Origin: Desulfovibrionaceae bacterium
Lineage (GTDB): Bacteria; Desulfobacterota; Desulfovibrionia; Desulfovibrionales; Desulfovibrionaceae
Assembly (NCBI GenBank): GCA_015709205.1
Contig: JACCQO010000023.1
Span: 1 to 52,765 of the forward strand
DNA length: 52,765 nt
Direction of reading: 5' to 3'
Of the stretch, positions 1-52,765 are shown in pieces (position 1 is the first letter of the stretch; each line of letters starts with the position of its first letter). Both the position numbers and the translations under genes were made by a program. The notes beneath the pieces are model-generated. The model had not been told where the DNA came from. It searched no databases and saw only the letters and a program-made list of their open reading frames with translations.

Positions 1-556
1 ACCACCCCGCCCCCGACCCGGAACGCTCGCACGCCGCCGCGTGCCGCTTCGCTGCGCGGCGCGGCACAGGGTCGAAGGGGCATCGTGGGATGGGGAGGCG
101 GGCGCGGAAGGGTTTGGGAAAGATCAAGGGACAAGGATGCGCCGCCCTCGCGGCTTTGCCGCGTGCGGGCTTGAGGGCGCGTCGGTCGCGGGGAGAGGAC
201 ATGGCCTGTCATGCAGGCAAGGCGACATGGTGCGGTGCTGGTGGCGTTGCGCCTTATACGGTCGGCATCGCGGTTCGGGCCGCTGTTGCTCCGCGCGGGT
301 TGTCCGGGCGCAAAAAAGGGAGCCGCCAGGCTCCCTTCGTATTCAAAGTCTCGCTTCCCTCACAGGGGGTATCGTTTCGCGGTCGCCGACAAGGCATGAT
401 CGTTTCCGCCCACAGAGGCTCCCGGCCCAGGGCGCATCCGCCGCAAAGCGGCGGCAGCCCGGCACGCCCGCACGACCTCCTCCTTTTCCGCTCTTCCCGC
501 GCCCACCCCACCCCCGTCCGGCATCCCCGCCTCCCCCCGGCTCTTCGCCGTCCGCG
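1..556. other. Left-end region without a convincing gene
   Basis: No open frame here has a recognisable product or a good ribosome binding site; the long frames are GC-driven shadows of the OmpA gene on the other strand. The only clear element is the hairpin terminator near 312-335. The stretch 360-556 is pyrimidine-rich on the plus strand and shows nothing I can name. Confidence 0.5.
312..335 (-). terminator. Rho-independent terminator for the OmpA-family gene
   Basis: On the minus strand a perfect 7-bp stem (GGGAGCC/GGCTCCC, plus positions 318-324 and 329-335) with a 4-base loop is followed by six T residues (312-317). It lies about 220 bases after the stop of the OmpA-family gene and is the first terminator on its transcript. 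The plus strand has only a weak T-rich stretch after the stem, so minus is the favoured direction. Confidence 0.7.
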
Positions 557-1744
557 TCAATCCAGGCGGCGGATGACGACGCGGCGGTTTTGGGCCTTGC
601 CGGGTTCGGTGGTGTTGGGAGCCACGGGGTTGTTGGCGCCGTAGCCGCGGGTTACCAGGCGGGCGGGGGCCACGCCGTGTTGGGCGAGGTAGCTCTTGAT
701 GGTCTGCGCGCGTTGGCGGGAGAGGTCCAGGTTGTGGCGTGCGCTGCCGGTGCTGTCGGTATGTCCGCCGATTTCGAAGCCCGAGCCGAGCAGTTGCGGG
801 GTGTTCATGGCCTGGGCGATCTGGTCGAGGTCCGCCATGGCCTGCTGGTCGTTCAGGCGGGCGGAGTCGCTGTCGAAGTGGATGCTCAGGGTCACGGCGT
901 GTTCGGCCTGGCCGGGCGCGTCGAAGAGCGGGGCGGCCACGGAAGCGTCCGTGGCGGGCGCGGGTGCGGCGGTGCCGGACGCGGCGGGCGCGGCCGTGGT
1001 TTCGAAGGCGGGCGCGCGGCCGACGTGGCGGGCCCAGGCCTGTTCGTGGTCGTCCTGGCCGAGCAGGCGGCGCACGGCGCCCTGGTTCTGCAGGGCGGTT
1101 TCGCAGGCGGCCAGGGTCGCGCCGCCGTCCAGGGCCACCAGGCGCAGGGAGATGTAGACTTCGGATTCCGTGGCCAGGTAGGTGCCGACCAGGGCGGCCA
1201 CGGCTCCGGCCTCGCGCGTGGCGAGCTTGGCCGTGTCGCGCGAGAGCAGGAATTCGCCGCTGTGCGGCTGGATGGCCATGTTCGCGCGCAACCGGCTTTC
1301 GCTGACCTGGTAGCCGTACTGGGCCAGGCGGGTGGCCACCTGGTGCGCCACGAGGCGGCCCAGGGGGCAGGTCCGGGTGAGGTCTTCCTGGTCGGCGAGG
1401 CTGGCGGCGAGGATCGCGCCCCGGGGCATGGCCTTGCCCGCCAGGTTGGCGGCCAGGGCGTCCGCGGCGTAGAGCGAGGCCGCGGTCAACCGCGAGCCCG
1501 CGTCCTGGCCGTTTTCCGTGGTGTCGTAGTCCTGCACCACGCCGGACGGGCCGGAGAAGAGGTCGTCGGCGCGCGCCACGGCGGAGAGCAGGAACACGGT
1601 CAGCGCCGTGGCCAGCACCAGGTACGGCAGGGTGCGCAGGGCCTGGGACGCGCGGGGCGCTGCGGCCGGCGCGTCCGCGCGGCCGCCGGAGTGCGGGACG
1701 CGCCGGGCATCGGTGTGCGGTGGGGAATCGTGGGTGTGTTTCAC
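557..1744 (-). CDS. OmpA-family outer-membrane protein with FlgO-like domain
   Basis: About 395 residues. The start is taken as GTG at 1744 because AGAGGAG precedes it at good spacing; the frame stays open upstream but without a ribosome site. A proline/alanine-rich N terminus is followed by a hydrophobic segment ending in AVARA-D, a signal peptide or anchor. The middle (about residues 60-200 of this start) resembles FlgO-type domains (loss-of-copy family of flagellar/outer-membrane proteins), with the pattern of small helices and the SLRLV strand. The last 110 residues are a typical OmpA peptidoglycan-binding domain, with GGHTDSTG and the N-R-R-V end motif. Probably links the outer membrane to the cell wall; role in motility is only suggested by the FlgO similarity. 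Confidence 0.85.
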   Translation of the reverse strand: MKHTHDSPPHTDARRVPHSGGRADAPAAAPRASQALRTLPYLVLATALTVFLLSAVARADDLFSGPSGVVQDYDTTENGQDAGSRLTAASLYAADALAANLAGKAMPRGAILAASLADQEDLTRTCPLGRLVAHQVATRLAQYGYQVSESRLRANMAIQPHSGEFLLSRDTAKLATREAGAVAALVGTYLATESEVYISLRLVALDGGATLAACETALQNQGAVRRLLGQDDHEQAWARHVGRAPAFETTAAPAASGTAAPAPATDASVAAPLFDAPGQAEHAVTLSIHFDSDSARLNDQQAMADLDQIAQAMNTPQLLGSGFEIGGHTDSTGSARHNLDLSRQRAQTIKSYLAQHGVAPARLVTRGYGANNPVAPNTTEPGKAQNRRVVIRRLD

Positions 1745-1901
1745 TGCCGGTCTCCTCTTTGGGTTCTTTCGGCGGATGTGGGCAAAGCAATAGGGTTGCG
1801 GGCGCACTGGACGCGCACGGCGCGCATGGGGTAGGCACGGAGAGCGCCGCCGGGCGGCGCGGAGTGCGCAATCGAGGGCAATCACGGGCAAGGAGCGGGC
1901 C

Positions 1902-3047
1902 ATGGCGCGGATCGCGGCGGGACCGAAGGCGAGGCCGGGAAAGCGGGCGGCGCAGGGGCCGGAGAAGGGGCCCGGCGACGCCACGCGGCCCTTGCGGCTG
2001 GCGGTGTACACGCTGGAGAACGTGGAGTGGGCCTGTGCGCAGTTGCGGGTGGTGCAGCCGCTGGGAATGCTGCGCGGGCGGGTCGAGCCGGTGTGGGGTT
2101 CGGTGCGCGACGGCGGGCGCTATCTGGTCATCGAGGCGGCCATGGAGCGCGCGGACGCGGTGCTCTTCCAGCGCACGTTCGCGGCGGGCGGCGGGCGCGT
2201 GGTGTTCGAGCGCGCCCTGGCGTCGGGCAAGCCGGTGTATCTGGACCTGGACGACGACTTTTTCGACATTCCGGACACGCCGTATTTCCGCAAGCGGCTG
2301 TCCTTCGATCCCGGGGAGATCGCCGAGGCGGTGCGGCGCGCGCAGGCGGTGTCCGTGGCCACGGAGCCGCTGGCCGAGCGGGTGCGCGCGCTGGGCGCGC
2401 GGCGGGTGCGCGTGCTGCCGAACCTGGTGCAGCCGTCGGTCTGGCGGCGCGCCCCGGCGGGCGGGGCCGCGCGGTCGGCCGCCGGGGCGGGGGGCGGCCC
2501 GGTGCGCGTGGGCTATCTGGGCTCGCCCACGCACGAGCCGGACTTGCGGCGGATCGAGGGCGTGTTGCTGGACCTGGCCAGGCGGCACGGGCGCGCGGTG
2601 GAATTCCGTTTTTTCGGCTGCGTGACCCCGGCGCTGCGCGGCCTGCCGGGCGGCAGGCCCGCGCCGTTCGACGATCGCTATCTTTCCTTCGTGCGCACCC
2701 TGCCGTCCCTGGAGCTCGACGTGGCCGTGGCCCCGCTGGTGGACAACGCCTTCAACCGCTGCAAGTCGGGCGTGAAGTGGATGGAGTACGCCATGGCCGG
2801 GGTGGCCGGGGTCTTTGCGGACCTGGAGCCGTACCGCGCCGTGGTGCGCCATGGAGAGACGGGTTTTCTGGCCGCCGCCGATGCCGACTGGGCCGAGGCG
2901 CTGGACGCCCTGGTGCGCGACGCGGCCCTACGCGTCCGCGTTGCGGAGGCGGCGCGCGCGGCCGTGCTGCGCGACCACGACATGGGCACGGGCGTGGCGG
3001 CCTATGAGGCGTTCTGGCGGTTCGGCGGGGAGCCGGAGCGGGAGTAG
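1902..3047 (+). CDS. Glycosyltransferase, GT-B fold (group 1-like)
   Basis: 381 residues, the only plus-strand gene of the glycan island. ATG at 1902 has AAGGAG seven bases upstream. The N-terminal half has the LAVYTLENVEWACAQLR opening and the LDLDDDFFDIP segment seen in GT-B enzymes that follow a leading glycan strand; the C-terminal half has VRVGYLGSPTHEPDL and the nucleotide-sugar region with KWMEYAMAG and G-E-T-G-F. These features fit a cytoplasmic retaining glycosyltransferase using an NDP sugar. Donor and acceptor cannot be told. It is divergent from the OmpA-family gene and convergent with the membrane glycosyltransferase gene, whose stop lies 2 bases away. Confidence 0.8.
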   Translation: MARIAAGPKARPGKRAAQGPEKGPGDATRPLRLAVYTLENVEWACAQLRVVQPLGMLRGRVEPVWGSVRDGGRYLVIEAAMERADAVLFQRTFAAGGGRVVFERALASGKPVYLDLDDDFFDIPDTPYFRKRLSFDPGEIAEAVRRAQAVSVATEPLAERVRALGARRVRVLPNLVQPSVWRRAPAGGAARSAAGAGGGPVRVGYLGSPTHEPDLRRIEGVLLDLARRHGRAVEFRFFGCVTPALRGLPGGRPAPFDDRYLSFVRTLPSLELDVAVAPLVDNAFNRCKSGVKWMEYAMAGVAGVFADLEPYRAVVRHGETGFLAAADADWAEALDALVRDAALRVRVAEAARAAVLRDHDMGTGVAAYEAFWRFGGEPERE

Positions 3048-3048
3048 G

Positions 3049-4251
3049 TCAGCGCAGGCGGCGCGCGCCGGGGCCGGGCCCGGCAAGGCGCGCCAGGGCC
3101 GCGGCGGCCAGGGCGATGAGCAGGCCGTCCAGGGGCAGCCGGTAGCGGATCGAGCCGATGGTGACCATGTGCAGGGCCGTGTAGTAGCCCATGAAGAGCC
3201 AGAGAAGCGAGGTGTCCCGGAAGCGGTCGCGCAGCACCCTCAGGCTGGCCAGGGCCAGCAGCAGCACGGGCCCGAAGGACAGGACCGAGACGGTGCGGAC
3301 CTTCCAGGACGTGATGGATTCCGCCGAGGGCCACAGGGCCCAGAAGCGCAGGAATTTGTTCACCGCCAGCCGGGCGAAGCGGCCGGGGTTCTCCTTGATG
3401 AAGGCCTCGGCCTTTTGTTTTTTCCAGTCGTCGCGTTCCAGTTCCCGTTGCACCGGGTCCGGCCCGTCGGGCAGCCCTTCGAGATAACCCCATTCCGGCC
3501 GCGCCACGCCGCCGTCCTCGTTCCAGGGGTTGTTGCCCTCCCAGAGCACCTGGCCCGAGCCCGTGGTGGTGATCATGAAACGGTGGTAGACGTTCCAGTT
3601 GCGCACGGCCCAGGGGGCCACGAGCACGGCGAAGGCCAGGGCGGCGAGCAGGGTGCGCCGGAGGTTCCAGCGCCGCGCGAGCCAGGCCCAGGCCGCGGCC
3701 ACGGGCAGAAAATAGAGCAGTGTGGGCCGCGCCAGGTGCGCGAGCCCGGCGGCGAATCCGGCGCGCGGCGCGTGGGCCGGGCCGGGCTCGGCCAGCAGGG
3801 CCAGGAACACGGCGGGCAGCAGGGTGAAGAAGAAGGGCTCGGAGAGCAGCAGGCCGGAGAAGTAGACGTGCGTGGGGTAGAGCGCGGCGGCGAAGGCCGC
3901 GAAGCCCGCGGCGCGGGGGGAATCGTGGAGCCGGTGCGCGACGAGCCCCACGGGGAACACGGCCAGGGACCCGGCGACGCAGGTCAGGAGCTTGCCCGCG
4001 AGCACGGAGCCGCCCAGGAACTGCACCAGGGCGAAGAAGAGCGGGGCCAGGGGCATGTCCGAGCCCAGGCCGCCGCCGGGGCCCCAGAGGGTGTGCTCCG
4101 TGACCAGGCTGTGCCCGCGCCCCCAGAAGCGGCCCTCGTCGGCGAACGCGATGTGCTGGTTGAAGAGCAGCATGCAGCCCACGCGCGCCACGAGCGCGGT
4201 GATGAAGGCGAGCAGCAGGATGCGGCGGATGTCGGTCGGGTCGTGGCGCAT
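3049..4251 (-). CDS. Multi-spanning membrane glycosyltransferase (GT39/ArnT-like)
   Basis: About 400 residues from the ATG at 4251 (no good Shine-Dalgarno site is visible, so the exact start is uncertain). The protein has roughly ten hydrophobic segments. The first periplasmic loop carries the acidic F-A-D-E-G-R-F pattern where GT39/GT83 enzymes hold their catalytic aspartate, followed by the SDMPLAPLFFAL segment. It would use a lipid-linked sugar donor and glycosylate an acceptor on the outer face of the inner membrane. The family call rests on topology and the D-E motif; the substrate is unknown. It follows the asparagine synthase gene by 41 bases on the same strand. Confidence 0.75.
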   Translation of the reverse strand: MRHDPTDIRRILLLAFITALVARVGCMLLFNQHIAFADEGRFWGRGHSLVTEHTLWGPGGGLGSDMPLAPLFFALVQFLGGSVLAGKLLTCVAGSLAVFPVGLVAHRLHDSPRAAGFAAFAAALYPTHVYFSGLLLSEPFFFTLLPAVFLALLAEPGPAHAPRAGFAAGLAHLARPTLLYFLPVAAAWAWLARRWNLRRTLLAALAFAVLVAPWAVRNWNVYHRFMITTTGSGQVLWEGNNPWNEDGGVARPEWGYLEGLPDGPDPVQRELERDDWKKQKAEAFIKENPGRFARLAVNKFLRFWALWPSAESITSWKVRTVSVLSFGPVLLLALASLRVLRDRFRDTSLLWLFMGYYTALHMVTIGSIRYRLPLDGLLIALAAAALARLAGPGPGARRLR

Positions 4252-4292
4252 GGCGGGGCGGGCGGTTGCTGTGGAGGAACCGGGAGATTCTA

Positions 4293-6191
4293 TCAGGCTC
4301 GTCCCCGGGCGTCGAGCCAGGCCTGGAGCATGAGCGCGTCCCAGAGGTAGTAGGCGCGGTCCGCGCGGCCGGACTGGTGCTCGCTCCACCAGAATTCGAC
4401 CTGGGAGGCGTCCAGCAGCCCCTGGCGGCGCAGGGCGGCGGGCGCGAGCAGGTCGCCCGCCCAGTCGCGCAGTTCGTGGCGCAGCCAGTGGGCCAGGGGC
4501 ACGCCGAAGCCCATCTTGGGCCGCTCCACCAGTTCGCGCGGCACGTGGCGATAAAGCACCTTGCGCAGGATGCGTTTGCCCTCGGGCGGCACGGGGCGCA
4601 TGGCCTCGGGCAGCCGCGCGGCGAACTCCGCCACGCGGTGGTCCAGGATCGGCACGCGGGCCTCCAGGGACGAGGCCATGGAGGCGCGGTCCACCTTGGT
4701 CAGGATGTCGTCCGGCAGGTAGGTGACCAGGTCCCAGTACTGCATGGCGCGGGTGTGGTCGCCCAGGGCGCGCCAGTCGTCGGCCGGATCGTCCAGCGCG
4801 GTGTGCGGCTCGCGGCTGCCGGGAACGAGGGCGGCCGGGCGTTTGTGGTGCGAGACCAGGTGGCGGTAGAAGGCGCGGAAGTCGCGCGCCGTCACCGTGT
4901 CGAGCCGGGCGCGCAGCCGCCCGCCGGGCGGGAACGCGGGCCCCAGCAGGGCGGCCGTGCGGCGCAGCGCAAGGGGGATGGCCGCGATGCGGTTCCAGAC
5001 CCGGGCGGTGCCGTAGCGGCCGTAGCCGGCGAAGAGCTCGTCGCCGCCGTCGCCGGACAGGCAGACCGTGACGTGCTCGCGGGCCAGCTTGCAGACCATG
5101 TAGGTCGGAATCTGCGAGGAGTCGGAAAAGGGCTCGTCCCAGTGGTGCGGAATGCGCGGCACCACGGCGAGCAGGTCGGCCGGGGTGCAGGTCAGCTGGG
5201 TGTGCTCGGTGCCCAGGTGCGCGGCCACGGCCGCGGCGTGGCGCGACTCGTCGTACTCCCCTTCGGCAAAGGCGATGGAGAAGGTCTTCACGGGCCGCGC
5301 GCTCTGGGCCTGCATCAGGGCCACCACGGTGGAGGAGTCGATGCCGCCGGAGAGGAACGCGCCCAGCGGCACGTCGGCGATCATGCGCAGCCCCACGGCG
5401 TCGGTGAGCAGCCGTTCGACCTCTTCGGCGGCCTCGGCCTCGGAGCCCGGGAACGGATCGGCGCGGCCCGCGTCCCAGGCCGCGCGCGCGGACCAGTAGA
5501 CGGTCTCGCGCGGTGCGCCGATCGCGCCGCCCGGCTCGGGCGCGGCAAAGGTCAGGATGGTGCCCGGGCGCTGCTTGCGCGCCGCGCCGTAGACCGTGTA
5601 CGGCGCGGGGATGTAGTTGTGGCGGAAGTAGAGGGCCAGCGCGTCGAGGTCCAGGGAATCGTCGAAGTCCGGGTGCGCGCGCAGGGACTTGAGCTCGGAG
5701 CCGAAGACCAGGGCGCGTCCGGCGCGGGCCCAGTAGACCGGCTTGATGCCCAGCCGGTCGCGCACCAGGTGCAGTTCGCGATGCTCCGCGTCCCACAGGC
5801 CGATGGCGAACATGCCCACGCACCGGGCCACGGCCGCCTCCAGACCCCATTCGACGATGGCCGCGAGCAGCACCTCGGTGTCCGACTGGCCGTTGAAGGC
5901 GTGGCCCAGGGGTTCCAGTTCGGCGCGCAGGACGCGGTAGTTGTAGATCTCGCCGTTGAAGACGATGGCGTAGCGCCCGTCCGCGCTGAACATGGGCTGG
6001 CGGCCCAGGGGGGAGAGGTCGATGATCGACAGCCGCCGCTGGCCCAGGGCCACGCCCGCGACCGGGTCGGCCCACGCGCCGGAGTCGTCGGGCCCGCGAT
6101 GGACCATGGTGTCGGCCATGGCGCGCACGCGGGCCTCGAAGGCGTCGGCGGGAGGCGGCGCGGATGTCAGGATGCCGGTTATGCCGCACAT
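4293..6191 (-). CDS. asnB: Asparagine synthase (glutamine-hydrolysing), AsnB family
   Basis: 632 residues. The start at 6191 is set by the obligatory MCGITG, whose cysteine 2 is the glutaminase nucleophile. The N-terminal class II amidotransferase domain contains HRGPDDSG, RLSIIDLS and FNGEIYNY; the C-terminal ATP-pyrophosphatase domain contains the LSGGIDSS loop and SGDGGDELFAGYGRY. All catalytic signatures are present. Placed in a glycan island together with an MBOAT/SGNH pair, it may amidate a sugar carboxylate rather than make free asparagine, as proposed for AsnB-like enzymes of polysaccharide loci; that role is inferred. A second member of the family lies at 21525-23354. Confidence 0.88.
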   Translation of the reverse strand: MCGITGILTSAPPPADAFEARVRAMADTMVHRGPDDSGAWADPVAGVALGQRRLSIIDLSPLGRQPMFSADGRYAIVFNGEIYNYRVLRAELEPLGHAFNGQSDTEVLLAAIVEWGLEAAVARCVGMFAIGLWDAEHRELHLVRDRLGIKPVYWARAGRALVFGSELKSLRAHPDFDDSLDLDALALYFRHNYIPAPYTVYGAARKQRPGTILTFAAPEPGGAIGAPRETVYWSARAAWDAGRADPFPGSEAEAAEEVERLLTDAVGLRMIADVPLGAFLSGGIDSSTVVALMQAQSARPVKTFSIAFAEGEYDESRHAAAVAAHLGTEHTQLTCTPADLLAVVPRIPHHWDEPFSDSSQIPTYMVCKLAREHVTVCLSGDGGDELFAGYGRYGTARVWNRIAAIPLALRRTAALLGPAFPPGGRLRARLDTVTARDFRAFYRHLVSHHKRPAALVPGSREPHTALDDPADDWRALGDHTRAMQYWDLVTYLPDDILTKVDRASMASSLEARVPILDHRVAEFAARLPEAMRPVPPEGKRILRKVLYRHVPRELVERPKMGFGVPLAHWLRHELRDWAGDLLAPAALRRQGLLDASQVEFWWSEHQSGRADRAYYLWDALMLQAWLDARGRA

Positions 6192-6234
6192 GAGCGTACC
6201 ATCTCTGCTGTCGTCCCCTGGCGGGAGCTTCGGG

Positions 6235-7128
6235 TCACGGCCTGCCCCGGAGGCGGGCCTGCACCGCGCGGGCCACGATTTCGGAATTGACCAGGGCCCC
6301 GTCCTTGTGCATATGCGTAAAATCAAAGAAAAAAGTATTCGGCAAGGCGTATATCTCGTTGTCCGCCACACCGGCATACAGCGTGCGGTAGTACGCAAGC
6401 GCCGCATCGCCCCGCGGCAGGGGCGCGACGTAGAACATCAGGTCCACGGAGCGATCCGCCGCCAGTTTTCGTATCGCATCGATGTAGGACATGTCATCCC
6501 GCGAGATCGGCACTTCCGTGTCCAGAACCTCGTCGGCGGCCAGGCGGACCGTGTCCGGCGGCGGGCAGTAACCCCTGTTGCGGAAATAGGCGGCCAGGCG
6601 CTCCGGGTCGCGCGTGCCCCGGAGCAGGTAGCCCAGGATGCTTTTGCCCGTTTCGAACAGGTCGCCGATGTTGATCCCGGCCGCGAACACCTCGGCCGGG
6701 TCGCCGTAGCGCACGAGGGTGTAGGTCTTGTCGTAGGTGTGCTGCCTGTTGAAGTAGGGATTCTTCGCGGTCAGGTACAGCACGGCCAGCCGGGGGGGCG
6801 GGTTGCGGTCCAGGTAGCGGGCCAGGACGAGCTTGTAGACGCCGCCGCCGGAGAAGGCCGTGAGCGGCAGGGTCGCTGTCTTCAGGCCCAGTTGCGCGTC
6901 GAGGGCGTCGGGGATCACGCCGGCCAGGGACGAGTCGCCGAAGAAGAGGACGTCGTAGTCTCCCTGGACCCTGAACGCGTATTCCGCGCGGATGTTGGCC
7001 TCGGCGACGTCGGCCAGGTCCGCGCAGCGGATCAGCAGGATGCAGCAGAGCGCGACGGCGGCCACGGCGGCCGCGGTCAGCAGCAGGGTGGCGATGACGT
7101 ATCTCTTGTAGTTCCCGCGCATGGGCAT
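6235..7128 (-). CDS. SGNH-type membrane-anchored acyltransferase partner protein
   Basis: 297 residues. ATG codons at 7128 and 7122 are both usable; a GAGAT sequence precedes them. One N-terminal membrane helix (about residues 9-35) is followed by an extracytoplasmic domain. FFGDSSLAG provides the nucleophile serine block of the SGNH fold, and near the C terminus FFFDFTHMHKDGA provides the Asp-x-x-His pair. It starts 7 bases after the MBOAT gene stop. The pair matches AlgI/AlgJ-AlgX and similar systems in which the membrane protein moves an acyl group across the membrane and the SGNH protein finishes transfer to the glycan. Confidence 0.75.
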   Translation of the reverse strand: MPMRGNYKRYVIATLLLTAAAVAAVALCCILLIRCADLADVAEANIRAEYAFRVQGDYDVLFFGDSSLAGVIPDALDAQLGLKTATLPLTAFSGGGVYKLVLARYLDRNPPPRLAVLYLTAKNPYFNRQHTYDKTYTLVRYGDPAEVFAAGINIGDLFETGKSILGYLLRGTRDPERLAAYFRNRGYCPPPDTVRLAADEVLDTEVPISRDDMSYIDAIRKLAADRSVDLMFYVAPLPRGDAALAYYRTLYAGVADNEIYALPNTFFFDFTHMHKDGALVNSEIVARAVQARLRGRP

Positions 7129-7135
7129 CCCGATC

Positions 7136-8578
7136 TCAGAAATTGAAGTAGATGAACTCGGTGACGTTGTTCAGGGAGAACAGGCAGACCGTGAACATGG
7201 CGGCCGTGGCGAGCATGTGCCGCGCGTCGGGCTTGAAGCGCTCCAGGCGGTAGTGGGAGTTGGGGAGCAGCAGCACCACGACGAGCCCGCCGCAGAGGAT
7301 CACGAAATTCTTGTAGCTCGGCGTGAGCGCGCCGAAGAATTGCCCGGCGCGGAAGGCGACGTCGGGCAGGCGGTCGGCGAACAGGGCTGGAACGGGGATG
7401 GCGTGCGGGGTGAACATGGCCCGCAGGACCTTGAGCGCCTCGCTGAAATCCTTGGCCCGGAAGAACACCCAGCCGATGTTCACGAAGTTGAAGGTCAGGA
7501 ACAGGGCCAGCCCCTTGTTCACGGCCGGGCCCAGCCGCGACCAGGCGCGGTTGAGCACCAGGGCCGCGCCGTGCAGGCCGCCCCAGAAGACGAACGTCCA
7601 CGCCGCGCCGTGCCACAGGCCGCAGAGCAGGAAGGTGACGGCCAGGTTCAGGTAGGTCCGCGCCGCGCCTTTGCGGTTTCCGCCCAGGGGAATGTAGAGG
7701 TAGTCGCGCAGGAAATCGCCGAGGGTGATGTGCCAGCGCCGCCAGAACTCCTGGACGCTCGTCGCCTTGTAGGGCGAGCGGAAGTTGATGGGCACGCGGA
7801 TGTTCAGCAGCAGGGCCGAGCCCATGGCCATGTCCATGTAGCCGCTGAAGTCGAAGTAGAGTTGCAGGGTGTAGCTCAGGCTGGTGATCCAGGCCTCGTG
7901 GAACTGGATCGAGGCGGCCCCGAATCCCTGGCCGACCCAGGTGGCGAGGTTGTCGGCGAGCAGGACCTTCTTGCTCAGGCCGATGCCGAAGAGGAAGAGC
8001 CCGGCCGCGATGTTGCGGTAGTTGAGGATCAGGGCCTTGCGGGAGGAGAATTGCGGGATCATGGCCCGGTGGTGCACGATGGGCCCGGCGATGAGCTGCG
8101 GGAAGAAGGTGATGAACAGCGTGTAGTTGACGATGTCGTGCTCGCGGACGGTTCCGGAATAGCTGTCCACGAGGTAGGCGATCTGCTGGAAGGTGAAGAA
8201 GCTGATGGCCAGCGGCAGGACGATGTCGAGGTGCGGCAGGGAGGTTCCGAACAGCGCGTTGACGTTGGCCAGGAAGAAGTTCGTGTACTTGTAGTAGCCG
8301 ATGAGCAGGAGGTTGACGGCCACGCCCAGGGCGAGGTGGCCCTTGCGGGCGCGGGGCGTGTCCGCCCTGGCGATGCGCAGGCCGCAGAGGAAGTTGAAGC
8401 CGATGGAAAAGAGCATCAGGGCGAGGTACCTGGGATTCCAGTACCCGTAGAAGAAGAGCGAGCAGGCCACGAGGGCCAGCTTCGCCCCGGTGGTCTTGCG
8501 GGCCCGGATCAGGCCGAAATAGAGCAGGAACGTGACGGGCAGGAAGAGGAGTATGAACCCATAGGAATTGAAAAGCAT
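7136..8578 (-). CDS. MBOAT-family O-acyltransferase (AlgI-like)
   Basis: 480 residues, close to the usual AlgI/DltB length. GGAGATCCAGG precedes the ATG. The family signatures are clear: FFYGYWNPRYL near the N terminus, FFPQLIAGPI in the middle, YFDFSGYMDMA, FWRRWHITL, and the catalytic-histidine region LLCGLWHGAAWTFVFWGGLHG. About eleven membrane segments. It should transfer an acetyl (or other acyl) group to an exported glycan together with the SGNH protein encoded just downstream. Which glycan is modified is inferred from the surrounding island. Confidence 0.9.
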   Translation of the reverse strand: MLFNSYGFILLFLPVTFLLYFGLIRARKTTGAKLALVACSLFFYGYWNPRYLALMLFSIGFNFLCGLRIARADTPRARKGHLALGVAVNLLLIGYYKYTNFFLANVNALFGTSLPHLDIVLPLAISFFTFQQIAYLVDSYSGTVREHDIVNYTLFITFFPQLIAGPIVHHRAMIPQFSSRKALILNYRNIAAGLFLFGIGLSKKVLLADNLATWVGQGFGAASIQFHEAWITSLSYTLQLYFDFSGYMDMAMGSALLLNIRVPINFRSPYKATSVQEFWRRWHITLGDFLRDYLYIPLGGNRKGAARTYLNLAVTFLLCGLWHGAAWTFVFWGGLHGAALVLNRAWSRLGPAVNKGLALFLTFNFVNIGWVFFRAKDFSEALKVLRAMFTPHAIPVPALFADRLPDVAFRAGQFFGALTPSYKNFVILCGGLVVVLLLPNSHYRLERFKPDARHMLATAAMFTVCLFSLNNVTEFIYFNF

Positions 8579-8681
8579 CCTGGATCTCCGTCACGGTGAG
8601 GCGGTCTGGCTTCCGGCCGTCGCCATGGCCGGAGCGCACGCCCGATGCCCTAGGGAAGAAGCGGGCGCTGCGGGAAAGGGA

Positions 8682-9533
8682 TCATGCGGATTTTCCGTTT
8701 TCCTTTTGCGCCGTTTCCAGGGAAAACACGAATTCGTTGCACCCGATGCCGCCGCCGCAGGTGGCGAGATGGCGCAGCACGAACCCCTTTTTCCGGTGGA
8801 AGTCGAAGATTTCCTCCGGCCTGGCGACCTCGAAGGGGTATCCGCCCATCCAGTCCACCACGTCGTGCCAATAGGACATGCCCCGCTGCTTTTTCTTGTC
8901 CCGCCAGGCCTTGAAGGGCAGGGGATTCTGCAGCCGGACGGCGCGGATCAGGGCCAGGCGCGTCTCCCAGTAGCCCGCGTAGCCCAGGCACATGAGCAGG
9001 CGCACCGGGGCCGGGGCCTGGTTGTAGAACCGCTTGATGCGCTTCCAGCGGCTGCTGCCGCCGCCCTGGTCGTTGTAGATGGCCAGAAAGAGCGTGCCGC
9101 CGGGCGCCACGCGGGCCGCCGCGTTCTCCAGGCCCGTCCACATGTCCCCGGTGTGGTGCAGCACGCCCCAGGAATAGACGATGTCGAAGCGGCCCAGGCC
9201 CGCCATGTAGTCGCGGTCCAGGGCGCTGCCCTGTTCGACCCGCCAGTCGGCGTCCCCGGGAAAATAGGTATCGCGGAGGTGGGCCGTGCAGGCCACCGAG
9301 TCCTTGTCGTAGTCGAAGGACACGACGCGCGCGCCGAGGCGGCGCGCAGCCAGGGAGTGCAGCCCGCTGCCCGAGCCGATGTCCAGAAAGGTCTTGCCCT
9401 TGAGGCCGTCGGTGCCCAGGTGGGCGACGAGGTCGCGCTCGGCCTCGCGGATGCGCTCGTCGTCCAGGGTCTGGAGAAACGAGGACCAGTTCTTGCCGAA
9501 GGCGAAGCGGAGTTCCTGTTTGGTCTGGTCCAT
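8682..9533 (-). CDS. Class I SAM-dependent methyltransferase
   Basis: About 283 residues from the ATG at 9533 (start favoured because the protein then begins like its paralogue; a GTG further upstream at 9644 is possible). The core has FLDIGSGSGLHSLAA (SAM-binding motif I), the acidic residue in FDYDKDS and the YSWGVLHHTG motif. It opens with FAFGKNW, a signature shared with the gene at 11051-11857, whose product also ends with a matching Gly-Gly-Tyr-Pro(F/Y)E segment. The two are divergent duplicates. The target is presumably a sugar hydroxyl or amine in the glycan made by this cluster. Confidence 0.8.
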   Translation of the reverse strand: MDQTKQELRFAFGKNWSSFLQTLDDERIREAERDLVAHLGTDGLKGKTFLDIGSGSGLHSLAARRLGARVVSFDYDKDSVACTAHLRDTYFPGDADWRVEQGSALDRDYMAGLGRFDIVYSWGVLHHTGDMWTGLENAAARVAPGGTLFLAIYNDQGGGSSRWKRIKRFYNQAPAPVRLLMCLGYAGYWETRLALIRAVRLQNPLPFKAWRDKKKQRGMSYWHDVVDWMGGYPFEVARPEEIFDFHRKKGFVLRHLATCGGGIGCNEFVFSLETAQKENGKSA

Positions 9534-9768
9534 GCTGCGGTCGGTGGCGTTGTGGCCGCGTGCTGCGGCGGGCCGGGTGATGGAAAAACGTTCGAAAATC
9601 GCTGCTCCGGGAGCATCACGGCGCCCGCGATCGCTTCCGCCCACAGGTAGGAGCTTCTACACGCAGCGGGGCGGTTTCGCAAGCCTTCCGCGGGCCGGAG
9701 GGGCCTGCCCGGGCGGTCCTGCCCGGCGATTCGGGGCGGCCTCCGTGCCCGATGGCCCCGTTCCGGGA

Positions 9769-9880
9769 TTCAGTCCCGGCCGTTCAGCCTCGGCCCTTCA
9801 GCCCCGACGATTCAGTCCTGACGGTTCAGCCCCGGCCCTTCAGCCCCGACGATTCAGGCCCGACGATTCAGTCCTTGCCA
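9769..9880 (+). repeat. Degenerate 14-bp tandem repeat, eight units
   Basis: Eight consecutive 14-bp units, each beginning TTCAG and continuing with C/G-rich sequence (consensus TTCAGCCCCGACGA), run from 9769 to 9880. The last unit contains the stop codon of the glycosyltransferase gene (TCA at 9868-9870, TGA on the minus strand). Read on that strand every unit ends in CTGAA, so each carries a copy of TGA. Because 14 is not a multiple of three, the stops fall in all frames. A shorter array of the same style ends another gene at 37747-37798. Confidence 0.85.
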
Positions 9881-10989
9881 TGCGGCAGGCCCGCCAGCAA
9901 CCGTTCCCACGCCGCGAAGATCCGTTCCGGCGCAAAGCGTTCGCAGACCTCCCGGGCCCTGTCGCCCATCGCGTTGCGCAACCCTTCGTCGTCCATGAGC
10001 CTGCCCAGGGCCCCGGTCAGCCCGTCCACGTCGCCCAGCGGCAGGAGCAGGCCGTCCACCTCGTGGCGCACGATGTCCGCCGGGCCGGTGGGGCAGTCGA
10101 AGGCCACGACCGGCGTGCCGCAGGCCATGGCCTCGGTCAGGGCGTTGGGAAAGCCCTCGAACCGCGAGGGCAGCGCGAAGATCGAAGCTCCGGCGAGCAG
10201 CGGTGCGGGATTCGCGACCTGGCCGCACCAGGTCACCCGGTCCGCGATGCGCAGTTCCTCGGCCAGGCGATGCAGTTCCTCGGCCTCGGCCCCATCGCCG
10301 CGCGGCCCGCCGATGATGGCGATGCGCCATTCGGGGTGCGTTGCGGCGAGGCGGGCAAAGGCTGCGAGCAGCATGTCGAAGCCCTTCTGGGGCACGAGCC
10401 TGCCCATGGCCGCGATGTACGGGCCGGACGTGCCGGACGTGCCGGGCGTGCCGGGGGCGGCGGGTTCGGGCGGAAGGACCGGATTGGCGATGACGTGGAC
10501 CCGTTCCGGCAGGAGACGCCGGTGCGCCCAGGGCCGGATGGCCTCGGACTGGACGACCAGGGCGTCGGCCCAGGGGTAGGTCCGGTCGCGCAGGAACTCC
10601 CAGGCCCGGCCCAGGGGCACCTGCGGCGGGTCCACGCGCTCGGAGACGACCACGGGGATGCGCGGGCGCCGCGTCGCCAGCAGGGCCAGGACGTTGGTCG
10701 CGGACAGGAAGCTGACCACCGCGTCCGGCCGGGCCGCGCGCAGGGCCGCGCGCAGGGAGCGCACGCGCCGGACGTTGCGCAGCAGGCCGGAGTGGGGCAG
10801 CACGCCGCCGCCGTCCCCGAACCGCGCGCGCTCGATGGCCGGGGCCAGGGGATAGTGGTCGGCCTCCGGCGGGGTCTGGGCGAGCACGGTCACGGCGTGG
10901 CCCTGCCGGGCGAAGTGGTTGGCCAGCCGGGTGAAGACCCGCTCCGCCCCGCCGCAGGAAAGGGCGGCTATGACGAAGGCGAGGCGCAT
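9868..10989 (-). CDS. Glycosyltransferase family 4 enzyme
   Basis: 373 residues; AAAGGA lies upstream of the ATG. The N-terminal Rossmann half opens with the glycine-rich SCGGAERV loop typical of GT4 enzymes that add hexosamines. The C-terminal half has MGRLVPQKGFDML, a IIGGPRGDG strand and the SRFEGFPNALTEAMACGTPVV signature with the E-x7-E donor-binding pair. Between the domains is a short Gly-Thr-Pro/Ser repeat encoded by 9-bp repeats near 10426-10456. Cytoplasmic enzyme acting on an NDP-sugar donor. The stop codon is inside the 14-bp repeat array. Confidence 0.88.
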   Translation of the reverse strand: MRLAFVIAALSCGGAERVFTRLANHFARQGHAVTVLAQTPPEADHYPLAPAIERARFGDGGGVLPHSGLLRNVRRVRSLRAALRAARPDAVVSFLSATNVLALLATRRPRIPVVVSERVDPPQVPLGRAWEFLRDRTYPWADALVVQSEAIRPWAHRRLLPERVHVIANPVLPPEPAAPGTPGTSGTSGPYIAAMGRLVPQKGFDMLLAAFARLAATHPEWRIAIIGGPRGDGAEAEELHRLAEELRIADRVTWCGQVANPAPLLAGASIFALPSRFEGFPNALTEAMACGTPVVAFDCPTGPADIVRHEVDGLLLPLGDVDGLTGALGRLMDDEGLRNAMGDRAREVCERFAPERIFAAWERLLAGLPHGKD

Positions 10990-11050
10990 GGCGAAGTCCT
11001 TTTGCGCGTTTCGCCCCGGGCGGCGCGCGGCGGATGCGGCCCCGGCGCGG

Positions 11051-11857
11051 TCACTGTCCCGCCCCGGCCCGTTCCGGCACGCGGAAGACCCATTCGCCGC
11101 AGGTGGAGCCGAAAAGGCCCCGCGGGGGCGTGGTGTTGTGCTCCAGCTCCAGCGTCAGGCCGTGGCGCTCGGCGAAGTCCGCCATCTCCCGGGGCGAGAC
11201 CGACTCGTACGGGTAGCCGCCGAGCCAGTCGGCCACGTCGTTGGTGAAGCGCATGCCCCGTTGGCGTTCGTATTCTCGGACGTAGGCGACCGGGTTGACG
11301 CCCCCGGCGAGCTGGCGCAGCAGCAGCAGGGGCGTGAAAAGGCCGAAGAAGAGTGGCCGGAGCAGGGGATGGGCGCTGTAGAGGCGCTTTTCGTGCCGCC
11401 AGAAGCCGCAGAAGGGGGTCTTGAGGTACAGGGCGATGCAGAACCGGCCGCCGGGCTTGGCCAGGGCCAGGGCGTTTTCCACGGCGGTCCACATGGCGCC
11501 GGTGTGGTGCAGCACGCCCCAGGAATAGACGATGTCGTAGCCCTCCGCCACGCCGTGTTCGCCGAGGATGTCGCCGCGCTCCGCCCGCCAGGGTCCGCCC
11601 GGCGCATTGGCCTCGAGCATGGCGCGGGTGGTGGCCACGCTGTCCTCGTCCAGGTCGATGGCCAGGACGCGCGCGGCGCCCAGGCGCAGCGCGGCCAGGG
11701 AATGCAGGCCGGACCCCGAGCCGATGTCCAGGAAGGTCCTGCCCGCGATGTCGGGCAGCAGGTGCGCCAGGCGGTCCGTGGCGTGGGCGATGCGGGCCTC
11801 CTGGACCTTGCGGGAGAAGTCGGCCCAGTTCTTGCCGAAGGCGTAGCGTGTGCTCAT
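11051..11857 (-). CDS. Class I SAM-dependent methyltransferase (paralogue of 8682-9533)
   Basis: 268 residues from the ATG at 11857, preceded by AAGGACGAG. It shares the N-terminal YAFGKNW opening, FLDIGSGSGLHSLAA motif I and YSWGVLHHTGAMW with the gene at 8682-9533; the C-terminal substrate regions differ more, with a hydrophobic stretch (FFGLFTPLLLLRQL) that may touch the membrane or a lipid-linked substrate. Sugar methylation in the glycan pathway is inferred from location. Confidence 0.82.
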   Translation of the reverse strand: MSTRYAFGKNWADFSRKVQEARIAHATDRLAHLLPDIAGRTFLDIGSGSGLHSLAALRLGAARVLAIDLDEDSVATTRAMLEANAPGGPWRAERGDILGEHGVAEGYDIVYSWGVLHHTGAMWTAVENALALAKPGGRFCIALYLKTPFCGFWRHEKRLYSAHPLLRPLFFGLFTPLLLLRQLAGGVNPVAYVREYERQRGMRFTNDVADWLGGYPYESVSPREMADFAERHGLTLELEHNTTPPRGLFGSTCGEWVFRVPERAGAGQ

Positions 11858-11916
11858 GTCGTGTCTCGTCCTTTTGGCCGGAGAGCGGCGTTGGCTGATT
11901 TCGGCGGCGCGGGGGC

Positions 11917-12735
11917 TCAGCGCCCGGGCCGGATGGCCACCGACGCCGTGTAGGGGCTGAGCAGCGCGGTGACGGGGAGGCCGAGTCCCGCCCTGCGCGC
12001 GATCCGCTCCAGCATCCACCAGGATTTCGAGCCCCAGGAGAAGAGCCGTGGCAGGACGCGGGTGCGCAGCCCCCGCTGCCCGGCGAAATTGACCACGCAG
12101 AGGTTCAGGCCGCCCAGGTGGCCGCACTGCGTCACGGCCAGCCCGGCCGCCTCCTGGTGGCGCGCCAGGGCCTCGGGCGGAATGACCACGTGCAGGTCGT
12201 AGACCGGCCGGTTCAGCGTCTTCGTGAGCCAGCCGTTGACCCCCTCGAGGTTGGGGATGACGGTCAGCGCCATGCCGCCCGGCTTGAGCAGGTCGCGGAT
12301 GCGCGCGAGCGGGACGGCGGGGTCCTCGAAATGTTCCACGAACCCCACGGAAAAGGCCACGTCGAAGCGCTCGCGCAGGGACGCGGGGCAGTCGAAGAGG
12401 TCCACGTTGTGGATCTCGCCCTCGATCCCGTAGCGGTCCAGCTGCGCGCGCGCGGACCGGCATCCCGGTTCCGAGTAGTCCAGCCCGGCCACCTGCATGC
12501 CGTGGACCCTGGCGAAATAGGGCAGCCACGTGGAGGCCGCGCAGCCGATCTCCACCAGGGACGCGCCGGCGCTGTCCGGCCCGTGCCCGCGCAGGGCGGC
12601 GGTGACGAACTCGTGCAGCAGCAGGTTGATGTGGTTGTCGAGGCTCCTGTCGCCGGGATCGACGGCCGGAGGCAGGGTGCCGCCGGACCAGAGCCCGTCC
12701 CAGTACCGGGTTTCCGACTTTTTACCGAGCATCAT
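11917..12735 (-). CDS. SAM-dependent methyltransferase
   Basis: 272 residues; tandem ATG codons at 12735 and 12732 leave the start open by one codon. Motif I is LVEIGCAASTWLPYFA, followed by an acidic residue in GLDYSEPG and the FSVGFVEHFEDP motif. The C-terminal half contains MALTVIPNLEGVNGWL and an L-H-V-V-I-P segment, as in methyltransferases associated with O-antigen and capsule loci. It is not closely similar to the two FGKNW-type paralogues nearby. Acceptor unknown. Confidence 0.8.
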   Translation of the reverse strand: MMLGKKSETRYWDGLWSGGTLPPAVDPGDRSLDNHINLLLHEFVTAALRGHGPDSAGASLVEIGCAASTWLPYFARVHGMQVAGLDYSEPGCRSARAQLDRYGIEGEIHNVDLFDCPASLRERFDVAFSVGFVEHFEDPAVPLARIRDLLKPGGMALTVIPNLEGVNGWLTKTLNRPVYDLHVVIPPEALARHQEAAGLAVTQCGHLGGLNLCVVNFAGQRGLRTRVLPRLFSWGSKSWWMLERIARRAGLGLPVTALLSPYTASVAIRPGR

Positions 12736-12787
12736 TGCACCGCGCGGGAGGACGGATTCGACGAGTCGCGAGCCACGGACCGCACGC

Positions 12788-13726
12788 CTAGCGTTTTTCG
12801 CAGCCCAGAACGTGGAACGCGCAGGGCTCCGGATCGTCGTCGTTCAGGTGCACGACCTTGGCGAAGCCGGCCTTGTTCATCCAATCGACGATCGTTTCGA
12901 GCGCGATGACCCAGTTGTAGTAGGGCGCGAGCATGTCCAGGACGCCGATCTTGTAGCCGCGGTCCAGCCCCCTGAGGTTGTAGAGCGCGTTCAGGATGTT
13001 GCTCTTGAGCGGGTAGCGGCCGTCCCATTTCCTTTCCCAGACCTTGCCCACGAACGCCAGGCGGTCTTCGACGTTTTCGAGGGAATGGAAGATCCTTCTC
13101 TGGATGTTGGTCAGCTCGGTGCCGTGGATGCCGCACGGGGCGTAGACCATGAGGTAGAGCGACCCGCCGGGGGCCACGGTGGAGGCGGCGTTCTCGAAGG
13201 CCAGCTTCGGGTCGTGCGTGCACATGGCCACGCCCCAGAAGTTGGTGAAGTCGAACCGGCCCACGAGGTCGGGCGTGGCCTGCGGAATGCGCATCACGTC
13301 GACTTCGCGGACGTTCTCGTTGAATTTCGAGGTGGCCTGGAGCGCGCTGGCGGAGATGTCCGTGGAGAGCAGCTCCTGCGCGCCGAGGCGCTGCATGACC
13401 TTGGTCCAGCGGCCGTGCCCGCAACACAGGTCCAGGCACCGCTTGTTGCGAATCAGGGCCGGATCGATGGGGTTGTGCAGTTTGCGCGATCCCATGGTGG
13501 GATCGTGAAAATGATCTATCCCGTCGGGATGCACGCCCGTCCACTCGTAGATCCTGTCGTTTATATATGCATCCGACGTGGACGACCCCGGCGTCTGCGA
13601 ATATTCGCTGTTCTTGAGCGCGAGGTTCCATTGGAGTTCGAACTGTTCACTGTAGACGGGTGCTTCGTACTGCCCGGAATATTCGTCTTTCCAAAGTATT
13701 CTGTTTTGATCGAAGTGCGGATTCAT
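12788..13726 (-). CDS. SAM-dependent methyltransferase
   Basis: 312 residues; GGAG lies six bases before the ATG. The catalytic core is in the middle: CLDLCCGHGRWTKVMQRLG is motif I and FTNFWGVAMCTHDP sits where the acidic/aromatic motif IV is expected. The first 90 residues are an N-terminal extension rich in aromatic and polar residues. Base composition at the 5-prime end (13500-13760) is visibly less GC-rich than the neighbours, which could mean separate acquisition. Fourth of the methyltransferases in the island; substrate unknown. Confidence 0.75.
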   Translation of the reverse strand: MNPHFDQNRILWKDEYSGQYEAPVYSEQFELQWNLALKNSEYSQTPGSSTSDAYINDRIYEWTGVHPDGIDHFHDPTMGSRKLHNPIDPALIRNKRCLDLCCGHGRWTKVMQRLGAQELLSTDISASALQATSKFNENVREVDVMRIPQATPDLVGRFDFTNFWGVAMCTHDPKLAFENAASTVAPGGSLYLMVYAPCGIHGTELTNIQRRIFHSLENVEDRLAFVGKVWERKWDGRYPLKSNILNALYNLRGLDRGYKIGVLDMLAPYYNWVIALETIVDWMNKAGFAKVVHLNDDDPEPCAFHVLGCEKR

Positions 13727-13781
13727 AACCGGCTCCAGGTCTCGTTATTGATTGTGGGAACGTTGCGAAATGCGGCGCCGG

Positions 13782-13787
13782 TGTCAA
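13782..13787 (-). promoter_or_regulatory. Perfect -35 hexamer upstream of a methyltransferase gene
   Basis: TTGACA on the minus strand lies in the 103-base gap before the gene starting at 13726. At 17 bases downstream the sequence is AACGTT, a poor -10 box, so a functional promoter is only possible. The gap itself breaks the otherwise tight spacing of the neighbouring genes. Confidence 0.25.
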
Positions 13788-13829
13788 GCGGCCGGACGCC
13801 GTCCTGTGCGTTGGAAAACCGGGCCGCGT

Positions 13830-14981
13830 TCAGGCCCGGGCGGCGCCCCCGCCGCCGAGCAGGGCCCGGGGATCCCGCAGCCACGTGCCGATGTGCGCCG
13901 TGAGCCGCTCCAGCGCTCCGAAGAGCAGGCCGTGGGCCGTTCCCCGGCTCTTGCGTCCCGCTGCCGCCGCCAGGAACGCGGGCAGCTTGGCGGCCACCTC
14001 CTCGCGGCTGCAGGCCACCGGCGTGGCCCCGCTCTGGATGCTCGGCAGCCAGGTCGTCTCACAGGCGCGCGGCACGATGGAAAAGGTCGGCGTGCCGAGG
14101 ATCAGGGCCTCCAGGAGGAGCATGGAGGTCATGCCCACCACCCCGTCCGCGGCGTGGACGATCTCGTGCGCGTTTTCCGTGCGGCTGACCTGGTCGAAGC
14201 CGTCGAGCACCGCCGCGAACTCGCCGGGCTCGTTCTTGGGGTGCAGGCGCAGGACCAGGTGGGGCCGGGGCGAGACGTCCCGCACGGCCAGCAGGAATTC
14301 GTCCAGGACCACGTCGGTCCGCTTGTCCGAGCGTCCGCTGCCCTGCAGCGTGTACGCGGCGCTGCGGAGGAATTCGTCGGGGTCCAGACCGTCGGACAGC
14401 TCGGCCGCAAAGACGATGACCGGCGCTTCCGGGCCCGCTCCGGGAAACAGTTCGCGCCGCGCGGCCGCGGGGTCGCGCCGGTCCAGCCGTTCGCCCACGG
14501 CGCGGACCACGTCGTAGTGGGGATGCCCGCATACGGTGATCGCCGTGGCGGGAACCCCGAGCGCCTCGAAGGCCCGGCCGGTCCAGGCGTCGGGCACCGC
14601 GAGGTGGTCCGGCGCATGGCGCAGCGGGTCGTCGGATGCGCCGCGAAAGCGGTGGGCCGCGTTCATGCCCATGTCCACGACCCCGACGCTGGGGATGCGC
14701 CGCTGCCGGGCCGCGTCCACCAGCTCCAGGCCGAGCGAGCGCTTGTTCTCCGACGTGCCCACGAGCAGCAGCCCGGGGCGCAGCGCATCCAGGATGGCCC
14801 CGGCCGGGCCCTGCGGCCGCGCGTAGTCGGCGGCTCCGGCGTCCAGCCAAGCCGCGGCCGGGCCTTCGGCCAGCAGGAGCGCGCCGATGCCCTTCCGGCC
14901 CAGGGCCGCGGGCAGCGGGGCCAGGAAATTCGCCGCCCCGGGATCCTCCGCGTACAGGAGCACGTCCGCGGCGTGGTTCAT
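13830..14981 (-). CDS. Predicted GT-B-fold surface carbohydrate protein
   Basis: 383 residues. The ATG at 14981 overlaps the stop of the oxidoreductase gene by 4 bases (ATGA), so the two are translationally coupled. It opens with LLYAEDPGAANFLAPLP and contains CGHPHYD, a LRLHPKNEPGEF segment and a GMTSMLLLEALILGTP motif, the pattern of GT-B enzymes related to UDP-GlcNAc 2-epimerase and PseG/SpsG-like hydrolases. It could be a glycosyltransferase or a nucleotide-sugar hydrolase. Coupling with the oxidoreductase and the cytidylyltransferase points to the same sugar pathway. Confidence 0.6.
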   Translation of the reverse strand: MNHAADVLLYAEDPGAANFLAPLPAALGRKGIGALLLAEGPAAAWLDAGAADYARPQGPAGAILDALRPGLLLVGTSENKRSLGLELVDAARQRRIPSVGVVDMGMNAAHRFRGASDDPLRHAPDHLAVPDAWTGRAFEALGVPATAITVCGHPHYDVVRAVGERLDRRDPAAARRELFPGAGPEAPVIVFAAELSDGLDPDEFLRSAAYTLQGSGRSDKRTDVVLDEFLLAVRDVSPRPHLVLRLHPKNEPGEFAAVLDGFDQVSRTENAHEIVHAADGVVGMTSMLLLEALILGTPTFSIVPRACETTWLPSIQSGATPVACSREEVAAKLPAFLAAAAGRKSRGTAHGLLFGALERLTAHIGTWLRDPRALLGGGGAARA

Positions 14982-15988
14982 GCCGCCTCCGTGGGGCGCG
15001 CCGCGGCCAGCAGCACGGACTGGACCAGCCGCTGCGTGTGCAGGGCCCGGTCCCCGGTGCTCCAGAGGGCGGCGCCCGCGCGCACCGCGTCGAAGAGGTT
15101 GCCGTACATGCGCAGCAGGGCCTGGCCGCAGGTCGGCTCCACGCACTCCGGGCGATCGGTGGCGATCTCGTACTCCCGTTCCAGGCCCCGGTTCTCGACC
15201 CGGGGATACGTGCAGAGCCGCAGGCTTTCCTGGTACAGGGTCATGCGCCCGCGTTCGGCCCAGATGTCCAGGCCCACTTCGCGGTAGTCGGCGAAGCGGA
15301 CCGGCTGCACGGCCACGGGCGGGCCGTCGGCCAGGCGCAGGGTGAAGGGCACGTTCAGGTCGCCGGGGATCGGGCCCTCGGCAAAGGCCGAGTCCGGGCA
15401 GAAGGGCGCGGCCTCCGCCACCTCGCCCAGGAGCATGGCCACGAAGTCGATGAGGTGGCTGCCGTTGTTCTTCAGGCCGTTGCCGTACAGGCCGAAGCAC
15501 GCCCGGGGGCGGCCGATGCGCTTTGCCAGGCCGCCGTCGGCCAGGGCCCGGAAATTTTCGTCGCCGCGCCGCCAGTAGTTGACCTGCACCAGGATGGAGC
15601 GTTCGCGGCAGAGCGCAAGAAACCGCTCGGCCTCGGCCACGTCCTGGCCCAGGGGCTTTTCCACGAACACAGCCCGGAGGCCGGGCAGGCGTTCCAGGGC
15701 GGCGATGCGCGCGCCGGGCGGGGTGGCCAGCACCGCCACCTCGAAGGCCCGCGGGTCGGCCAGGGCCCCGAGGTCGGCCACCGCCTCGGGCACGTTCCAG
15801 GCGCGCCGGGCCTGTTCCAGGGCCTCGGGCCTGGGGTCCGCGACCGCGGCCCAGTCGAAGCCGGGGTGGTCCCGCAGGGCCTGGGCGTGCGTGGCGTAGG
15901 GAAAGTACGCCGCCATGCGGGCGTCCTGCGCGAGCCCGGCCGCGATCTGGCCGAAGCCGACCAGTATGGTCCGCAGCGGTGCGTTCAT
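14978..15988 (-). CDS. Gfo/Idh/MocA-family sugar oxidoreductase
   Basis: 336 residues from ATG 15988, overlapping the cytidylyltransferase stop by 4 bases. N-terminal NAD(P)-binding fold: ILVGFGQIAAGLA; the VEKPLG motif (about 109-113) supplies the conserved lysine of this family, and NNGSHLIDF supplies the catalytic H-x-x-D part. Oxidises or reduces a nucleotide-linked or free sugar. An oxidoreductase of the same family is fused to a cytidylyltransferase at 27519-29216, so the two functions belong together. Confidence 0.85.
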   Translation of the reverse strand: MNAPLRTILVGFGQIAAGLAQDARMAAYFPYATHAQALRDHPGFDWAAVADPRPEALEQARRAWNVPEAVADLGALADPRAFEVAVLATPPGARIAALERLPGLRAVFVEKPLGQDVAEAERFLALCRERSILVQVNYWRRGDENFRALADGGLAKRIGRPRACFGLYGNGLKNNGSHLIDFVAMLLGEVAEAAPFCPDSAFAEGPIPGDLNVPFTLRLADGPPVAVQPVRFADYREVGLDIWAERGRMTLYQESLRLCTYPRVENRGLEREYEIATDRPECVEPTCGQALLRMYGNLFDAVRAGAALWSTGDRALHTQRLVQSVLLAAARPTEAA

Positions 15989-16755
15989 CGCGGGGCCTTC
16001 TCCTCGCAGCCGCTGTTGACGGCCGCCAGTTCCGGTTCGCGGCGCAGCAGGTCCAGGACGGCCTCCAGGCCGAAGCAGCCCTGGTCCAGGTGGCCCAGCC
16101 GCTCGTAGACGCGGCGGATCAGCTCCAGGTCCTCGGGGTAGTCGAGCACCAGCCGGCAGTCGGGCCGGTGCAGGCGGGGCGGGGCCACGAGATGCTGGAT
16201 GGCGTAGCGCTCCGGGTGCTCGAAGAAGTACAGGGAGACGTGCTCGCGCACCGCCGGGTCGTCGATGTTCCGCGCCACCCATTCCAGGTCCGCGAGCCGG
16301 AAGAGCACCACGTCCTGGCCCACCGGGAACGAGGGCACCGTGGTGGTGGTCAGCACGTCGCAGGCGTTGGCGCGGAAGGTGCGGATGCCCCAGTCCACGA
16401 GTTCCGGATCGATGAGCGGCATGTCCCCGAACATCTCCAGGACGATGTCGCCGTCCATGGCGCGCTGGGCCTCCACCACGCGCAGGAGCACGTCGTCCTC
16501 GCTGCCTCGGTGCACGGCCACGCCGTGTCGCGCGGCCCATTCGGCGAGCGCGTCGTCCGCCGGGTTGGCCGTGGTGGCCAGGATCACGTCGTCCACCTCG
16601 GCGCAGCGGCGCAGCCGTTCGTAGAGCCGCGTGATGGCGGGCTTGCCCGCCAGGTCCGCGAGCATCTTGCCCGGCAGGCGCGAGGCGCCCATGCGCGCCT
16701 CGATGCTGGCGATCACGCGCCCGGCCTTCGGGCGGGCCATCGGGCGTCCGGCCAT
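15985..16755 (-). CDS. SpsF-like cytidylyltransferase family protein
   Basis: 256 residues from ATG 16755, which overlaps the aminotransferase stop by one base (TGATG). Sugar nucleotidyltransferase fold: IEARMGASRLPGKML (nucleotide-binding loop), FGDMPLIDP (metal-binding DxP region) and the REHVS segment typical of SpsF-type proteins. This family resembles CMP-sialate synthases and should activate an acidic sugar with CTP, but substrates are poorly known. The same domain is fused to an oxidoreductase at 27519-29216. Confidence 0.82.
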   Translation of the reverse strand: MAGRPMARPKAGRVIASIEARMGASRLPGKMLADLAGKPAITRLYERLRRCAEVDDVILATTANPADDALAEWAARHGVAVHRGSEDDVLLRVVEAQRAMDGDIVLEMFGDMPLIDPELVDWGIRTFRANACDVLTTTTVPSFPVGQDVVLFRLADLEWVARNIDDPAVREHVSLYFFEHPERYAIQHLVAPPRLHRPDCRLVLDYPEDLELIRRVYERLGHLDQGCFGLEAVLDLLRREPELAAVNSGCEEKAPR

Positions 16756-18032
16756 CAGGCGTTCTCCCCGGCGAGTTCCCCGCGCAGCCCGTGCACCTTG
16801 CGCACGGCCTCCACGAGCAGCTCCGTGTCCGCGTCGGTGAACAGGTTGGCGCAGGGCTCGAAGCAGACGAGTTCCTGGAAGTGCATGCGCTCGCACACCG
16901 GGCAGATGCCGCGCGAGTAGTCCACGTGCGGGGCGAGGTCGAAGGGGTAGCCGCGCCCGCCGATGGCGATCCTGCGCTGGAACAGCGGCAGCAGGTACAG
17001 GGGCCGCACGTAGCCGGTGAAGTGCGGGAACCCCTCGGCCGCCAGCGCCTTGCAGAACGCCGCGCGGCTCACGCCCAGCCGCTTTTCGTCGCAGCGCATG
17101 GCCCAGACGTAGTAGACGTGGCGGCAGCCCGGGCGCACCGCGGGCACGGTGAGGCCTTCCAGCCCCTCCAGCCCCCGGCTCAGCCCCTCGGCCACGCGTC
17201 GGCGCGCGGCCACGTGCTCCTCCACCCGGTCGAGCTGCGCCAGGCCGATGGCCGCCTGCAGCTCGGTCAGCCGGAGGTTGAGGCCCACCATGTCGGCGAT
17301 ATTCTCCATCTCCACGGCTTCGACCACGTTTTCGCCGTGGTTGCGGATCATCTGCATGCGCTGCGCGAGATCCTTGTCCGCGGTCACGCACACGCCGCCC
17401 TCGCCGGTGTGGATGTGCTTGTGGAAGTTCAGGCTGGCCACGCCGATGTGGCCCACGTTGCCCGTGTGGACGCCGTTCTCCTCGGCCAGGGGGGCCTGGG
17501 CGTTGTCCTCGATGAGCACGAGCCCCTTTTCGTCGGCCAGGGCGCGCAGTTCGCGCAGCCGCCCGGGGTGGCCGAAGAGGTTCACCACGACGATGGCCCG
17601 GGTCCTATCCGTGATGGCCCGGCGCACCTTGTCGGGGTCCAGGCAGAAGGTCTCGGGCTCGATGTCCACGAACACGGGCACGGCCCCGTAGAACAGCGGC
17701 GTGGCGACCGTGGCGGACATGGTGTAGGGCGGGACGATGACCTCGTCGCCCGGGCCGATCCCGACCGCGCCCAGGGCCGCGAGGAGCCCGGACGTGGCCG
17801 AGTTGACGCTGACGGCGTAGGGGGCCTTGAACAGCTCGGCCCAGGCGGCCTCGAACCGCCGGACCTGCTCGCCGCCCCAGAACTCGTCGGACCAGCTGCC
17901 GTAGAACCCGGACAGCACGCCGCTGCGCACCACGCCGACGACCGCCTCCTCCTCGGCCCGGCCCATGGACGGGTAGGGCGGGAAGGGCTTGGAGATGACG
18001 GGTTTTCCACCGTGAAGGGCCAAACGTGTCAT
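16755..18032 (-). CDS. DegT/DnrJ/EryC1/StrS aminotransferase (PLP)
   Basis: 425 residues; GAGG precedes the ATG. Fold type I sugar aminotransferase: GDEVIVPPYTMSAT, IEDNAQA and the pyridoxal-phosphate lysine in LNFHKHIHTGEGG (Lys205). Slightly longer than the typical 370-390 residues because of a C-terminal segment with a C-P-V-C motif and two further cysteines (about residues 385-405). It would transfer an amino group from glutamate to a keto sugar, ahead of acylation or amidination. It begins a run of four tightly coupled genes ending at 13830. Confidence 0.88.
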   Translation of the reverse strand: MTRLALHGGKPVISKPFPPYPSMGRAEEEAVVGVVRSGVLSGFYGSWSDEFWGGEQVRRFEAAWAELFKAPYAVSVNSATSGLLAALGAVGIGPGDEVIVPPYTMSATVATPLFYGAVPVFVDIEPETFCLDPDKVRRAITDRTRAIVVVNLFGHPGRLRELRALADEKGLVLIEDNAQAPLAEENGVHTGNVGHIGVASLNFHKHIHTGEGGVCVTADKDLAQRMQMIRNHGENVVEAVEMENIADMVGLNLRLTELQAAIGLAQLDRVEEHVAARRRVAEGLSRGLEGLEGLTVPAVRPGCRHVYYVWAMRCDEKRLGVSRAAFCKALAAEGFPHFTGYVRPLYLLPLFQRRIAIGGRGYPFDLAPHVDYSRGICPVCERMHFQELVCFEPCANLFTDADTELLVEAVRKVHGLRGELAGENA

Positions 18033-18071
18033 GGCGACCTCGCTTCCTTGTGCCGGGGCGTGCCCGCGGCC

Positions 18072-18935
18072 TCAGCGCATCTGGTTGATGTAGTAGGCGC
18101 TTTCCCTGTGCCAGCGCTCGAAGAAGGAATAGACCTCGACGAAGTGGTCGCCCTTCCAGGGAATCGCCTCGCCGCCTTCCTGCTTCTGGCCGATCACGCA
18201 GAGGTAGTCCGTGTCGTGGTACCGGTTGATGGCCACGGTCTTGAAGCCGGCGATGGCCAGCAGCCCCTGCAGGGTGTTGGCGGAGAAGCGGAAGCAGTGG
18301 GTGTCCGCCGGGTTGGGGCCGAGGTAGTCCCACATGGTCTTCTTGAAGGGCACGAGGATGCGGCTGCCCGTGGCCACGACCACGTGCCCGCCGGGCTTGA
18401 GCAGGTCGTGCGCGGCCTTGAGCATGTCCGTGCAGGAGTAGCAGTTCTCCAGGGTCCAGAGGATCGTGGCCACGTCGTAGCGCTCGGTCCGTCCGGCGGC
18501 CATGAACTGCTCGATGGTGCCGCAGAAGCAGTCCAGGCCGGAGCCGGACATGTCCTCGCAGTTCTTGGAGGAAGGCTCGACGCCGAAGGGCGCGGCCCCG
18601 TATTCCTTGAGGATGTCGAGGAACTGTCCCTCGCCGGCGCCGATGTCGAGCACGCTCTTGTTCTTGAGGTCGATCTTGATGTCGGTGAAGTCGGCCGCGT
18701 AGCGCTGGCGCGCGACCACGGCGGGGATGCGCGCGGTGTATTCGTTGCCGTAGAGGTCGTCGGACCAGGCCTTGGCGATGTCCTCGGCGCTGCGGCGGTA
18801 CTTGACGTAGACGAAGCCGCACTGCCGGCAGATGTGGATGGGCTGGTCGTTGTTGTACAGGCGGCAGTGGGGCATCTCCACGGCCTCGGTGGCGCCGCAC
18901 AGGTCGCAGGGGCATTCCATGTAGTTCGCGCTCAT
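18072..18935 (-). CDS. SAM-dependent methyltransferase with N-terminal zinc-ribbon
   Basis: 287 residues. The ATG at 18935 is chosen over 18950 because the bases between them form its ribosome site (AGGAGA). The N terminus has two cysteine pairs, C-P-C-D-L-C and C-R-Q-C, a zinc ribbon. The methyltransferase core follows: VLDIGAGEGQFLDIL motif I and LWTLENCYSC at motif IV. Genes of this shape (zinc ribbon plus methyltransferase) are frequent in polysaccharide clusters, including C-methyl- and keto-sugar pathways. It is 11 bases downstream of the amidotransferase. Confidence 0.8.
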   Translation of the reverse strand: MSANYMECPCDLCGATEAVEMPHCRLYNNDQPIHICRQCGFVYVKYRRSAEDIAKAWSDDLYGNEYTARIPAVVARQRYAADFTDIKIDLKNKSVLDIGAGEGQFLDILKEYGAAPFGVEPSSKNCEDMSGSGLDCFCGTIEQFMAAGRTERYDVATILWTLENCYSCTDMLKAAHDLLKPGGHVVVATGSRILVPFKKTMWDYLGPNPADTHCFRFSANTLQGLLAIAGFKTVAINRYHDTDYLCVIGQKQEGGEAIPWKGDHFVEVYSFFERWHRESAYYINQMR

Positions 18936-18946
18936 CGTCGGTCTCC

Positions 18947-20107
18947 TCATTTTTCGGGCAGGGGGAAGCGCAGCTTCCATCCGCCGCCGTCCCGGTCCCA
19001 GATTTCGGGGTTGCGGTGCTTGTCCACCACCTTTTGGAATTCGTCCTCGGTCATGTCCAGGTATTCGAGCACCTCGTCCAGGTGCTCGTCCGGAAACTCG
19101 CCGTCGTACTTGCGGGCCAGCTCCAGCGCCTCGTCCCGGCCCATGTGCCCGTTCTGGATCAGCCTGGACGCGTCGCGCACGGCGCGGCCGAATCCGAACT
19201 TGATGAACTGCATGTAGTAGTAGAGCGGGTCCATCTTGTCGTCGAGGCTGTCGAAGTTGGTGAACGTGCCCGTGGTGCGGCCGCGCGGGTTGATGTGGAA
19301 GTCGATCTTGTCCTTGATGTACTCGTAGTTCTCGAACATGCTCCACTTGTGGAAGTAGGCGAAGTAGTAGGCCGTGACGCTCTTTTCCGCCAGCTGGGCC
19401 GCGGAGGGGTAGAGGTAGGTCTGCAGGTCGCTCACGGAGATCCTGCTGTCCACCCAGTTCCTGGGGTCGTCGCCGATCTGGTGTTCGATGACCTCGGTGA
19501 AGTCCCGGCGCTTGGCCGAGTCCTCGTGCAGCACGCGACCCCCGTATTCGCTTTCGCCGTGCTCGGCGTAGAAGACCAGGGGGATGGCGTGGCGCACCGC
19601 CGTCTGCACCGGCGCGGCGTTGATGCCCGCGTCCCAGGCGACTTTTGGGTTGCCGCGCTCGATGAAGAAGCGCTTGGCCAGCCTGCGGTGGGCCTTCTGG
19701 TTGGAGCGGATCATGACGTGGTCGAACCCGGCGCGGATCAGCGCCTCGCGGTTGTGCTCGCCCACCTCGTTGGGGATCATCGGCGAATAGGTGACCAGCA
19801 GCGGGTTGAGGCCGTACTCGTACTTGAGGCGGTAGGCGATGGAGCTGGAGTCCTTGCCGCCGCTCCAGGGCACCACGCAGTCCCAGGAGCCGTCCCTGGC
19901 GCGGTACTTGTCCACGATTTCCAGGAACTCCTTCCTGCGGGCCTCCCAGTCGATCTGCTCCTGCTTGGCGTCCGCGTGGCGGCAGGCGTTGCACACGCCC
20001 TCGTCGTCGAACATGATCCGCGGGCGCGAACTGGGCATCAGGCAGCGCTTGCAGTAGATGATCTCCCTGCCGCGCTTGGTCAGGTTGCTGTCGGGAATGT
20101 AGACCAT
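18947..20107 (-). CDS. N-acetyl sugar amidotransferase (WbpG/PseA family)
   Basis: 386 residues; GGAG lies five bases upstream of the ATG. An N-terminal zinc finger (C19, C22, C39, C42) precedes the ATP-pyrophosphatase loop SGGKDSS (82-88). These enzymes, with ammonia supplied by HisH/HisF partners, turn an N-acetyl group of a sugar into an acetamidino group, as in Pse5Ac7Am of Campylobacter and in Pseudomonas O-antigen sugars. Both partners are encoded directly upstream in the same operon, and a NeuB-type synthase is next, so a modified nonulosonic acid is a plausible product. Confidence 0.88.
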   Translation of the reverse strand: MVYIPDSNLTKRGREIIYCKRCLMPSSRPRIMFDDEGVCNACRHADAKQEQIDWEARRKEFLEIVDKYRARDGSWDCVVPWSGGKDSSSIAYRLKYEYGLNPLLVTYSPMIPNEVGEHNREALIRAGFDHVMIRSNQKAHRRLAKRFFIERGNPKVAWDAGINAAPVQTAVRHAIPLVFYAEHGESEYGGRVLHEDSAKRRDFTEVIEHQIGDDPRNWVDSRISVSDLQTYLYPSAAQLAEKSVTAYYFAYFHKWSMFENYEYIKDKIDFHINPRGRTTGTFTNFDSLDDKMDPLYYYMQFIKFGFGRAVRDASRLIQNGHMGRDEALELARKYDGEFPDEHLDEVLEYLDMTEDEFQKVVDKHRNPEIWDRDGGGWKLRFPLPEK

Positions 20108-20140
20108 GGTGTCTCCGCTACGGGGTCGTGCGCGATGCGG

Positions 20141-20914
20141 TCATCGCGCGTTGTCGTCCTCGTCCTCTTCCATGCGCACCTCCACGCCGGCTTCGTGCAG
20201 GAAGCGTTTGGCGCTGAAGATGCTCGTTTCCGTGAAGTGGTAGATGTTCGTGGTGCAGGCCGCCTGGGCGCCGCCGTCCACGATGGCGTCCACGAAGTGC
20301 TGCCAGTTGCCGGCCCCGCTGCAGGCCAGCACCGGGATGGGCACCGCGTCCGAGACCCGGCGCACCAGTTCGATGTCGTAGCCTTCGAGCATGCCGTCGC
20401 GGTCCACGGACTGCAGCAGGATCTCCCCGGCCCCGAGGTCCGCGGCCTGCCTGGCCCAGTCCTCGGGCGTCAGGTCCAGCGCGGTCTTGCCGAAATCCGT
20501 GCACACCGCGTAGCCGCCGTCGGCGGTCCGCTTCGCGTCCACGGACACGACCACGCACTGCGCGCCGTACTGCCGGGCCGCGCGGGTGATGAACGCCGGG
20601 TCGCGCAGGACCGCGGAGTTGACCGCGACCTTGTCCGCGCCCACGCCGAGCAGGGTGGTGAAGTCGTCCAGGTCGCGCACGCCGCCGCCCACGGTCAGGG
20701 GCACGAAGCAGTCGGTGGCGAACCGGGCGACCTGTTCGTAGAAGAGGTCGCGGTCGCCCTCGCCCGGGCGGGAGATGTCCAGCAGCACGACCTCGTCGAT
20801 GGACCAGGCGTCCACGAAATTGAGCGTGTAGCGGTAGTCGGGCACGAAGTTGCGGGTCCGGAACAGGACCCCGTTGTTCAGGGTCAGCACGGTGATCAGG
20901 CGCTTGCGGACCAT
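20141..20914 (-). CDS. HisF-like subunit of a sugar amidotransferase complex
   Basis: 257 residues, a complete HisF (TIM barrel) chain; start ATG 20914. Aligned to the histidine enzyme by position, the first catalytic aspartate is replaced by threonine (Thr11 in LITVLTLNNG), whereas the second, in VVVSVDAK (Asp126), is kept. GGGVR and the phosphate-binding loops are present. Loss of the first aspartate fits a protein that no longer makes imidazole glycerol phosphate but passes ammonia from HisH to the WbpG/PseA enzyme encoded downstream. HisH is only two bases upstream. Confidence 0.88.
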   Translation of the reverse strand: MVRKRLITVLTLNNGVLFRTRNFVPDYRYTLNFVDAWSIDEVVLLDISRPGEGDRDLFYEQVARFATDCFVPLTVGGGVRDLDDFTTLLGVGADKVAVNSAVLRDPAFITRAARQYGAQCVVVSVDAKRTADGGYAVCTDFGKTALDLTPEDWARQAADLGAGEILLQSVDRDGMLEGYDIELVRRVSDAVPIPVLACSGAGNWQHFVDAIVDGGAQAACTTNIYHFTETSIFSAKRFLHEAGVEVRMEEDEDDNAR

Positions 20915-20916
20915 GG

Positions 20917-21528
20917 CTATCCCCGCTCCAGGAAGTTGAGCAGCATCCTCAGCCCGGCCTGCTGGCTCTTTTCCGGGTGGAACTGCGTGCCGTAGATGTT
21001 GTCCCTGCGGATGACCGAGGTGAACCGCCGGCCGTACTCGCACGCGCCCACGGCGATGTCCGGGACGTTGCAGCGCACGTGGTAGCTGTGCACGTAGTAG
21101 AACAGGGCCTTTTCCGGCACCCCGTCGAAGAGCGGGCACGGCGCGAGGCGTTCCAGGTCGTTCCAGCCCACGTGCGGCAGGCGCAGGCCGCCGCCCGGCT
21201 CCAGGCGCAGCACGTCGGCGTCGATCCAGCCGAGCCCCTCGTGCTCGCCGAACTCGCAGCTCGTTTTCGCCAGGAGCTGGAACCCCAGGCAGATGCCCAG
21301 CACGGGCCGTCCCTTTTCGAGCACGAGCTCGCTCAGCGCGTCGGCCAGGCCGCTTTCGCGCAGCAGGCGCATGCCGTCGCCGAAGGCGCCCACCCCGGGC
21401 AGGATGAGCTTGTCCGCGCGCGCCAGTTCCCCGGGATCGGAGCTGATGCGGGGGTCGTAGCCCACCCGCTGCACGGCTCCGGCCACGGAACGCAGATTGC
21501 CGAGTCCGTAGTTGACGATGCCGATCAT
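20917..21528 (-). CDS. HisH-like glutaminase subunit
   Basis: 203 residues, the usual HisH length, starting at ATG 21528 (a GTG two codons earlier is possible). The class I glutamine amidotransferase triad is complete: Cys80 in LGICLGFQ, His184 and Glu186 in QFHPEKS. It should hydrolyse glutamine and feed ammonia to the HisF-like partner. It overlaps the asparagine-synthase-like gene by four bases and is followed by the HisF-like gene and the amidotransferase. Confidence 0.9.
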   Translation of the reverse strand: MIGIVNYGLGNLRSVAGAVQRVGYDPRISSDPGELARADKLILPGVGAFGDGMRLLRESGLADALSELVLEKGRPVLGICLGFQLLAKTSCEFGEHEGLGWIDADVLRLEPGGGLRLPHVGWNDLERLAPCPLFDGVPEKALFYYVHSYHVRCNVPDIAVGACEYGRRFTSVIRRDNIYGTQFHPEKSQQAGLRMLLNFLERG

Positions 21529-23354
21529 GCGTACTCTTCCAGAAAAAGTTTCGCGCCGAGCACGTTGAACAGGAACTTGCTTTCGTGGTTCGGGAAATGC
21601 GGCTCGTCCAGCAGGGCCTGCACGGCGTCGCGGCGCACGTGGTCGTAGAGCGGGCCGTCGGCGAGCAGCATCTCGCGCACCGCCGGGTCCCGCGTGTCCA
21701 GGAGCGAGAGGATGGAGGCGTTGAAGCCCACCTTGCGCGGATTGTCCACCACGGCGTCGGGCGCGATGCCGCGCACGGCCTCGCGCAGCACGGCCTTGGC
21801 GCGGCCGTCGCGGACCAGGTGCCGCGTGGGGATGGTCAGGCTGAACTCGAAGAGCCGCCGGTCCAGGAACGGGGAGCGGTTCTCCAGCGAATAGTACATG
21901 GCGTTGAGGTCGTCCTCGTGGAGGATGACCGGCACCACCTCGTGGAAGAGCTCGTTGAGCATGCGGTTGCGCAGCGGCTCGTCGCAGTAGCGCGTCTCGG
22001 TGAACGGCTCGTCGAAGCCCACCGGGATCCGCCGCCGGAACTCCTCGGCCTCCAGATAGATGTGCCCGCGCTCGTCCGGGTTTTCGATGAACACGTCCGG
22101 GTTCTTCAGGAACGGGTTGCGGACCATGGTGCCGATGCCGCGTTTCCAGTTGGCCAGGGATTCGGCGTGGAGCCCGGCGTCGTTGCGCACCGCGCGCAGG
22201 TAGAAATTGTGGTGGTCGTAGTAGCCGGTGAACAGTTCGTCCGCGGCCGTGCCGCTGACCACGACCTTGTATCCGGCCCGGGCCACGCTGCGCATCAGCA
22301 GCCAATGCACGTAGTAGGAGAGGGTCGCCACCGGGGCGTCGTGGTAGCGCACCAGTTCGCGCAGGTTCTCCAGGAAGCCCGCGGTGTCCAGGGTGATGCC
22401 GGTGTGCCGGATGCCCAGTTCGGCCACGGAGCGGCGCACCAGCTCCGACTCGTCGTAGCGCGCGTCGTCCTCCATGATGGTGAAGCCGTGCACGTCCTGG
22501 CCCAGTTCCCGGCGCGCCATGCTGATGAGCGCGTTGGAGTCCACGCCGCCGCTCATGCAGAAGGCCAGGGGCACGTCCGTGCGCAACCGGATGCGCACGG
22601 CCTCGCGCAGCAGGTCGCGGGTCCGCTCCACGGCCTCCCCGAAGGACATCTCCGCCTCGGCCTGGGCCGGAACGGTCCAGTAGCGTTCGAGCCGCTCGGG
22701 CTCGCCCGGGCGCACGCGCAGCAGGCAGCCGGGCGCCAGCTCGGCCACGTCCTTGAAGAAGGTCTCCCCGGTCTTGTAGAGCGCCTTGTAGCCGTTGATC
22801 AGGAAGCGGTGCAGGTGGTGCAGGTTGGGCTCGGGGCGCGCGCCGCGCAGGGCGGCGACGGCCTTGACCTCGGAGGCGAAGTACAGGCCCTGGTCCGCGC
22901 GCAGCAGATAGAGCGGCTTTTCGCCGAAGCGGTCGCGGCAGAGCAGGAGCGAGCCGTCGCGCGCGTCGTGCAGGGCGAAGGCCCACATGCCCTCCAGCCG
23001 GTCGAGCCCGGCCGCGCCCCACTCGCGCAGGGCGGCCAGGAGCACCTCGGTGTCGCTGGAGGTGGTGAAGCGGCGGCCGAGGCGCTTGAGCTCCTCGCGG
23101 ACCTCGACGTAGTTGTAGATCTCGCCGTTGAAGACCAGGGTGAACGGGTCCTCGGCGTAGGGCTGGTTGGCCCGGTCGCTGAGGTCGATGATCGACAGGC
23201 GCGCGTGCAGGAGCACGGTCCCGTGCCCGTCCGCGGCGGCGTGGGTGAACGTGCCGGAGGCGTCCGGGCCCCGGCGCCGCATGCGCTCGAGGCACTCCCG
23301 GATCCTGTCCCGGTCCGGCGGCGAGGCGCCGATATAGCCCGCGATGCCGCACAC
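21525..23354 (-). CDS. Asparagine-synthase-like amidotransferase (AsnB family)
   Basis: 609 residues. GTG at 23354 is the start because the glutaminase cysteine must be residue 2 (product begins M-C-G-I-A-G) and GGAG lies seven bases upstream. FNGEIYNY, RRRGPDASG and the MSGGVDSN loop are present. Compared with AsnB at 4293 the pyrophosphatase part has VVSGTAADELFTGYY. Members in nonulosonate and capsule loci are thought to amidate acidic sugars; here it sits between NeuB and HisH, pointing to the same sugar. Catalytic residues appear intact. Confidence 0.85.
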   Translation of the reverse strand: MCGIAGYIGASPPDRDRIRECLERMRRRGPDASGTFTHAAADGHGTVLLHARLSIIDLSDRANQPYAEDPFTLVFNGEIYNYVEVREELKRLGRRFTTSSDTEVLLAALREWGAAGLDRLEGMWAFALHDARDGSLLLCRDRFGEKPLYLLRADQGLYFASEVKAVAALRGARPEPNLHHLHRFLINGYKALYKTGETFFKDVAELAPGCLLRVRPGEPERLERYWTVPAQAEAEMSFGEAVERTRDLLREAVRIRLRTDVPLAFCMSGGVDSNALISMARRELGQDVHGFTIMEDDARYDESELVRRSVAELGIRHTGITLDTAGFLENLRELVRYHDAPVATLSYYVHWLLMRSVARAGYKVVVSGTAADELFTGYYDHHNFYLRAVRNDAGLHAESLANWKRGIGTMVRNPFLKNPDVFIENPDERGHIYLEAEEFRRRIPVGFDEPFTETRYCDEPLRNRMLNELFHEVVPVILHEDDLNAMYYSLENRSPFLDRRLFEFSLTIPTRHLVRDGRAKAVLREAVRGIAPDAVVDNPRKVGFNASILSLLDTRDPAVREMLLADGPLYDHVRRDAVQALLDEPHFPNHESKFLFNVLGAKLFLEEYA

Positions 23355-23358
23355 GGCC

Positions 23359-24366
23359 CTACTCCACGTCCTCGGCCAGGATCCTCTGGCCCATGCTCCG
23401 CGCGGCCTTGAGCCGCTTGCCCAGGAGCAGTCCCTCTTCGCCCGGGGCCAGGCCGCCGCCCGGGCGCACCCAGCACAGGTCGTCCATGGAGAGCACGGCG
23501 CCCGCGGCCAGGTCGGCCCCGGCCACGATGGAGCGGCGCATGGCCGCGGTGTTGCCCTTTTCGCAGGCTTGCGGCTCCTTGGACGCGGCCCCCAGCGCGG
23601 ACTCCGCCTCGCGCACGCGGCGCACAAGCAGGGCCAGTTCGTCCGGCGTGGCCGAAAGCTGGTGGTCCCGGAAGTCCGAGTGCTCGTGGTCCAGGGTGAA
23701 GTGCTTTTCCAGGATGCGCGCGCCCACGGCCACGGCGAGCACGGCCGCCTCGATGCCCAGGGTGTGGTCCGAGTAGCCCACGGTCGAAGCCGCGGCCTCC
23801 AGGGCCTTGATGGCCAGCAGGTTGGCCTCCTCGAAGGGGGTCGGATAGCTGGCCACGCAGTGCAGCGCGGCCAGTTCTCCGGCGACGCCCTTGGCGTTCC
23901 AGACCGCCTGGATGCGTTCGCGCGCGCGCAGGACGTCCTCGATGCCCGCCAGGCCGCAGGAGAGGATGATCGGCTTGCCGGTGGCGGCCACGGCCTCCAT
24001 CAGCGGATAGAAGGTGTTGTCGCCGGAGGCGATCTTGTAGGCCGGGACCAGCGGGGCGAGCATCTGCACGCTGCCCAGGTCGAAGGGCGTGGAGAGGAAC
24101 ATCGTTCCGGCGCGTCCGGCCTCCTCGGCCAGTTCCGCGAACTGGTCGGGCGAAAAGCTGAAGCGCTCCATCATGGCCAGGCGCGCGGTCTGGTCGGGAG
24201 CCACGAACTTGCGGGGCACGATGGTCTGGAACTTGACGGCGTCCGCCCCGGACCCGGCCGCGGCATGGATGAGTTCCTTGGCCAGGGCCAGGTCGCCTTC
24301 GTGGTTGTTGCCGATTTCCGCGATCACGAGGACGCGGTCCCGGGTGTCGAAGCTGCCTATGCGCAT
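23359..24366 (-). CDS. neuB: N-acetylneuraminate/legionaminate/pseudaminate synthase family protein
   Basis: 335 residues, the normal length for NeuB/LegI/PseI. A TIM barrel with VIAEIGNNHEGD at the start, VKFQT, YKIASGD and the GYSDHT motif binds phosphoenolpyruvate and the N-acyl mannosamine-like substrate; the last 55 residues (from about 280) form the SAF antifreeze-like domain that closes the active site. It condenses PEP with a 6-carbon amino sugar to a nine-carbon acidic sugar. Which one cannot be told: no NeuC/LegG hydrolase and no clear CMP-sialate synthase other than the SpsF-like proteins is in the window. Confidence 0.88.
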   Translation of the reverse strand: MRIGSFDTRDRVLVIAEIGNNHEGDLALAKELIHAAAGSGADAVKFQTIVPRKFVAPDQTARLAMMERFSFSPDQFAELAEEAGRAGTMFLSTPFDLGSVQMLAPLVPAYKIASGDNTFYPLMEAVAATGKPIILSCGLAGIEDVLRARERIQAVWNAKGVAGELAALHCVASYPTPFEEANLLAIKALEAAASTVGYSDHTLGIEAAVLAVAVGARILEKHFTLDHEHSDFRDHQLSATPDELALLVRRVREAESALGAASKEPQACEKGNTAAMRRSIVAGADLAAGAVLSMDDLCWVRPGGGLAPGEEGLLLGKRLKAARSMGQRILAEDVE

Positions 24367-24370
24367 CCGT

Positions 24371-25312
24371 TCATCCTCTTTCGTACAGGTCCATGACCGC
24401 CTGGCGCACGGTGGCCAGACGGTCGTAGCGTTTCACGGCGTCGGCCAGCGGCTCGCCGGTGTCCTCCAGCACGGCCCGGGTGATCCACAGGCAGCGGTCC
24501 GAGGCGCACACGAGCAGCCGCCCGTCGCGCACGAGATAGATCCGGCCCGGCTCGCCGAAGAAGGCGCTCTCGCGGAGCTGCGTGGCCACGAGCCGGACGC
24601 GGCGGCCCCGGTAGTACGTGAAGGCGCAGGGATAGGGCTCGGTCAGCGCCCGCACGCGGTTGTGGGCCTGTTCGGCCGTGCACTGGTCCCAGAGGATGAG
24701 CCCGTCCTCGGGGAAGCGCATGGGGAAGTAGCGCGCCCGGTCCGCGTCCTGCACCCTGGGGGTCGCGGTGCCCTGCGCCAGGTCCCGCAGCACCCGGCAG
24801 AGCATGTCTGGGAATTCCCGGTCCGCGATGGCGTGCAGGTCCGCGATGGTGTCGTCCGGGCCGATGGGGAAGGTCCGATCCAGGAACACGTCCCCGCTGT
24901 CCACGCCGGGGTCCACGCGGATCACCGAGAGCGAGAAGCTCCGCTCCCCGTTGATCAGGGACCAGTTCATGGGCGAGGAGCCCCGGTATTCCGGCAGCCT
25001 GCCCCCGTGCAGGTTCAGGCACATCACCCTGGGCAGGGCGATGGTGCGCGGGGGGATGATCCTGCCGTAGCCGGCGAGGATGAACAGGTCCGGCTCAAGG
25101 GCGGCCAGGGCCTCGAGCAGCGCGTCGTCGCCCGGGTCGTCGGCGGCCATGGTCCGCAGGCCGTGACCGGCCGCGATCCTCTGCGCCTCGGCGTACCATG
25201 CCGTGGCGGGCTGGTTCTGCAGCACCACGGCGGCCACCGCATGCCCTTCGTCCAGGACGCGCCGCAGGCAGGCGCATCCCCTGCGGCCCTTGAGCCAGAC
25301 CACGATGTTCAT
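24371..25312 (-). CDS. Formyltransferase-family protein, probable sugar N-formyltransferase
   Basis: 313 residues; AAGGGGA is upstream. The formyl-transferase fold is shown by LFILAGYGRIIP, then the catalytic N-x-H and LPEYRGSSPMNW, and the aspartate in VDPGVDSGD. It lacks the length and C-terminal domain expected of a housekeeping methionyl-tRNA formyltransferase and lies inside a glycan operon, so formylation of an amino sugar with 10-formyl-tetrahydrofolate is likelier. The stop is four bases before the synthase start. Confidence 0.82.
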   Translation of the reverse strand: MNIVVWLKGRRGCACLRRVLDEGHAVAAVVLQNQPATAWYAEAQRIAAGHGLRTMAADDPGDDALLEALAALEPDLFILAGYGRIIPPRTIALPRVMCLNLHGGRLPEYRGSSPMNWSLINGERSFSLSVIRVDPGVDSGDVFLDRTFPIGPDDTIADLHAIADREFPDMLCRVLRDLAQGTATPRVQDADRARYFPMRFPEDGLILWDQCTAEQAHNRVRALTEPYPCAFTYYRGRRVRLVATQLRESAFFGEPGRIYLVRDGRLLVCASDRCLWITRAVLEDTGEPLADAVKRYDRLATVRQAVMDLYERG

Positions 25313-25354
25313 TCGTCGTTCCCCTTGCGGGCTTGTCGTCGGGTCCGGGCGCGG

Positions 25355-26368
25355 CTAGGCGGCGAACTCGGACTTGTACCAGTTGATGTACTCCACGAAG
25401 CCCCGCTCCAGCGGCCACTGCGGGTCGTAGCCCACGAGCCGGCGCGCCTTGTCCACGGACAGGGTGCCCCGGTCGGGCATCAGCCGGTCCTTGGGCAGGT
25501 ATTCGACCTCCACGTTGGGGAAGTGCTCGGCGATGATGTCGGCCATGTTCTTGAGCGAGCGGGATTCGCCGTAGGTGATGTTGAAGATCTCGCCGCGCGA
25601 GTTCGGGTTCTCGATGCAGTTGATGGTCCCGGCCACGAAGTCGTTGATGCAGGTGAAGTCGAGGCGGTCGGAGCCGTCGCCGCTGATCTTGATCTTCTGG
25701 CCCTTGAGCGCGTTCTCGATGAAGATCTGTCCCACGCGGCGGCTGACGCAGCGCGGGCCGTAGAGCGCGGACGGGCGGATGATCGTGTAGGGCAGGTCGA
25801 AGACCTGGTTGTAGGCGATGACCAGCTTTTCGCCGCCGAACTTGAGCGCGCCGTAGATGCCGATGGGCTCGCAGGGCGTCTCCTCGGTGACGAAGCCGCC
25901 GGGGAAGTTGCCGTAGATCATGCTCGAGGAGAAGTAGATGAAGTGCGGCTTGATGTCGCGGCTGCAGTCCAGGGCGTTTTCCAGGGTGCGGAAGCTGTGG
26001 TCGAAGGTGCTGTACGGGTCGCGGTTGGACTTGTTGGCGTGGGCCACCGCGGCCAGGTGCACGATCGTCTCCGGCTTGAACTCGTCGATGTAGCGCTTCA
26101 GGCCGTTGTAGTCGCGGCAGTCCTGCACGTACAGGGGGACTTCCGCCTTCCGGAGCAGCCGGATCCGCTGGTTGAGCATGCGGATGTACATGTCCTGGTT
26201 GGGCAGCTCCTCCATGGCGGAGACGAAGGTCAGGAAGTTGTTGACCTGGAGGCTGTCCAGGACCGCGACGGCGGCGCCGCGGCGTTTCAGTTCCAGGGCC
26301 AGGTTGTGGCCGATGAAGCCGGCGCCCCCGATGAGCAGGATGCGCTTGTTTTCGATCGAGTTAGCCAT
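25355..26368 (-). CDS. NAD-dependent sugar epimerase/dehydratase (SDR)
   Basis: 337 residues. GAGGTG in the end of the aminotransferase gene serves as ribosome site, and the two genes overlap by 8 bases. Rossmann motif LLIGGAGFIGHN, then the SSSMIYG strand and the catalytic Tyr172/Lys176 (Y-G-A-L-K). A typical extended SDR acting on an NDP-sugar: epimerase, dehydratase or reductase cannot be separated by sight. It belongs with the aminotransferase encoded just upstream. Confidence 0.85.
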   Translation of the reverse strand: MANSIENKRILLIGGAGFIGHNLALELKRRGAAVAVLDSLQVNNFLTFVSAMEELPNQDMYIRMLNQRIRLLRKAEVPLYVQDCRDYNGLKRYIDEFKPETIVHLAAVAHANKSNRDPYSTFDHSFRTLENALDCSRDIKPHFIYFSSSMIYGNFPGGFVTEETPCEPIGIYGALKFGGEKLVIAYNQVFDLPYTIIRPSALYGPRCVSRRVGQIFIENALKGQKIKISGDGSDRLDFTCINDFVAGTINCIENPNSRGEIFNITYGESRSLKNMADIIAEHFPNVEVEYLPKDRLMPDRGTLSVDKARRLVGYDPQWPLERGFVEYINWYKSEFAA

Positions 26369-27512
26369 GTTTCACCTCGTGCAGTGCTTTTTTTACGGCG
26401 TTGACGATGTAGTCCATATCCTGCTCGTCCAGGTGCGGCCCGACGGGCAGGGCAATGCCCTGATAGCTGATGCGGGCGGCCACGGGGAAGCTCTCCGGAC
26501 CGTGCCCGTACTTTTCGGCGTAGTAGGTCATGTGCGGCACGGGCTTCGGATAGTACACGCTGGTGCCCACGCCCTCGGCCTTGAGCGCGTTGACCAGGTC
26601 GGCGCGCCTGTCCGCGAGCGCGTCGGCCAGGATCATGCTCAGGCAGTAGCGGCTGCTGACGTAGTCCGCGTCCCCGGACCAGAAGAGGTCGATCTCGTCG
26701 ATTTCCGCCAGACCCTTTTCCAGCGCGGCGTAGTTGCGGTTGCGGGCCTCGAGGAACCCCGGGACGCGCGCCAGCTGCGCGCAGCCCAGCGCGCCTTCGA
26801 GCTCGTTCATGCGGTAGTTGTAGCCCAGCATGGTCACGTCGTAGATGCCGGGCATCTTGCGGGTGCCGACCACCCGGTCCACGCCGAAGGCGCGTTTCTT
26901 GTCCAGGCGCGCGGCCACGTCGTCGTGCTTGGTGATGACCATGCCGCCCTCGGCCGTGGTCATGTGCTTGACCGGGTAGAAGGAGTAGCACCCCGCATCG
27001 CCGCAGAGCCCGGCGTGCGTGCCCTTGTAGTAGGTTCCGATGGCCAGGGCGCAGTCCTCGAGCACGAACAGGTCGTGCTTGCGCGCGATGGCGTTGATGC
27101 CGTCCATGTCCACGGGCAGCCCGAGGTAGTGGACCACGGCGATGGCCCGCGTGTTCCCGGTCACGGCCGCCTCGACCTGCTCCAGGTCGATGTTGCCGGT
27201 GCGCGGCTCGGCGTCCGCGAAGACCGAGGCGGCGCCGGTGAATTCCACGCTGTGGGCCGTGGCCACGTGGGTCTGGGCCGGCACGATGACCTCGTCGCCC
27301 GGGCCGATGCCGAGGTCGAAGAGCGCCAGGTGCAGGCCCGCGGTGCAGGAGGCCACGCTCAGGGCGTGCGGCGCTCCGGTGAAGGCCGCGAAATCGGCCT
27401 CGAACTGCTTGACCCGGGGGCCGTGCACGAGGGTGGTGCCTTCGAGCACCTCGGCCACGGCCCGCCGTTCCTCGTCACCGAAGATCGGTTTGCCAAAGGG
27501 GATGGTTCGCAT
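26361..27512 (-). CDS. DegT/DnrJ/EryC1/StrS aminotransferase (PLP)
   Basis: 383 residues, the typical length. GDEVIVPAQTHVATA, LEDCALAIG and the PLP lysine in YSFYPVKHMTTAEGG (Lys182) are conserved. It belongs to the same family as the enzyme at 16755-18032 but the sequences are well diverged, so the two likely act on different keto sugars or steps. Located directly between the fused cytidylyltransferase-oxidoreductase and the epimerase, in the operon that contains NeuB. Confidence 0.88.
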   Translation of the reverse strand: MRTIPFGKPIFGDEERRAVAEVLEGTTLVHGPRVKQFEADFAAFTGAPHALSVASCTAGLHLALFDLGIGPGDEVIVPAQTHVATAHSVEFTGAASVFADAEPRTGNIDLEQVEAAVTGNTRAIAVVHYLGLPVDMDGINAIARKHDLFVLEDCALAIGTYYKGTHAGLCGDAGCYSFYPVKHMTTAEGGMVITKHDDVAARLDKKRAFGVDRVVGTRKMPGIYDVTMLGYNYRMNELEGALGCAQLARVPGFLEARNRNYAALEKGLAEIDEIDLFWSGDADYVSSRYCLSMILADALADRRADLVNALKAEGVGTSVYYPKPVPHMTYYAEKYGHGPESFPVAARISYQGIALPVGPHLDEQDMDYIVNAVKKALHEVKHG

Positions 27513-27518
27513 GGTTCG

Positions 27519-29216
27519 TTACTCGTACGTTATGGTTACCGGTTTGCCCGTGTTCGCGGCCTGTTCGGCGGCGAAACAGACGGCCATGGTGTCGAAGGCG
27601 TCCCGGGCCCCGACGAGCGGCGCGCTGTCGGGGTCGAGGACGTGGTCCACGAAGGAGGCGACGACCTCCGCGCGGTGCGTGCGGGCCGGGTACGGCGCGG
27701 TTTCCGGAACGCACGCCGCGTCCGGGGCGCAGGAGTCCAGCCAGTAGGCCCCGGGGAGGTCGTTGCAAAAGGTCCTGTGCGTGCCGTAGGCCGCCACGCG
27801 GTGGAAATGCGGGTGCACGCAGCCGCCGTGCGCGCCGACCGTGGCGACGGTCCCGTTCTCGAAGCGCAGGGTGCAGGCGGCGAAATCGTCGAAGCGCATG
27901 GCCGTGCCCGCCGTGGCGATGCGGTTGCCCGCGGCCTGGACCTCCACGGGGCGCATGCCCGTGATCCACATGACCAGGTCGATCATGTGCACGGCCGCGC
28001 CGTGGATGATGGAATAGAATTCCATGTCCGCGCGCCAGCCGTGGGTCAGCTTCTGCGGGCGGCCCCAGAGGTAGTCCGCCTGCAGGGCGTAGATCGGCCC
28101 CAGCAGGCCCGCCCGGTGCGCGTCGCGCAGCTTCTCGAAGCGCGGGCAGGTGCGCAGGGGCAGGTTGGAGGACAGCCGCGTTCCCGGATGCGCGCGCAGC
28201 GCGTCGCGCAGGGTCGCGGCCTCCTTCGGGTGCAGGACCATGGGCTTTTCCACCATCACGTGCTTGCCGTGTTCGATGGCCGTCACGGCCTGGGCGCAGT
28301 GGGCGTCGTCGTAGGAGGCGATGGACACGACGTCGATGTCCTCGGCCGTGAGCACGGCGACGGCGTCCGTGGTGGCGGCGACGCCGGGCAGCTCGTCCAG
28401 GAACGGGCGCAGCTTGTCCGCGTCGAGGTCGCAGACCATGCGCACGCGGGTCCGGGGATGGGCCGCATAGGCGCGCACGTGGTGCCCGCCCACGCCCAGG
28501 CCGACCACGCCGACGTTGAGCGGGGCCTCGTCCCGGCCCAGGGCCTCGGCCAAGCGGGCGATCTCCTGGTGCCGGTATTCCCAGTGCGGGCGCTGGAGCC
28601 CGGCCGCCACGGCCTCGAACCGGGCCATGTCCTCCGGGGTGTCCACGGAAAGCTGGAGCGTTGGCCGGGGCGCGTCGGACGTGAAGTTGCAGACCGAGTA
28701 TTCCCCGGACCGCCGGTAGAACCGCCGCGTCACGTGCTCGCGGTCCTCGGCGTCGAGGTCCTCGGCGCACAGCCTGCGGAAGGCCTCCGCCGAGACCACC
28801 TCCACCGACTGGCCCTTGGGGAAGGTGCGCTTGGCGATGTTGGTGACCAGGTCGCAGCGGCCCAGCGTGAACAGGCCCACGGCGCGGTCCACGAGGCGGT
28901 GGTCCAGGAGCGGGCTGTCCGCGCACAGGCGCACGAAGGCCTCCAGGCCGAAGCGGTCCACGGCCTGGAGGAAGCGGGCGGCCACGTCGGCCAGGGGGCC
29001 GCGCACGCACGGCACGCCGCGCTGCTCGCAGTGCCGGGCCACGGGATCGTCGCTCGGCTCGGTGGAGGTGGCCACGACGACCCCGTCCAGCAGCGAGCAG
29101 TGCGCGAGGCCGTCGAGCAGATAGTCGAGCATGGGCTTGCCGCAGACGCGGTGCAGCGTCTTGCCGGGAAACCGCTTCGAGCTCATGCGGGCTTGGACGA
29201 TGGCGCGGATCGGCAT
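27519..29216 (-). CDS. Fused SpsF-like cytidylyltransferase and Gfo/Idh/MocA oxidoreductase
   Basis: 565 residues as one uninterrupted frame. Residues 1-235 are an SpsF-like nucleotidyltransferase: IVQARMSSKRFPGKTL, CADSPLLDH, and the REHVT segment. Residues from about 235 to the end are an oxidoreductase of the MocA family: VGVVGLGVGGHHVR dinucleotide loop, VMVEKPM (lysine 324 region), and GAAVHMIDLVMW. The same two activities are encoded by two overlapping genes at 14978-16755, evidence that they act in one pathway step order. No frameshift or stop marks a recent fusion; the joint at residue about 230 is short. Confidence 0.88.
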   Translation of the reverse strand: MPIRAIVQARMSSKRFPGKTLHRVCGKPMLDYLLDGLAHCSLLDGVVVATSTEPSDDPVARHCEQRGVPCVRGPLADVAARFLQAVDRFGLEAFVRLCADSPLLDHRLVDRAVGLFTLGRCDLVTNIAKRTFPKGQSVEVVSAEAFRRLCAEDLDAEDREHVTRRFYRRSGEYSVCNFTSDAPRPTLQLSVDTPEDMARFEAVAAGLQRPHWEYRHQEIARLAEALGRDEAPLNVGVVGLGVGGHHVRAYAAHPRTRVRMVCDLDADKLRPFLDELPGVAATTDAVAVLTAEDIDVVSIASYDDAHCAQAVTAIEHGKHVMVEKPMVLHPKEAATLRDALRAHPGTRLSSNLPLRTCPRFEKLRDAHRAGLLGPIYALQADYLWGRPQKLTHGWRADMEFYSIIHGAAVHMIDLVMWITGMRPVEVQAAGNRIATAGTAMRFDDFAACTLRFENGTVATVGAHGGCVHPHFHRVAAYGTHRTFCNDLPGAYWLDSCAPDAACVPETAPYPARTHRAEVVASFVDHVLDPDSAPLVGARDAFDTMAVCFAAEQAANTGKPVTITYE

Positions 29217-29220
29217 GGTC

Positions 29221-29763
29221 TCAGTCGGCGTCCTTTTCGCCCCAGAGGACGAGGTGCGGCCGCGAGGTCAGGTTGTCCTTGAGGCCCTCGTATTCGTCTT
29301 CGGTCAGGGTCATGGTCCGAATCTTGCGCTTGATGTGGTTCTCCGCGCTGCGCACCAGGGTCTGCAGGTACGCGGGATCGATGTCCCCGACCAGCACGAG
29401 GTCGATGAGCCCGTGGTCCTTGCCCTCGGCGTAGTCGTCGATGACCATGGCCAGGCGCAGGGAGCCGAGGTTTTCCAGCACGGTCTCGATGATCCGGTCC
29501 ATGCCCAGGGCCTTCATGACCATGGAGCGCAGTTCGGGAAAGAGCGGATGCGCCTCGTTGGCCTTGTAGAAGACCTGGCGTCCCTGCTTTTCCTTGGTCA
29601 GCAGCCGGGCCTGGCTCAGCTGCTTGAGCTCGTAGCTGATTTGGCCCGAGGAGCACTTGAGCTCCGTGGCCAGTTCGCGCAGATAGGCCCTGGTCTGCGA
29701 ATTGAGGAAAAGTCGCAGCAGGATGTTGATCCGCGTCGAAGAGGAGATGATGTTTTCGAGCAT
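29221..29763 (-). CDS. Winged-helix regulator with nucleotidyltransferase-like domain
   Basis: 180 residues from ATG 29763. Residues 1-80 are an ArsR/MarR-type winged helix: INILLRLFLNSQTRAYLRELATEL and the recognition helix CSSGQISYELKQLSQARLL. The remainder resembles the minimal nucleotidyltransferase fold (D-Y-A-E-G-K-D..LIDLVLVGDID), but the first metal aspartate of the usual D-I-D pair is replaced. Such fused regulators occur in polysaccharide loci. It lies inside the operon between the acetyltransferase and the cytidylyltransferase fusion, so it may control the cluster; DNA target unknown. Confidence 0.7.
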   Translation of the reverse strand: MLENIISSSTRINILLRLFLNSQTRAYLRELATELKCSSGQISYELKQLSQARLLTKEKQGRQVFYKANEAHPLFPELRSMVMKALGMDRIIETVLENLGSLRLAMVIDDYAEGKDHGLIDLVLVGDIDPAYLQTLVRSAENHIKRKIRTMTLTEDEYEGLKDNLTSRPHLVLWGEKDAD

Positions 29764-29788
29764 GGTCTGGGCCCAATTTCGGTTCGTG

Positions 29789-30367
29789 CTATGCCGGTGC
29801 GAGAAATTCCGTGAACGATTTGCGCAGTTCGTCCCATTGCTCGCGGAACAGGCTCGCGTAGATCGCGTCCATTTCCTCGCCGTCGAAGACAAAATGTCGT
29901 TTTTTTCTTCCGTCGTCGTTCATGCGTGCCTTGCGCATCAAAGCGCGCATGGCCTTGTTGTGGACGCAGGTTCCGGCGCAGACCTTGCGCACCCCGCAGG
30001 TCCTGAAGAGATGGTCGCACGCGCCGAGCCAGGCTTCCAGGCCCAAGGACCGGCCCCAGAAGTTCCTGTCGCCGATCATGATGCCGATGTCGGCCGTGTT
30101 GTAGTTGTTGTCCCTGTATACCGAAATGTTGCCGCAGTGGGTGTCGCCGTCCCGGTGCACGATGGCCAGGAAGAGGTTGTTGGTCCCCTGGAAGGAGCGC
30201 AGGTAGGCCCGGCACGATTCCGGCGTGTGCCGGGCGAAGCGCTGTTCGCTGTAGCGCGTGACCACGGGGTCGTTGAGCCAATCGACGTAGGCCTGCGTCA
30301 CGTGGCGTTCCGCGAACGTGACGAGGTCGAGGCGTCGGGTCTGCGCTATGGTGCCGGGCTGGCTCAT
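29789..30367 (-). CDS. GNAT-family N-acetyltransferase (PseH/RimJ-like)
   Basis: 192 residues; AAAGGA precedes the ATG at 30367. The GNAT fold is recognisable: RRLDLVTFAERHVTQ, WLNDPVV, GNISVYRDN strand 4 and a C-terminal N-K-A-M-R-A-L motif. PseH and SpsD-type enzymes of nonulosonate pathways are of this size and kind and acetylate the free amine left by a DegT enzyme; the substrate here is inferred from cluster content. The gene is less GC-rich than its neighbours. Confidence 0.8.
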   Translation of the reverse strand: MSQPGTIAQTRRLDLVTFAERHVTQAYVDWLNDPVVTRYSEQRFARHTPESCRAYLRSFQGTNNLFLAIVHRDGDTHCGNISVYRDNNYNTADIGIMIGDRNFWGRSLGLEAWLGACDHLFRTCGVRKVCAGTCVHNKAMRALMRKARMNDDGRKKRHFVFDGEEMDAIYASLFREQWDELRKSFTEFLAPA

Positions 30368-30419
30368 TCGGTTTCCTTTCGTGTCCGTGCCGCGCGATCG
30401 GGGCCGCATTTCCCGGGCG

Positions 30420-31985
30420 TCAGGCGCCCTGGCGGCTCCCGCCGTCGTACAGGGCCTCGAGGAATTCGGGGGCGAAGTCGCCTTCCATGACCGGGTGGCG
30501 CTGCACGAGATGGGCGCGCAGGCATTTGGCGAACGTGGAGCCCTCCCGGTCGATTTCCTGCTGGTCCGCCTCGGCGGAGCCGTAGAAGAAGTGATTGGCC
30601 CCGAACGGGTAGGACAGCAGGAACATGAGGCGCGCCGCGTTGCGCCGCACGGCCGGGTCCGGGTCGAACGACTCCAGGTACTGGGTCAGCCGTTCGCAGA
30701 AATGCTCGTCGAAATCGCACCCGAGCACCTGGGGCAGGTGGCGGAAGAAGACCTTGCCGAGCACGACCACGGGCTTGCAGAACAGGAAGGCCTCCAGGCC
30801 CGCGGTCCCCGTGACGGTGATCACGGCCCGCGACTTGCGCGTCAGCGTGAACGTGTCCACCGAGGGGCTGATCAGCCTGACGTTGTAGATCGTGGCCAGA
30901 CGCTTGAAGAACGCGGTGCTGCGCCTGCCGATCATCCCCGGGTGCTCCTTGACGTAGAGCATGGCGTCCGAGGGGATGCGCTTGGCCAGCTGGAACAGGA
31001 ACCCGTCGGGATTGTCGTACATGCTCCCCTGGACCATGTCCGATATCTCGGGGGCCTGGTGCAGCGGGAAATAGAAGTAGGGGCGCTCCAGGTCGGGGTT
31101 CGAGTCCAGGATGGAGCCCCTGGTCTGGGTGGTGGCCTTGATCCGCGAGACCAGGCCGTTGCCCAGGCAGCGCAGGGGGTTGGCGTAGGAGCCCATGGCC
31201 TGGTCCACCCGGTCGGTGAAGAGCGTCTTGAGCAGGGCCGGTTGCAGGGCCTCGAGGGCGTTGCCCAGGGACTTGCGCAGGGAGAACCGCATCCGGCTGT
31301 TGAGCACCGTGTAGTCCGGGGTGATGGGCCGGGAGACGAACTCCTCGTACCAGGCGTCGGCTTCGCGCAGGACCTCGGCCGGGTACTCGTCGGCCTTTCC
31401 GGCCGTGAGCCGCTCCATGGTCTCGGGCAGCAGGTCCCACCCGAAGTCGTCGCGGCTGAAGGCGATGCGCTCGTTGATCCTGGGCGTGTCGTTGATGACG
31501 TAGGGGACGCCCATGGATTTGCAGGCCAGGGTGATCACGCTGGCGCCGAAGGTGGCCAGCGTGCCCCAGACGAAGATCGGCTTGATCCGGGACAGGATCA
31601 GGTCCGCGAACATCAGGTAGGCGAGCTGCCGACGCCGGACGGTGAGGTAGTCGCGGCCCGAGGTGATGTCCCGGTCGTAGGAGGCGAGCAGGGCCGAGGT
31701 GGGCAGGCCGTACCTGCGTTCGATCTCGACCTGGCGCGCATTGAGGGTGGCGAGGTCGGCGCTTTTGAGAAAATTCTTGTTTTCCTTGTAGAAATCGGGA
31801 AACGAGAAGATGTGGTCGTACTGCGCCGCAAGCTCCGGGGTCTGGGAGCGCTGGGCGTACTGGGAGGTGACGTAGCCCACCACGGGCCAGTTGAATTCCT
31901 TTTTCAGCGCAATGCCGAAATGGAACTGCATCTCGATGCCGAGGGGCACGAGGAAGGGGCGTTTGCCCAGGTTTGCGAGGGTCAT
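30420..31985 (-). CDS. Capsule polysaccharide biosynthesis protein-like (KpsC/KpsS-like)
   Basis: 521 residues; the ATG at 31985 overlaps the ABC transporter stop by four bases. The C-terminal half has FYFPLHQAPE, YVKEHPGM and GTAGLEAFLFCKPVVVLG, the pattern of KpsC/KpsS-type capsule proteins and of related GT-B transferases. The N-terminal half (with FWGT-like VWGTLATFGA and VINDTPRI) is less familiar. A cytoplasmic glycosyl- or phosphoglycosyl-transferase acting on a lipid-linked intermediate is likely, coupled to the flippase translated before it. Confidence 0.75.
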   Translation of the reverse strand: MTLANLGKRPFLVPLGIEMQFHFGIALKKEFNWPVVGYVTSQYAQRSQTPELAAQYDHIFSFPDFYKENKNFLKSADLATLNARQVEIERRYGLPTSALLASYDRDITSGRDYLTVRRRQLAYLMFADLILSRIKPIFVWGTLATFGASVITLACKSMGVPYVINDTPRINERIAFSRDDFGWDLLPETMERLTAGKADEYPAEVLREADAWYEEFVSRPITPDYTVLNSRMRFSLRKSLGNALEALQPALLKTLFTDRVDQAMGSYANPLRCLGNGLVSRIKATTQTRGSILDSNPDLERPYFYFPLHQAPEISDMVQGSMYDNPDGFLFQLAKRIPSDAMLYVKEHPGMIGRRSTAFFKRLATIYNVRLISPSVDTFTLTRKSRAVITVTGTAGLEAFLFCKPVVVLGKVFFRHLPQVLGCDFDEHFCERLTQYLESFDPDPAVRRNAARLMFLLSYPFGANHFFYGSAEADQQEIDREGSTFAKCLRAHLVQRHPVMEGDFAPEFLEALYDGGSRQGA

Positions 31986-33706
31986 TGCAGGGTTCCTTTG
32001 CAAAGGCGCGTCCCCTTTTCCGGGTCCGGCGTCAGCGTGTAGACCGTGTCGGCCCGCTTCGTGAGTTCCAGGCGGTGGGAGATGGCCAGGACGGGGATCG
32101 CCGCGGAGACCTCCTTGATGGTCGCGCAGATGGCCCTTTCCGTGTCCGCGTCCAGGGAACTCGTGGCTTCGTCGAGAATCAGCAGCCGGGGGGAGCGCAG
32201 CAGGGCCCGGGCGATGGCCAGGCGCTGGCGCTGTCCGCCGGAGAGCATGCCGCCGCGTTCGCCCACGGGCGTTTCCAGGCCCCGGTCGAGCCCGGCGATG
32301 AACGTGTCGGCCCCGGCCATGCGCAGGGCCTCGAGGATGCGCTCGTCGGCGATGCCGTCGTCGTGCAGGGTCAGGTTGTTGCGCACGGTGTCGTTGAACA
32401 GGAACAGCTCCTGGGGCACGTAGCCGATGGCGCTGCGCCACGCCTTGACGTCGATGTCGCGCAGGGACGTGCCGTCGACCAGGATCTCGCCGGCATCGGG
32501 CGGAATCAGGCCGATGACGAGGTCGATGAGCGTGGTCTTGCCGGAGCCCGAGGGGCCGGTCAGCACGGTCAGCCCCTTGGCCGGGATGTCCAGGTCCAGG
32601 TCGCGGTAGAGGGCCGTGGCGTCGTAGGACTTGGTCACGCCGCGCAGGGCGATGCCGCTGGTGAACCGGGGCGCGGCGCCGCCGGTCTGTTCCTCCCGGC
32701 TGGCCTGGGCCTCTTCCATGGTCGCGTGCAGGGACCAGAACGCGCCCTCGGTGGCGGCCATGTTCTGGTAGGCCAGCTGGATGCCGCTGAAGCGGGTCAC
32801 GAGCCGGTGGAAGAGGAAGATGAGGACCATGAGTTCGGAGAAGGCCATGTGCATGGAGTTGAGGGCCACGTACATGAGCGCGGCCACGAAGACCACGAGC
32901 AGGGGCTCCTGGAAGGTGGAGATGGCTCCGCGCGAGAACACGTAGTTGCGCAGGGCCACGTTCAGGCGGTCGTTGTCGCGCTCCAGCAGCGGGGTGAAGC
33001 GGTCTTCGGCGGCCATGGCCTTGAGCGCCTTGATGCCCGTGATGCCGTCGGAAAAGCGCGCCGAGATCGTCTTCATGAGCTCGGCCTGGCGGTCGCCCGC
33101 GGTGCGGGCCATGCCCACGAAGGCGTTGACGGCCAGCATGGAAATGGCCCCGGCGGCCACGGAGATCGCCACGATGAGCGGCGAGATCAGCAGCGAGGCG
33201 ATGGCGTAGAACAGGAGCTGGAAGGCGATGGCCGCGGCCTGGCAGAAGCTCCAGTAGGCGTTGGCCGCGGTCACGCTTTCGTAGCTCATGGCGTTGGATA
33301 CGATCCCCACGGGCAAGCGGGTGAAATAGGACCAGCGCGTGTGCATCAGGACCTTGACGAGCCGGCGTCGGAGCTGGGTGGAGGCGCCCGCCACGGCGTA
33401 GCCGACCTGGAGCATGGCCAGGAAGGCGAGCAGGGACTTGAGGATCATCATCGTGATGATGAAGCCGAGCAGGACCGGCAGCGTCGGCGCGAGGCCGAAC
33501 AGGCCGAGGACGGCGGAGACGGTCTCGTGCAGCCGGGAGGATTCCGAGACGTTTCCCGTGGCCAGGGAGAGGATCGGCAGCAGGCTCAGGATTCCGAGCC
33601 CTTCGAGCATGCTCGAAAGGAACTGGGCGCAGAGCATGAAGATCGTGCCCAGGGGCTGGAGCCTGAAGAAGTAGAGGAAGCAGGATAGGCTGCGCTTGAG
33701 GTGCAT
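31982..33706 (-). CDS. ABC transporter with fused permease and ATPase, flippase type
   Basis: 574 residues, the size of MsbA/PglK half-transporters. Six membrane helices cover about residues 1-310. The ATPase has Walker A GPSGSGKT (about 387), a Q-loop, LSGGQRQRLAIARALL (about 490) and Walker B LLILDEATSSLD (about 512). As the first gene of the glycan operon, and translationally coupled to a capsule-type protein, it likely flips a lipid-linked saccharide outwards. The start at 33706 has no strong ribosome site. Confidence 0.88.
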   Translation of the reverse strand: MHLKRSLSCFLYFFRLQPLGTIFMLCAQFLSSMLEGLGILSLLPILSLATGNVSESSRLHETVSAVLGLFGLAPTLPVLLGFIITMMILKSLLAFLAMLQVGYAVAGASTQLRRRLVKVLMHTRWSYFTRLPVGIVSNAMSYESVTAANAYWSFCQAAAIAFQLLFYAIASLLISPLIVAISVAAGAISMLAVNAFVGMARTAGDRQAELMKTISARFSDGITGIKALKAMAAEDRFTPLLERDNDRLNVALRNYVFSRGAISTFQEPLLVVFVAALMYVALNSMHMAFSELMVLIFLFHRLVTRFSGIQLAYQNMAATEGAFWSLHATMEEAQASREEQTGGAAPRFTSGIALRGVTKSYDATALYRDLDLDIPAKGLTVLTGPSGSGKTTLIDLVIGLIPPDAGEILVDGTSLRDIDVKAWRSAIGYVPQELFLFNDTVRNNLTLHDDGIADERILEALRMAGADTFIAGLDRGLETPVGERGGMLSGGQRQRLAIARALLRSPRLLILDEATSSLDADTERAICATIKEVSAAIPVLAISHRLELTKRADTVYTLTPDPEKGTRLCKGTLQ

Positions 33707-34118
33707 GTTCGCGTGCCGCTGTGGTCGTCAGGGTCGCAGGAAATCGGGGTTCAGGCTGTTGGACAGGGACATGGAAACTCTTTTTGTGCTAAAATTTAGA
33801 ACGAAACATACAGTCCCTTCTCGGTGCATTCAAGAAAAAAATTAAGGGCGCGGAAAGAAATCGTTGCATCGGTAAAGAAGGGCTGATGCCGGGGGGGTCG
33901 CCGCGGCGCGCCGGGAATGTGATCGGCCGTCGGCGGCAGGGGTTTAGGCCGGGCGCCGAGGGCAGGCGCCAGGGAGTGGGAGCGTCGGGCGGCGCGCGGC
34001 GGCGGGTGCAACGGGGCGGGGAGGTTGAAGAGGGCGCCGGGGCGGGCGCGAGTCCGGTCCGGGAGGACGGGAGCGCGGAGGCGGAGAGGCGGAGGCGGCC
34101 GGGATCGGTCGGCCCCGA
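33707..34118. other. 412-base gap with a candidate promoter for the glycan operon
   Basis: The part 33780-33870 is A/T-rich and holds the candidate promoter at 33805-33833. From 33880 to 34118 it is very GC-rich and I see no gene: the frames are unlike any protein and lack ribosome sites. A short GATCGG/CCGATC hairpin near 34105-34122 lacks a T-tract. Confidence 0.5.
33805..33833 (-). promoter_or_regulatory. Candidate sigma-70 promoter for the glycan operon
   Basis: On the minus strand TTGAAT (33828-33833), a 17-base spacer and TATGTT (33805-33810) lie in an A/T-rich patch, about 90 bases before the ABC transporter start. Spacing is ideal and boxes match 5 of 6 and 4 of 6 positions. Most of the island is tightly spaced downstream of this point. 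Confidence 0.4.
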
Positions 34119-34343
34119 TCACTCCGGCGGATTGTCGCGCAGAAAGGCGTTCAGCCCGGCGATGAAGGCGTCCTGGTCCGGCACCTTGCGGGCGTCGAGC
34201 AGCCTGCCCAGGCTGCAGGGATAGCCGCCCGAGCAACTGAACAGGGAGACGCCGTTCCTGATGCAGTAGGTGAGCACGCCGGGCGTGTCCACAAGCCGTT
34301 CCACCAGGGTGCCCCTGGTGACTTCCTCGATGTCCTGGGCCAT
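34119..34343 (-). CDS. Small cysteine-containing protein next to aldehyde dehydrogenase
   Basis: 74 residues from ATG 34343, with GGGGAG seven bases upstream. It carries C-I-R-N-G-V-S-L-F and, 15 residues on, FSCSGGYPCSL, so three cysteines lie in a glycine-rich core, followed by a helix RKVPDQDAFIAGLNAFL. It vaguely resembles the DUF1858-type small proteins with conserved cysteines. Placed 110 bases downstream of the aldehyde dehydrogenase, it may bind metal or a redox centre. I do not recognise the family with certainty. Confidence 0.65.
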   Translation of the reverse strand: MAQDIEEVTRGTLVERLVDTPGVLTYCIRNGVSLFSCSGGYPCSLGRLLDARKVPDQDAFIAGLNAFLRDNPPE

Positions 34344-34408
34344 TGCGCTTCTCCCCGGTTTCGCGCCGCGCCGCGCCGTCCGGAGCGCGGGCCCGGCGCG
34401 GCGAAGCC

Positions 34409-34436
34409 GGGGCGGCGGCCTTCCGGCCGCCGCCCC
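34409..34436. repeat. Perfect 12-bp GC hairpin between two genes
   Basis: GGGGCGGCGGCC and its exact complement (34409-34420, 34425-34436) with a 4-base loop lie between the aldehyde dehydrogenase stop and the small protein. No T-tract follows on the minus strand, so it is more likely an mRNA processing or stabilising stem than a terminator. Confidence 0.6.
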
Positions 34437-34453
34437 TTGTTGATGCAATCCCG

Positions 34454-35929
34454 CTAGTACAGGCCGAGCGGGGTTTCGGACAGGCTGATGAAGATGTTCT
34501 TGCACTGGGTGTAGTGCGTGAGCATCATCTCGTGCGTCTCCCGGCCGATGCCGGACTTCTTGTAGCCGCCGAACGGCGAGTGCGCGGGCAGGATGTTGTA
34601 GGTGTTGACCCACATGCGCCCGGTCTCCACGCCGCGGGCCACGCGCATGGCCCGGTTGATGTCCCGGGTCCAGACCGCGCCGCCCAGGCCGTATTCGCTG
34701 TCGTTGGCCATGGCCACGACCTCGTCCTCGTCCTTGAACTTGATGCAGCAGGCCACGGGCCCGAAGATCTCCTCCTGGGCCACGCGCATGGAGTTGGTCA
34801 CGTCCGCGAGCAGGGTCGGCTGCATGAAGTGGCCCTTGGCGAGCGGCCCGTCGTTGATCCGCTTGCCGCCCACGGCCACCTTGGCGCCTTCGGCCTTGCC
34901 CACTTCCACGTAGGCCAGGATCTTCTCCAGCTGGGCCCGGCTCACCTGGGTGCCCATGATGGTGTCCTTTTCCCAGGGCAGCCCGACCTTGACGGCGGAG
35001 AAGGCCTTGACCGCGTCGGCCAGGAACCTGTCGTAGATGTCCTCGTGCACGAAGATGCGCGAGCCGGCGCAGCAGACCTGCCCCTGGTTGAAGAGGATGC
35101 CGAGCTGGATGCCTTCCAGGACCTTGTCCCACTGGGCGTCGGGGAAGACGATGTTGGCCGACTTGCCGCCCAGTTCGAGGGTCGCGGGGATCAGCCGCTT
35201 GGCTGCGGCGTCGGCCACGGTGTAGCCGACCTCGGTGGAGCCGGTGAAGGCCAGCTTGCTGAAGCCGGGGTGCGCGAGCATGGCGTTGCCCGCGCCCGAA
35301 CCCGAGCCGGTGATCACGTTGACCACGCCCGCGGGCAGGACCTCGGCCATGAGCTTGGCCAGCTCCAGGATGCTCAGGGGCGTGGCGCTGGAGGGCTTGA
35401 TCACCGCGCAGTCGCCCGCGGCCAGGGCGGGGGCCAGCTTCCAGGCCGCCATGAGCAGCGGGAAGTTCCACGGGATGATCTGGCCGACCACGCCGAGGGG
35501 CTCGCGCAGGATGATGCTCATGGTTTCGTCGTCGATCATCACGGCGCGGCCTTCCTGGATGCGCACCGCGGCCGCGAAGTAGCGGAAGTGGTCCGAGCTG
35601 AGCGGCACGTCGATGGCCATGGTCTCCCGGATGGGCTTGCCGTTGTCCAGGGTTTCGATCATGGCCAGGCGCTCGGCGTTGGCGTCGATCAGGTCGGCGA
35701 TGCGCAGGAGCAGCGCGGCGCGTTCCTGCGGGCTGGTCTTCTTCCACGACGCGAAGGCCTTCCAGGCAGAGGCCACGGCGCGTTCCACGTCTTCGGGGCC
35801 GGCGTCCACGCAGGCGGCCAGGGGCTCGCCGTTGGCCGGGTTGACGGTCGTGAACGTCTTGCCGCCGGTCCCCTCGACCCATTCTCCTCCGATGAACAAT
35901 TTGTACTGTTCGTCGATGTGCGGTTGCAT
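34454..35929 (-). CDS. Aldehyde dehydrogenase (NAD(P)-dependent, ALDH superfamily)
   Basis: 491 residues, full length; ATG 35929 is preceded by AAGGAG. The catalytic machinery is complete: IIPWNFPLLMAAWKLAPAL (Asn base region), ELGGKSANIVF (Glu) and FNQGQVCCAGSR (Cys nucleophile), and EEIFGPV near the end. Oxidises an aldehyde to acid with NAD(P). It is of the acetaldehyde/betaine-aldehyde type by pattern, and the natural substrate cannot be told. A single-gene or two-gene unit with the small cysteine protein downstream. Confidence 0.9.
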   Translation of the reverse strand: MQPHIDEQYKLFIGGEWVEGTGGKTFTTVNPANGEPLAACVDAGPEDVERAVASAWKAFASWKKTSPQERAALLLRIADLIDANAERLAMIETLDNGKPIRETMAIDVPLSSDHFRYFAAAVRIQEGRAVMIDDETMSIILREPLGVVGQIIPWNFPLLMAAWKLAPALAAGDCAVIKPSSATPLSILELAKLMAEVLPAGVVNVITGSGSGAGNAMLAHPGFSKLAFTGSTEVGYTVADAAAKRLIPATLELGGKSANIVFPDAQWDKVLEGIQLGILFNQGQVCCAGSRIFVHEDIYDRFLADAVKAFSAVKVGLPWEKDTIMGTQVSRAQLEKILAYVEVGKAEGAKVAVGGKRINDGPLAKGHFMQPTLLADVTNSMRVAQEEIFGPVACCIKFKDEDEVVAMANDSEYGLGGAVWTRDINRAMRVARGVETGRMWVNTYNILPAHSPFGGYKKSGIGRETHEMMLTHYTQCKNIFISLSETPLGLY

Positions 35930-36273
35930 ACATGTCTCCTTATGGTTTGCGTGGAATTCCACGTGAATACTCCATTTCGGCGCACGGAGCCGAGGTCCCG
36001 GGCGGCCTCGCTGCGGCAAACCGCGGGCCGGAGCTCCGGCAAGGAGAACAGGGCGGGACGCTGCTCACCGGGGAGCGCCCATGATGCGGCCCGTGCGGCA
36101 TGCGCCGGAGGCGGCGGGTCGCTCTGGGACGGGGCGGACGGCCATCCGCTGCGGCGTACATCGGCGGCCCCGGGAACGGCGGAGGCGGGAGCGCGTGGGA
36201 CGCCTGCGCGCCGCAGCATGTCGCGGGGCATGCGGCACCGCCATCCGTCGGGCTTCCGTTCCGAGGCACAAAT

Positions 36274-36302
36274 AGGTTACCCCGCAGTACAATAATGGTC
36301 AA
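36274..36302 (-). promoter_or_regulatory. Candidate promoter for the aldehyde dehydrogenase gene
   Basis: Minus strand TTGACC (36297-36302), 17-base spacer and TAACCT (36274-36279). The -35 box is good, the -10 box poor. It would give a leader of about 330 bases. Confidence 0.3.
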
Positions 36303-36467
36303 TGTTGTAGGCAAATATGAAGATGAAAATTCCATGCAACGATGAAATTGAATGTGCCGATAAGAAAAATCTATGCAATGGTGCCTGATGAATTTGGCTA
36401 TGATGGATTGAGTTGTCCTGTTGACACTACGTATGCAGTGATTCGTGACATGTCGTTTTGCAGAATG

Positions 36468-36484
36468 TGTACTGCAGTTGTACA
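36468..36484. promoter_or_regulatory. Palindromic site, TGTAC-N7-GTACA
   Basis: Inverted arms TGTAC and GTACA, seven bases apart, with a self-complementary ACTGCAGT inside, in the A/T-rich part of the intergenic region. It has operator geometry but matches no site I can name. Confidence 0.35.
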
Positions 36485-36641
36485 AAATAATGTATCACGG
36501 AAAAATTAAAATGCGTGCCAAGGGGGGCGTGGATGCCGGAGCGTCCTGCGCGGAGAAAGGCGGCCGCGCAGGGAGCCGGGCCATGGGGAGGAGGGGACGC
36601 GGCGGAGAGGGCCGCGGAAAGGTCGGGAAGGAACGGCGCGG

Positions 36642-37634
36642 CTAGGCCGTGCCGAAGCCCGGACCGGAATGCCAGCGCCAGGCCGTGGCCACGATCTCGT
36701 CCAGGGACGCGAAGCGCGGCCGCCAGCCCAGGGTCTGGCGCGCCAGGGCGGCGTCGGCCGCCAGGCAGGGCGGGTCGCCCGCGCGGCGCGGGCCCGGCGT
36801 CGCGGGCACGGGCCGCCCGCCCACGCGGGCCACGCAGTCCACGATGGCGGCCACGGAATGCGGCGTGCCCGTGCCCAGATTCAGGGCGCAGGACGCGCCG
36901 CCGTCCAGCAGGCGGCGCAGCGCGGCCACGTGGGCCTCGGCCAGGTCCGTCACGTGCACGTAGTCGCGCAGGGCCGTGCCGTCGGGCGTGGGGTAGTCGG
37001 CGCCGAAGATCGTGAAGCGTTCCCGGCGGCCCAGGGCGGCCTGGATGGCCAGGGGGATGGCGTGGGTCTCGGGCTCGTGGTCCTCGCCCAGTTCGCCGTC
37101 CGGGTCGGCCCCGGCGGCGTTGAAGTAGCGCAGGGCGCAGAAGCGCATGCCGTAGGCCGCGTCGTAGTCTTCGAGGACCTGCTCGACCATCAGCTTGCAG
37201 CGGCCGTAGGGGTTGATGGGAAGCTTGGGCGCGGTCTCGGCGATGGGCATGGCCTCGGGCGTGCCGTAGACCGCGCAGGAGCTGGAGAAGACCACGGGGA
37301 GCGGGCCGCGCGCGCGCAGGGTCTCCAGCAGGCGCACGGTCCCGGCCACGTTGTTGGCGTAGTACTTGCCGGGATCGGCCACGGATTCGCCCACGTAGGT
37401 CCAGGCCGCGAAGTGCAGCACGGCCACGGTCCGGTGGCGCTCCAGCACCGGGGCCAGGAATTGCGGATCGCCCACGTCGCCCACGTGCAGCGGGCCCCAC
37501 TGGACCGCCTGGCGGTGGCCGTAGACCAGGTTGTCCACGGTCACGGGCGTGAAGCCGTGCGCGGCCAGGGCCTTGCACGCGTGGCTGCCGATGTAGCCGG
37601 CGCCTCCGGTGACCAGGACGGCGGGTGCGGCCAT
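36642..37634 (-). CDS. galE: UDP-glucose 4-epimerase
   Basis: 330 residues; a strong GGAGG lies six bases before the ATG. Textbook GalE pattern: VLVTGGAGYIGSHACKAL, VDNLVYGH, FAAWTYVGESV, SSSCAVYG and the catalytic Y-G-R-C-K motif, then RYFNAAGADPDGELGEDH and the C-terminal LNLGTGT. Interconverts UDP-glucose and UDP-galactose with bound NAD, feeding surface polysaccharide or galactose metabolism. It is a single gene beyond the glycan island and may supply precursors to it. Confidence 0.92.
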   Translation of the reverse strand: MAAPAVLVTGGAGYIGSHACKALAAHGFTPVTVDNLVYGHRQAVQWGPLHVGDVGDPQFLAPVLERHRTVAVLHFAAWTYVGESVADPGKYYANNVAGTVRLLETLRARGPLPVVFSSSCAVYGTPEAMPIAETAPKLPINPYGRCKLMVEQVLEDYDAAYGMRFCALRYFNAAGADPDGELGEDHEPETHAIPLAIQAALGRRERFTIFGADYPTPDGTALRDYVHVTDLAEAHVAALRRLLDGGASCALNLGTGTPHSVAAIVDCVARVGGRPVPATPGPRRAGDPPCLAADAALARQTLGWRPRFASLDEIVATAWRWHSGPGFGTA

Positions 37635-37746
37635 GGGATTCCTCCGTGGGGACGTGCGGTTGGCGCTCCGGGAAGCGGGATGCCTTTCACCTAGCCGGGG
37701 CGCGCCGTCGCGTCAATCCGGCGTTCGGCGCGGGGCGTCAGGCGGC

Positions 37747-37798
37747 CGGTCAGTGCGACCGTTCAGCGGGGCCGTTCCGCGCTGCCGGTCAGCGCGAC
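37747..37798 (+). repeat. 13-bp degenerate tandem repeat, four units at a gene end
   Basis: Four 13-bp units (pattern CGGTCAGTGCGAC, CGTTCAGCGGGGC, CGTTCCGCGCTGC, CGGTCAGCGCGAC) end at the LysE-type gene. Its stop codon (TCA at 37789-37791) is inside the last unit, exactly as at 9769-9880. A weaker, two-unit version surrounds the stop at 51195-51197. Confidence 0.7.
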
Positions 37799-38421
37799 CC
37801 GTCCACGGCCAGGGACACGCCCAGGCCCACGAGCACCGTGCCCGCCGCCTTGTTCAGCCGAGCGCCCACGGCCGGGCGGGCGGCCAGCCAGCGGTTCACC
37901 GCGCCCGAGGCAAAGGCCACGGTGGCGAAGCCCGCAAAGGCCAGGAGCACGAAGAGCACGCCCAGGCAGAGCATCTGCAGGGCGGCCGGGCCCGCGCCGG
38001 GGCGCACGAACTGCGGAAAGAAGGCCAGGAAGAAGATCGCCACCTTGGGGTTGAGCACGTTGGCCAGCACGGATTGGCGGAAAATGAGCTTCAGGGGCCG
38101 CTCCTGCGCCGCGCCGCGTGGCCCGTCCGCCAGGCTGGGGCTGCGGAAGAGCTGCACGCCGATGTACACGAGGTAGGCCGCGCCCGCCCATTTGACGAGC
38201 TGGAAGGCCGTGGCCGAGGAGGCCAGCACGGCCGAGAGGCCGACGACCGCGAAGAAGGTGTGCACCAGATTGCCCAGGCTGAAGCCCGCGGCTGCGGCCA
38301 GGGCGGCGCTGCGCCCCTGGGCCACGCCGCGCGTGAGCACGTAGAGGATGTCCGGCCCGGGCGTGAAGATGAGCACCACCGAGGCTGCGGAAAAGAGCAG
38401 AATCTGTTCGAGGCCGGGCAT
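37789..38421 (-). CDS. LysE/RhtB-family amino-acid exporter
   Basis: 210 residues, the common length for the family. ATG 38421 has AAGGAG five bases upstream. Six membrane segments; the N-terminal VVLIFTPGPDILYVLTRGVAQGR and the middle VLNPKVAIFFLAFFPQFV are family signatures. It exports amino acids (homoserine, threonine, lysine or similar) across the inner membrane; the substrate cannot be predicted. Its stop codon lies in a short repeat array. Confidence 0.88.
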   Translation of the reverse strand: MPGLEQILLFSAASVVLIFTPGPDILYVLTRGVAQGRSAALAAAAGFSLGNLVHTFFAVVGLSAVLASSATAFQLVKWAGAAYLVYIGVQLFRSPSLADGPRGAAQERPLKLIFRQSVLANVLNPKVAIFFLAFFPQFVRPGAGPAALQMLCLGVLFVLLAFAGFATVAFASGAVNRWLAARPAVGARLNKAAGTVLVGLGVSLAVDGSR

Positions 38422-38820
38422 GGAGTCTCCTTGCGGCTGAAGGGATGCGCCGTGCGCCGGTCCCCCCGGCGCGCCCCTGCCTGTTAACCCACCCGGCCCC
38501 AAAAGAAAAGGCGGGCAGCGTGACGCTGCACCCCTTTCGGCAGCAATGCTGCTGCACCCCTTTGGCGGTCGTCGCGTGCCGCGACGGCATGGGGGGCTTT
38601 CCCCCGCCCGCGCGCGTCGGGATTTTATCCCAGCAAGCTTATCGTGGAGAACCCGGCTTTCCCCCGCCCGCGCGCGTCGGGGCTGCCGAAGGCCGGGGGG
38701 GGCTGCCCGCGCGGCGGGGCGACCAGGACGGGGCGCAAGGCAGGTTGCGGAGCCTCGGCCCGGGACGGCGGTTGGCAGGCGGTTGCGCGCGTGCTACGGG
38801 GAACGCCGGTGGAGAAACCC
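38422..38820. other. 399-base gap with two pairs of direct repeats
   Basis: Between the divergent LysE-type exporter and the secreted nuclease. It contains a 13-bp direct repeat (38525-38537, 38551-38563) and a perfect 27-bp direct repeat (38595-38621, 38655-38681). No gene recognised. A plus-strand promoter for the nuclease is expected here but none stands out. Confidence 0.5.
38595..38681 (+). repeat. Perfect 27-bp direct repeat, 60 bp period
   Basis: A block beginning GGCTTTCCCCCGCCC and ending GCGTCGGG occurs identically at 38595-38621 and 38655-38681. The spacer contains an A/T-rich patch (GATTTTATCCC). No inverted arms, so not an IS end pair. Confidence 0.85.
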
Positions 38821-39399
38821 ATGCACGCCGACTTCCGAACTTCCTCCGCGCTCGTCGTCTCCCTCATCCTCTTTGCGCTGCTGCTCGCGCTCTGCGCCGC
38901 CGTCCCGGCGCTCGCCGTGGATTGGTCCTCTCCCGTGGACGCCGAGTGCGTGCGCGCCCTGGACGGCGACAGTCTCATCGTGCGCGTGCCCGGCGGGGCG
39001 CCGGACGGGGCGTGGGGCGGGCGGCCCGGCGAGCGCCTGGAGGTCCGGCTGGTGGGCATCGACGCGCCCGAGCACGGCCAGGAATGGGGCGAGGAGGCGC
39101 GCGCCGCGCTGGTCGGGCTGTGCGGCCCGGGCGAGTGCGTGCGCCTGGAGCGCGACCGCGACCTGCGCGACCGGTACGGCCGCTATCTGCTGTGGGTCTG
39201 GCGCGGGGAGGAACTGCTCAACGAGACCCTGGTCGGGCGGGGGCTGGCCCTGCCCTATTTCCTGCCGCCCAACGAACGCTACCGCGCGCGCATCGAAACG
39301 GCGCGGGACGCGGCGCGCGCCGCGCGGGCCGGGTTCTGGGCCCGGGGCGGGCTGTCCGAGCCCCCCCGTCAATGGCGGGCCCGGCATCGCACCCCCTGA
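38821..39399 (+). CDS. Thermonuclease-like (SNase) family protein, secreted
   Basis: 192 residues; the ATG at 38821 is preceded by GGAG at seven bases. An N-terminal signal (LILFALLLALCAAVPALA) directs export. The SNase fold keeps the key catalytic parts: A-L-D-G-D-S-L-I-V (first Asp), VRLVGIDAPE (Arg, Asp, Glu) and RDRYGRYLLWVW with the second Arg. Calcium-dependent cleavage of DNA and RNA outside the cytoplasm is expected; several SNase-like proteins have other roles. Confidence 0.85.
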   Translation: MHADFRTSSALVVSLILFALLLALCAAVPALAVDWSSPVDAECVRALDGDSLIVRVPGGAPDGAWGGRPGERLEVRLVGIDAPEHGQEWGEEARAALVGLCGPGECVRLERDRDLRDRYGRYLLWVWRGEELLNETLVGRGLALPYFLPPNERYRARIETARDAARAARAGFWARGGLSEPPRQWRARHRTP

Positions 39400-39484
39400 C
39401 GTTCGCCCTTCCGGCCCTTCCTGGAGTTGCCGCGCTCGATTTTCCGAATCGATTCCGGCCGTCCGGCATGCGCGCCCGGGCGCC

Positions 39485-40939
39485 TCACGCCTCGGGCGGC
39501 GGCAGCGGGCGGTCCGCGCCCGGCCCGCCTTCGCCGTTGTCCCCGGCGCGCGCCGCGTCCTTCGGCGGCGGGCCCATGCGGCCCACGGACAACCCCGTGG
39601 CCAGCGCGCACAGCGCCGTGAAGATCACCAGCCCCACGTGCATGGCCGAGAGGAAGCCCGGCAGGGTCCCGGGCCCGATCTCGCGGTGGCCCAGGAAGAT
39701 GCCGAAGGCCGCGGTGATGATGCACATGGACAGCATCATGCCCATGCTGCGCGCCGCCGCGACCACGCCCGAGGCCGCGCCGAAGTGGCGGCGCGGCACG
39801 CTGTCAAGCACGGTGATGGTGTTCGGCGAGGAGAACAGGGCGAAGCCCACGCCCATGAGCGTGAGCATGCCCACCACCAGGGGCAGGGGCGAATCCGCGC
39901 GCAGCAGCGTGGCCACGCCCAGCCCCGCGCAGGTCACGGCCATGCCCGCCGTGGACACCCGCGCCGGGGAGAGCCGGTCCGCCAGCCTGCCCGCCAGGGG
40001 CGAAAGCAGGGCCATGATCCCGGGCTGGAGCACGAGCACCGCGCCCGCGGTCTGGGCCGAGAAGCCCTTCACGAACTGCAGGTACAGGCTCATGAAGAAG
40101 GTCACGCCGAAGGTGCCCGCGTAGTGGATGGTCGTGGCCAGGGAGGACAGGGCGAAGATCCGGTTGGTGCGGAACAGCGAGGTGTCCAGGATGGGGTGGG
40201 CAGTGCGGGTCTGGAGCCGGTCGAAGAGCGCGAAGGCCGCCACGCCGCCGAGCAGCAGCCCCCAGCCCAGGTTCGAGGTCTCCAGGCGCAGGGCCCCGAG
40301 GATCAGCAGGACCATGGCCGCGGCGTAGGCCAGGGAGCCCTTCCAGTCGAAGGGCTCGCCGCAGGCCTCCTCGGGCGGCAGGCCGCGCAGGCGCGTGAGG
40401 ATCAGCGCCAGGGAGATCGCGCCCAGCGGCGCGCTCAGGGCGAAGATCCAGCGCCAGCCCAGGTGCGTGGTGATCACCCCGCCCACGAACGGGCCCAGGG
40501 AAAGCCCGGCGTAGACCGCGCTCACGGCCCAGCCCATGGCCCGGCCGCGCCGCTCGGGCGGAAAGATCGCGCCCAGGATGGCCACGCCCGCGGTGGAGAT
40601 GGACGAGGCCCCGAGCCCCTGCAGCGTGCGGATGGCGATGAAGCTTTCGATGGACCAGGACATGGACAGCAGCAGGGCCGCGGCCGTGAACACGGCCACG
40701 CCCGCGGCGAAGACCCTGCTCCGGCCCAGGATGTCGCCCAACCGCCCGACGGGCAGCAGCCCCACGGTCAGGGAGAGGATGTAGACCGTTTCCACCAGGC
40801 CGAGCTGCACGGCGTTGGCCCCTAGGGAGCGCTGGATGGCGGGCAGGGCCACGCTTACGGCCGAGACCATGAACGGCGCGAAGAAGTTGGTCGCGGTCAC
40901 CGCGATGAGTGCGGCGCGTTGGGCGGGGGTGTCGTGCAT
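39485..40939 (-). CDS. DHA2-type MFS transporter (EmrB/QacA-like)
   Basis: 484 residues from ATG 40939 with GGAG upstream. Hydrophobicity fits 14 transmembrane segments, as in the DHA2 drug:proton antiporters. GRLGDILGRSRVF (loop 2-3 motif A), RTLQGLGASSIST and GWRWIFALSAPLG are family motifs. Probably drug or metabolite efflux, substrate unknown. Convergent with the nuclease gene, 85 bases apart. A terminator of the phage block lies behind its start. Confidence 0.88.
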   Translation of the reverse strand: MHDTPAQRAALIAVTATNFFAPFMVSAVSVALPAIQRSLGANAVQLGLVETVYILSLTVGLLPVGRLGDILGRSRVFAAGVAVFTAAALLLSMSWSIESFIAIRTLQGLGASSISTAGVAILGAIFPPERRGRAMGWAVSAVYAGLSLGPFVGGVITTHLGWRWIFALSAPLGAISLALILTRLRGLPPEEACGEPFDWKGSLAYAAAMVLLILGALRLETSNLGWGLLLGGVAAFALFDRLQTRTAHPILDTSLFRTNRIFALSSLATTIHYAGTFGVTFFMSLYLQFVKGFSAQTAGAVLVLQPGIMALLSPLAGRLADRLSPARVSTAGMAVTCAGLGVATLLRADSPLPLVVGMLTLMGVGFALFSSPNTITVLDSVPRRHFGAASGVVAAARSMGMMLSMCIITAAFGIFLGHREIGPGTLPGFLSAMHVGLVIFTALCALATGLSVGRMGPPPKDAARAGDNGEGGPGADRPLPPPEA

Positions 40940-41043
40940 GGGGGCTCCGGAGGCTGCGGAACATTTTTTGTACCCGTCGCGACGCACCCTTGCAAGGCCC
41001 GCCCCTCGTCCCTCGGCCCGGCCTGGTGCACGCCGTGCAAACG

Positions 41044-41077
41044 AAAAAGCGCCCCGGCGGCATTGCCGCCGGGGCGC
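41044..41077 (-). terminator. Strong terminator closing the phage-like block
   Basis: Minus strand: a perfect 13-bp stem GCGCCCCGGCGGC/GCCGCCGGGGCGC (41049-41061, 41065-41077) with a 3-base loop, directly followed by five T residues (41044-41048). It lies 35 bases after the last small phage gene, so the virion operon ends here. Confidence 0.9.
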
Positions 41078-41111
41078 AGAGAGCGGAGCGCGCGGGGATT
41101 CCCGCGCCGGG

Positions 41112-41276
41112 TCAGGCGGTTTCCTCCCGCCCCAGCACCGCCTCCAGGAAGCCCTTCACGTCGCCGGAATCCAGGATAGCCCATGTATCCCGGCTGACCT
41201 TGCCGCCGTCGATGATGCGCACGAGCTGCCGCTTGAACTTGCGGCCCGTCCACACGCGCCTGTAGGTCTTGGCCAT
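41112..41276 (-). CDS. Small basic phage protein, unknown function
   Basis: 54 residues from ATG 41276 with GGAGG at seven bases, two bases after the tail fibre stop. The product is basic at its N terminus (YRRVWTGRKFKRQLVR) and ends with an acidic tail. It is tightly coupled to the fibre gene and is the last gene before the terminator. No known family recognised. Confidence 0.65.
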   Translation of the reverse strand: MAKTYRRVWTGRKFKRQLVRIIDGGKVSRDTWAILDSGDVKGFLEAVLGREETA

Positions 41277-41278
41277 GT

Positions 41279-43462
41279 CTATTCCTCCATTTGGGTTGCG
41301 GCCGCGGCCGTCTTGAAGAAGTCCGCGCCGAGCACCACGGACACCGTGGCCCGGGTCCAGTCGCCCTGGGCCGCGTCCTGGTCCTCGCCGTCGCTGTAGG
41401 CCGACCAGCCGTCACCGGCCAGCCCCACGGCGATGCGCCGCACGGCGTCCCCCAGCGCCACCGGCGCGCACGTCACCGTGAACTCGTCCCCGGAGCGGGA
41501 CACGGAGGCCGGGGCCAGGGCCGCGAAGTCGCCGGGGGCCGTGAACGCCTCCTCGGCCGCGCCCGAGGCCAGGGAGAGGGCGGGCAGCCTGCGCGCCTCG
41601 CTCGGCACGCTGTCCAGGGCGGGCGAGCAGGGAATGGTGTATTTGTGGAGGACCTGTCCCGTCGTGACCAGCCAGTCGCACATCGTGACGTTGCCCGCGG
41701 GAAGGCCGCCGACGGAAAGCTGATACGTCGTAACCGGCTCGGTTTCGAAACCAGCGTGGATCAGTGCGCCCGTGTCGTCATCATAGAGATCGAACGTACC
41801 GTCGCCGTGGTATTCGAAGCGCAAGGCATAGATCGTATCGGCAACAAGGTTGAATCCGTGAACGGTCTGGTCAACTCCTCCGATAATGATGTCTGCTCCC
41901 CATGTCTGGAAACGCAGCGATGTCTCGTCGTCGAGAATTTGATACAGGCCAAACGTGCAGTTTCCGGAATCGCTTTGGGCCGACTTGAAGGATACAATCC
42001 ATGTGAACGGTGTGTCCGCAGCCATTACGAGATAATTTGCAATAGAAACGCCGCCACCAGTCACACCATCCCCGCAGATGTAAACGCCGCCGTCCACCAA
42101 ATCCGGGGAACCGCCGCCCAGATTGGCAGTGGATGTCAAATCTGAAAGGGAGTCGAAGTCATTATGCATCACCGTGGCGATGCCGCCCTCTTCCGTTTCG
42201 CTCACCCCGCCCGGCACCTCGAACAGCGTGCCGTCGCCGAGCACCAGCACGTCGCCCTCGGCCAGCATGCCCCCCTGCGCGTGCGTGAGCACCAGGCTCG
42301 CCACGGTGGACGCCGCGTCCACGCCGAACTCCACCAGCGCCGCGCCGGCCACGTCCATCTGCCCCGTGCCCACGCTCACGCCCGTGCGGTCGGCCTCGGG
42401 CCAGTCCTCGGCGTCGTTGGCCCAGGCCACGCCCTCGGGGTCGTCGGCGATGGGCACGTTCTGCACCAGGATCGAGACCGCCGTTGCATCCGAGTAGAGC
42501 AGCCCGGCGTCCGGCCGCACGCGGCGCAGGGCGAACGTGTAGCTCGCGTCCGCCGCCACGCCCGGGGCCGTGCCGGTGATGGCCGTCCCGGCCGGCTCCA
42601 GGCCCAGGGGGTTGTCCGTGATCTCGTACACGTCGCCGTCCTCGTGGTCGGCGATGGCCAGGGCGATGGCCGCGCCCTCCAGCACGGTGAGCGCGCCGGT
42701 GAGCACCGGGGCCGGGGCCTTGTAGGCGTCGGCCAGGAAGTCGAGGAGTTCGAAGCCGTCGGCCGTGGCGTTGACGCCCACGACCTTGCCCGCGTCCGCC
42801 GCGCCGATGACCGGCAGCCCGGCCACGGCTGCGGCCGCCGCCGCGGACTGCGCGGCCGCGTCGGCAAATCCGGACGCGGCGTCCGCGTGGTGACGCGCGC
42901 TGAACGCGCCGTCGGCCACCGCCGTGCCCGGCGCGGCATCGGCCCAGGCCCGGGCCATGTCGCGCGCGGCCTCGGCCGCGTCGCGGGCTGCCTCGGCAAC
43001 GGTCGCTGCGGCCAGCAACTCCTCGGGCGAGGGCGGGGCCTCGCTGGAGGTCAGGGGCACGAGCACGGCGCGCGAAAGGCGTTCGTCCAGGGATTGGCAG
43101 ATCATGGTCAGCAGGTCCAGGGCGGCCTCGTGGGACTGGGCCGGAAAGGGGTCGTTTTCCTGGTAGTCGGTTTCCTGCACGATGCGCGGGGCGCGGCGGA
43201 TGGCCAGGATCTCGGCATCGTTCGCCCCGTCCGAACTCGCGCCCGCCGGGGGCGTGAGCAGGGTCAGGCTGCCGCCCGAGGCCGCGCCCGCGCCTGCGAG
43301 GGTGTAGTGGGTGGATTCGGCGAGCACGGTTTCCGCGCCGTCCGCGCCGCGCAGCACGACCTCCACGTCGGCGTTGCGCACAAAGGCGAAGGGCACGGGG
43401 AAGACGGTGGTCGAGCCGTTTCCGGCGTAGCCGGCCTTGGAAACGGCGGAAGCGATGGTCAT
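41279..43462 (-). CDS. Phage tail fibre with T7 gp17-like N terminus
   Basis: 727 residues. The first 150 residues resemble the capsid-attaching N-terminal domain of T7-type tail fibres (YAGNGSTTVFPVPFAFV, EILAIRRAPR, LDLLTMICQSLDERLSRAV). An alanine-rich coiled segment follows (about 155-220). Residues about 430-608, encoded by DNA of clearly lower GC, contain a jelly-roll/LamG-like stretch (FTWIVSFKSAQ, LRFEYHGDGTFDLYDDDTG), the likely receptor-binding part. Mosaic structure with a replaced tip is typical for fibres. Followed closely by a small gene, it ends the virion operon. Confidence 0.78.
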   Translation of the reverse strand: MTIASAVSKAGYAGNGSTTVFPVPFAFVRNADVEVVLRGADGAETVLAESTHYTLAGAGAASGGSLTLLTPPAGASSDGANDAEILAIRRAPRIVQETDYQENDPFPAQSHEAALDLLTMICQSLDERLSRAVLVPLTSSEAPPSPEELLAAATVAEAARDAAEAARDMARAWADAAPGTAVADGAFSARHHADAASGFADAAAQSAAAAAAVAGLPVIGAADAGKVVGVNATADGFELLDFLADAYKAPAPVLTGALTVLEGAAIALAIADHEDGDVYEITDNPLGLEPAGTAITGTAPGVAADASYTFALRRVRPDAGLLYSDATAVSILVQNVPIADDPEGVAWANDAEDWPEADRTGVSVGTGQMDVAGAALVEFGVDAASTVASLVLTHAQGGMLAEGDVLVLGDGTLFEVPGGVSETEEGGIATVMHNDFDSLSDLTSTANLGGGSPDLVDGGVYICGDGVTGGGVSIANYLVMAADTPFTWIVSFKSAQSDSGNCTFGLYQILDDETSLRFQTWGADIIIGGVDQTVHGFNLVADTIYALRFEYHGDGTFDLYDDDTGALIHAGFETEPVTTYQLSVGGLPAGNVTMCDWLVTTGQVLHKYTIPCSPALDSVPSEARRLPALSLASGAAEEAFTAPGDFAALAPASVSRSGDEFTVTCAPVALGDAVRRIAVGLAGDGWSAYSDGEDQDAAQGDWTRATVSVVLGADFFKTAAAATQMEE

Positions 43463-43540
43463 GGGAGCCTCCTTGGGACCGCGCCTGGGCGCGGCGAAAG
43501 GGGATGGTGGGGAATGGGAAGGGGAACGGGGAATGGGGGA

Positions 43541-44038
43541 TCAAAACAGGGCGTAGTTGCTCAGGGCGTTGCCCAGGGTGGAGGTCAGGTTCGCCCCGGA
43601 CTGGGCCGCGGCCTTCTTGCGCGTGGCCGCGGCCCGGGACTGGACGTTCGAGGCCGACCAGCCGCCGTTGAGCAGGATGGACTGGCTGTCCGTGATGCCC
43701 TGCTGGAGGATGGACTGGGCGTCCTGTTCGTCCTCGTAGGCCTGGCCTTCGAGGACCTTGAGCGGCGACCCCTGGAGCAGCACGCCGCTGGTGCCGAGGG
43801 CGGCGGTGGAACCGGCGCGTGCGCGCGCGCGTTCGGCGCGCAGCTCTTCGGCCTCTTTCTCGGCTTCCTGCTGCGTGCGTTCGGCCTGCAGTCGGGCGGC
43901 CTCGCGCGTCTGGGCGGCCGTCAGGTCGGCCTGCTGGGCCTCGGCGTCGGCCTGCCGTTGGGCGGCGTCGTTCTGGACCACCGTGTTCACCAGGCCGAGC
44001 CCCATGCTCAAAAGGGAAGGTAACGCTACTGCCTGCAT
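43541..44038 (-). CDS. Phage internal-virion-like protein
   Basis: 165 residues; AGGAGG lies eight bases upstream of ATG 44038. A short hydrophobic N terminus (LPSLLSMGLGLVNTVV) is followed by a long helix-rich Q/A/E coiled region (residues about 25-75), then NGGWSASNVQSRAAATRKKAAAQ. Position after the tail tube B gene and size recall gp14 of T7-like phages, an internal core protein, but sequence likeness is only at the pattern level. Overlaps the preceding gene by 13 bases. Confidence 0.6.
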   Translation of the reverse strand: MQAVALPSLLSMGLGLVNTVVQNDAAQRQADAEAQQADLTAAQTREAARLQAERTQQEAEKEAEELRAERARARAGSTAALGTSGVLLQGSPLKVLEGQAYEDEQDAQSILQQGITDSQSILLNGGWSASNVQSRAAATRKKAAAQSGANLTSTLGNALSNYALF

Positions 44039-44643
44039 GTGAATAACCTCCTGAAGCGTATGACGTTTTCTCCATAAGGGCCGTACCCTGGGCATTCGCC
44101 CTCGGGTTCGAACCCCAGCCAGGCGATCCAGCGCAGGGCGCGCCGGTCGTGGGCCAGCACGTGCGCCTGCAGCCGGTGCAGCCCGGCCGTGCGCGCCAGA
44201 TGTTCGAGCACGGCGCGGGCCGCGCGGTTGAAGGACAGGGGATGCGCCAGGGCCCAGGCCGAGGGCGCGCACCAGCCCTCGCCCACGCCGGGCCAGAACA
44301 GGGCCACCCCGGCGCACGCGGCCACGTGGCCGTGCGCCGTGAGCGTGAGCGCGGGGCCGCGCAGGGCCAGCATCGGCCCGGCGGCCGCGGCCCCGCCGCA
44401 CCAGTGCAGGGTTGTGGAAGGGGCGGACGGCTCGGGAGAGGCGCGGGCCGGGGAGGCGGAGCGCGGAACGGCTCGGGCGCGGTCCGCCGTGGTCCGTTCC
44501 CCGGCCGGTTCGGGGGCGGCGCGCAGGGCCAGCAGATGGCGCGGGGCAAAGGGAATCAGGGCCAGATGGTCCGGCAGGTCCAGCGTCGGGACGTCCGGCG
44601 GCGGCGCGGCGGAGCCGGGTACGAAGCGAGAGGGAGAGCTCAT
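44026..44643 (-). CDS. GNAT-like phage protein
   Basis: 205 residues; GAGGA precedes the ATG at 44643. The first half is proline/alanine-rich. The second half has a GNAT-like pattern: WALAHPLSFNRAARAVLEHLARTAGLHRLQAHVLAHDRRALRWIAWLGFEPEG, as in acetyltransferases that end with a W-L-G-F-x-x-E motif. Such proteins are common in podovirus-like prophages between tail tube B and internal virion genes; function unknown. Confidence 0.65.
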   Translation of the reverse strand: MSSPSRFVPGSAAPPPDVPTLDLPDHLALIPFAPRHLLALRAAPEPAGERTTADRARAVPRSASPARASPEPSAPSTTLHWCGGAAAAGPMLALRGPALTLTAHGHVAACAGVALFWPGVGEGWCAPSAWALAHPLSFNRAARAVLEHLARTAGLHRLQAHVLAHDRRALRWIAWLGFEPEGECPGYGPYGENVIRFRRLFTCRQ

Positions 44644-44726
44644 GCGGAATTCCTCATGGATAGAAGTGAAAGGAAGGTGAAAGTGGCTGCCCGGCCGCCG
44701 CCCCGCCCGTCGTGCGGGGCTGCGTC

Positions 44727-46832
44727 CTATTCGTTGACCACCACCGTGGGCACGAGCATGAGCACGGTCATGGGCAGGGGCTGGTCCTGGAGGATGGTCA
44801 GCGCGCCGTCGCGGTCCCAGCCCTTGGGAAAGCGCACGATCTTGTCGCCGGTCCAGGGCGTGGGCGCGGTGTTCATGGGCGTGGCCGAGGAGCGGTAGTA
44901 GACCGTCTCCAGCCGGTTCGCATCCGGCCCCACGCGGCCGCCCACGGTGTCGTGGAAGCGCACGGCCACCTCGGTGACGAGTTTTTTCTTGGTCTGCGCC
45001 GTGCCGCGCGCCGAGCCCGCCTCGATGCGCATGGGCTTGAGCACCGAGGTGTAGGGCAGCCCGGCGTGGATCACGGACGCCGCGCGCGTGAGCGTCAGCG
45101 CGCCGTCCGGACCCACGGTCACGGGCTTGTGCACGGCCCCGTCCGCGAGCACGGCCACCTCGCGGCCGGCCAGATGGTCCAGCCCGGCGACCACGTCCGT
45201 GGCCGCGCCCTCGTAGCTCAGCCCGCTGTCCACGAAAAAGGCCGAGGTGGTGTCCGCGCCGCCGAATTCGGCCTCCAGGAATTCGATGCAGCGCACGTCG
45301 CGCTCCGGCGTGCCGGGCTCCAGCTCTTGCCAGGCGTCCGCGAGCGCGCCGTCCGCCGCGCGCACGGCCTCGATCTCCGCGTCCGCGAATTCCGCCGGGT
45401 CCGCGGCGGACAGGGTCACGGTCAGGTCCGCGTCCGCCGGGGCCGCCAGGGTCGTATCGCCCTGGTAGAGGTAGTGGCGCGCGCCGTCGGCATGCGCGGC
45501 CAGGAGCACGTGGCCCGGGCCGAAGGTCCGCCCGGCGGGCAGGGTGAAGGTCTGGCCCGGCGCGCCCGCGCCCGGTGCGGCCGCGTCGTCGGCCACGGCC
45601 AGGTCGTAGCCCGGATACGGCGCGCGCCGCCGCACGCAGACCCACAGTTCGTCGCGCTGCGCCGCGTCGTTGTGGATGGCGGCCACGGATTCCACGGCCC
45701 CGTCCGTGGGCAGCCGGGACCAGGCCAGGACCTCCTGGTCGCGCTGGTAGGTGAAGGCCAGCAGCGTGCCGTCCGCGCGCGCGCAGAAGACCACGGAATC
45801 GGGCTCCTGCACGTAGGCGCACTGCACGATGCCCGTGGCGGTGATGTGCTCGGCGAGGATGGTCAGGTCCACGGAGGCGAAGGAGTCGGTCTCGAAACTG
45901 TAGGCCATTTCGCGCAGCTTGCGGCCCGAGCGCTGGATGTAGAGCGCGCCGCCGCCCGCCTGCACGGGCATGGCCCGCGACGCGCCGAAGCACGACTCGG
46001 GCGCGGCCTTGACGCTGGCGGGCGCGAGCGCGGCCGAGGACGAGGCCCCGCCAACGGTCCATTCGCCGCCCGTGGTGCCCACGAACAGCCGCGTGCGCGG
46101 CACCAGGAATTCGATGGCGTTGGCCTGGGACGCGGCGATGGTGATCTCCACGCTGTCGTCGTCCATGGGGTCGCCGTTCTCTTCGGTGTTCGTGTTTTGC
46201 GTGAAATCGTAAAAAGCGCCGGTGCGCGAGAACCACAGGGTGTTCGGCTGGGCCGGGGTGGCCGCGAAAACGAGGCGGCTTTCGAAGAAGCAGACGCACG
46301 AGGGCCAGTTGGACGCGGCCCATTGCGAAGGCTGGGCCGTGAAGGAGATGGCTTCCAGGGTCCAGGCGTCGTGGGCCGTGCGCGTGAGGCGGTGTGGCGC
46401 GTGCGCGGGGTGGGCCAGGATCAGGGTGTCGTTGGACTGGGTCCAGTAGAGGTCCTGGAAGTCGTCGCGCAGGTAGGGCGAGGCGATCTCGTAGATTTCG
46501 CCGTCATGGAGCACGCGGGCCTGGTCCTTGAACACGCGCAGGAAGCCCGCGCCGTCGCGTTCGCCGAATTCGAGCACGTAGGTCTGTTCGGTGTTGAACT
46601 CGAAGCCCACGAGCAGGGAGCGGCCCGCGTCGGCGAGCGGGGCGTCGTCGCCCAGGGCGCGCCCGGCGAAGCGCAGGCCGGAGCGGCGCGTGGCCCCGCC
46701 GTGGGGATGCACGAGAAAGTTTTCGAGCTGCATGCAGCCGTTGAAGTACTTGGCGAGATCCACGCGCCCCGCCAGGCGGGGGCTGATCTCGCCGGCCGTG
46801 AAGTTGGTCAGCGCCGGGGTTGCGATGGGCAT
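44727..46832 (-). CDS. Phage tail tube protein B-like (T7 gp12-like)
   Basis: 701 residues, close to T7 gp12 (about 790). ATG 46832 is preceded by CACAGGAGCCCCC. The N terminus TNFTAGEISPRLAGRVDLAKYFNGC is the hallmark of this family of podovirus tail proteins, and YVLEFGERDGAG, LWFSRTG and VGTTGGEWTV recur along the propeller-like body. It would form the nozzle of the short tail. It normally lies next to the gp11-like gene, but here the Rhs array stands between them. Confidence 0.8.
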   Translation of the reverse strand: MPIATPALTNFTAGEISPRLAGRVDLAKYFNGCMQLENFLVHPHGGATRRSGLRFAGRALGDDAPLADAGRSLLVGFEFNTEQTYVLEFGERDGAGFLRVFKDQARVLHDGEIYEIASPYLRDDFQDLYWTQSNDTLILAHPAHAPHRLTRTAHDAWTLEAISFTAQPSQWAASNWPSCVCFFESRLVFAATPAQPNTLWFSRTGAFYDFTQNTNTEENGDPMDDDSVEITIAASQANAIEFLVPRTRLFVGTTGGEWTVGGASSSAALAPASVKAAPESCFGASRAMPVQAGGGALYIQRSGRKLREMAYSFETDSFASVDLTILAEHITATGIVQCAYVQEPDSVVFCARADGTLLAFTYQRDQEVLAWSRLPTDGAVESVAAIHNDAAQRDELWVCVRRRAPYPGYDLAVADDAAAPGAGAPGQTFTLPAGRTFGPGHVLLAAHADGARHYLYQGDTTLAAPADADLTVTLSAADPAEFADAEIEAVRAADGALADAWQELEPGTPERDVRCIEFLEAEFGGADTTSAFFVDSGLSYEGAATDVVAGLDHLAGREVAVLADGAVHKPVTVGPDGALTLTRAASVIHAGLPYTSVLKPMRIEAGSARGTAQTKKKLVTEVAVRFHDTVGGRVGPDANRLETVYYRSSATPMNTAPTPWTGDKIVRFPKGWDRDGALTILQDQPLPMTVLMLVPTVVVNE

Positions 46833-47220
46833 GGGGGCTCCTGTGGGTTGGGGGAATGGGGCGGGTTGGCGACGTCGTGGAGCGGGCCGCCGGGAAGGCG
46901 GAACCAGGCAAAGGGCTGGGGTGAAGCGGCGGGATGGGCGGGCACGTGGGGAAAGCGGGGAAGGACCGAACGGCGGTGGACTGCGAGTCGGGGCGGGTCG
47001 AGGCCGGTCAGGGCTCGTCGAGAGGAAAAGGAAGGAGGGGGGAATCCGGAGGCGCTTGAGTGCGTAGAGAGGAGCGGGAGTTTGGTCGGCGGCTGGCTGC
47101 TTCCGGCCGAGTGCCCGCGGCCGCGCCCAGGGGATCGCGGGCGATGAAGCGGCCGAAGAGCGGGGCGTAGTCGCGCACGCCGAAGCGATTGCGCGGCGTC
47201 GGCCCCGCCCTTCGAGCCGC
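46833..47220 (-). pseudogene. Third Rhs core remnant, degraded
   Basis: At 47112-47218 the minus strand still encodes RNRFGVRDYAPLFGRFIARDPLGAAAG, identical in most positions to the Rhs core just before its tip, then the likeness stops and the frame runs into low-complexity sequence up to the gp12-like gene. The stretch starts just after the stop codon of the upstream candidate immunity gene through the same junction sequence seen after the other one (48142-48200). No tip or motif is left. Confidence 0.8.
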
Positions 47221-47592
47221 TTAGGCGTTTGTATTGGCGTTCTTTTCTTTTTGCCGTTCCTCCCAGGCCTTGCGCTTGAAGTAGCCTTTGAGAGGCACCA
47301 ACGGGACGGCACATTTAGGGCAGTTACAGAGTGGCTTTACGTCTCGGTAGGCGAAGACATCTTCGCATTTCGGACAGATGAAGGATGTGCCATCCTTGGT
47401 GTTGTACATGATGCCTCGGTAGAAAAATATAGCACCAATCGCTATAGATACAGCAGCAGCTACCTTGTTGTATTCTAATGAATCAATGATGATGCCAAAA
47501 TGTGAATTGTACCATACGGGATGGACAAGCCACATCGTTGCTAGAACAAAACAGTTCAACGCCATGACGAAGAACATTATTTTTGTCGTCAT
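47221..47592 (-). CDS. Candidate Rhs immunity protein 3, membrane plus zinc ribbon
   Basis: 123 residues from ATG 47592 (a longer frame reaches upstream but the homologue also starts here). Two hydrophobic helices (IMFFVMALNCFVLATMWL and VSIAIGAIFFYRGIMY) precede a C-terminal zinc ribbon (C-P-K-C .. C-N-C-P-K-C) and a basic tail KGYFKRKAWEERQKEK. It shares the C-terminal half with the gene at 48198-48569, while the membrane part has diverged. It directly follows an orphan Rhs tip, the position of immunity genes. Low GC compared with the Rhs core. Function inferred. Confidence 0.65.
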   Translation of the reverse strand: MTTKIMFFVMALNCFVLATMWLVHPVWYNSHFGIIIDSLEYNKVAAAVSIAIGAIFFYRGIMYNTKDGTSFICPKCEDVFAYRDVKPLCNCPKCAVPLVPLKGYFKRKAWEERQKEKNANTNA

Positions 47593-48155
47593 CTTGATAA
47601 GCCCTTCAAGTAATCCGAGACTTGTTGGTAGCTCCATTTGATTGCCCCAGCCGCATGGCTGGGAGGCAAGCCAGGCACAAGGTCAAGCGCATTATTGAGC
47701 AAGCGCTGTGTCGCAGCCGGATGCGTCAGCGCCCATCCCACAGCAGGCCGGGTGACGATGTTGCCGCCGGTGGCGGCATCGACGAGGAGCAGCGGCGCGG
47801 CCTCGCCCGCTGCCAGGCCCATGCCGACCTTGCCGTAGGCGTCGATCATGCGCGGATCCACGAGTTTTTCCGCCGTGTTCGTCGCGGTCTGTTCCAGTAC
47901 CTCCGGCGCCTTCTGCTCCAGCGTCTGGATGGTGTCGGGCAGTTTCTCTTGCGCCGAGTCCCAGAGGCTCCCCAGGCCGTCGCCCAGGCTCGAGAACATG
48001 TCCATCACGCCGCTGAAGATCCCGGTCGTCCCCGTGGGATCGACCATGTTGACGGGGTCGTCGAGGCAGTAGCCGTAGACGTCCGGATCGCCCGCCGCCG
48101 CGCCCAGGGGATCGCGGGCGATGCAGCGGCCGAAGAGCGGGTCGTAGTCGCGCAC
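47589..48155 (-). pseudogene. Orphan Rhs C-terminal module 2
   Basis: About 188 residues, starting with the last piece of Rhs core (RDYDPLFGRCIARDPLG to VNMVDPTG) and continuing with a tip of about 155 residues: IFSGVMDMFSSLGDGLGSLWDSAQ, LEQTATNTAEKLVDPRM, then the variable end RPAVGWALTHPAATQ..SDYLKGLSR. Homology reaches back to 48185 in the same frame as the preceding immunity stop, so it has no proper start codon except a GTG at 48155 with no good ribosome site. The P-x4-D-P-x-G boundary is kept. Possible recombination donor for the intact Rhs. Confidence 0.78.
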
Positions 48156-48197
48156 GCAGAAGCGGTTGCGCGGCGTCGGCCCCGCCCTTCGGGCCGC

Positions 48198-48569
48198 TTA
48201 GGCGTTTGTATTGGAGTTCTTTTCCTTTTGCCGCTCCTTCCAGGCCTTGCGCTTGAAGTAGCCTTGGAGAGGAACCAACGGGATGTCGCATTTGGGGCAA
48301 GTGAAGTTCGGTTTGGCGTCTTTGTAAGCGAAGGTTTGCTCGCAGTTCCGACAAATGAGGTAGGAGTCATCTTTTGTCTTGTATTTAATTCCTTTATAGA
48401 AAAGGTATGACGCAATAATGAATGTAACAATAAATGCAGGAACTTTATAGTTTGTGGCATCAATCATTACATGTGTTTTGGTGCTGTACCACTTTGGCCT
48501 TGTTAGCCACAATATTGACTGGGCATAGCAAACTATCGCTGCAAATATTAAATATATTTTGTTGAACAT
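48198..48569 (-). CDS. Candidate Rhs immunity protein 2, membrane plus zinc ribbon
   Basis: 123 residues with ATG 48569. Like the gene at 47221-47592 it has two membrane helices (IYLIFAAIVCYAQSILWL, FIVTFIIASYLFYKGIKY), then a zinc ribbon (C-R-N-C .. C-P-K-C) and the tail GYFKRKAWKERQKEK. The last half is clearly the same protein; the membrane half and the paired toxin tails differ. DNA is A/T-rich compared with the surrounding. It follows orphan tip 1 and precedes orphan tip 2. Immunity role is inferred from position. Confidence 0.65.
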   Translation of the reverse strand: MFNKIYLIFAAIVCYAQSILWLTRPKWYSTKTHVMIDATNYKVPAFIVTFIIASYLFYKGIKYKTKDDSYLICRNCEQTFAYKDAKPNFTCPKCDIPLVPLQGYFKRKAWKERQKEKNSNTNA

Positions 48570-48581
48570 TTCGTGGTCCTC

Positions 48582-49118
48582 TTATTTTGTAAAAATACTT
48601 TTTAACATGCCCGCAGGGGTGGACCAAGGAAGCTCAGTTACAAGGTCAAGCGCATTGTCGAGCACGCGCTGTGTCGTAGCCGGATGCGTTAGCGCCCAGC
48701 TTGTCGCGGGCCGGGCGACGATGTTGCCGCCGGTGGCGATGTCGGCGATGGCCAGCGGTACGGCCTCGCCCGCTGCCAGGCCCATGCCGACCTTGCCGTA
48801 GGCGTCGATCATGCGCGGATCCACGAGTTTTTCCGCCGTGTTCGTCGCGGTCTGTTCCAGTACCTCCGGCGCCTTCTGCTCCAGCGTCTGGATGGTGTCG
48901 GGCAGTTTCTCTTGCGCCGAGTCCCAGAGGCTCCCCAGGCCGTCGCCCAGGCTCGAGAACATGTCCATTATCCCGCTGAAGATCCCGGTCGTCCCCGTGG
49001 GATCGACCATGTTGACGGGATCGTCGAGGCAGTAGCCGTAGACGTCCGGATCGCCCGCCGCCAATGTCTTTGACCCATGGCAGAGAAATAGTTGAAGGCG
49101 GCGACTCCAGGCGAACAC
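48582..49118 (-). pseudogene. Orphan Rhs C-terminal module 1
   Basis: Up to 178 residues. Rhs core likeness starts only at about 49063 (AAGDPDVYGYCLDDPVNMVDPTG), shorter than in module 2. The tip starts the same way (GIFSGIMDMFSSLGDGLG) and is identical to module 2 over roughly 190 bases of DNA (48778-48967 against 47815-48004); after that the ends differ (RPATSWALTHPATTQ..LKSIFTK). No good ribosome site, so expression as a free protein is doubtful. Confidence 0.75.
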
Positions 49119-49129
49119 GAAGCCTGTTT

Positions 49130-49672
49130 TTAGCGCTTTGTCGCGTGGGGCCCGTTCAAATCGAACAGGTACTGTCTTGCCTGCGTCTGCTCGGAAAGAA
49201 GTTCTATTCTTGAAATATCCTGTGCGTTGATTGTCGCTTGTCCAACAGGCCTCCCATACCGATCGACTTCATTGATTGTTATGTTGTCGATGTCATAGGA
49301 AACAATAAAACCACTTGTATACTTGTCGTGTTCGATATCATGGAGGCAACAGAGTTTGTTTTTCCCGAGCTCCAGGGATTGGTTGAATGCGGATAGCCCT
49401 TGCTCAAAAACATGTTCGAAATCGGAGCCATATTTATCATAGAGTGACAAGAGCGTACCTTCGTAGATACCGCCTTTGTCAATCCTGTGGATAGAAGATA
49501 CCTTTAGCGTAAGAAATCCGTCATTACGCCCAAACGAAGATATTGATTTAATGCGGATGTACTCCTCGTCGACAAAGTCTACGAATCCAATATTCAAGGA
49601 CGAGTAGTCAGAGGGGTCATCGTAGATGGAGATGAGGGATTTTTCGTTGAGAAGAATGTCATGGTAATCCAT
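49130..49672 (-). CDS. Candidate immunity protein 1 for the intact Rhs toxin
   Basis: 180 residues, ATG 49672, only nine bases after the Rhs stop. The product is acidic and soluble (DYHDILLNEKSLISIYDDPSDYS, VDFVDEEYIRI), with no membrane segment. It is A/T-rich compared with the Rhs core, as toxin-antitoxin cassettes often are. An acidic protein behind a basic toxin tip (tail rich in K/R) suggests direct binding and neutralising. I recognise no family; immunity is inferred from position and charge. Confidence 0.7.
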   Translation of the reverse strand: MDYHDILLNEKSLISIYDDPSDYSSLNIGFVDFVDEEYIRIKSISSFGRNDGFLTLKVSSIHRIDKGGIYEGTLLSLYDKYGSDFEHVFEQGLSAFNQSLELGKNKLCCLHDIEHDKYTSGFIVSYDIDNITINEVDRYGRPVGQATINAQDISRIELLSEQTQARQYLFDLNGPHATKR

Positions 49673-49681
49673 AGTGCTCTC

Positions 49682-51094
49682 CTATTTGTGGCGCTTTCTT
49701 CTTTTGTCGCCTTTTTCTCCACCAGGGTTGTCCCGTTTACGCCGCGCATCACCCTCTTCATGCTTGTTCTTGTTCGCAGGATTGGTGGTGCCTTTGTTCT
49801 TATGCTCTCCGTATTGAGTGATGCCGTCGATGTCGGCTTCGGGGACGTTGCTTTCCGTGGTCGAGGGCAATTGCCCTATAGCCCCTTCATCGACCTCCGT
49901 ATCGGAAAACATTCCCCATAAGGCGTTTGCGATGGGCCGCGTAGCTTCCCGGTTTTCTCGCGTCCCGGGGATGAACACCGGGGGCAGCGGCATGGGGATG
50001 GGGCCCGGGAGCGCAATGCCTGAATACCCCGTGGGATCAACCATGTTGACCGGATCGTCGAGGCAGTAGCCGTAGACGTCCGGATCGCCCGCGGCCGCGC
50101 CCAGGGGATCGCGGGCGATGAAGCGGCCGAAGAGCGGGTCGTAGTCGCGCACGCCGAAGCGCGTCAGGCCCGTGTCCACGTCGCGCAGGCCGCCGGCGAA
50201 GCCCAGCGGGATGACCACCTGCGGCGCGGATTCGTCTATCACATTGCCGAAGGTGTCATAGGTGATTCTTTTTACCACTTTTCCCTGGTCGTTGGCAACG
50301 GCGCGTAGCGACCCGACCTGGTCGAAGGCCAGCCAGAAGCGGTCCGTGCCGTCGTGCAGGGCCACGGGCAGCCGGTCGCGCTCGTCGGCGTATTCGAAGC
50401 GCACGAGGGTGCCGTCGCGCAGGTCTTGCCAGGCCGCCAACCGCGGCCCCTGCCAGCGGAACAGCTCGATGGGCTCGCCGTTGACGCGCTTGGCCGTGCG
50501 CCGGCCGCCTTGGTACTCGTAGCTCAGCACGCGGCCGTCGGGCAGGTCCACGCGCGCGAGCGCGCCGTTCGGGCCCCAGGCGTAGCGGGTGGTGAACCCG
50601 GCGTGGCGCTTTTCCGTGAGAAATCCCCCGTCATCGTAGATAAAATCGGCCGAGGCGCAGGAGCGCAGCTCGTCGCCGCGCGCGTAGCGGTAGGTGCGCC
50701 CGCCGGCGTCGCGCAGCCGGTTGTGCTCGAAGACGCGGCGGCCCTGCGCGTCGTAGCGGTACTCCTCGAGCACGTCGCCGGGCTTCTGCCCGCCGTCGTT
50801 GCGGCGCACGCGCACGATGCGGCCGTGGGCGTCGTACTCGTAGTCCCAGCGCGCGGGCGTTCCGTCCAGGATTTCGGTGCGCGCGGCGATGCGCCCGGTC
50901 GTGTTGCGCGTGAGCTGCAGCTCGTAGGGCACGCGCGGCGCGGGCCGGAAGGGCGACGCGCTTACGGGGTTCGGGGAAGAGGCGGGCGCGGCAGGCAGGC
51001 CCCCGGGCGCGGCGGGGCGACGGGCGGCGGCGGAACTGCGGACGGCGGGGGCGGAGGAAGGAAGGGAACCGGGCATGGGCTTGCGCAGGAACAT
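49682..51094 (-). CDS. Compact Rhs/YD-repeat toxin protein
   Basis: 470 residues from ATG 51094 (CACAGGAGTCCCCC upstream). A proline/alanine-rich N terminus (1-50) without PAAR or signal leads to about seven YD-like repeats (for example YEYDAHGRIVRVRR, YRYDAQGRRVFEHN, YDTFGNVID), then RDYDPLFGRFIARDPLG and the P-x4-D-P-x-G boundary DPVNMVDPTG (ends at residue 356), the self-cleavage site of Rhs proteins. The 114-residue tip (from 357) ends with a highly charged tail (NKHEEGDARRKRD..GEKGDKRRKRHK), nuclease-like in composition but of no family I can name. Confidence 0.85.
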   Translation of the reverse strand: MFLRKPMPGSLPSSAPAVRSSAAARRPAAPGGLPAAPASSPNPVSASPFRPAPRVPYELQLTRNTTGRIAARTEILDGTPARWDYEYDAHGRIVRVRRNDGGQKPGDVLEEYRYDAQGRRVFEHNRLRDAGGRTYRYARGDELRSCASADFIYDDGGFLTEKRHAGFTTRYAWGPNGALARVDLPDGRVLSYEYQGGRRTAKRVNGEPIELFRWQGPRLAAWQDLRDGTLVRFEYADERDRLPVALHDGTDRFWLAFDQVGSLRAVANDQGKVVKRITYDTFGNVIDESAPQVVIPLGFAGGLRDVDTGLTRFGVRDYDPLFGRFIARDPLGAAAGDPDVYGYCLDDPVNMVDPTGYSGIALPGPIPMPLPPVFIPGTRENREATRPIANALWGMFSDTEVDEGAIGQLPSTTESNVPEADIDGITQYGEHKNKGTTNPANKNKHEEGDARRKRDNPGGEKGDKRRKRHK

Positions 51095-51194
51095 GGGGGA
51101 CTCCTGTGGGTTTGGTGGGGATGCGGGGAGGCGGGAGCGGTGCTGGCCGGGGACGGGGGGAAACGGCCGGGGCCGCGCCCGGCCAGTCGGCCGG

Positions 51195-51779
51195 TCAGTC
51201 GCGGCCGAGCTTGGCCGCGAGCCAGGCGTGCGAGGTCAGGTGCGTGGGCGAGCCCTCGCGCGCGTCCACGCCGCGAGCTTCGGCGAGCTTGCCCTGGTAG
51301 TTGGCCCAGAAGGACTGCGCCAGGGAGGTGGAGCCCGTGAGTGGGTAGGCGAGCACGGCGGACAGGCGCGCGGCCAGGGATTCGTCGAGCAGGGAGTCGT
51401 AGAGCTGCGGGTCGGTCTCGCGGCGCACGTAGGCGATGTAGATGGGCGGGCGTTCGTTGCAGAAGATGGTGCGGCCCTGCACCTCCCAGGCGTCCACCGG
51501 GGTCTCGCTGGAGGACACGGGCTCGATGACGCGCAGGGTGTCCGTGGGCACGCGGTACTGGAAATCCCATTTCCAGACCGGCGGGCCGGACACGGCGGCG
51601 AGCTCGGCCTGGGTCATGCAGCAATTCCAGGGGTGGGCGCGCAGCACGGCGTCGCGCACCGCGGGCCAACGCTGGTTGCACAGCCGCGCGGTCTGGGTGT
51701 CGTCGGTCAAGGACATGATCGTGGTTTCGCCCAGGTCGATGAGGGCGTTGTTGCAGATTTCGATGACGCTGGTGGCCAT
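51195..51779 (-). CDS. Phage tail tube protein A-like (T7 gp11-like)
   Basis: 194 residues, the size of T7 gp11 (196). The start ATSVIEICNNALIDLGE, then LCNQRWPAVRDAVLRAHPWNC and the Y-R-V-P-T-D-T-L-R-V-I-E-P segment are characteristic of podovirus tail tubular A proteins. It forms the collar between portal and gp12-like nozzle. In T7-like phages the gp12 gene follows at once; here the Rhs array intervenes. Its stop codon lies in a short imperfect repeat (51181-51204). Confidence 0.85.
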   Translation of the reverse strand: MATSVIEICNNALIDLGETTIMSLTDDTQTARLCNQRWPAVRDAVLRAHPWNCCMTQAELAAVSGPPVWKWDFQYRVPTDTLRVIEPVSSSETPVDAWEVQGRTIFCNERPPIYIAYVRRETDPQLYDSLLDESLAARLSAVLAYPLTGSTSLAQSFWANYQGKLAEARGVDAREGSPTHLTSHAWLAAKLGRD

Positions 51780-52223
51780 GGCGGGCTCCTTGGGGAGGGT
51801 TTGGGGCGGGTCGGGAAATGGAGGGACGGGTTTGGCCGGGGCTGGGCTGGGAAGAGACGGATGCCGGAAGGCGGTGCGTGTGGTGCGGCGGTGGGAGATG
51901 CGGGCACGGATGGCGGGGCGCGTGCGGCGAAAAAAAAACCGTCCGGCGGAACCTGCGCGCCAGTGGCGCGGTGCGCGGCCCGATGGAGTGGGCGGAGCGC
52001 CTGGGGCGGTTCCGCCGGACGGCGGGCGAGGAAGCGAGGTGGGCGGCGGTGCGGGGGATGCGGGAGGAGGGCGTGGAGGCCAGGACGGGGATGGCGGCCA
52101 GGAGCGGTGGGCGGAGCCCCATGGGGGGGGGCGTCCTTATTGGCGCTTTTTCCCTGGCTGCGCGTGGTGGGCCGCGCCGTTTGGCCGCAGCCTGTCCGTC
52201 CTCGCCGGGCCGCCCGGCGTCGC
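51780..52223. other. 444-base gap within the phage block, no gene recognised
   Basis: Between the small structural gene and the gp11-like gene. It contains the long-armed hairpin with a T-tract at 51930-52022. The frames here are proline/arginine-rich with no ribosome site. A G-run (52126-52133) is also seen. Confidence 0.5.
51930..52022 (-). terminator. Terminator-like inverted repeat with long loop
   Basis: Perfect 14-bp arms CCGTCCGGCGGAAC / GTTCCGCCGGACGG (51939-51952, 52009-52022) enclose 56 bases; on the minus strand the arm is followed directly by nine T residues (51930-51938). Stem plus T-tract fits a terminator or attenuator between the head and tail parts of the virion operon; the long loop is unusual. 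Confidence 0.55.
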
Positions 52224-52475
52224 CTAGCTCACGGCGTTGACCACGGTGACGGTTCCGGCCGTGTTCGTGGCCACGAGCAGGGCCACGGCGGCGGCCGAGG
52301 CCGCGCCCGTGGTGGCCAGGACGGCGTCGCCCGTGGCCAGGTTGTACTGGGTCACGGCGTCGTCGAAGTAGCCGGACGCGGTCACGGCGGACAGGGCGTC
52401 GGTGGTCGAGTAGCGGTACAGGGCCTTGCCCGGGACGCCCTCGATGCGGGACATGCTGGCGGGATCGTAGGTCAT
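52224..52475 (-). CDS. Small phage structural protein
   Basis: 83 residues; AAGGAG precedes the ATG. Contains ALYRYSTTDALSAVTASGYFDDAV and ends with a Val/Thr-rich strand NTAGTVTVVN. Such short proteins with the A-S-G-Y-F motif sit after the major capsid gene in podovirus-like prophages and are likely virion components; exact role unknown. It is the rightmost gene seen. Confidence 0.7.
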   Translation of the reverse strand: MTYDPASMSRIEGVPGKALYRYSTTDALSAVTASGYFDDAVTQYNLATGDAVLATTGAASAAAVALLVATNTAGTVTVVNAVS

Positions 52476-52765
52476 GGTCGTTCTCCTTGCGCGGCGCGCG
52501 GGCGCGCCGCCGGATAGGGTGGTTGTGGGAGCGTGGAGGGGACGCGTTGCCCTCGCAGGGGCCGCCGCCGGAGCGGAGGATGGCCGCGCCGCGTCGTTTT
52601 TCGCGCGCGCGGGCGCTGTCCGTCCGTCCAGCGGCGGCGGGCGTCGCGGTCCGCCGCGAGCCGTCGTGGGTTCTGGTCGGTGCTTGACGGTGGGGCGGCG
52701 TCGGCGGCCGGATGCCCGTACCTGGAGGGCTGGCCCCGGAGGGGCCGGAGGCGGGGGAGGGAGGG
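52476..52765. other. Right-end region, no gene seen
   Basis: GC-rich stretch upstream of the small structural gene. No frame with a recognised product. The upstream capsid or scaffold gene of the block presumably lies beyond the window. Confidence 0.4.

Follow-up and report, generated by a model that had tools for sequence, protein, structure and literature searches.

An Rhs toxin array lying among phage tail genes raises two questions: how it came to be there, and whether its products leave the cell with the particle that the neighbouring genes encode. The window, a stretch of 52,765 nucleotides of a Desulfovibrionaceae genome (contig JACCQO010000023.1), carries such an array between gp11- and gp12-like tail genes. 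On the minus strand, a compact Rhs gene is followed by a candidate immunity gene, by two orphan tips that are each paired with an immunity candidate, and lastly by a scrap of core (Table 1), and an earlier sequence-only reading had described these pieces, their order and their common strand correctly. It had also described the setting as a podovirus-like structural operon, which was borne out by profile matches of the flanking genes, gp11 (phrog_394) upstream and gp12 (phrog_376) downstream.

Table 1. Features of the Rhs array and the neighbouring structural genes (positions in the window)
Feature	Position	Strand	Basis or remark
83-aa head-tail region protein (p83)	52224..52475	-	phrog_18004, 1.4e-11
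gp11-like tail tubular protein A	51195..51779	-	phrog_394, 1.6e-51; upstream of array
Compact Rhs protein, 470 aa	49682..51094	-	TIGR03696 (Rhs_assc_core), 9.5e-19; PF25023, 2.6e-14
Core/tip boundary of compact Rhs, RDYDPLFGRFIARDPLG...DPTG	50027..50149	-	read directly
Candidate immunity protein 1, 180 aa	49130..49672	-	9 bp past Rhs stop; GGAG ahead of start
Orphan tip 1, partial boundary then tip	48582..49118	-	TIGR03696, weak, 0.0026
Candidate immunity protein 2, 123 aa	48198..48569	-	hydropathy and alignment
Orphan tip 2, full RDYDPLFGR...DPTG boundary	47589..48155	-	TIGR03696, 6.6e-9
Candidate immunity protein 3	47221..47592	-	ORF open from 47637; likely start 47592
Repeated junction: immunity 3' end, linker, displaced core 3' end	47100..47280	-	
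Degenerate Rhs core scrap	47008..47178	-	reads RDYAPLFGRFIARDPLG, then breaks off
gp12-like tail tubular protein B (nozzle)	44727..46832	-	phrog_376, 5.8e-177; downstream of array
Acetyltransferase-like gene after gp12	44026..44373	-	real start may be upstream
Small internal-virion-like protein, 154 aa	43541..44005	-	conserved behind gp12 in relatives' loci L039 and L043
Tail fibre/spike, by position	41279..43462	-	relatives keep one part of it behind gp12

The Rhs protein is built from a Pro/Ala-rich N-terminus, a C-terminal part of the Rhs/YD shell of about 300 residues and a 118-residue tip, and corresponds to the final stretch of Rhs shells with solved structures, such as 8h8a. At its boundary R316, Y318, D319, D329, P330, D353 and G356 are invariant in an alignment (A1) of 30 sequences. 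The core profile also recognises orphan tip 2 and, weakly, orphan tip 1. Each piece had been said to keep the boundary whole or in part; the Rhs and tip 2 do so, whereas tip 1 has lost RDYDPLFGR and retains only GDPDVYGYC..DPTG, and the scrap is reduced to the stretch given in Table 1. Judged from its sequence features, namely a core domain with boundary (DPLG...DPTG), a variable tip, an adjoining immunity-like gene and downstream orphan pairs, the locus is a predicted Rhs polymorphic toxin locus.

Three tip/immunity pairs lie in the window, besides those of a second array (array A) on contig C84 of the same genome. Candidate immunity protein 1 has no hydrophobic stretch and is encoded by AT-richer DNA. 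Candidates 2 and 3 have in common a zinc-ribbon-like C-terminal half (CxxC..CxxC) and have variable, hydrophobic N-terminal halves; the start of candidate 3 overlaps the stop of tip 2 by 4 bp (ATGA). The profile searches proposed for identifying these proteins yielded no convincing family: the tips and immunity candidates had only sub-threshold zinc-ribbon-like matches in Pfam, NCBIfam, PADLOC and PDB sequences, and candidate 1 had no match in any of the four. Toxicity and immunity are thus predicted roles.

Within the array, stretches of 70-437 bp are repeated at 92-99% DNA identity, and the two orphan tips are 93% identical across 437 bp. Copies of the junction at 47100..47280 recur at 48090-48260 and in array A, which lies upstream of the portal gene and is 98.6% identical to the window array over 943 bp. 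Because of these internal repeats and the near-identical second array, we regard the array as more than a product of chance. Tips may be exchanged through homologous recombination. The core 3' end on one side and the conserved immunity 3' end on the other would act as homology arms of a variable block, made up of the tip end and the immunity start, and displaced older tip/immunity pairs would end up downstream.

The ends of the two array-bearing contigs share 11 nt of low complexity, GGGAGGGAGGG, and in L039 and the IMG/VR contig L244 the p83 homologue comes after the coat gene; the contig-end overlap and the gene order seen in L039 (coat, then p83) point to a single phage block that holds both arrays. 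Its order of connector, capsid assembly protein, coat, small protein, tubular A, tubular B and acetyltransferase is that of pelagiphage Greip EXVC021P and its kin. The acetyltransferase-like gene has the position of the acetyltransferase gene behind tail tubular B in Greip, and a similar stretch was found behind gp12 in several relatives. Greip differs in that tubular A and B are adjacent, no Rhs is annotated, and large internal virion proteins are present, of which none was seen behind gp12 in the window. Neither the 154-residue internal-virion-like protein nor the putative tail fibre/spike had a Pfam match. Inspection by eye of the genes called in the window and in C84:1-38000 revealed no phage replication or integration genes.

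Host-like metabolic genes also lie within the block, so the block is permissive to insertion. A decaying or permissive phage block may have gathered mobile Rhs cassettes in the way it gathered metabolic genes, with the Rhs unrelated to the particle, an explanation that we consider rather unlikely. The sequence-only reading had named two genomic signs of such a chance insertion. One was found, in that gp11 and gp12 are adjacent, without Rhs between them, in both L244 and Greip, and the window Rhs moreover lacks the scaffold tag described below. The other, a match to a T6SS Rhs locus elsewhere, was not seen: the only other matches in the genome belong to the second array, in the same block, and no T6SS sheath gene was detected. 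Against chance insertion, Rhs loci of the family are enriched near structural genes. Among 80 loci, three lie within 3 kb of gp11, gp12 or portal (0.45 expected, P 0.011), three within 5 kb (0.63 expected, P 0.027), seven within 12 kb (1.18 expected, P 0.0002) and eight within 20 kb (1.72 expected, P 0.0002), the null being uniform placement, which ignores regional clustering, and some gp12 coordinates being rounded or taken from fetched loci; the other 72 are more than 20 kb away. In genome G027 one Rhs gene is part of the head operon and a second has a 4-bp overlap with the gp12 stop, and the tags on Rhs proteins of sister genera also speak against chance insertion. In the genome survey of Rhs candidates, with at most eight scored per genome, the matches listed include some long Rhs (open frames >2000 aa).

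The survey of related phages that had been proposed led to no viral counterpart of this Rhs. Twelve viral contigs recruited through gp12 or portal, several of them short, had no Rhs by tblastn or motif, and at L039, where gp11 lies elsewhere, none was matched. Seven of 50,697 phage records matched the window Rhs, all below 60% identity. Searches of IMG/VR gave no pattern match with the single Rhs protein, and 88 pattern stretches with alignment A1, none of which was confirmed.

As a name for the 'phage', domesticated GTA-like block is preferable to prophage. Homologues of gp12 occur in 131 of 200 family genomes, the other 69 having no gp12 match. All 22 genomes of a set from seven genera, hand-picked among those having gp12, Rhs and mostly few contigs, have portal and gp11 homologues, with a single match in 20. 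The structural genes are often scattered on the chromosome, as in genus g5, where one genome (G202) has gp12 at 232.7 kb, coat at 332.2 kb, portal at 404.4 kb and gp11 at 939.9 kb. In genus g8 gp12 is under purifying selection: the closest pair (G203-G189) has dN 0.0126, dS 0.181 and dN/dS of about 0.07, while dS was not computable for four of the 15 pairs and exceeded 1.9 in the ten others. The block's TerL was found in only two of the 22 genomes. The block's own coat gene had no match in those genomes of g8, g22, g28 and g49 that were tested, and a second coat query was therefore used. The particle genes seem to have been inherited vertically in Desulfovibrionaceae, and the block looks like a domesticated, GTA-like particle rather than an ordinary prophage. 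It resembles RcGTA and BaGTA, in the available descriptions of these agents, in having conserved structural genes at several loci, and its holin matches PF11351 (GTA_holin_3TM, 6.7e-25); it differs in that its DNA packaging is putative. Desulfovibrio desulfuricans, presumably of the same family as the window genome, is given as the source of the agent Dd1. In the available text on this producer the predicted TerS is Ddes_0720 (PMC6854486).

How might the Rhs leave the cell? T6SS Rhs effectors have a core with a processing boundary, a variable tip, an adjoining immunity gene and displaced orphan pairs, and all of these features recur in the window. The window differs in that the genome has no sheath match, the Rhs has no PAAR match and the shell consists of only the last 300 residues or so. 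The sheath gene (PF05943), by which alone T6SS absence was judged, is missing from this draft genome, which is 98% complete; among 14 control genomes the profile matched only E. coli. The earlier statement that T6SS parts are lacking therefore stands as far as the sheath gene, and a Rhs cassette array in a podovirus-like structural operon of a genome with no detected sheath gene is supported. Pfam scans of Rhs proteins gave no PAAR match and no VgrG partner domain, MuF (PF04233) was absent from the Rhs of the window and of array A, and inspection of the compact Rhs revealed no evident export signal.

An undetected exporter, be it T6SS-like, an extracellular contractile injection system or another secretion system, would make the phage context incidental. 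We judge it quite improbable: TssC had no match in 19 of 26 genomes, this one included, and the scanned Rhs proteins lack PAAR, although TssC is encoded in the other seven, most Rhs loci lie away from phage genes, and the lineage-specific Rhs N-terminal domains of g5 and g8 could belong to a different export route. The missing export signal and the tight gene coupling would also suit an intracellular toxin-antitoxin or abortive-infection module, in which the short Rhs acts in its producer while the orphan pairs serve for addiction or defence. This seems very improbable, as PADLOC gave no match, polymorphic toxins that are delivered typically combine a Rhs core and its processing boundary with displaced orphan pairs, and relatives' Rhs bear scaffold tags. 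From the lack of an evident export signal and of a T6SS sheath gene, we infer that the Rhs leaves the cell as particle cargo.

Support for this route comes from the sister genera, where a peptide of the 'STEEFLR' type that ends the scaffold protein recurs near the N-terminus of Rhs proteins. It is present in 11 of 15 Rhs from ten genomes with STEE-type scaffold and in none of 45 Rhs from 35 other genomes, the latter defined by having no match to the second coat type rather than by a reading of each scaffold; the Fisher P of 4e-9 is descriptive because Rhs of related genomes are not independent. Left out of the count were the Rhs of L197 (internal stop), those of L200 and L201 in G027 (cut or broken) and those of further STEE-scaffold genomes, e.g. 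G019. The four untagged Rhs are from G068, G089 and G120 (two), and one of the latter has a degenerate tag copy in a separate upstream ORF. In a six-frame search (ORFs of at least 60) of 2.31 Mb of partly overlapping loci, the tag pattern occurred 17 times at a scaffold C-terminus, at 16 places in Rhs N-termini and twice elsewhere. The pattern was widened after its first version, so these counts are partly post hoc; cleaner tests are the reversed-DNA null, which gave no match in the same loci, and the scaffold tail of G027, which was predicted from its Rhs and then found as predicted. For six of 16 Rhs N-termini, the scaffold tail of the same genome ranks first among 5132 C-termini, and for four more it is tied or beaten only by scaffold tails or a Rhs N-terminal fragment. 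Start codons of relatives' ORFs were chosen by hand. In untagged lineages, a search for a DPRY-type motif found only scaffold-like proteins (12 loci); in g8, the Rhs N-terminal domain used to seek a scaffold partner was found on other proteins and no g8 scaffold was identified.

The scaffold-position proteins match PHROG 458, labelled 'protease', though their homologue Greip_gp15 is annotated 'capsid assembly protein', and coat binding by the scaffold tail is for this reason a putative function. The peptide might instead be recognised by a protease, chaperone or degradation factor that scaffold and Rhs have in common, as the PHROG label would allow. We find this unlikely, since several Rhs N-termini hold two or three copies, the Rhs copies match the scaffold of the same lineage, the peptide sits at the scaffold's extreme C-terminus, and it is also fused to a second, non-Rhs domain. 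In the sister genera, the N-terminal peptide of the Rhs would attach to coat protein and so bring the toxin into the procapsid; the packed toxin could then reach recipients, or lysis would set it free. Particle loading as such has strong indirect support from the shared peptide and from the positions of the two Rhs genes in G027.

The proposal that Rhs is loaded into the particle is thus favoured by the tags of sister genera, but the two Rhs N-termini of the window genome show no special similarity to the scaffold tail of that genome, which ranks 676 and 1448 among 5132 C-termini. Since the window Rhs is untagged, its loading is suggested by analogy only, and it would have to be cargo through another contact. 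On balance we somewhat favour a recently expanded Rhs toxin/immunity array in a domesticated GTA-like particle operon, whose compact Rhs would exit the cell as particle cargo.

Packing into and delivery by phage heads has been proposed for MuF polymorphic toxins and the 'MuF phage-capsid-like system', in the available text of the two accounts (Zhang et al. 2012, PMC3482391; Jamet et al. 2017, PMC5576092). As far as that text goes, the likeness lies in a polymorphic toxin as proposed head cargo in prophage-like gene neighbourhoods. The differences are that the carrier there is a MuF (portal-associated) N-terminal domain and here a Rhs shell piece, that the tag here is a short peptide common to the scaffold-position protein of relatives, and that the particle genes here are conserved and scattered in several genera. 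In phage T4, a short capsid targeting sequence sends proteins into the prohead. A scaffold part of P22 directs fused cargo into the prohead, according to the available text (PMC9962691); there the fusion is engineered, whereas here a natural toxin family appears to bear the scaffold tail peptide, and a short peptide or scaffold part is the likely entry signal in each. A literature search combining Rhs, gene transfer agent and toxin matched no paper.

More tentatively, and with slightly less than even confidence, we propose that Desulfovibrionaceae keep a domesticated podovirus capsid to deliver polymorphic toxins besides, or in place of, DNA, with loading by a scaffold peptide or lineage-specific equivalents. 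Rhs and non-Rhs toxins would enter the procapsid, the GTA-like particle would be a toxin capsule with switchable warheads, and the window would show warhead cassettes stored in a tail operon. If true, the shared scaffold/toxin peptide would be a second, simple loading rule beside MuF, and cargo toxins could be found by comparing the N-termini of a genome's proteins with its own scaffold tail. GTA-like particles would then be kept as antagonism devices and not for gene exchange alone, and Rhs toxins would have a route in bacteria without T6SS. In one genome, G132, the tag is borne by a non-Rhs protein.

The array of putative Rhs toxin and immunity cassettes that the sequence-only reading had placed on one strand within a phage tail operon was confirmed in that order: it lies on the minus strand between gp11 and gp12, homologues of tail tubular proteins A and B. 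Assignment of the Rhs protein to its family is strongly supported by profile and structure-sequence matches, and its residues 64-357 align with the final section of Rhs and teneurin shells of solved structure. Intergenic spacings in the array are 9, 11, 12, 42 and -4 bp, and it contains DNA repeats of 70-437 bp with 92-99% identity. Conserved sections of the cassettes (the 3' end of the core and the 3' half of the immunity gene) surround a variable section (the tip end and immunity start), which is AT-richer, with GC as low as 0.34 in 200-bp steps. This arrangement would make block exchange possible: recombination in both flanking sections would admit new tip/immunity blocks, which would shove older pairs downstream. 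Genes called below ~41 kb look host-like by eye, and inspected translations of a large minus-strand cluster at 18000-33700 resemble surface polysaccharide or acidic sugar biosynthesis.

Phage-related features of the window, in gene order
Feature	Coordinates	Strand	Remark
p83 (83-aa head-tail region protein)	52475-52224	minus	precedes gp11
gp11	51779-51195	minus	3' of p83
Rhs	51094-49682	minus	100-bp gap from gp11
Immunity candidate 1		minus	
Orphan tip 1		minus	
Immunity candidate 2		minus	
Orphan tip 2		minus	
Immunity candidate 3		minus	
Core scrap		minus	
gp12	46832-44727	minus	
Acetyltransferase-like gene		minus	
Small internal-virion-like gene		minus	
Fibre		minus	

Six matches to Rhs were found in the window's own genome, confined to the window and a second contig, C84. 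The latter carries holin, TerS, TerL, Rhs array A, four metabolic genes, portal, scaffold (the protein between portal and coat) and coat, with all phage genes on the minus strand and coat at the contig end. The window ends in a G-rich stretch of 11 nt with which C84 begins; the overlap is no longer than this, and in a relative (locus L039) p83 follows coat. This overlap and the gene order suggest that the contigs belong to one phage block bearing two arrays. The host-like metabolic genes within the block on C84 (L007:4649-8219) are LysE, cytidylyltransferase-like, phosphoglycerate mutase and PHP; in the genome G013, host-like genes on the opposite strand, metabolic by eye, break up the phage block (L043:8835-11172).

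Gene order in the block matches that of pelagiphage Greip (connector, capsid assembly protein, coat, small protein, tubular A, tubular B, acetyltransferase), except that in Greip tubular A adjoins tubular B and no Rhs is annotated. In the IMG/VR contig L244, with best identities to the block of 60% (portal), 67% (gp11) and 60% (gp12), gp11 likewise adjoins gp12 without Rhs. Scaffold-position proteins are homologous to Greip_gp15, a 'capsid assembly protein' (1.7e-25 for the window's genome, 5e-4 for relative G103), and also match PHROG 458, labelled 'protease'. A holin matches Pfam GTA_holin_3TM.

Among 200 family genomes, 131 have gp12. A set of 22 genomes, mostly of few contigs, was picked because they contain gp12 and Rhs. 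All 22 also have portal and gp11, with a single match each in 20; in the other two, G180 and G090, the second portal/gp11 match belongs to a separate, compact group of genes, possibly an ordinary prophage. For gp12 of six genomes of genus g8, dN is far below dS in all computable pairs (11/15, mostly near saturation). In G202, of genus g5, the positions are 232.7 kb for gp12, 332.2 kb for coat, 404.4 kb for portal and 939.9 kb for gp11; podovirus structural genes are dispersed across hundreds of kb in G202, G128, G163 and other g5 genomes, and the coat gene of G128 is split into pieces 42 kb apart. Together, the distribution, the scattering, the gp12 dN/dS pattern and the holin match fit a domesticated, GTA-like particle. 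In published papers, the Dd1 agent is assigned to Desulfovibrio desulfuricans. The coat of the window block's type occurs in 13/26 genomes and a second coat type in 34/200; the two types occur behind related portal and tail genes, and the block's TerL is found in just 2/22 genomes. Packaging and head modules may have been exchanged between lineages.

Rhs of the window's kind is present in all 22 genomes of the chosen set and in 78/200 family genomes, a few being long Rhs. The T6SS sheath PF05943 was found in 7/26 genomes and had no match in the window's genome in a profile search. When 112 Rhs hits in the 22 genomes were merged into 80 loci, those near gp11, gp12 or portal numbered 3 within 3 kb (0.45 expected, P 0.011), 3 within 5 kb (0.63, P 0.027), 7 within 12 kb (1.18, P 0.0002) and 8 within 20 kb (1.72, P 0.0002); the remaining 72 lie >20 kb away. 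Rhs lies upstream of gp11 in G203 and G189, and in G202 upstream of portal and also 1.1 kb from gp11. In G027, one Rhs, truncated by the contig end, comes after coat and a small gene, and another overlaps gp12 by 4 bp at its stop.

A scan of Rhs N-termini revealed a peptide of the 'STEEFLR' type that is the same as the scaffold C-terminus. In a pattern search of an initial set of loci, this tag was limited to scaffold-position proteins and Rhs of G103 and G027. The G027 scaffold had not been located beforehand, and its predicted ending was confirmed (ISTEEFYRQLFAKKHN in the scaffold, ISTEEFFRQLFARK in Rhs); further Rhs, of G144, G132, G175, G156, G120 and G017 are likewise tagged. When 16 Rhs N-termini were compared with the tail of their own scaffold and with 5131 other C-termini, the own tail took first rank in 6 cases; in 4 more it was tied or beaten just by scaffold tails or another Rhs's N-terminal fragment. 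The ranking failed for G068 (rank 363), G089 (11) and two G120 Rhs (2814, 3354), and for the two Rhs of the window's genome the own tail ranked only 676 and 1448. The tag occurs in 11/15 Rhs from 10 genomes with a STEE-type scaffold versus 0/45 Rhs from 35 other genomes. Over 2.31 Mb of loci, some of which overlap, a widened pattern had 17 matches in scaffold tails, 16 at Rhs places and 2 elsewhere, and none in the reversed DNA of the same loci; of the last two, one is a 68-aa open frame and probably chance, and the second is a 180-aa protein of G132 that is described below.

Scaffold tails of other phages bind coat during procapsid assembly. By analogy, the shared peptide is most likely a coat-binding element: it would bind coat protein as the procapsid assembles, and through this binding the toxin would be drawn into the head. 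Capsid loading may extend by analogy to the window's Rhs, of a lineage with a different scaffold tail, since it belongs to the same Rhs family and operon and no T6SS sheath was found. Published work describes cargo loaded into P22 as a scaffold fusion (PMC9962691) and already proposes phage-head delivery of polymorphic toxins for MuF proteins (PMC3482391, PMC5576092); the difference here is that putative Rhs toxins share a peptide with the scaffold tail. A whole-word search of one literature library returned no paper joining Rhs, gene transfer agents and toxin. By title and abstract opening, papers on scaffolding-protein cargo, capsid, toxin and prophage included none on this subject, and those joining Rhs, Desulfovibrio, toxin and phage concerned other subjects.

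Of 51 Rhs ORFs (367-850 aa), 30 have >45 residues ahead of the core and the rest start nearly at it, lengths that depend on our choice of start codon; no signal peptide was seen in them by inspection. N-termini of other kinds occur in other lineages. Some g5 Rhs have ~80 N-terminal residues in common, at 43% identity, with a G202 protein encoded just behind the scaffold gene (L100:3320-4129). A 180-aa protein of G132 (L193:4337-4879), upstream of a tagged Rhs, bears the tag and then a small CxxC/HPNCKC domain without Rhs, and had no match in Pfam. A g8 protein with a similar motif gave a sub-cut-off match to Phage_Mu_F (E 0.033). The ~150-residue N-terminal domain of g8 Rhs is also found on proteins without Rhs; at loci L222, L229 and L234 (G007, G141) these bear HPNCKC/HPNCRC motifs.
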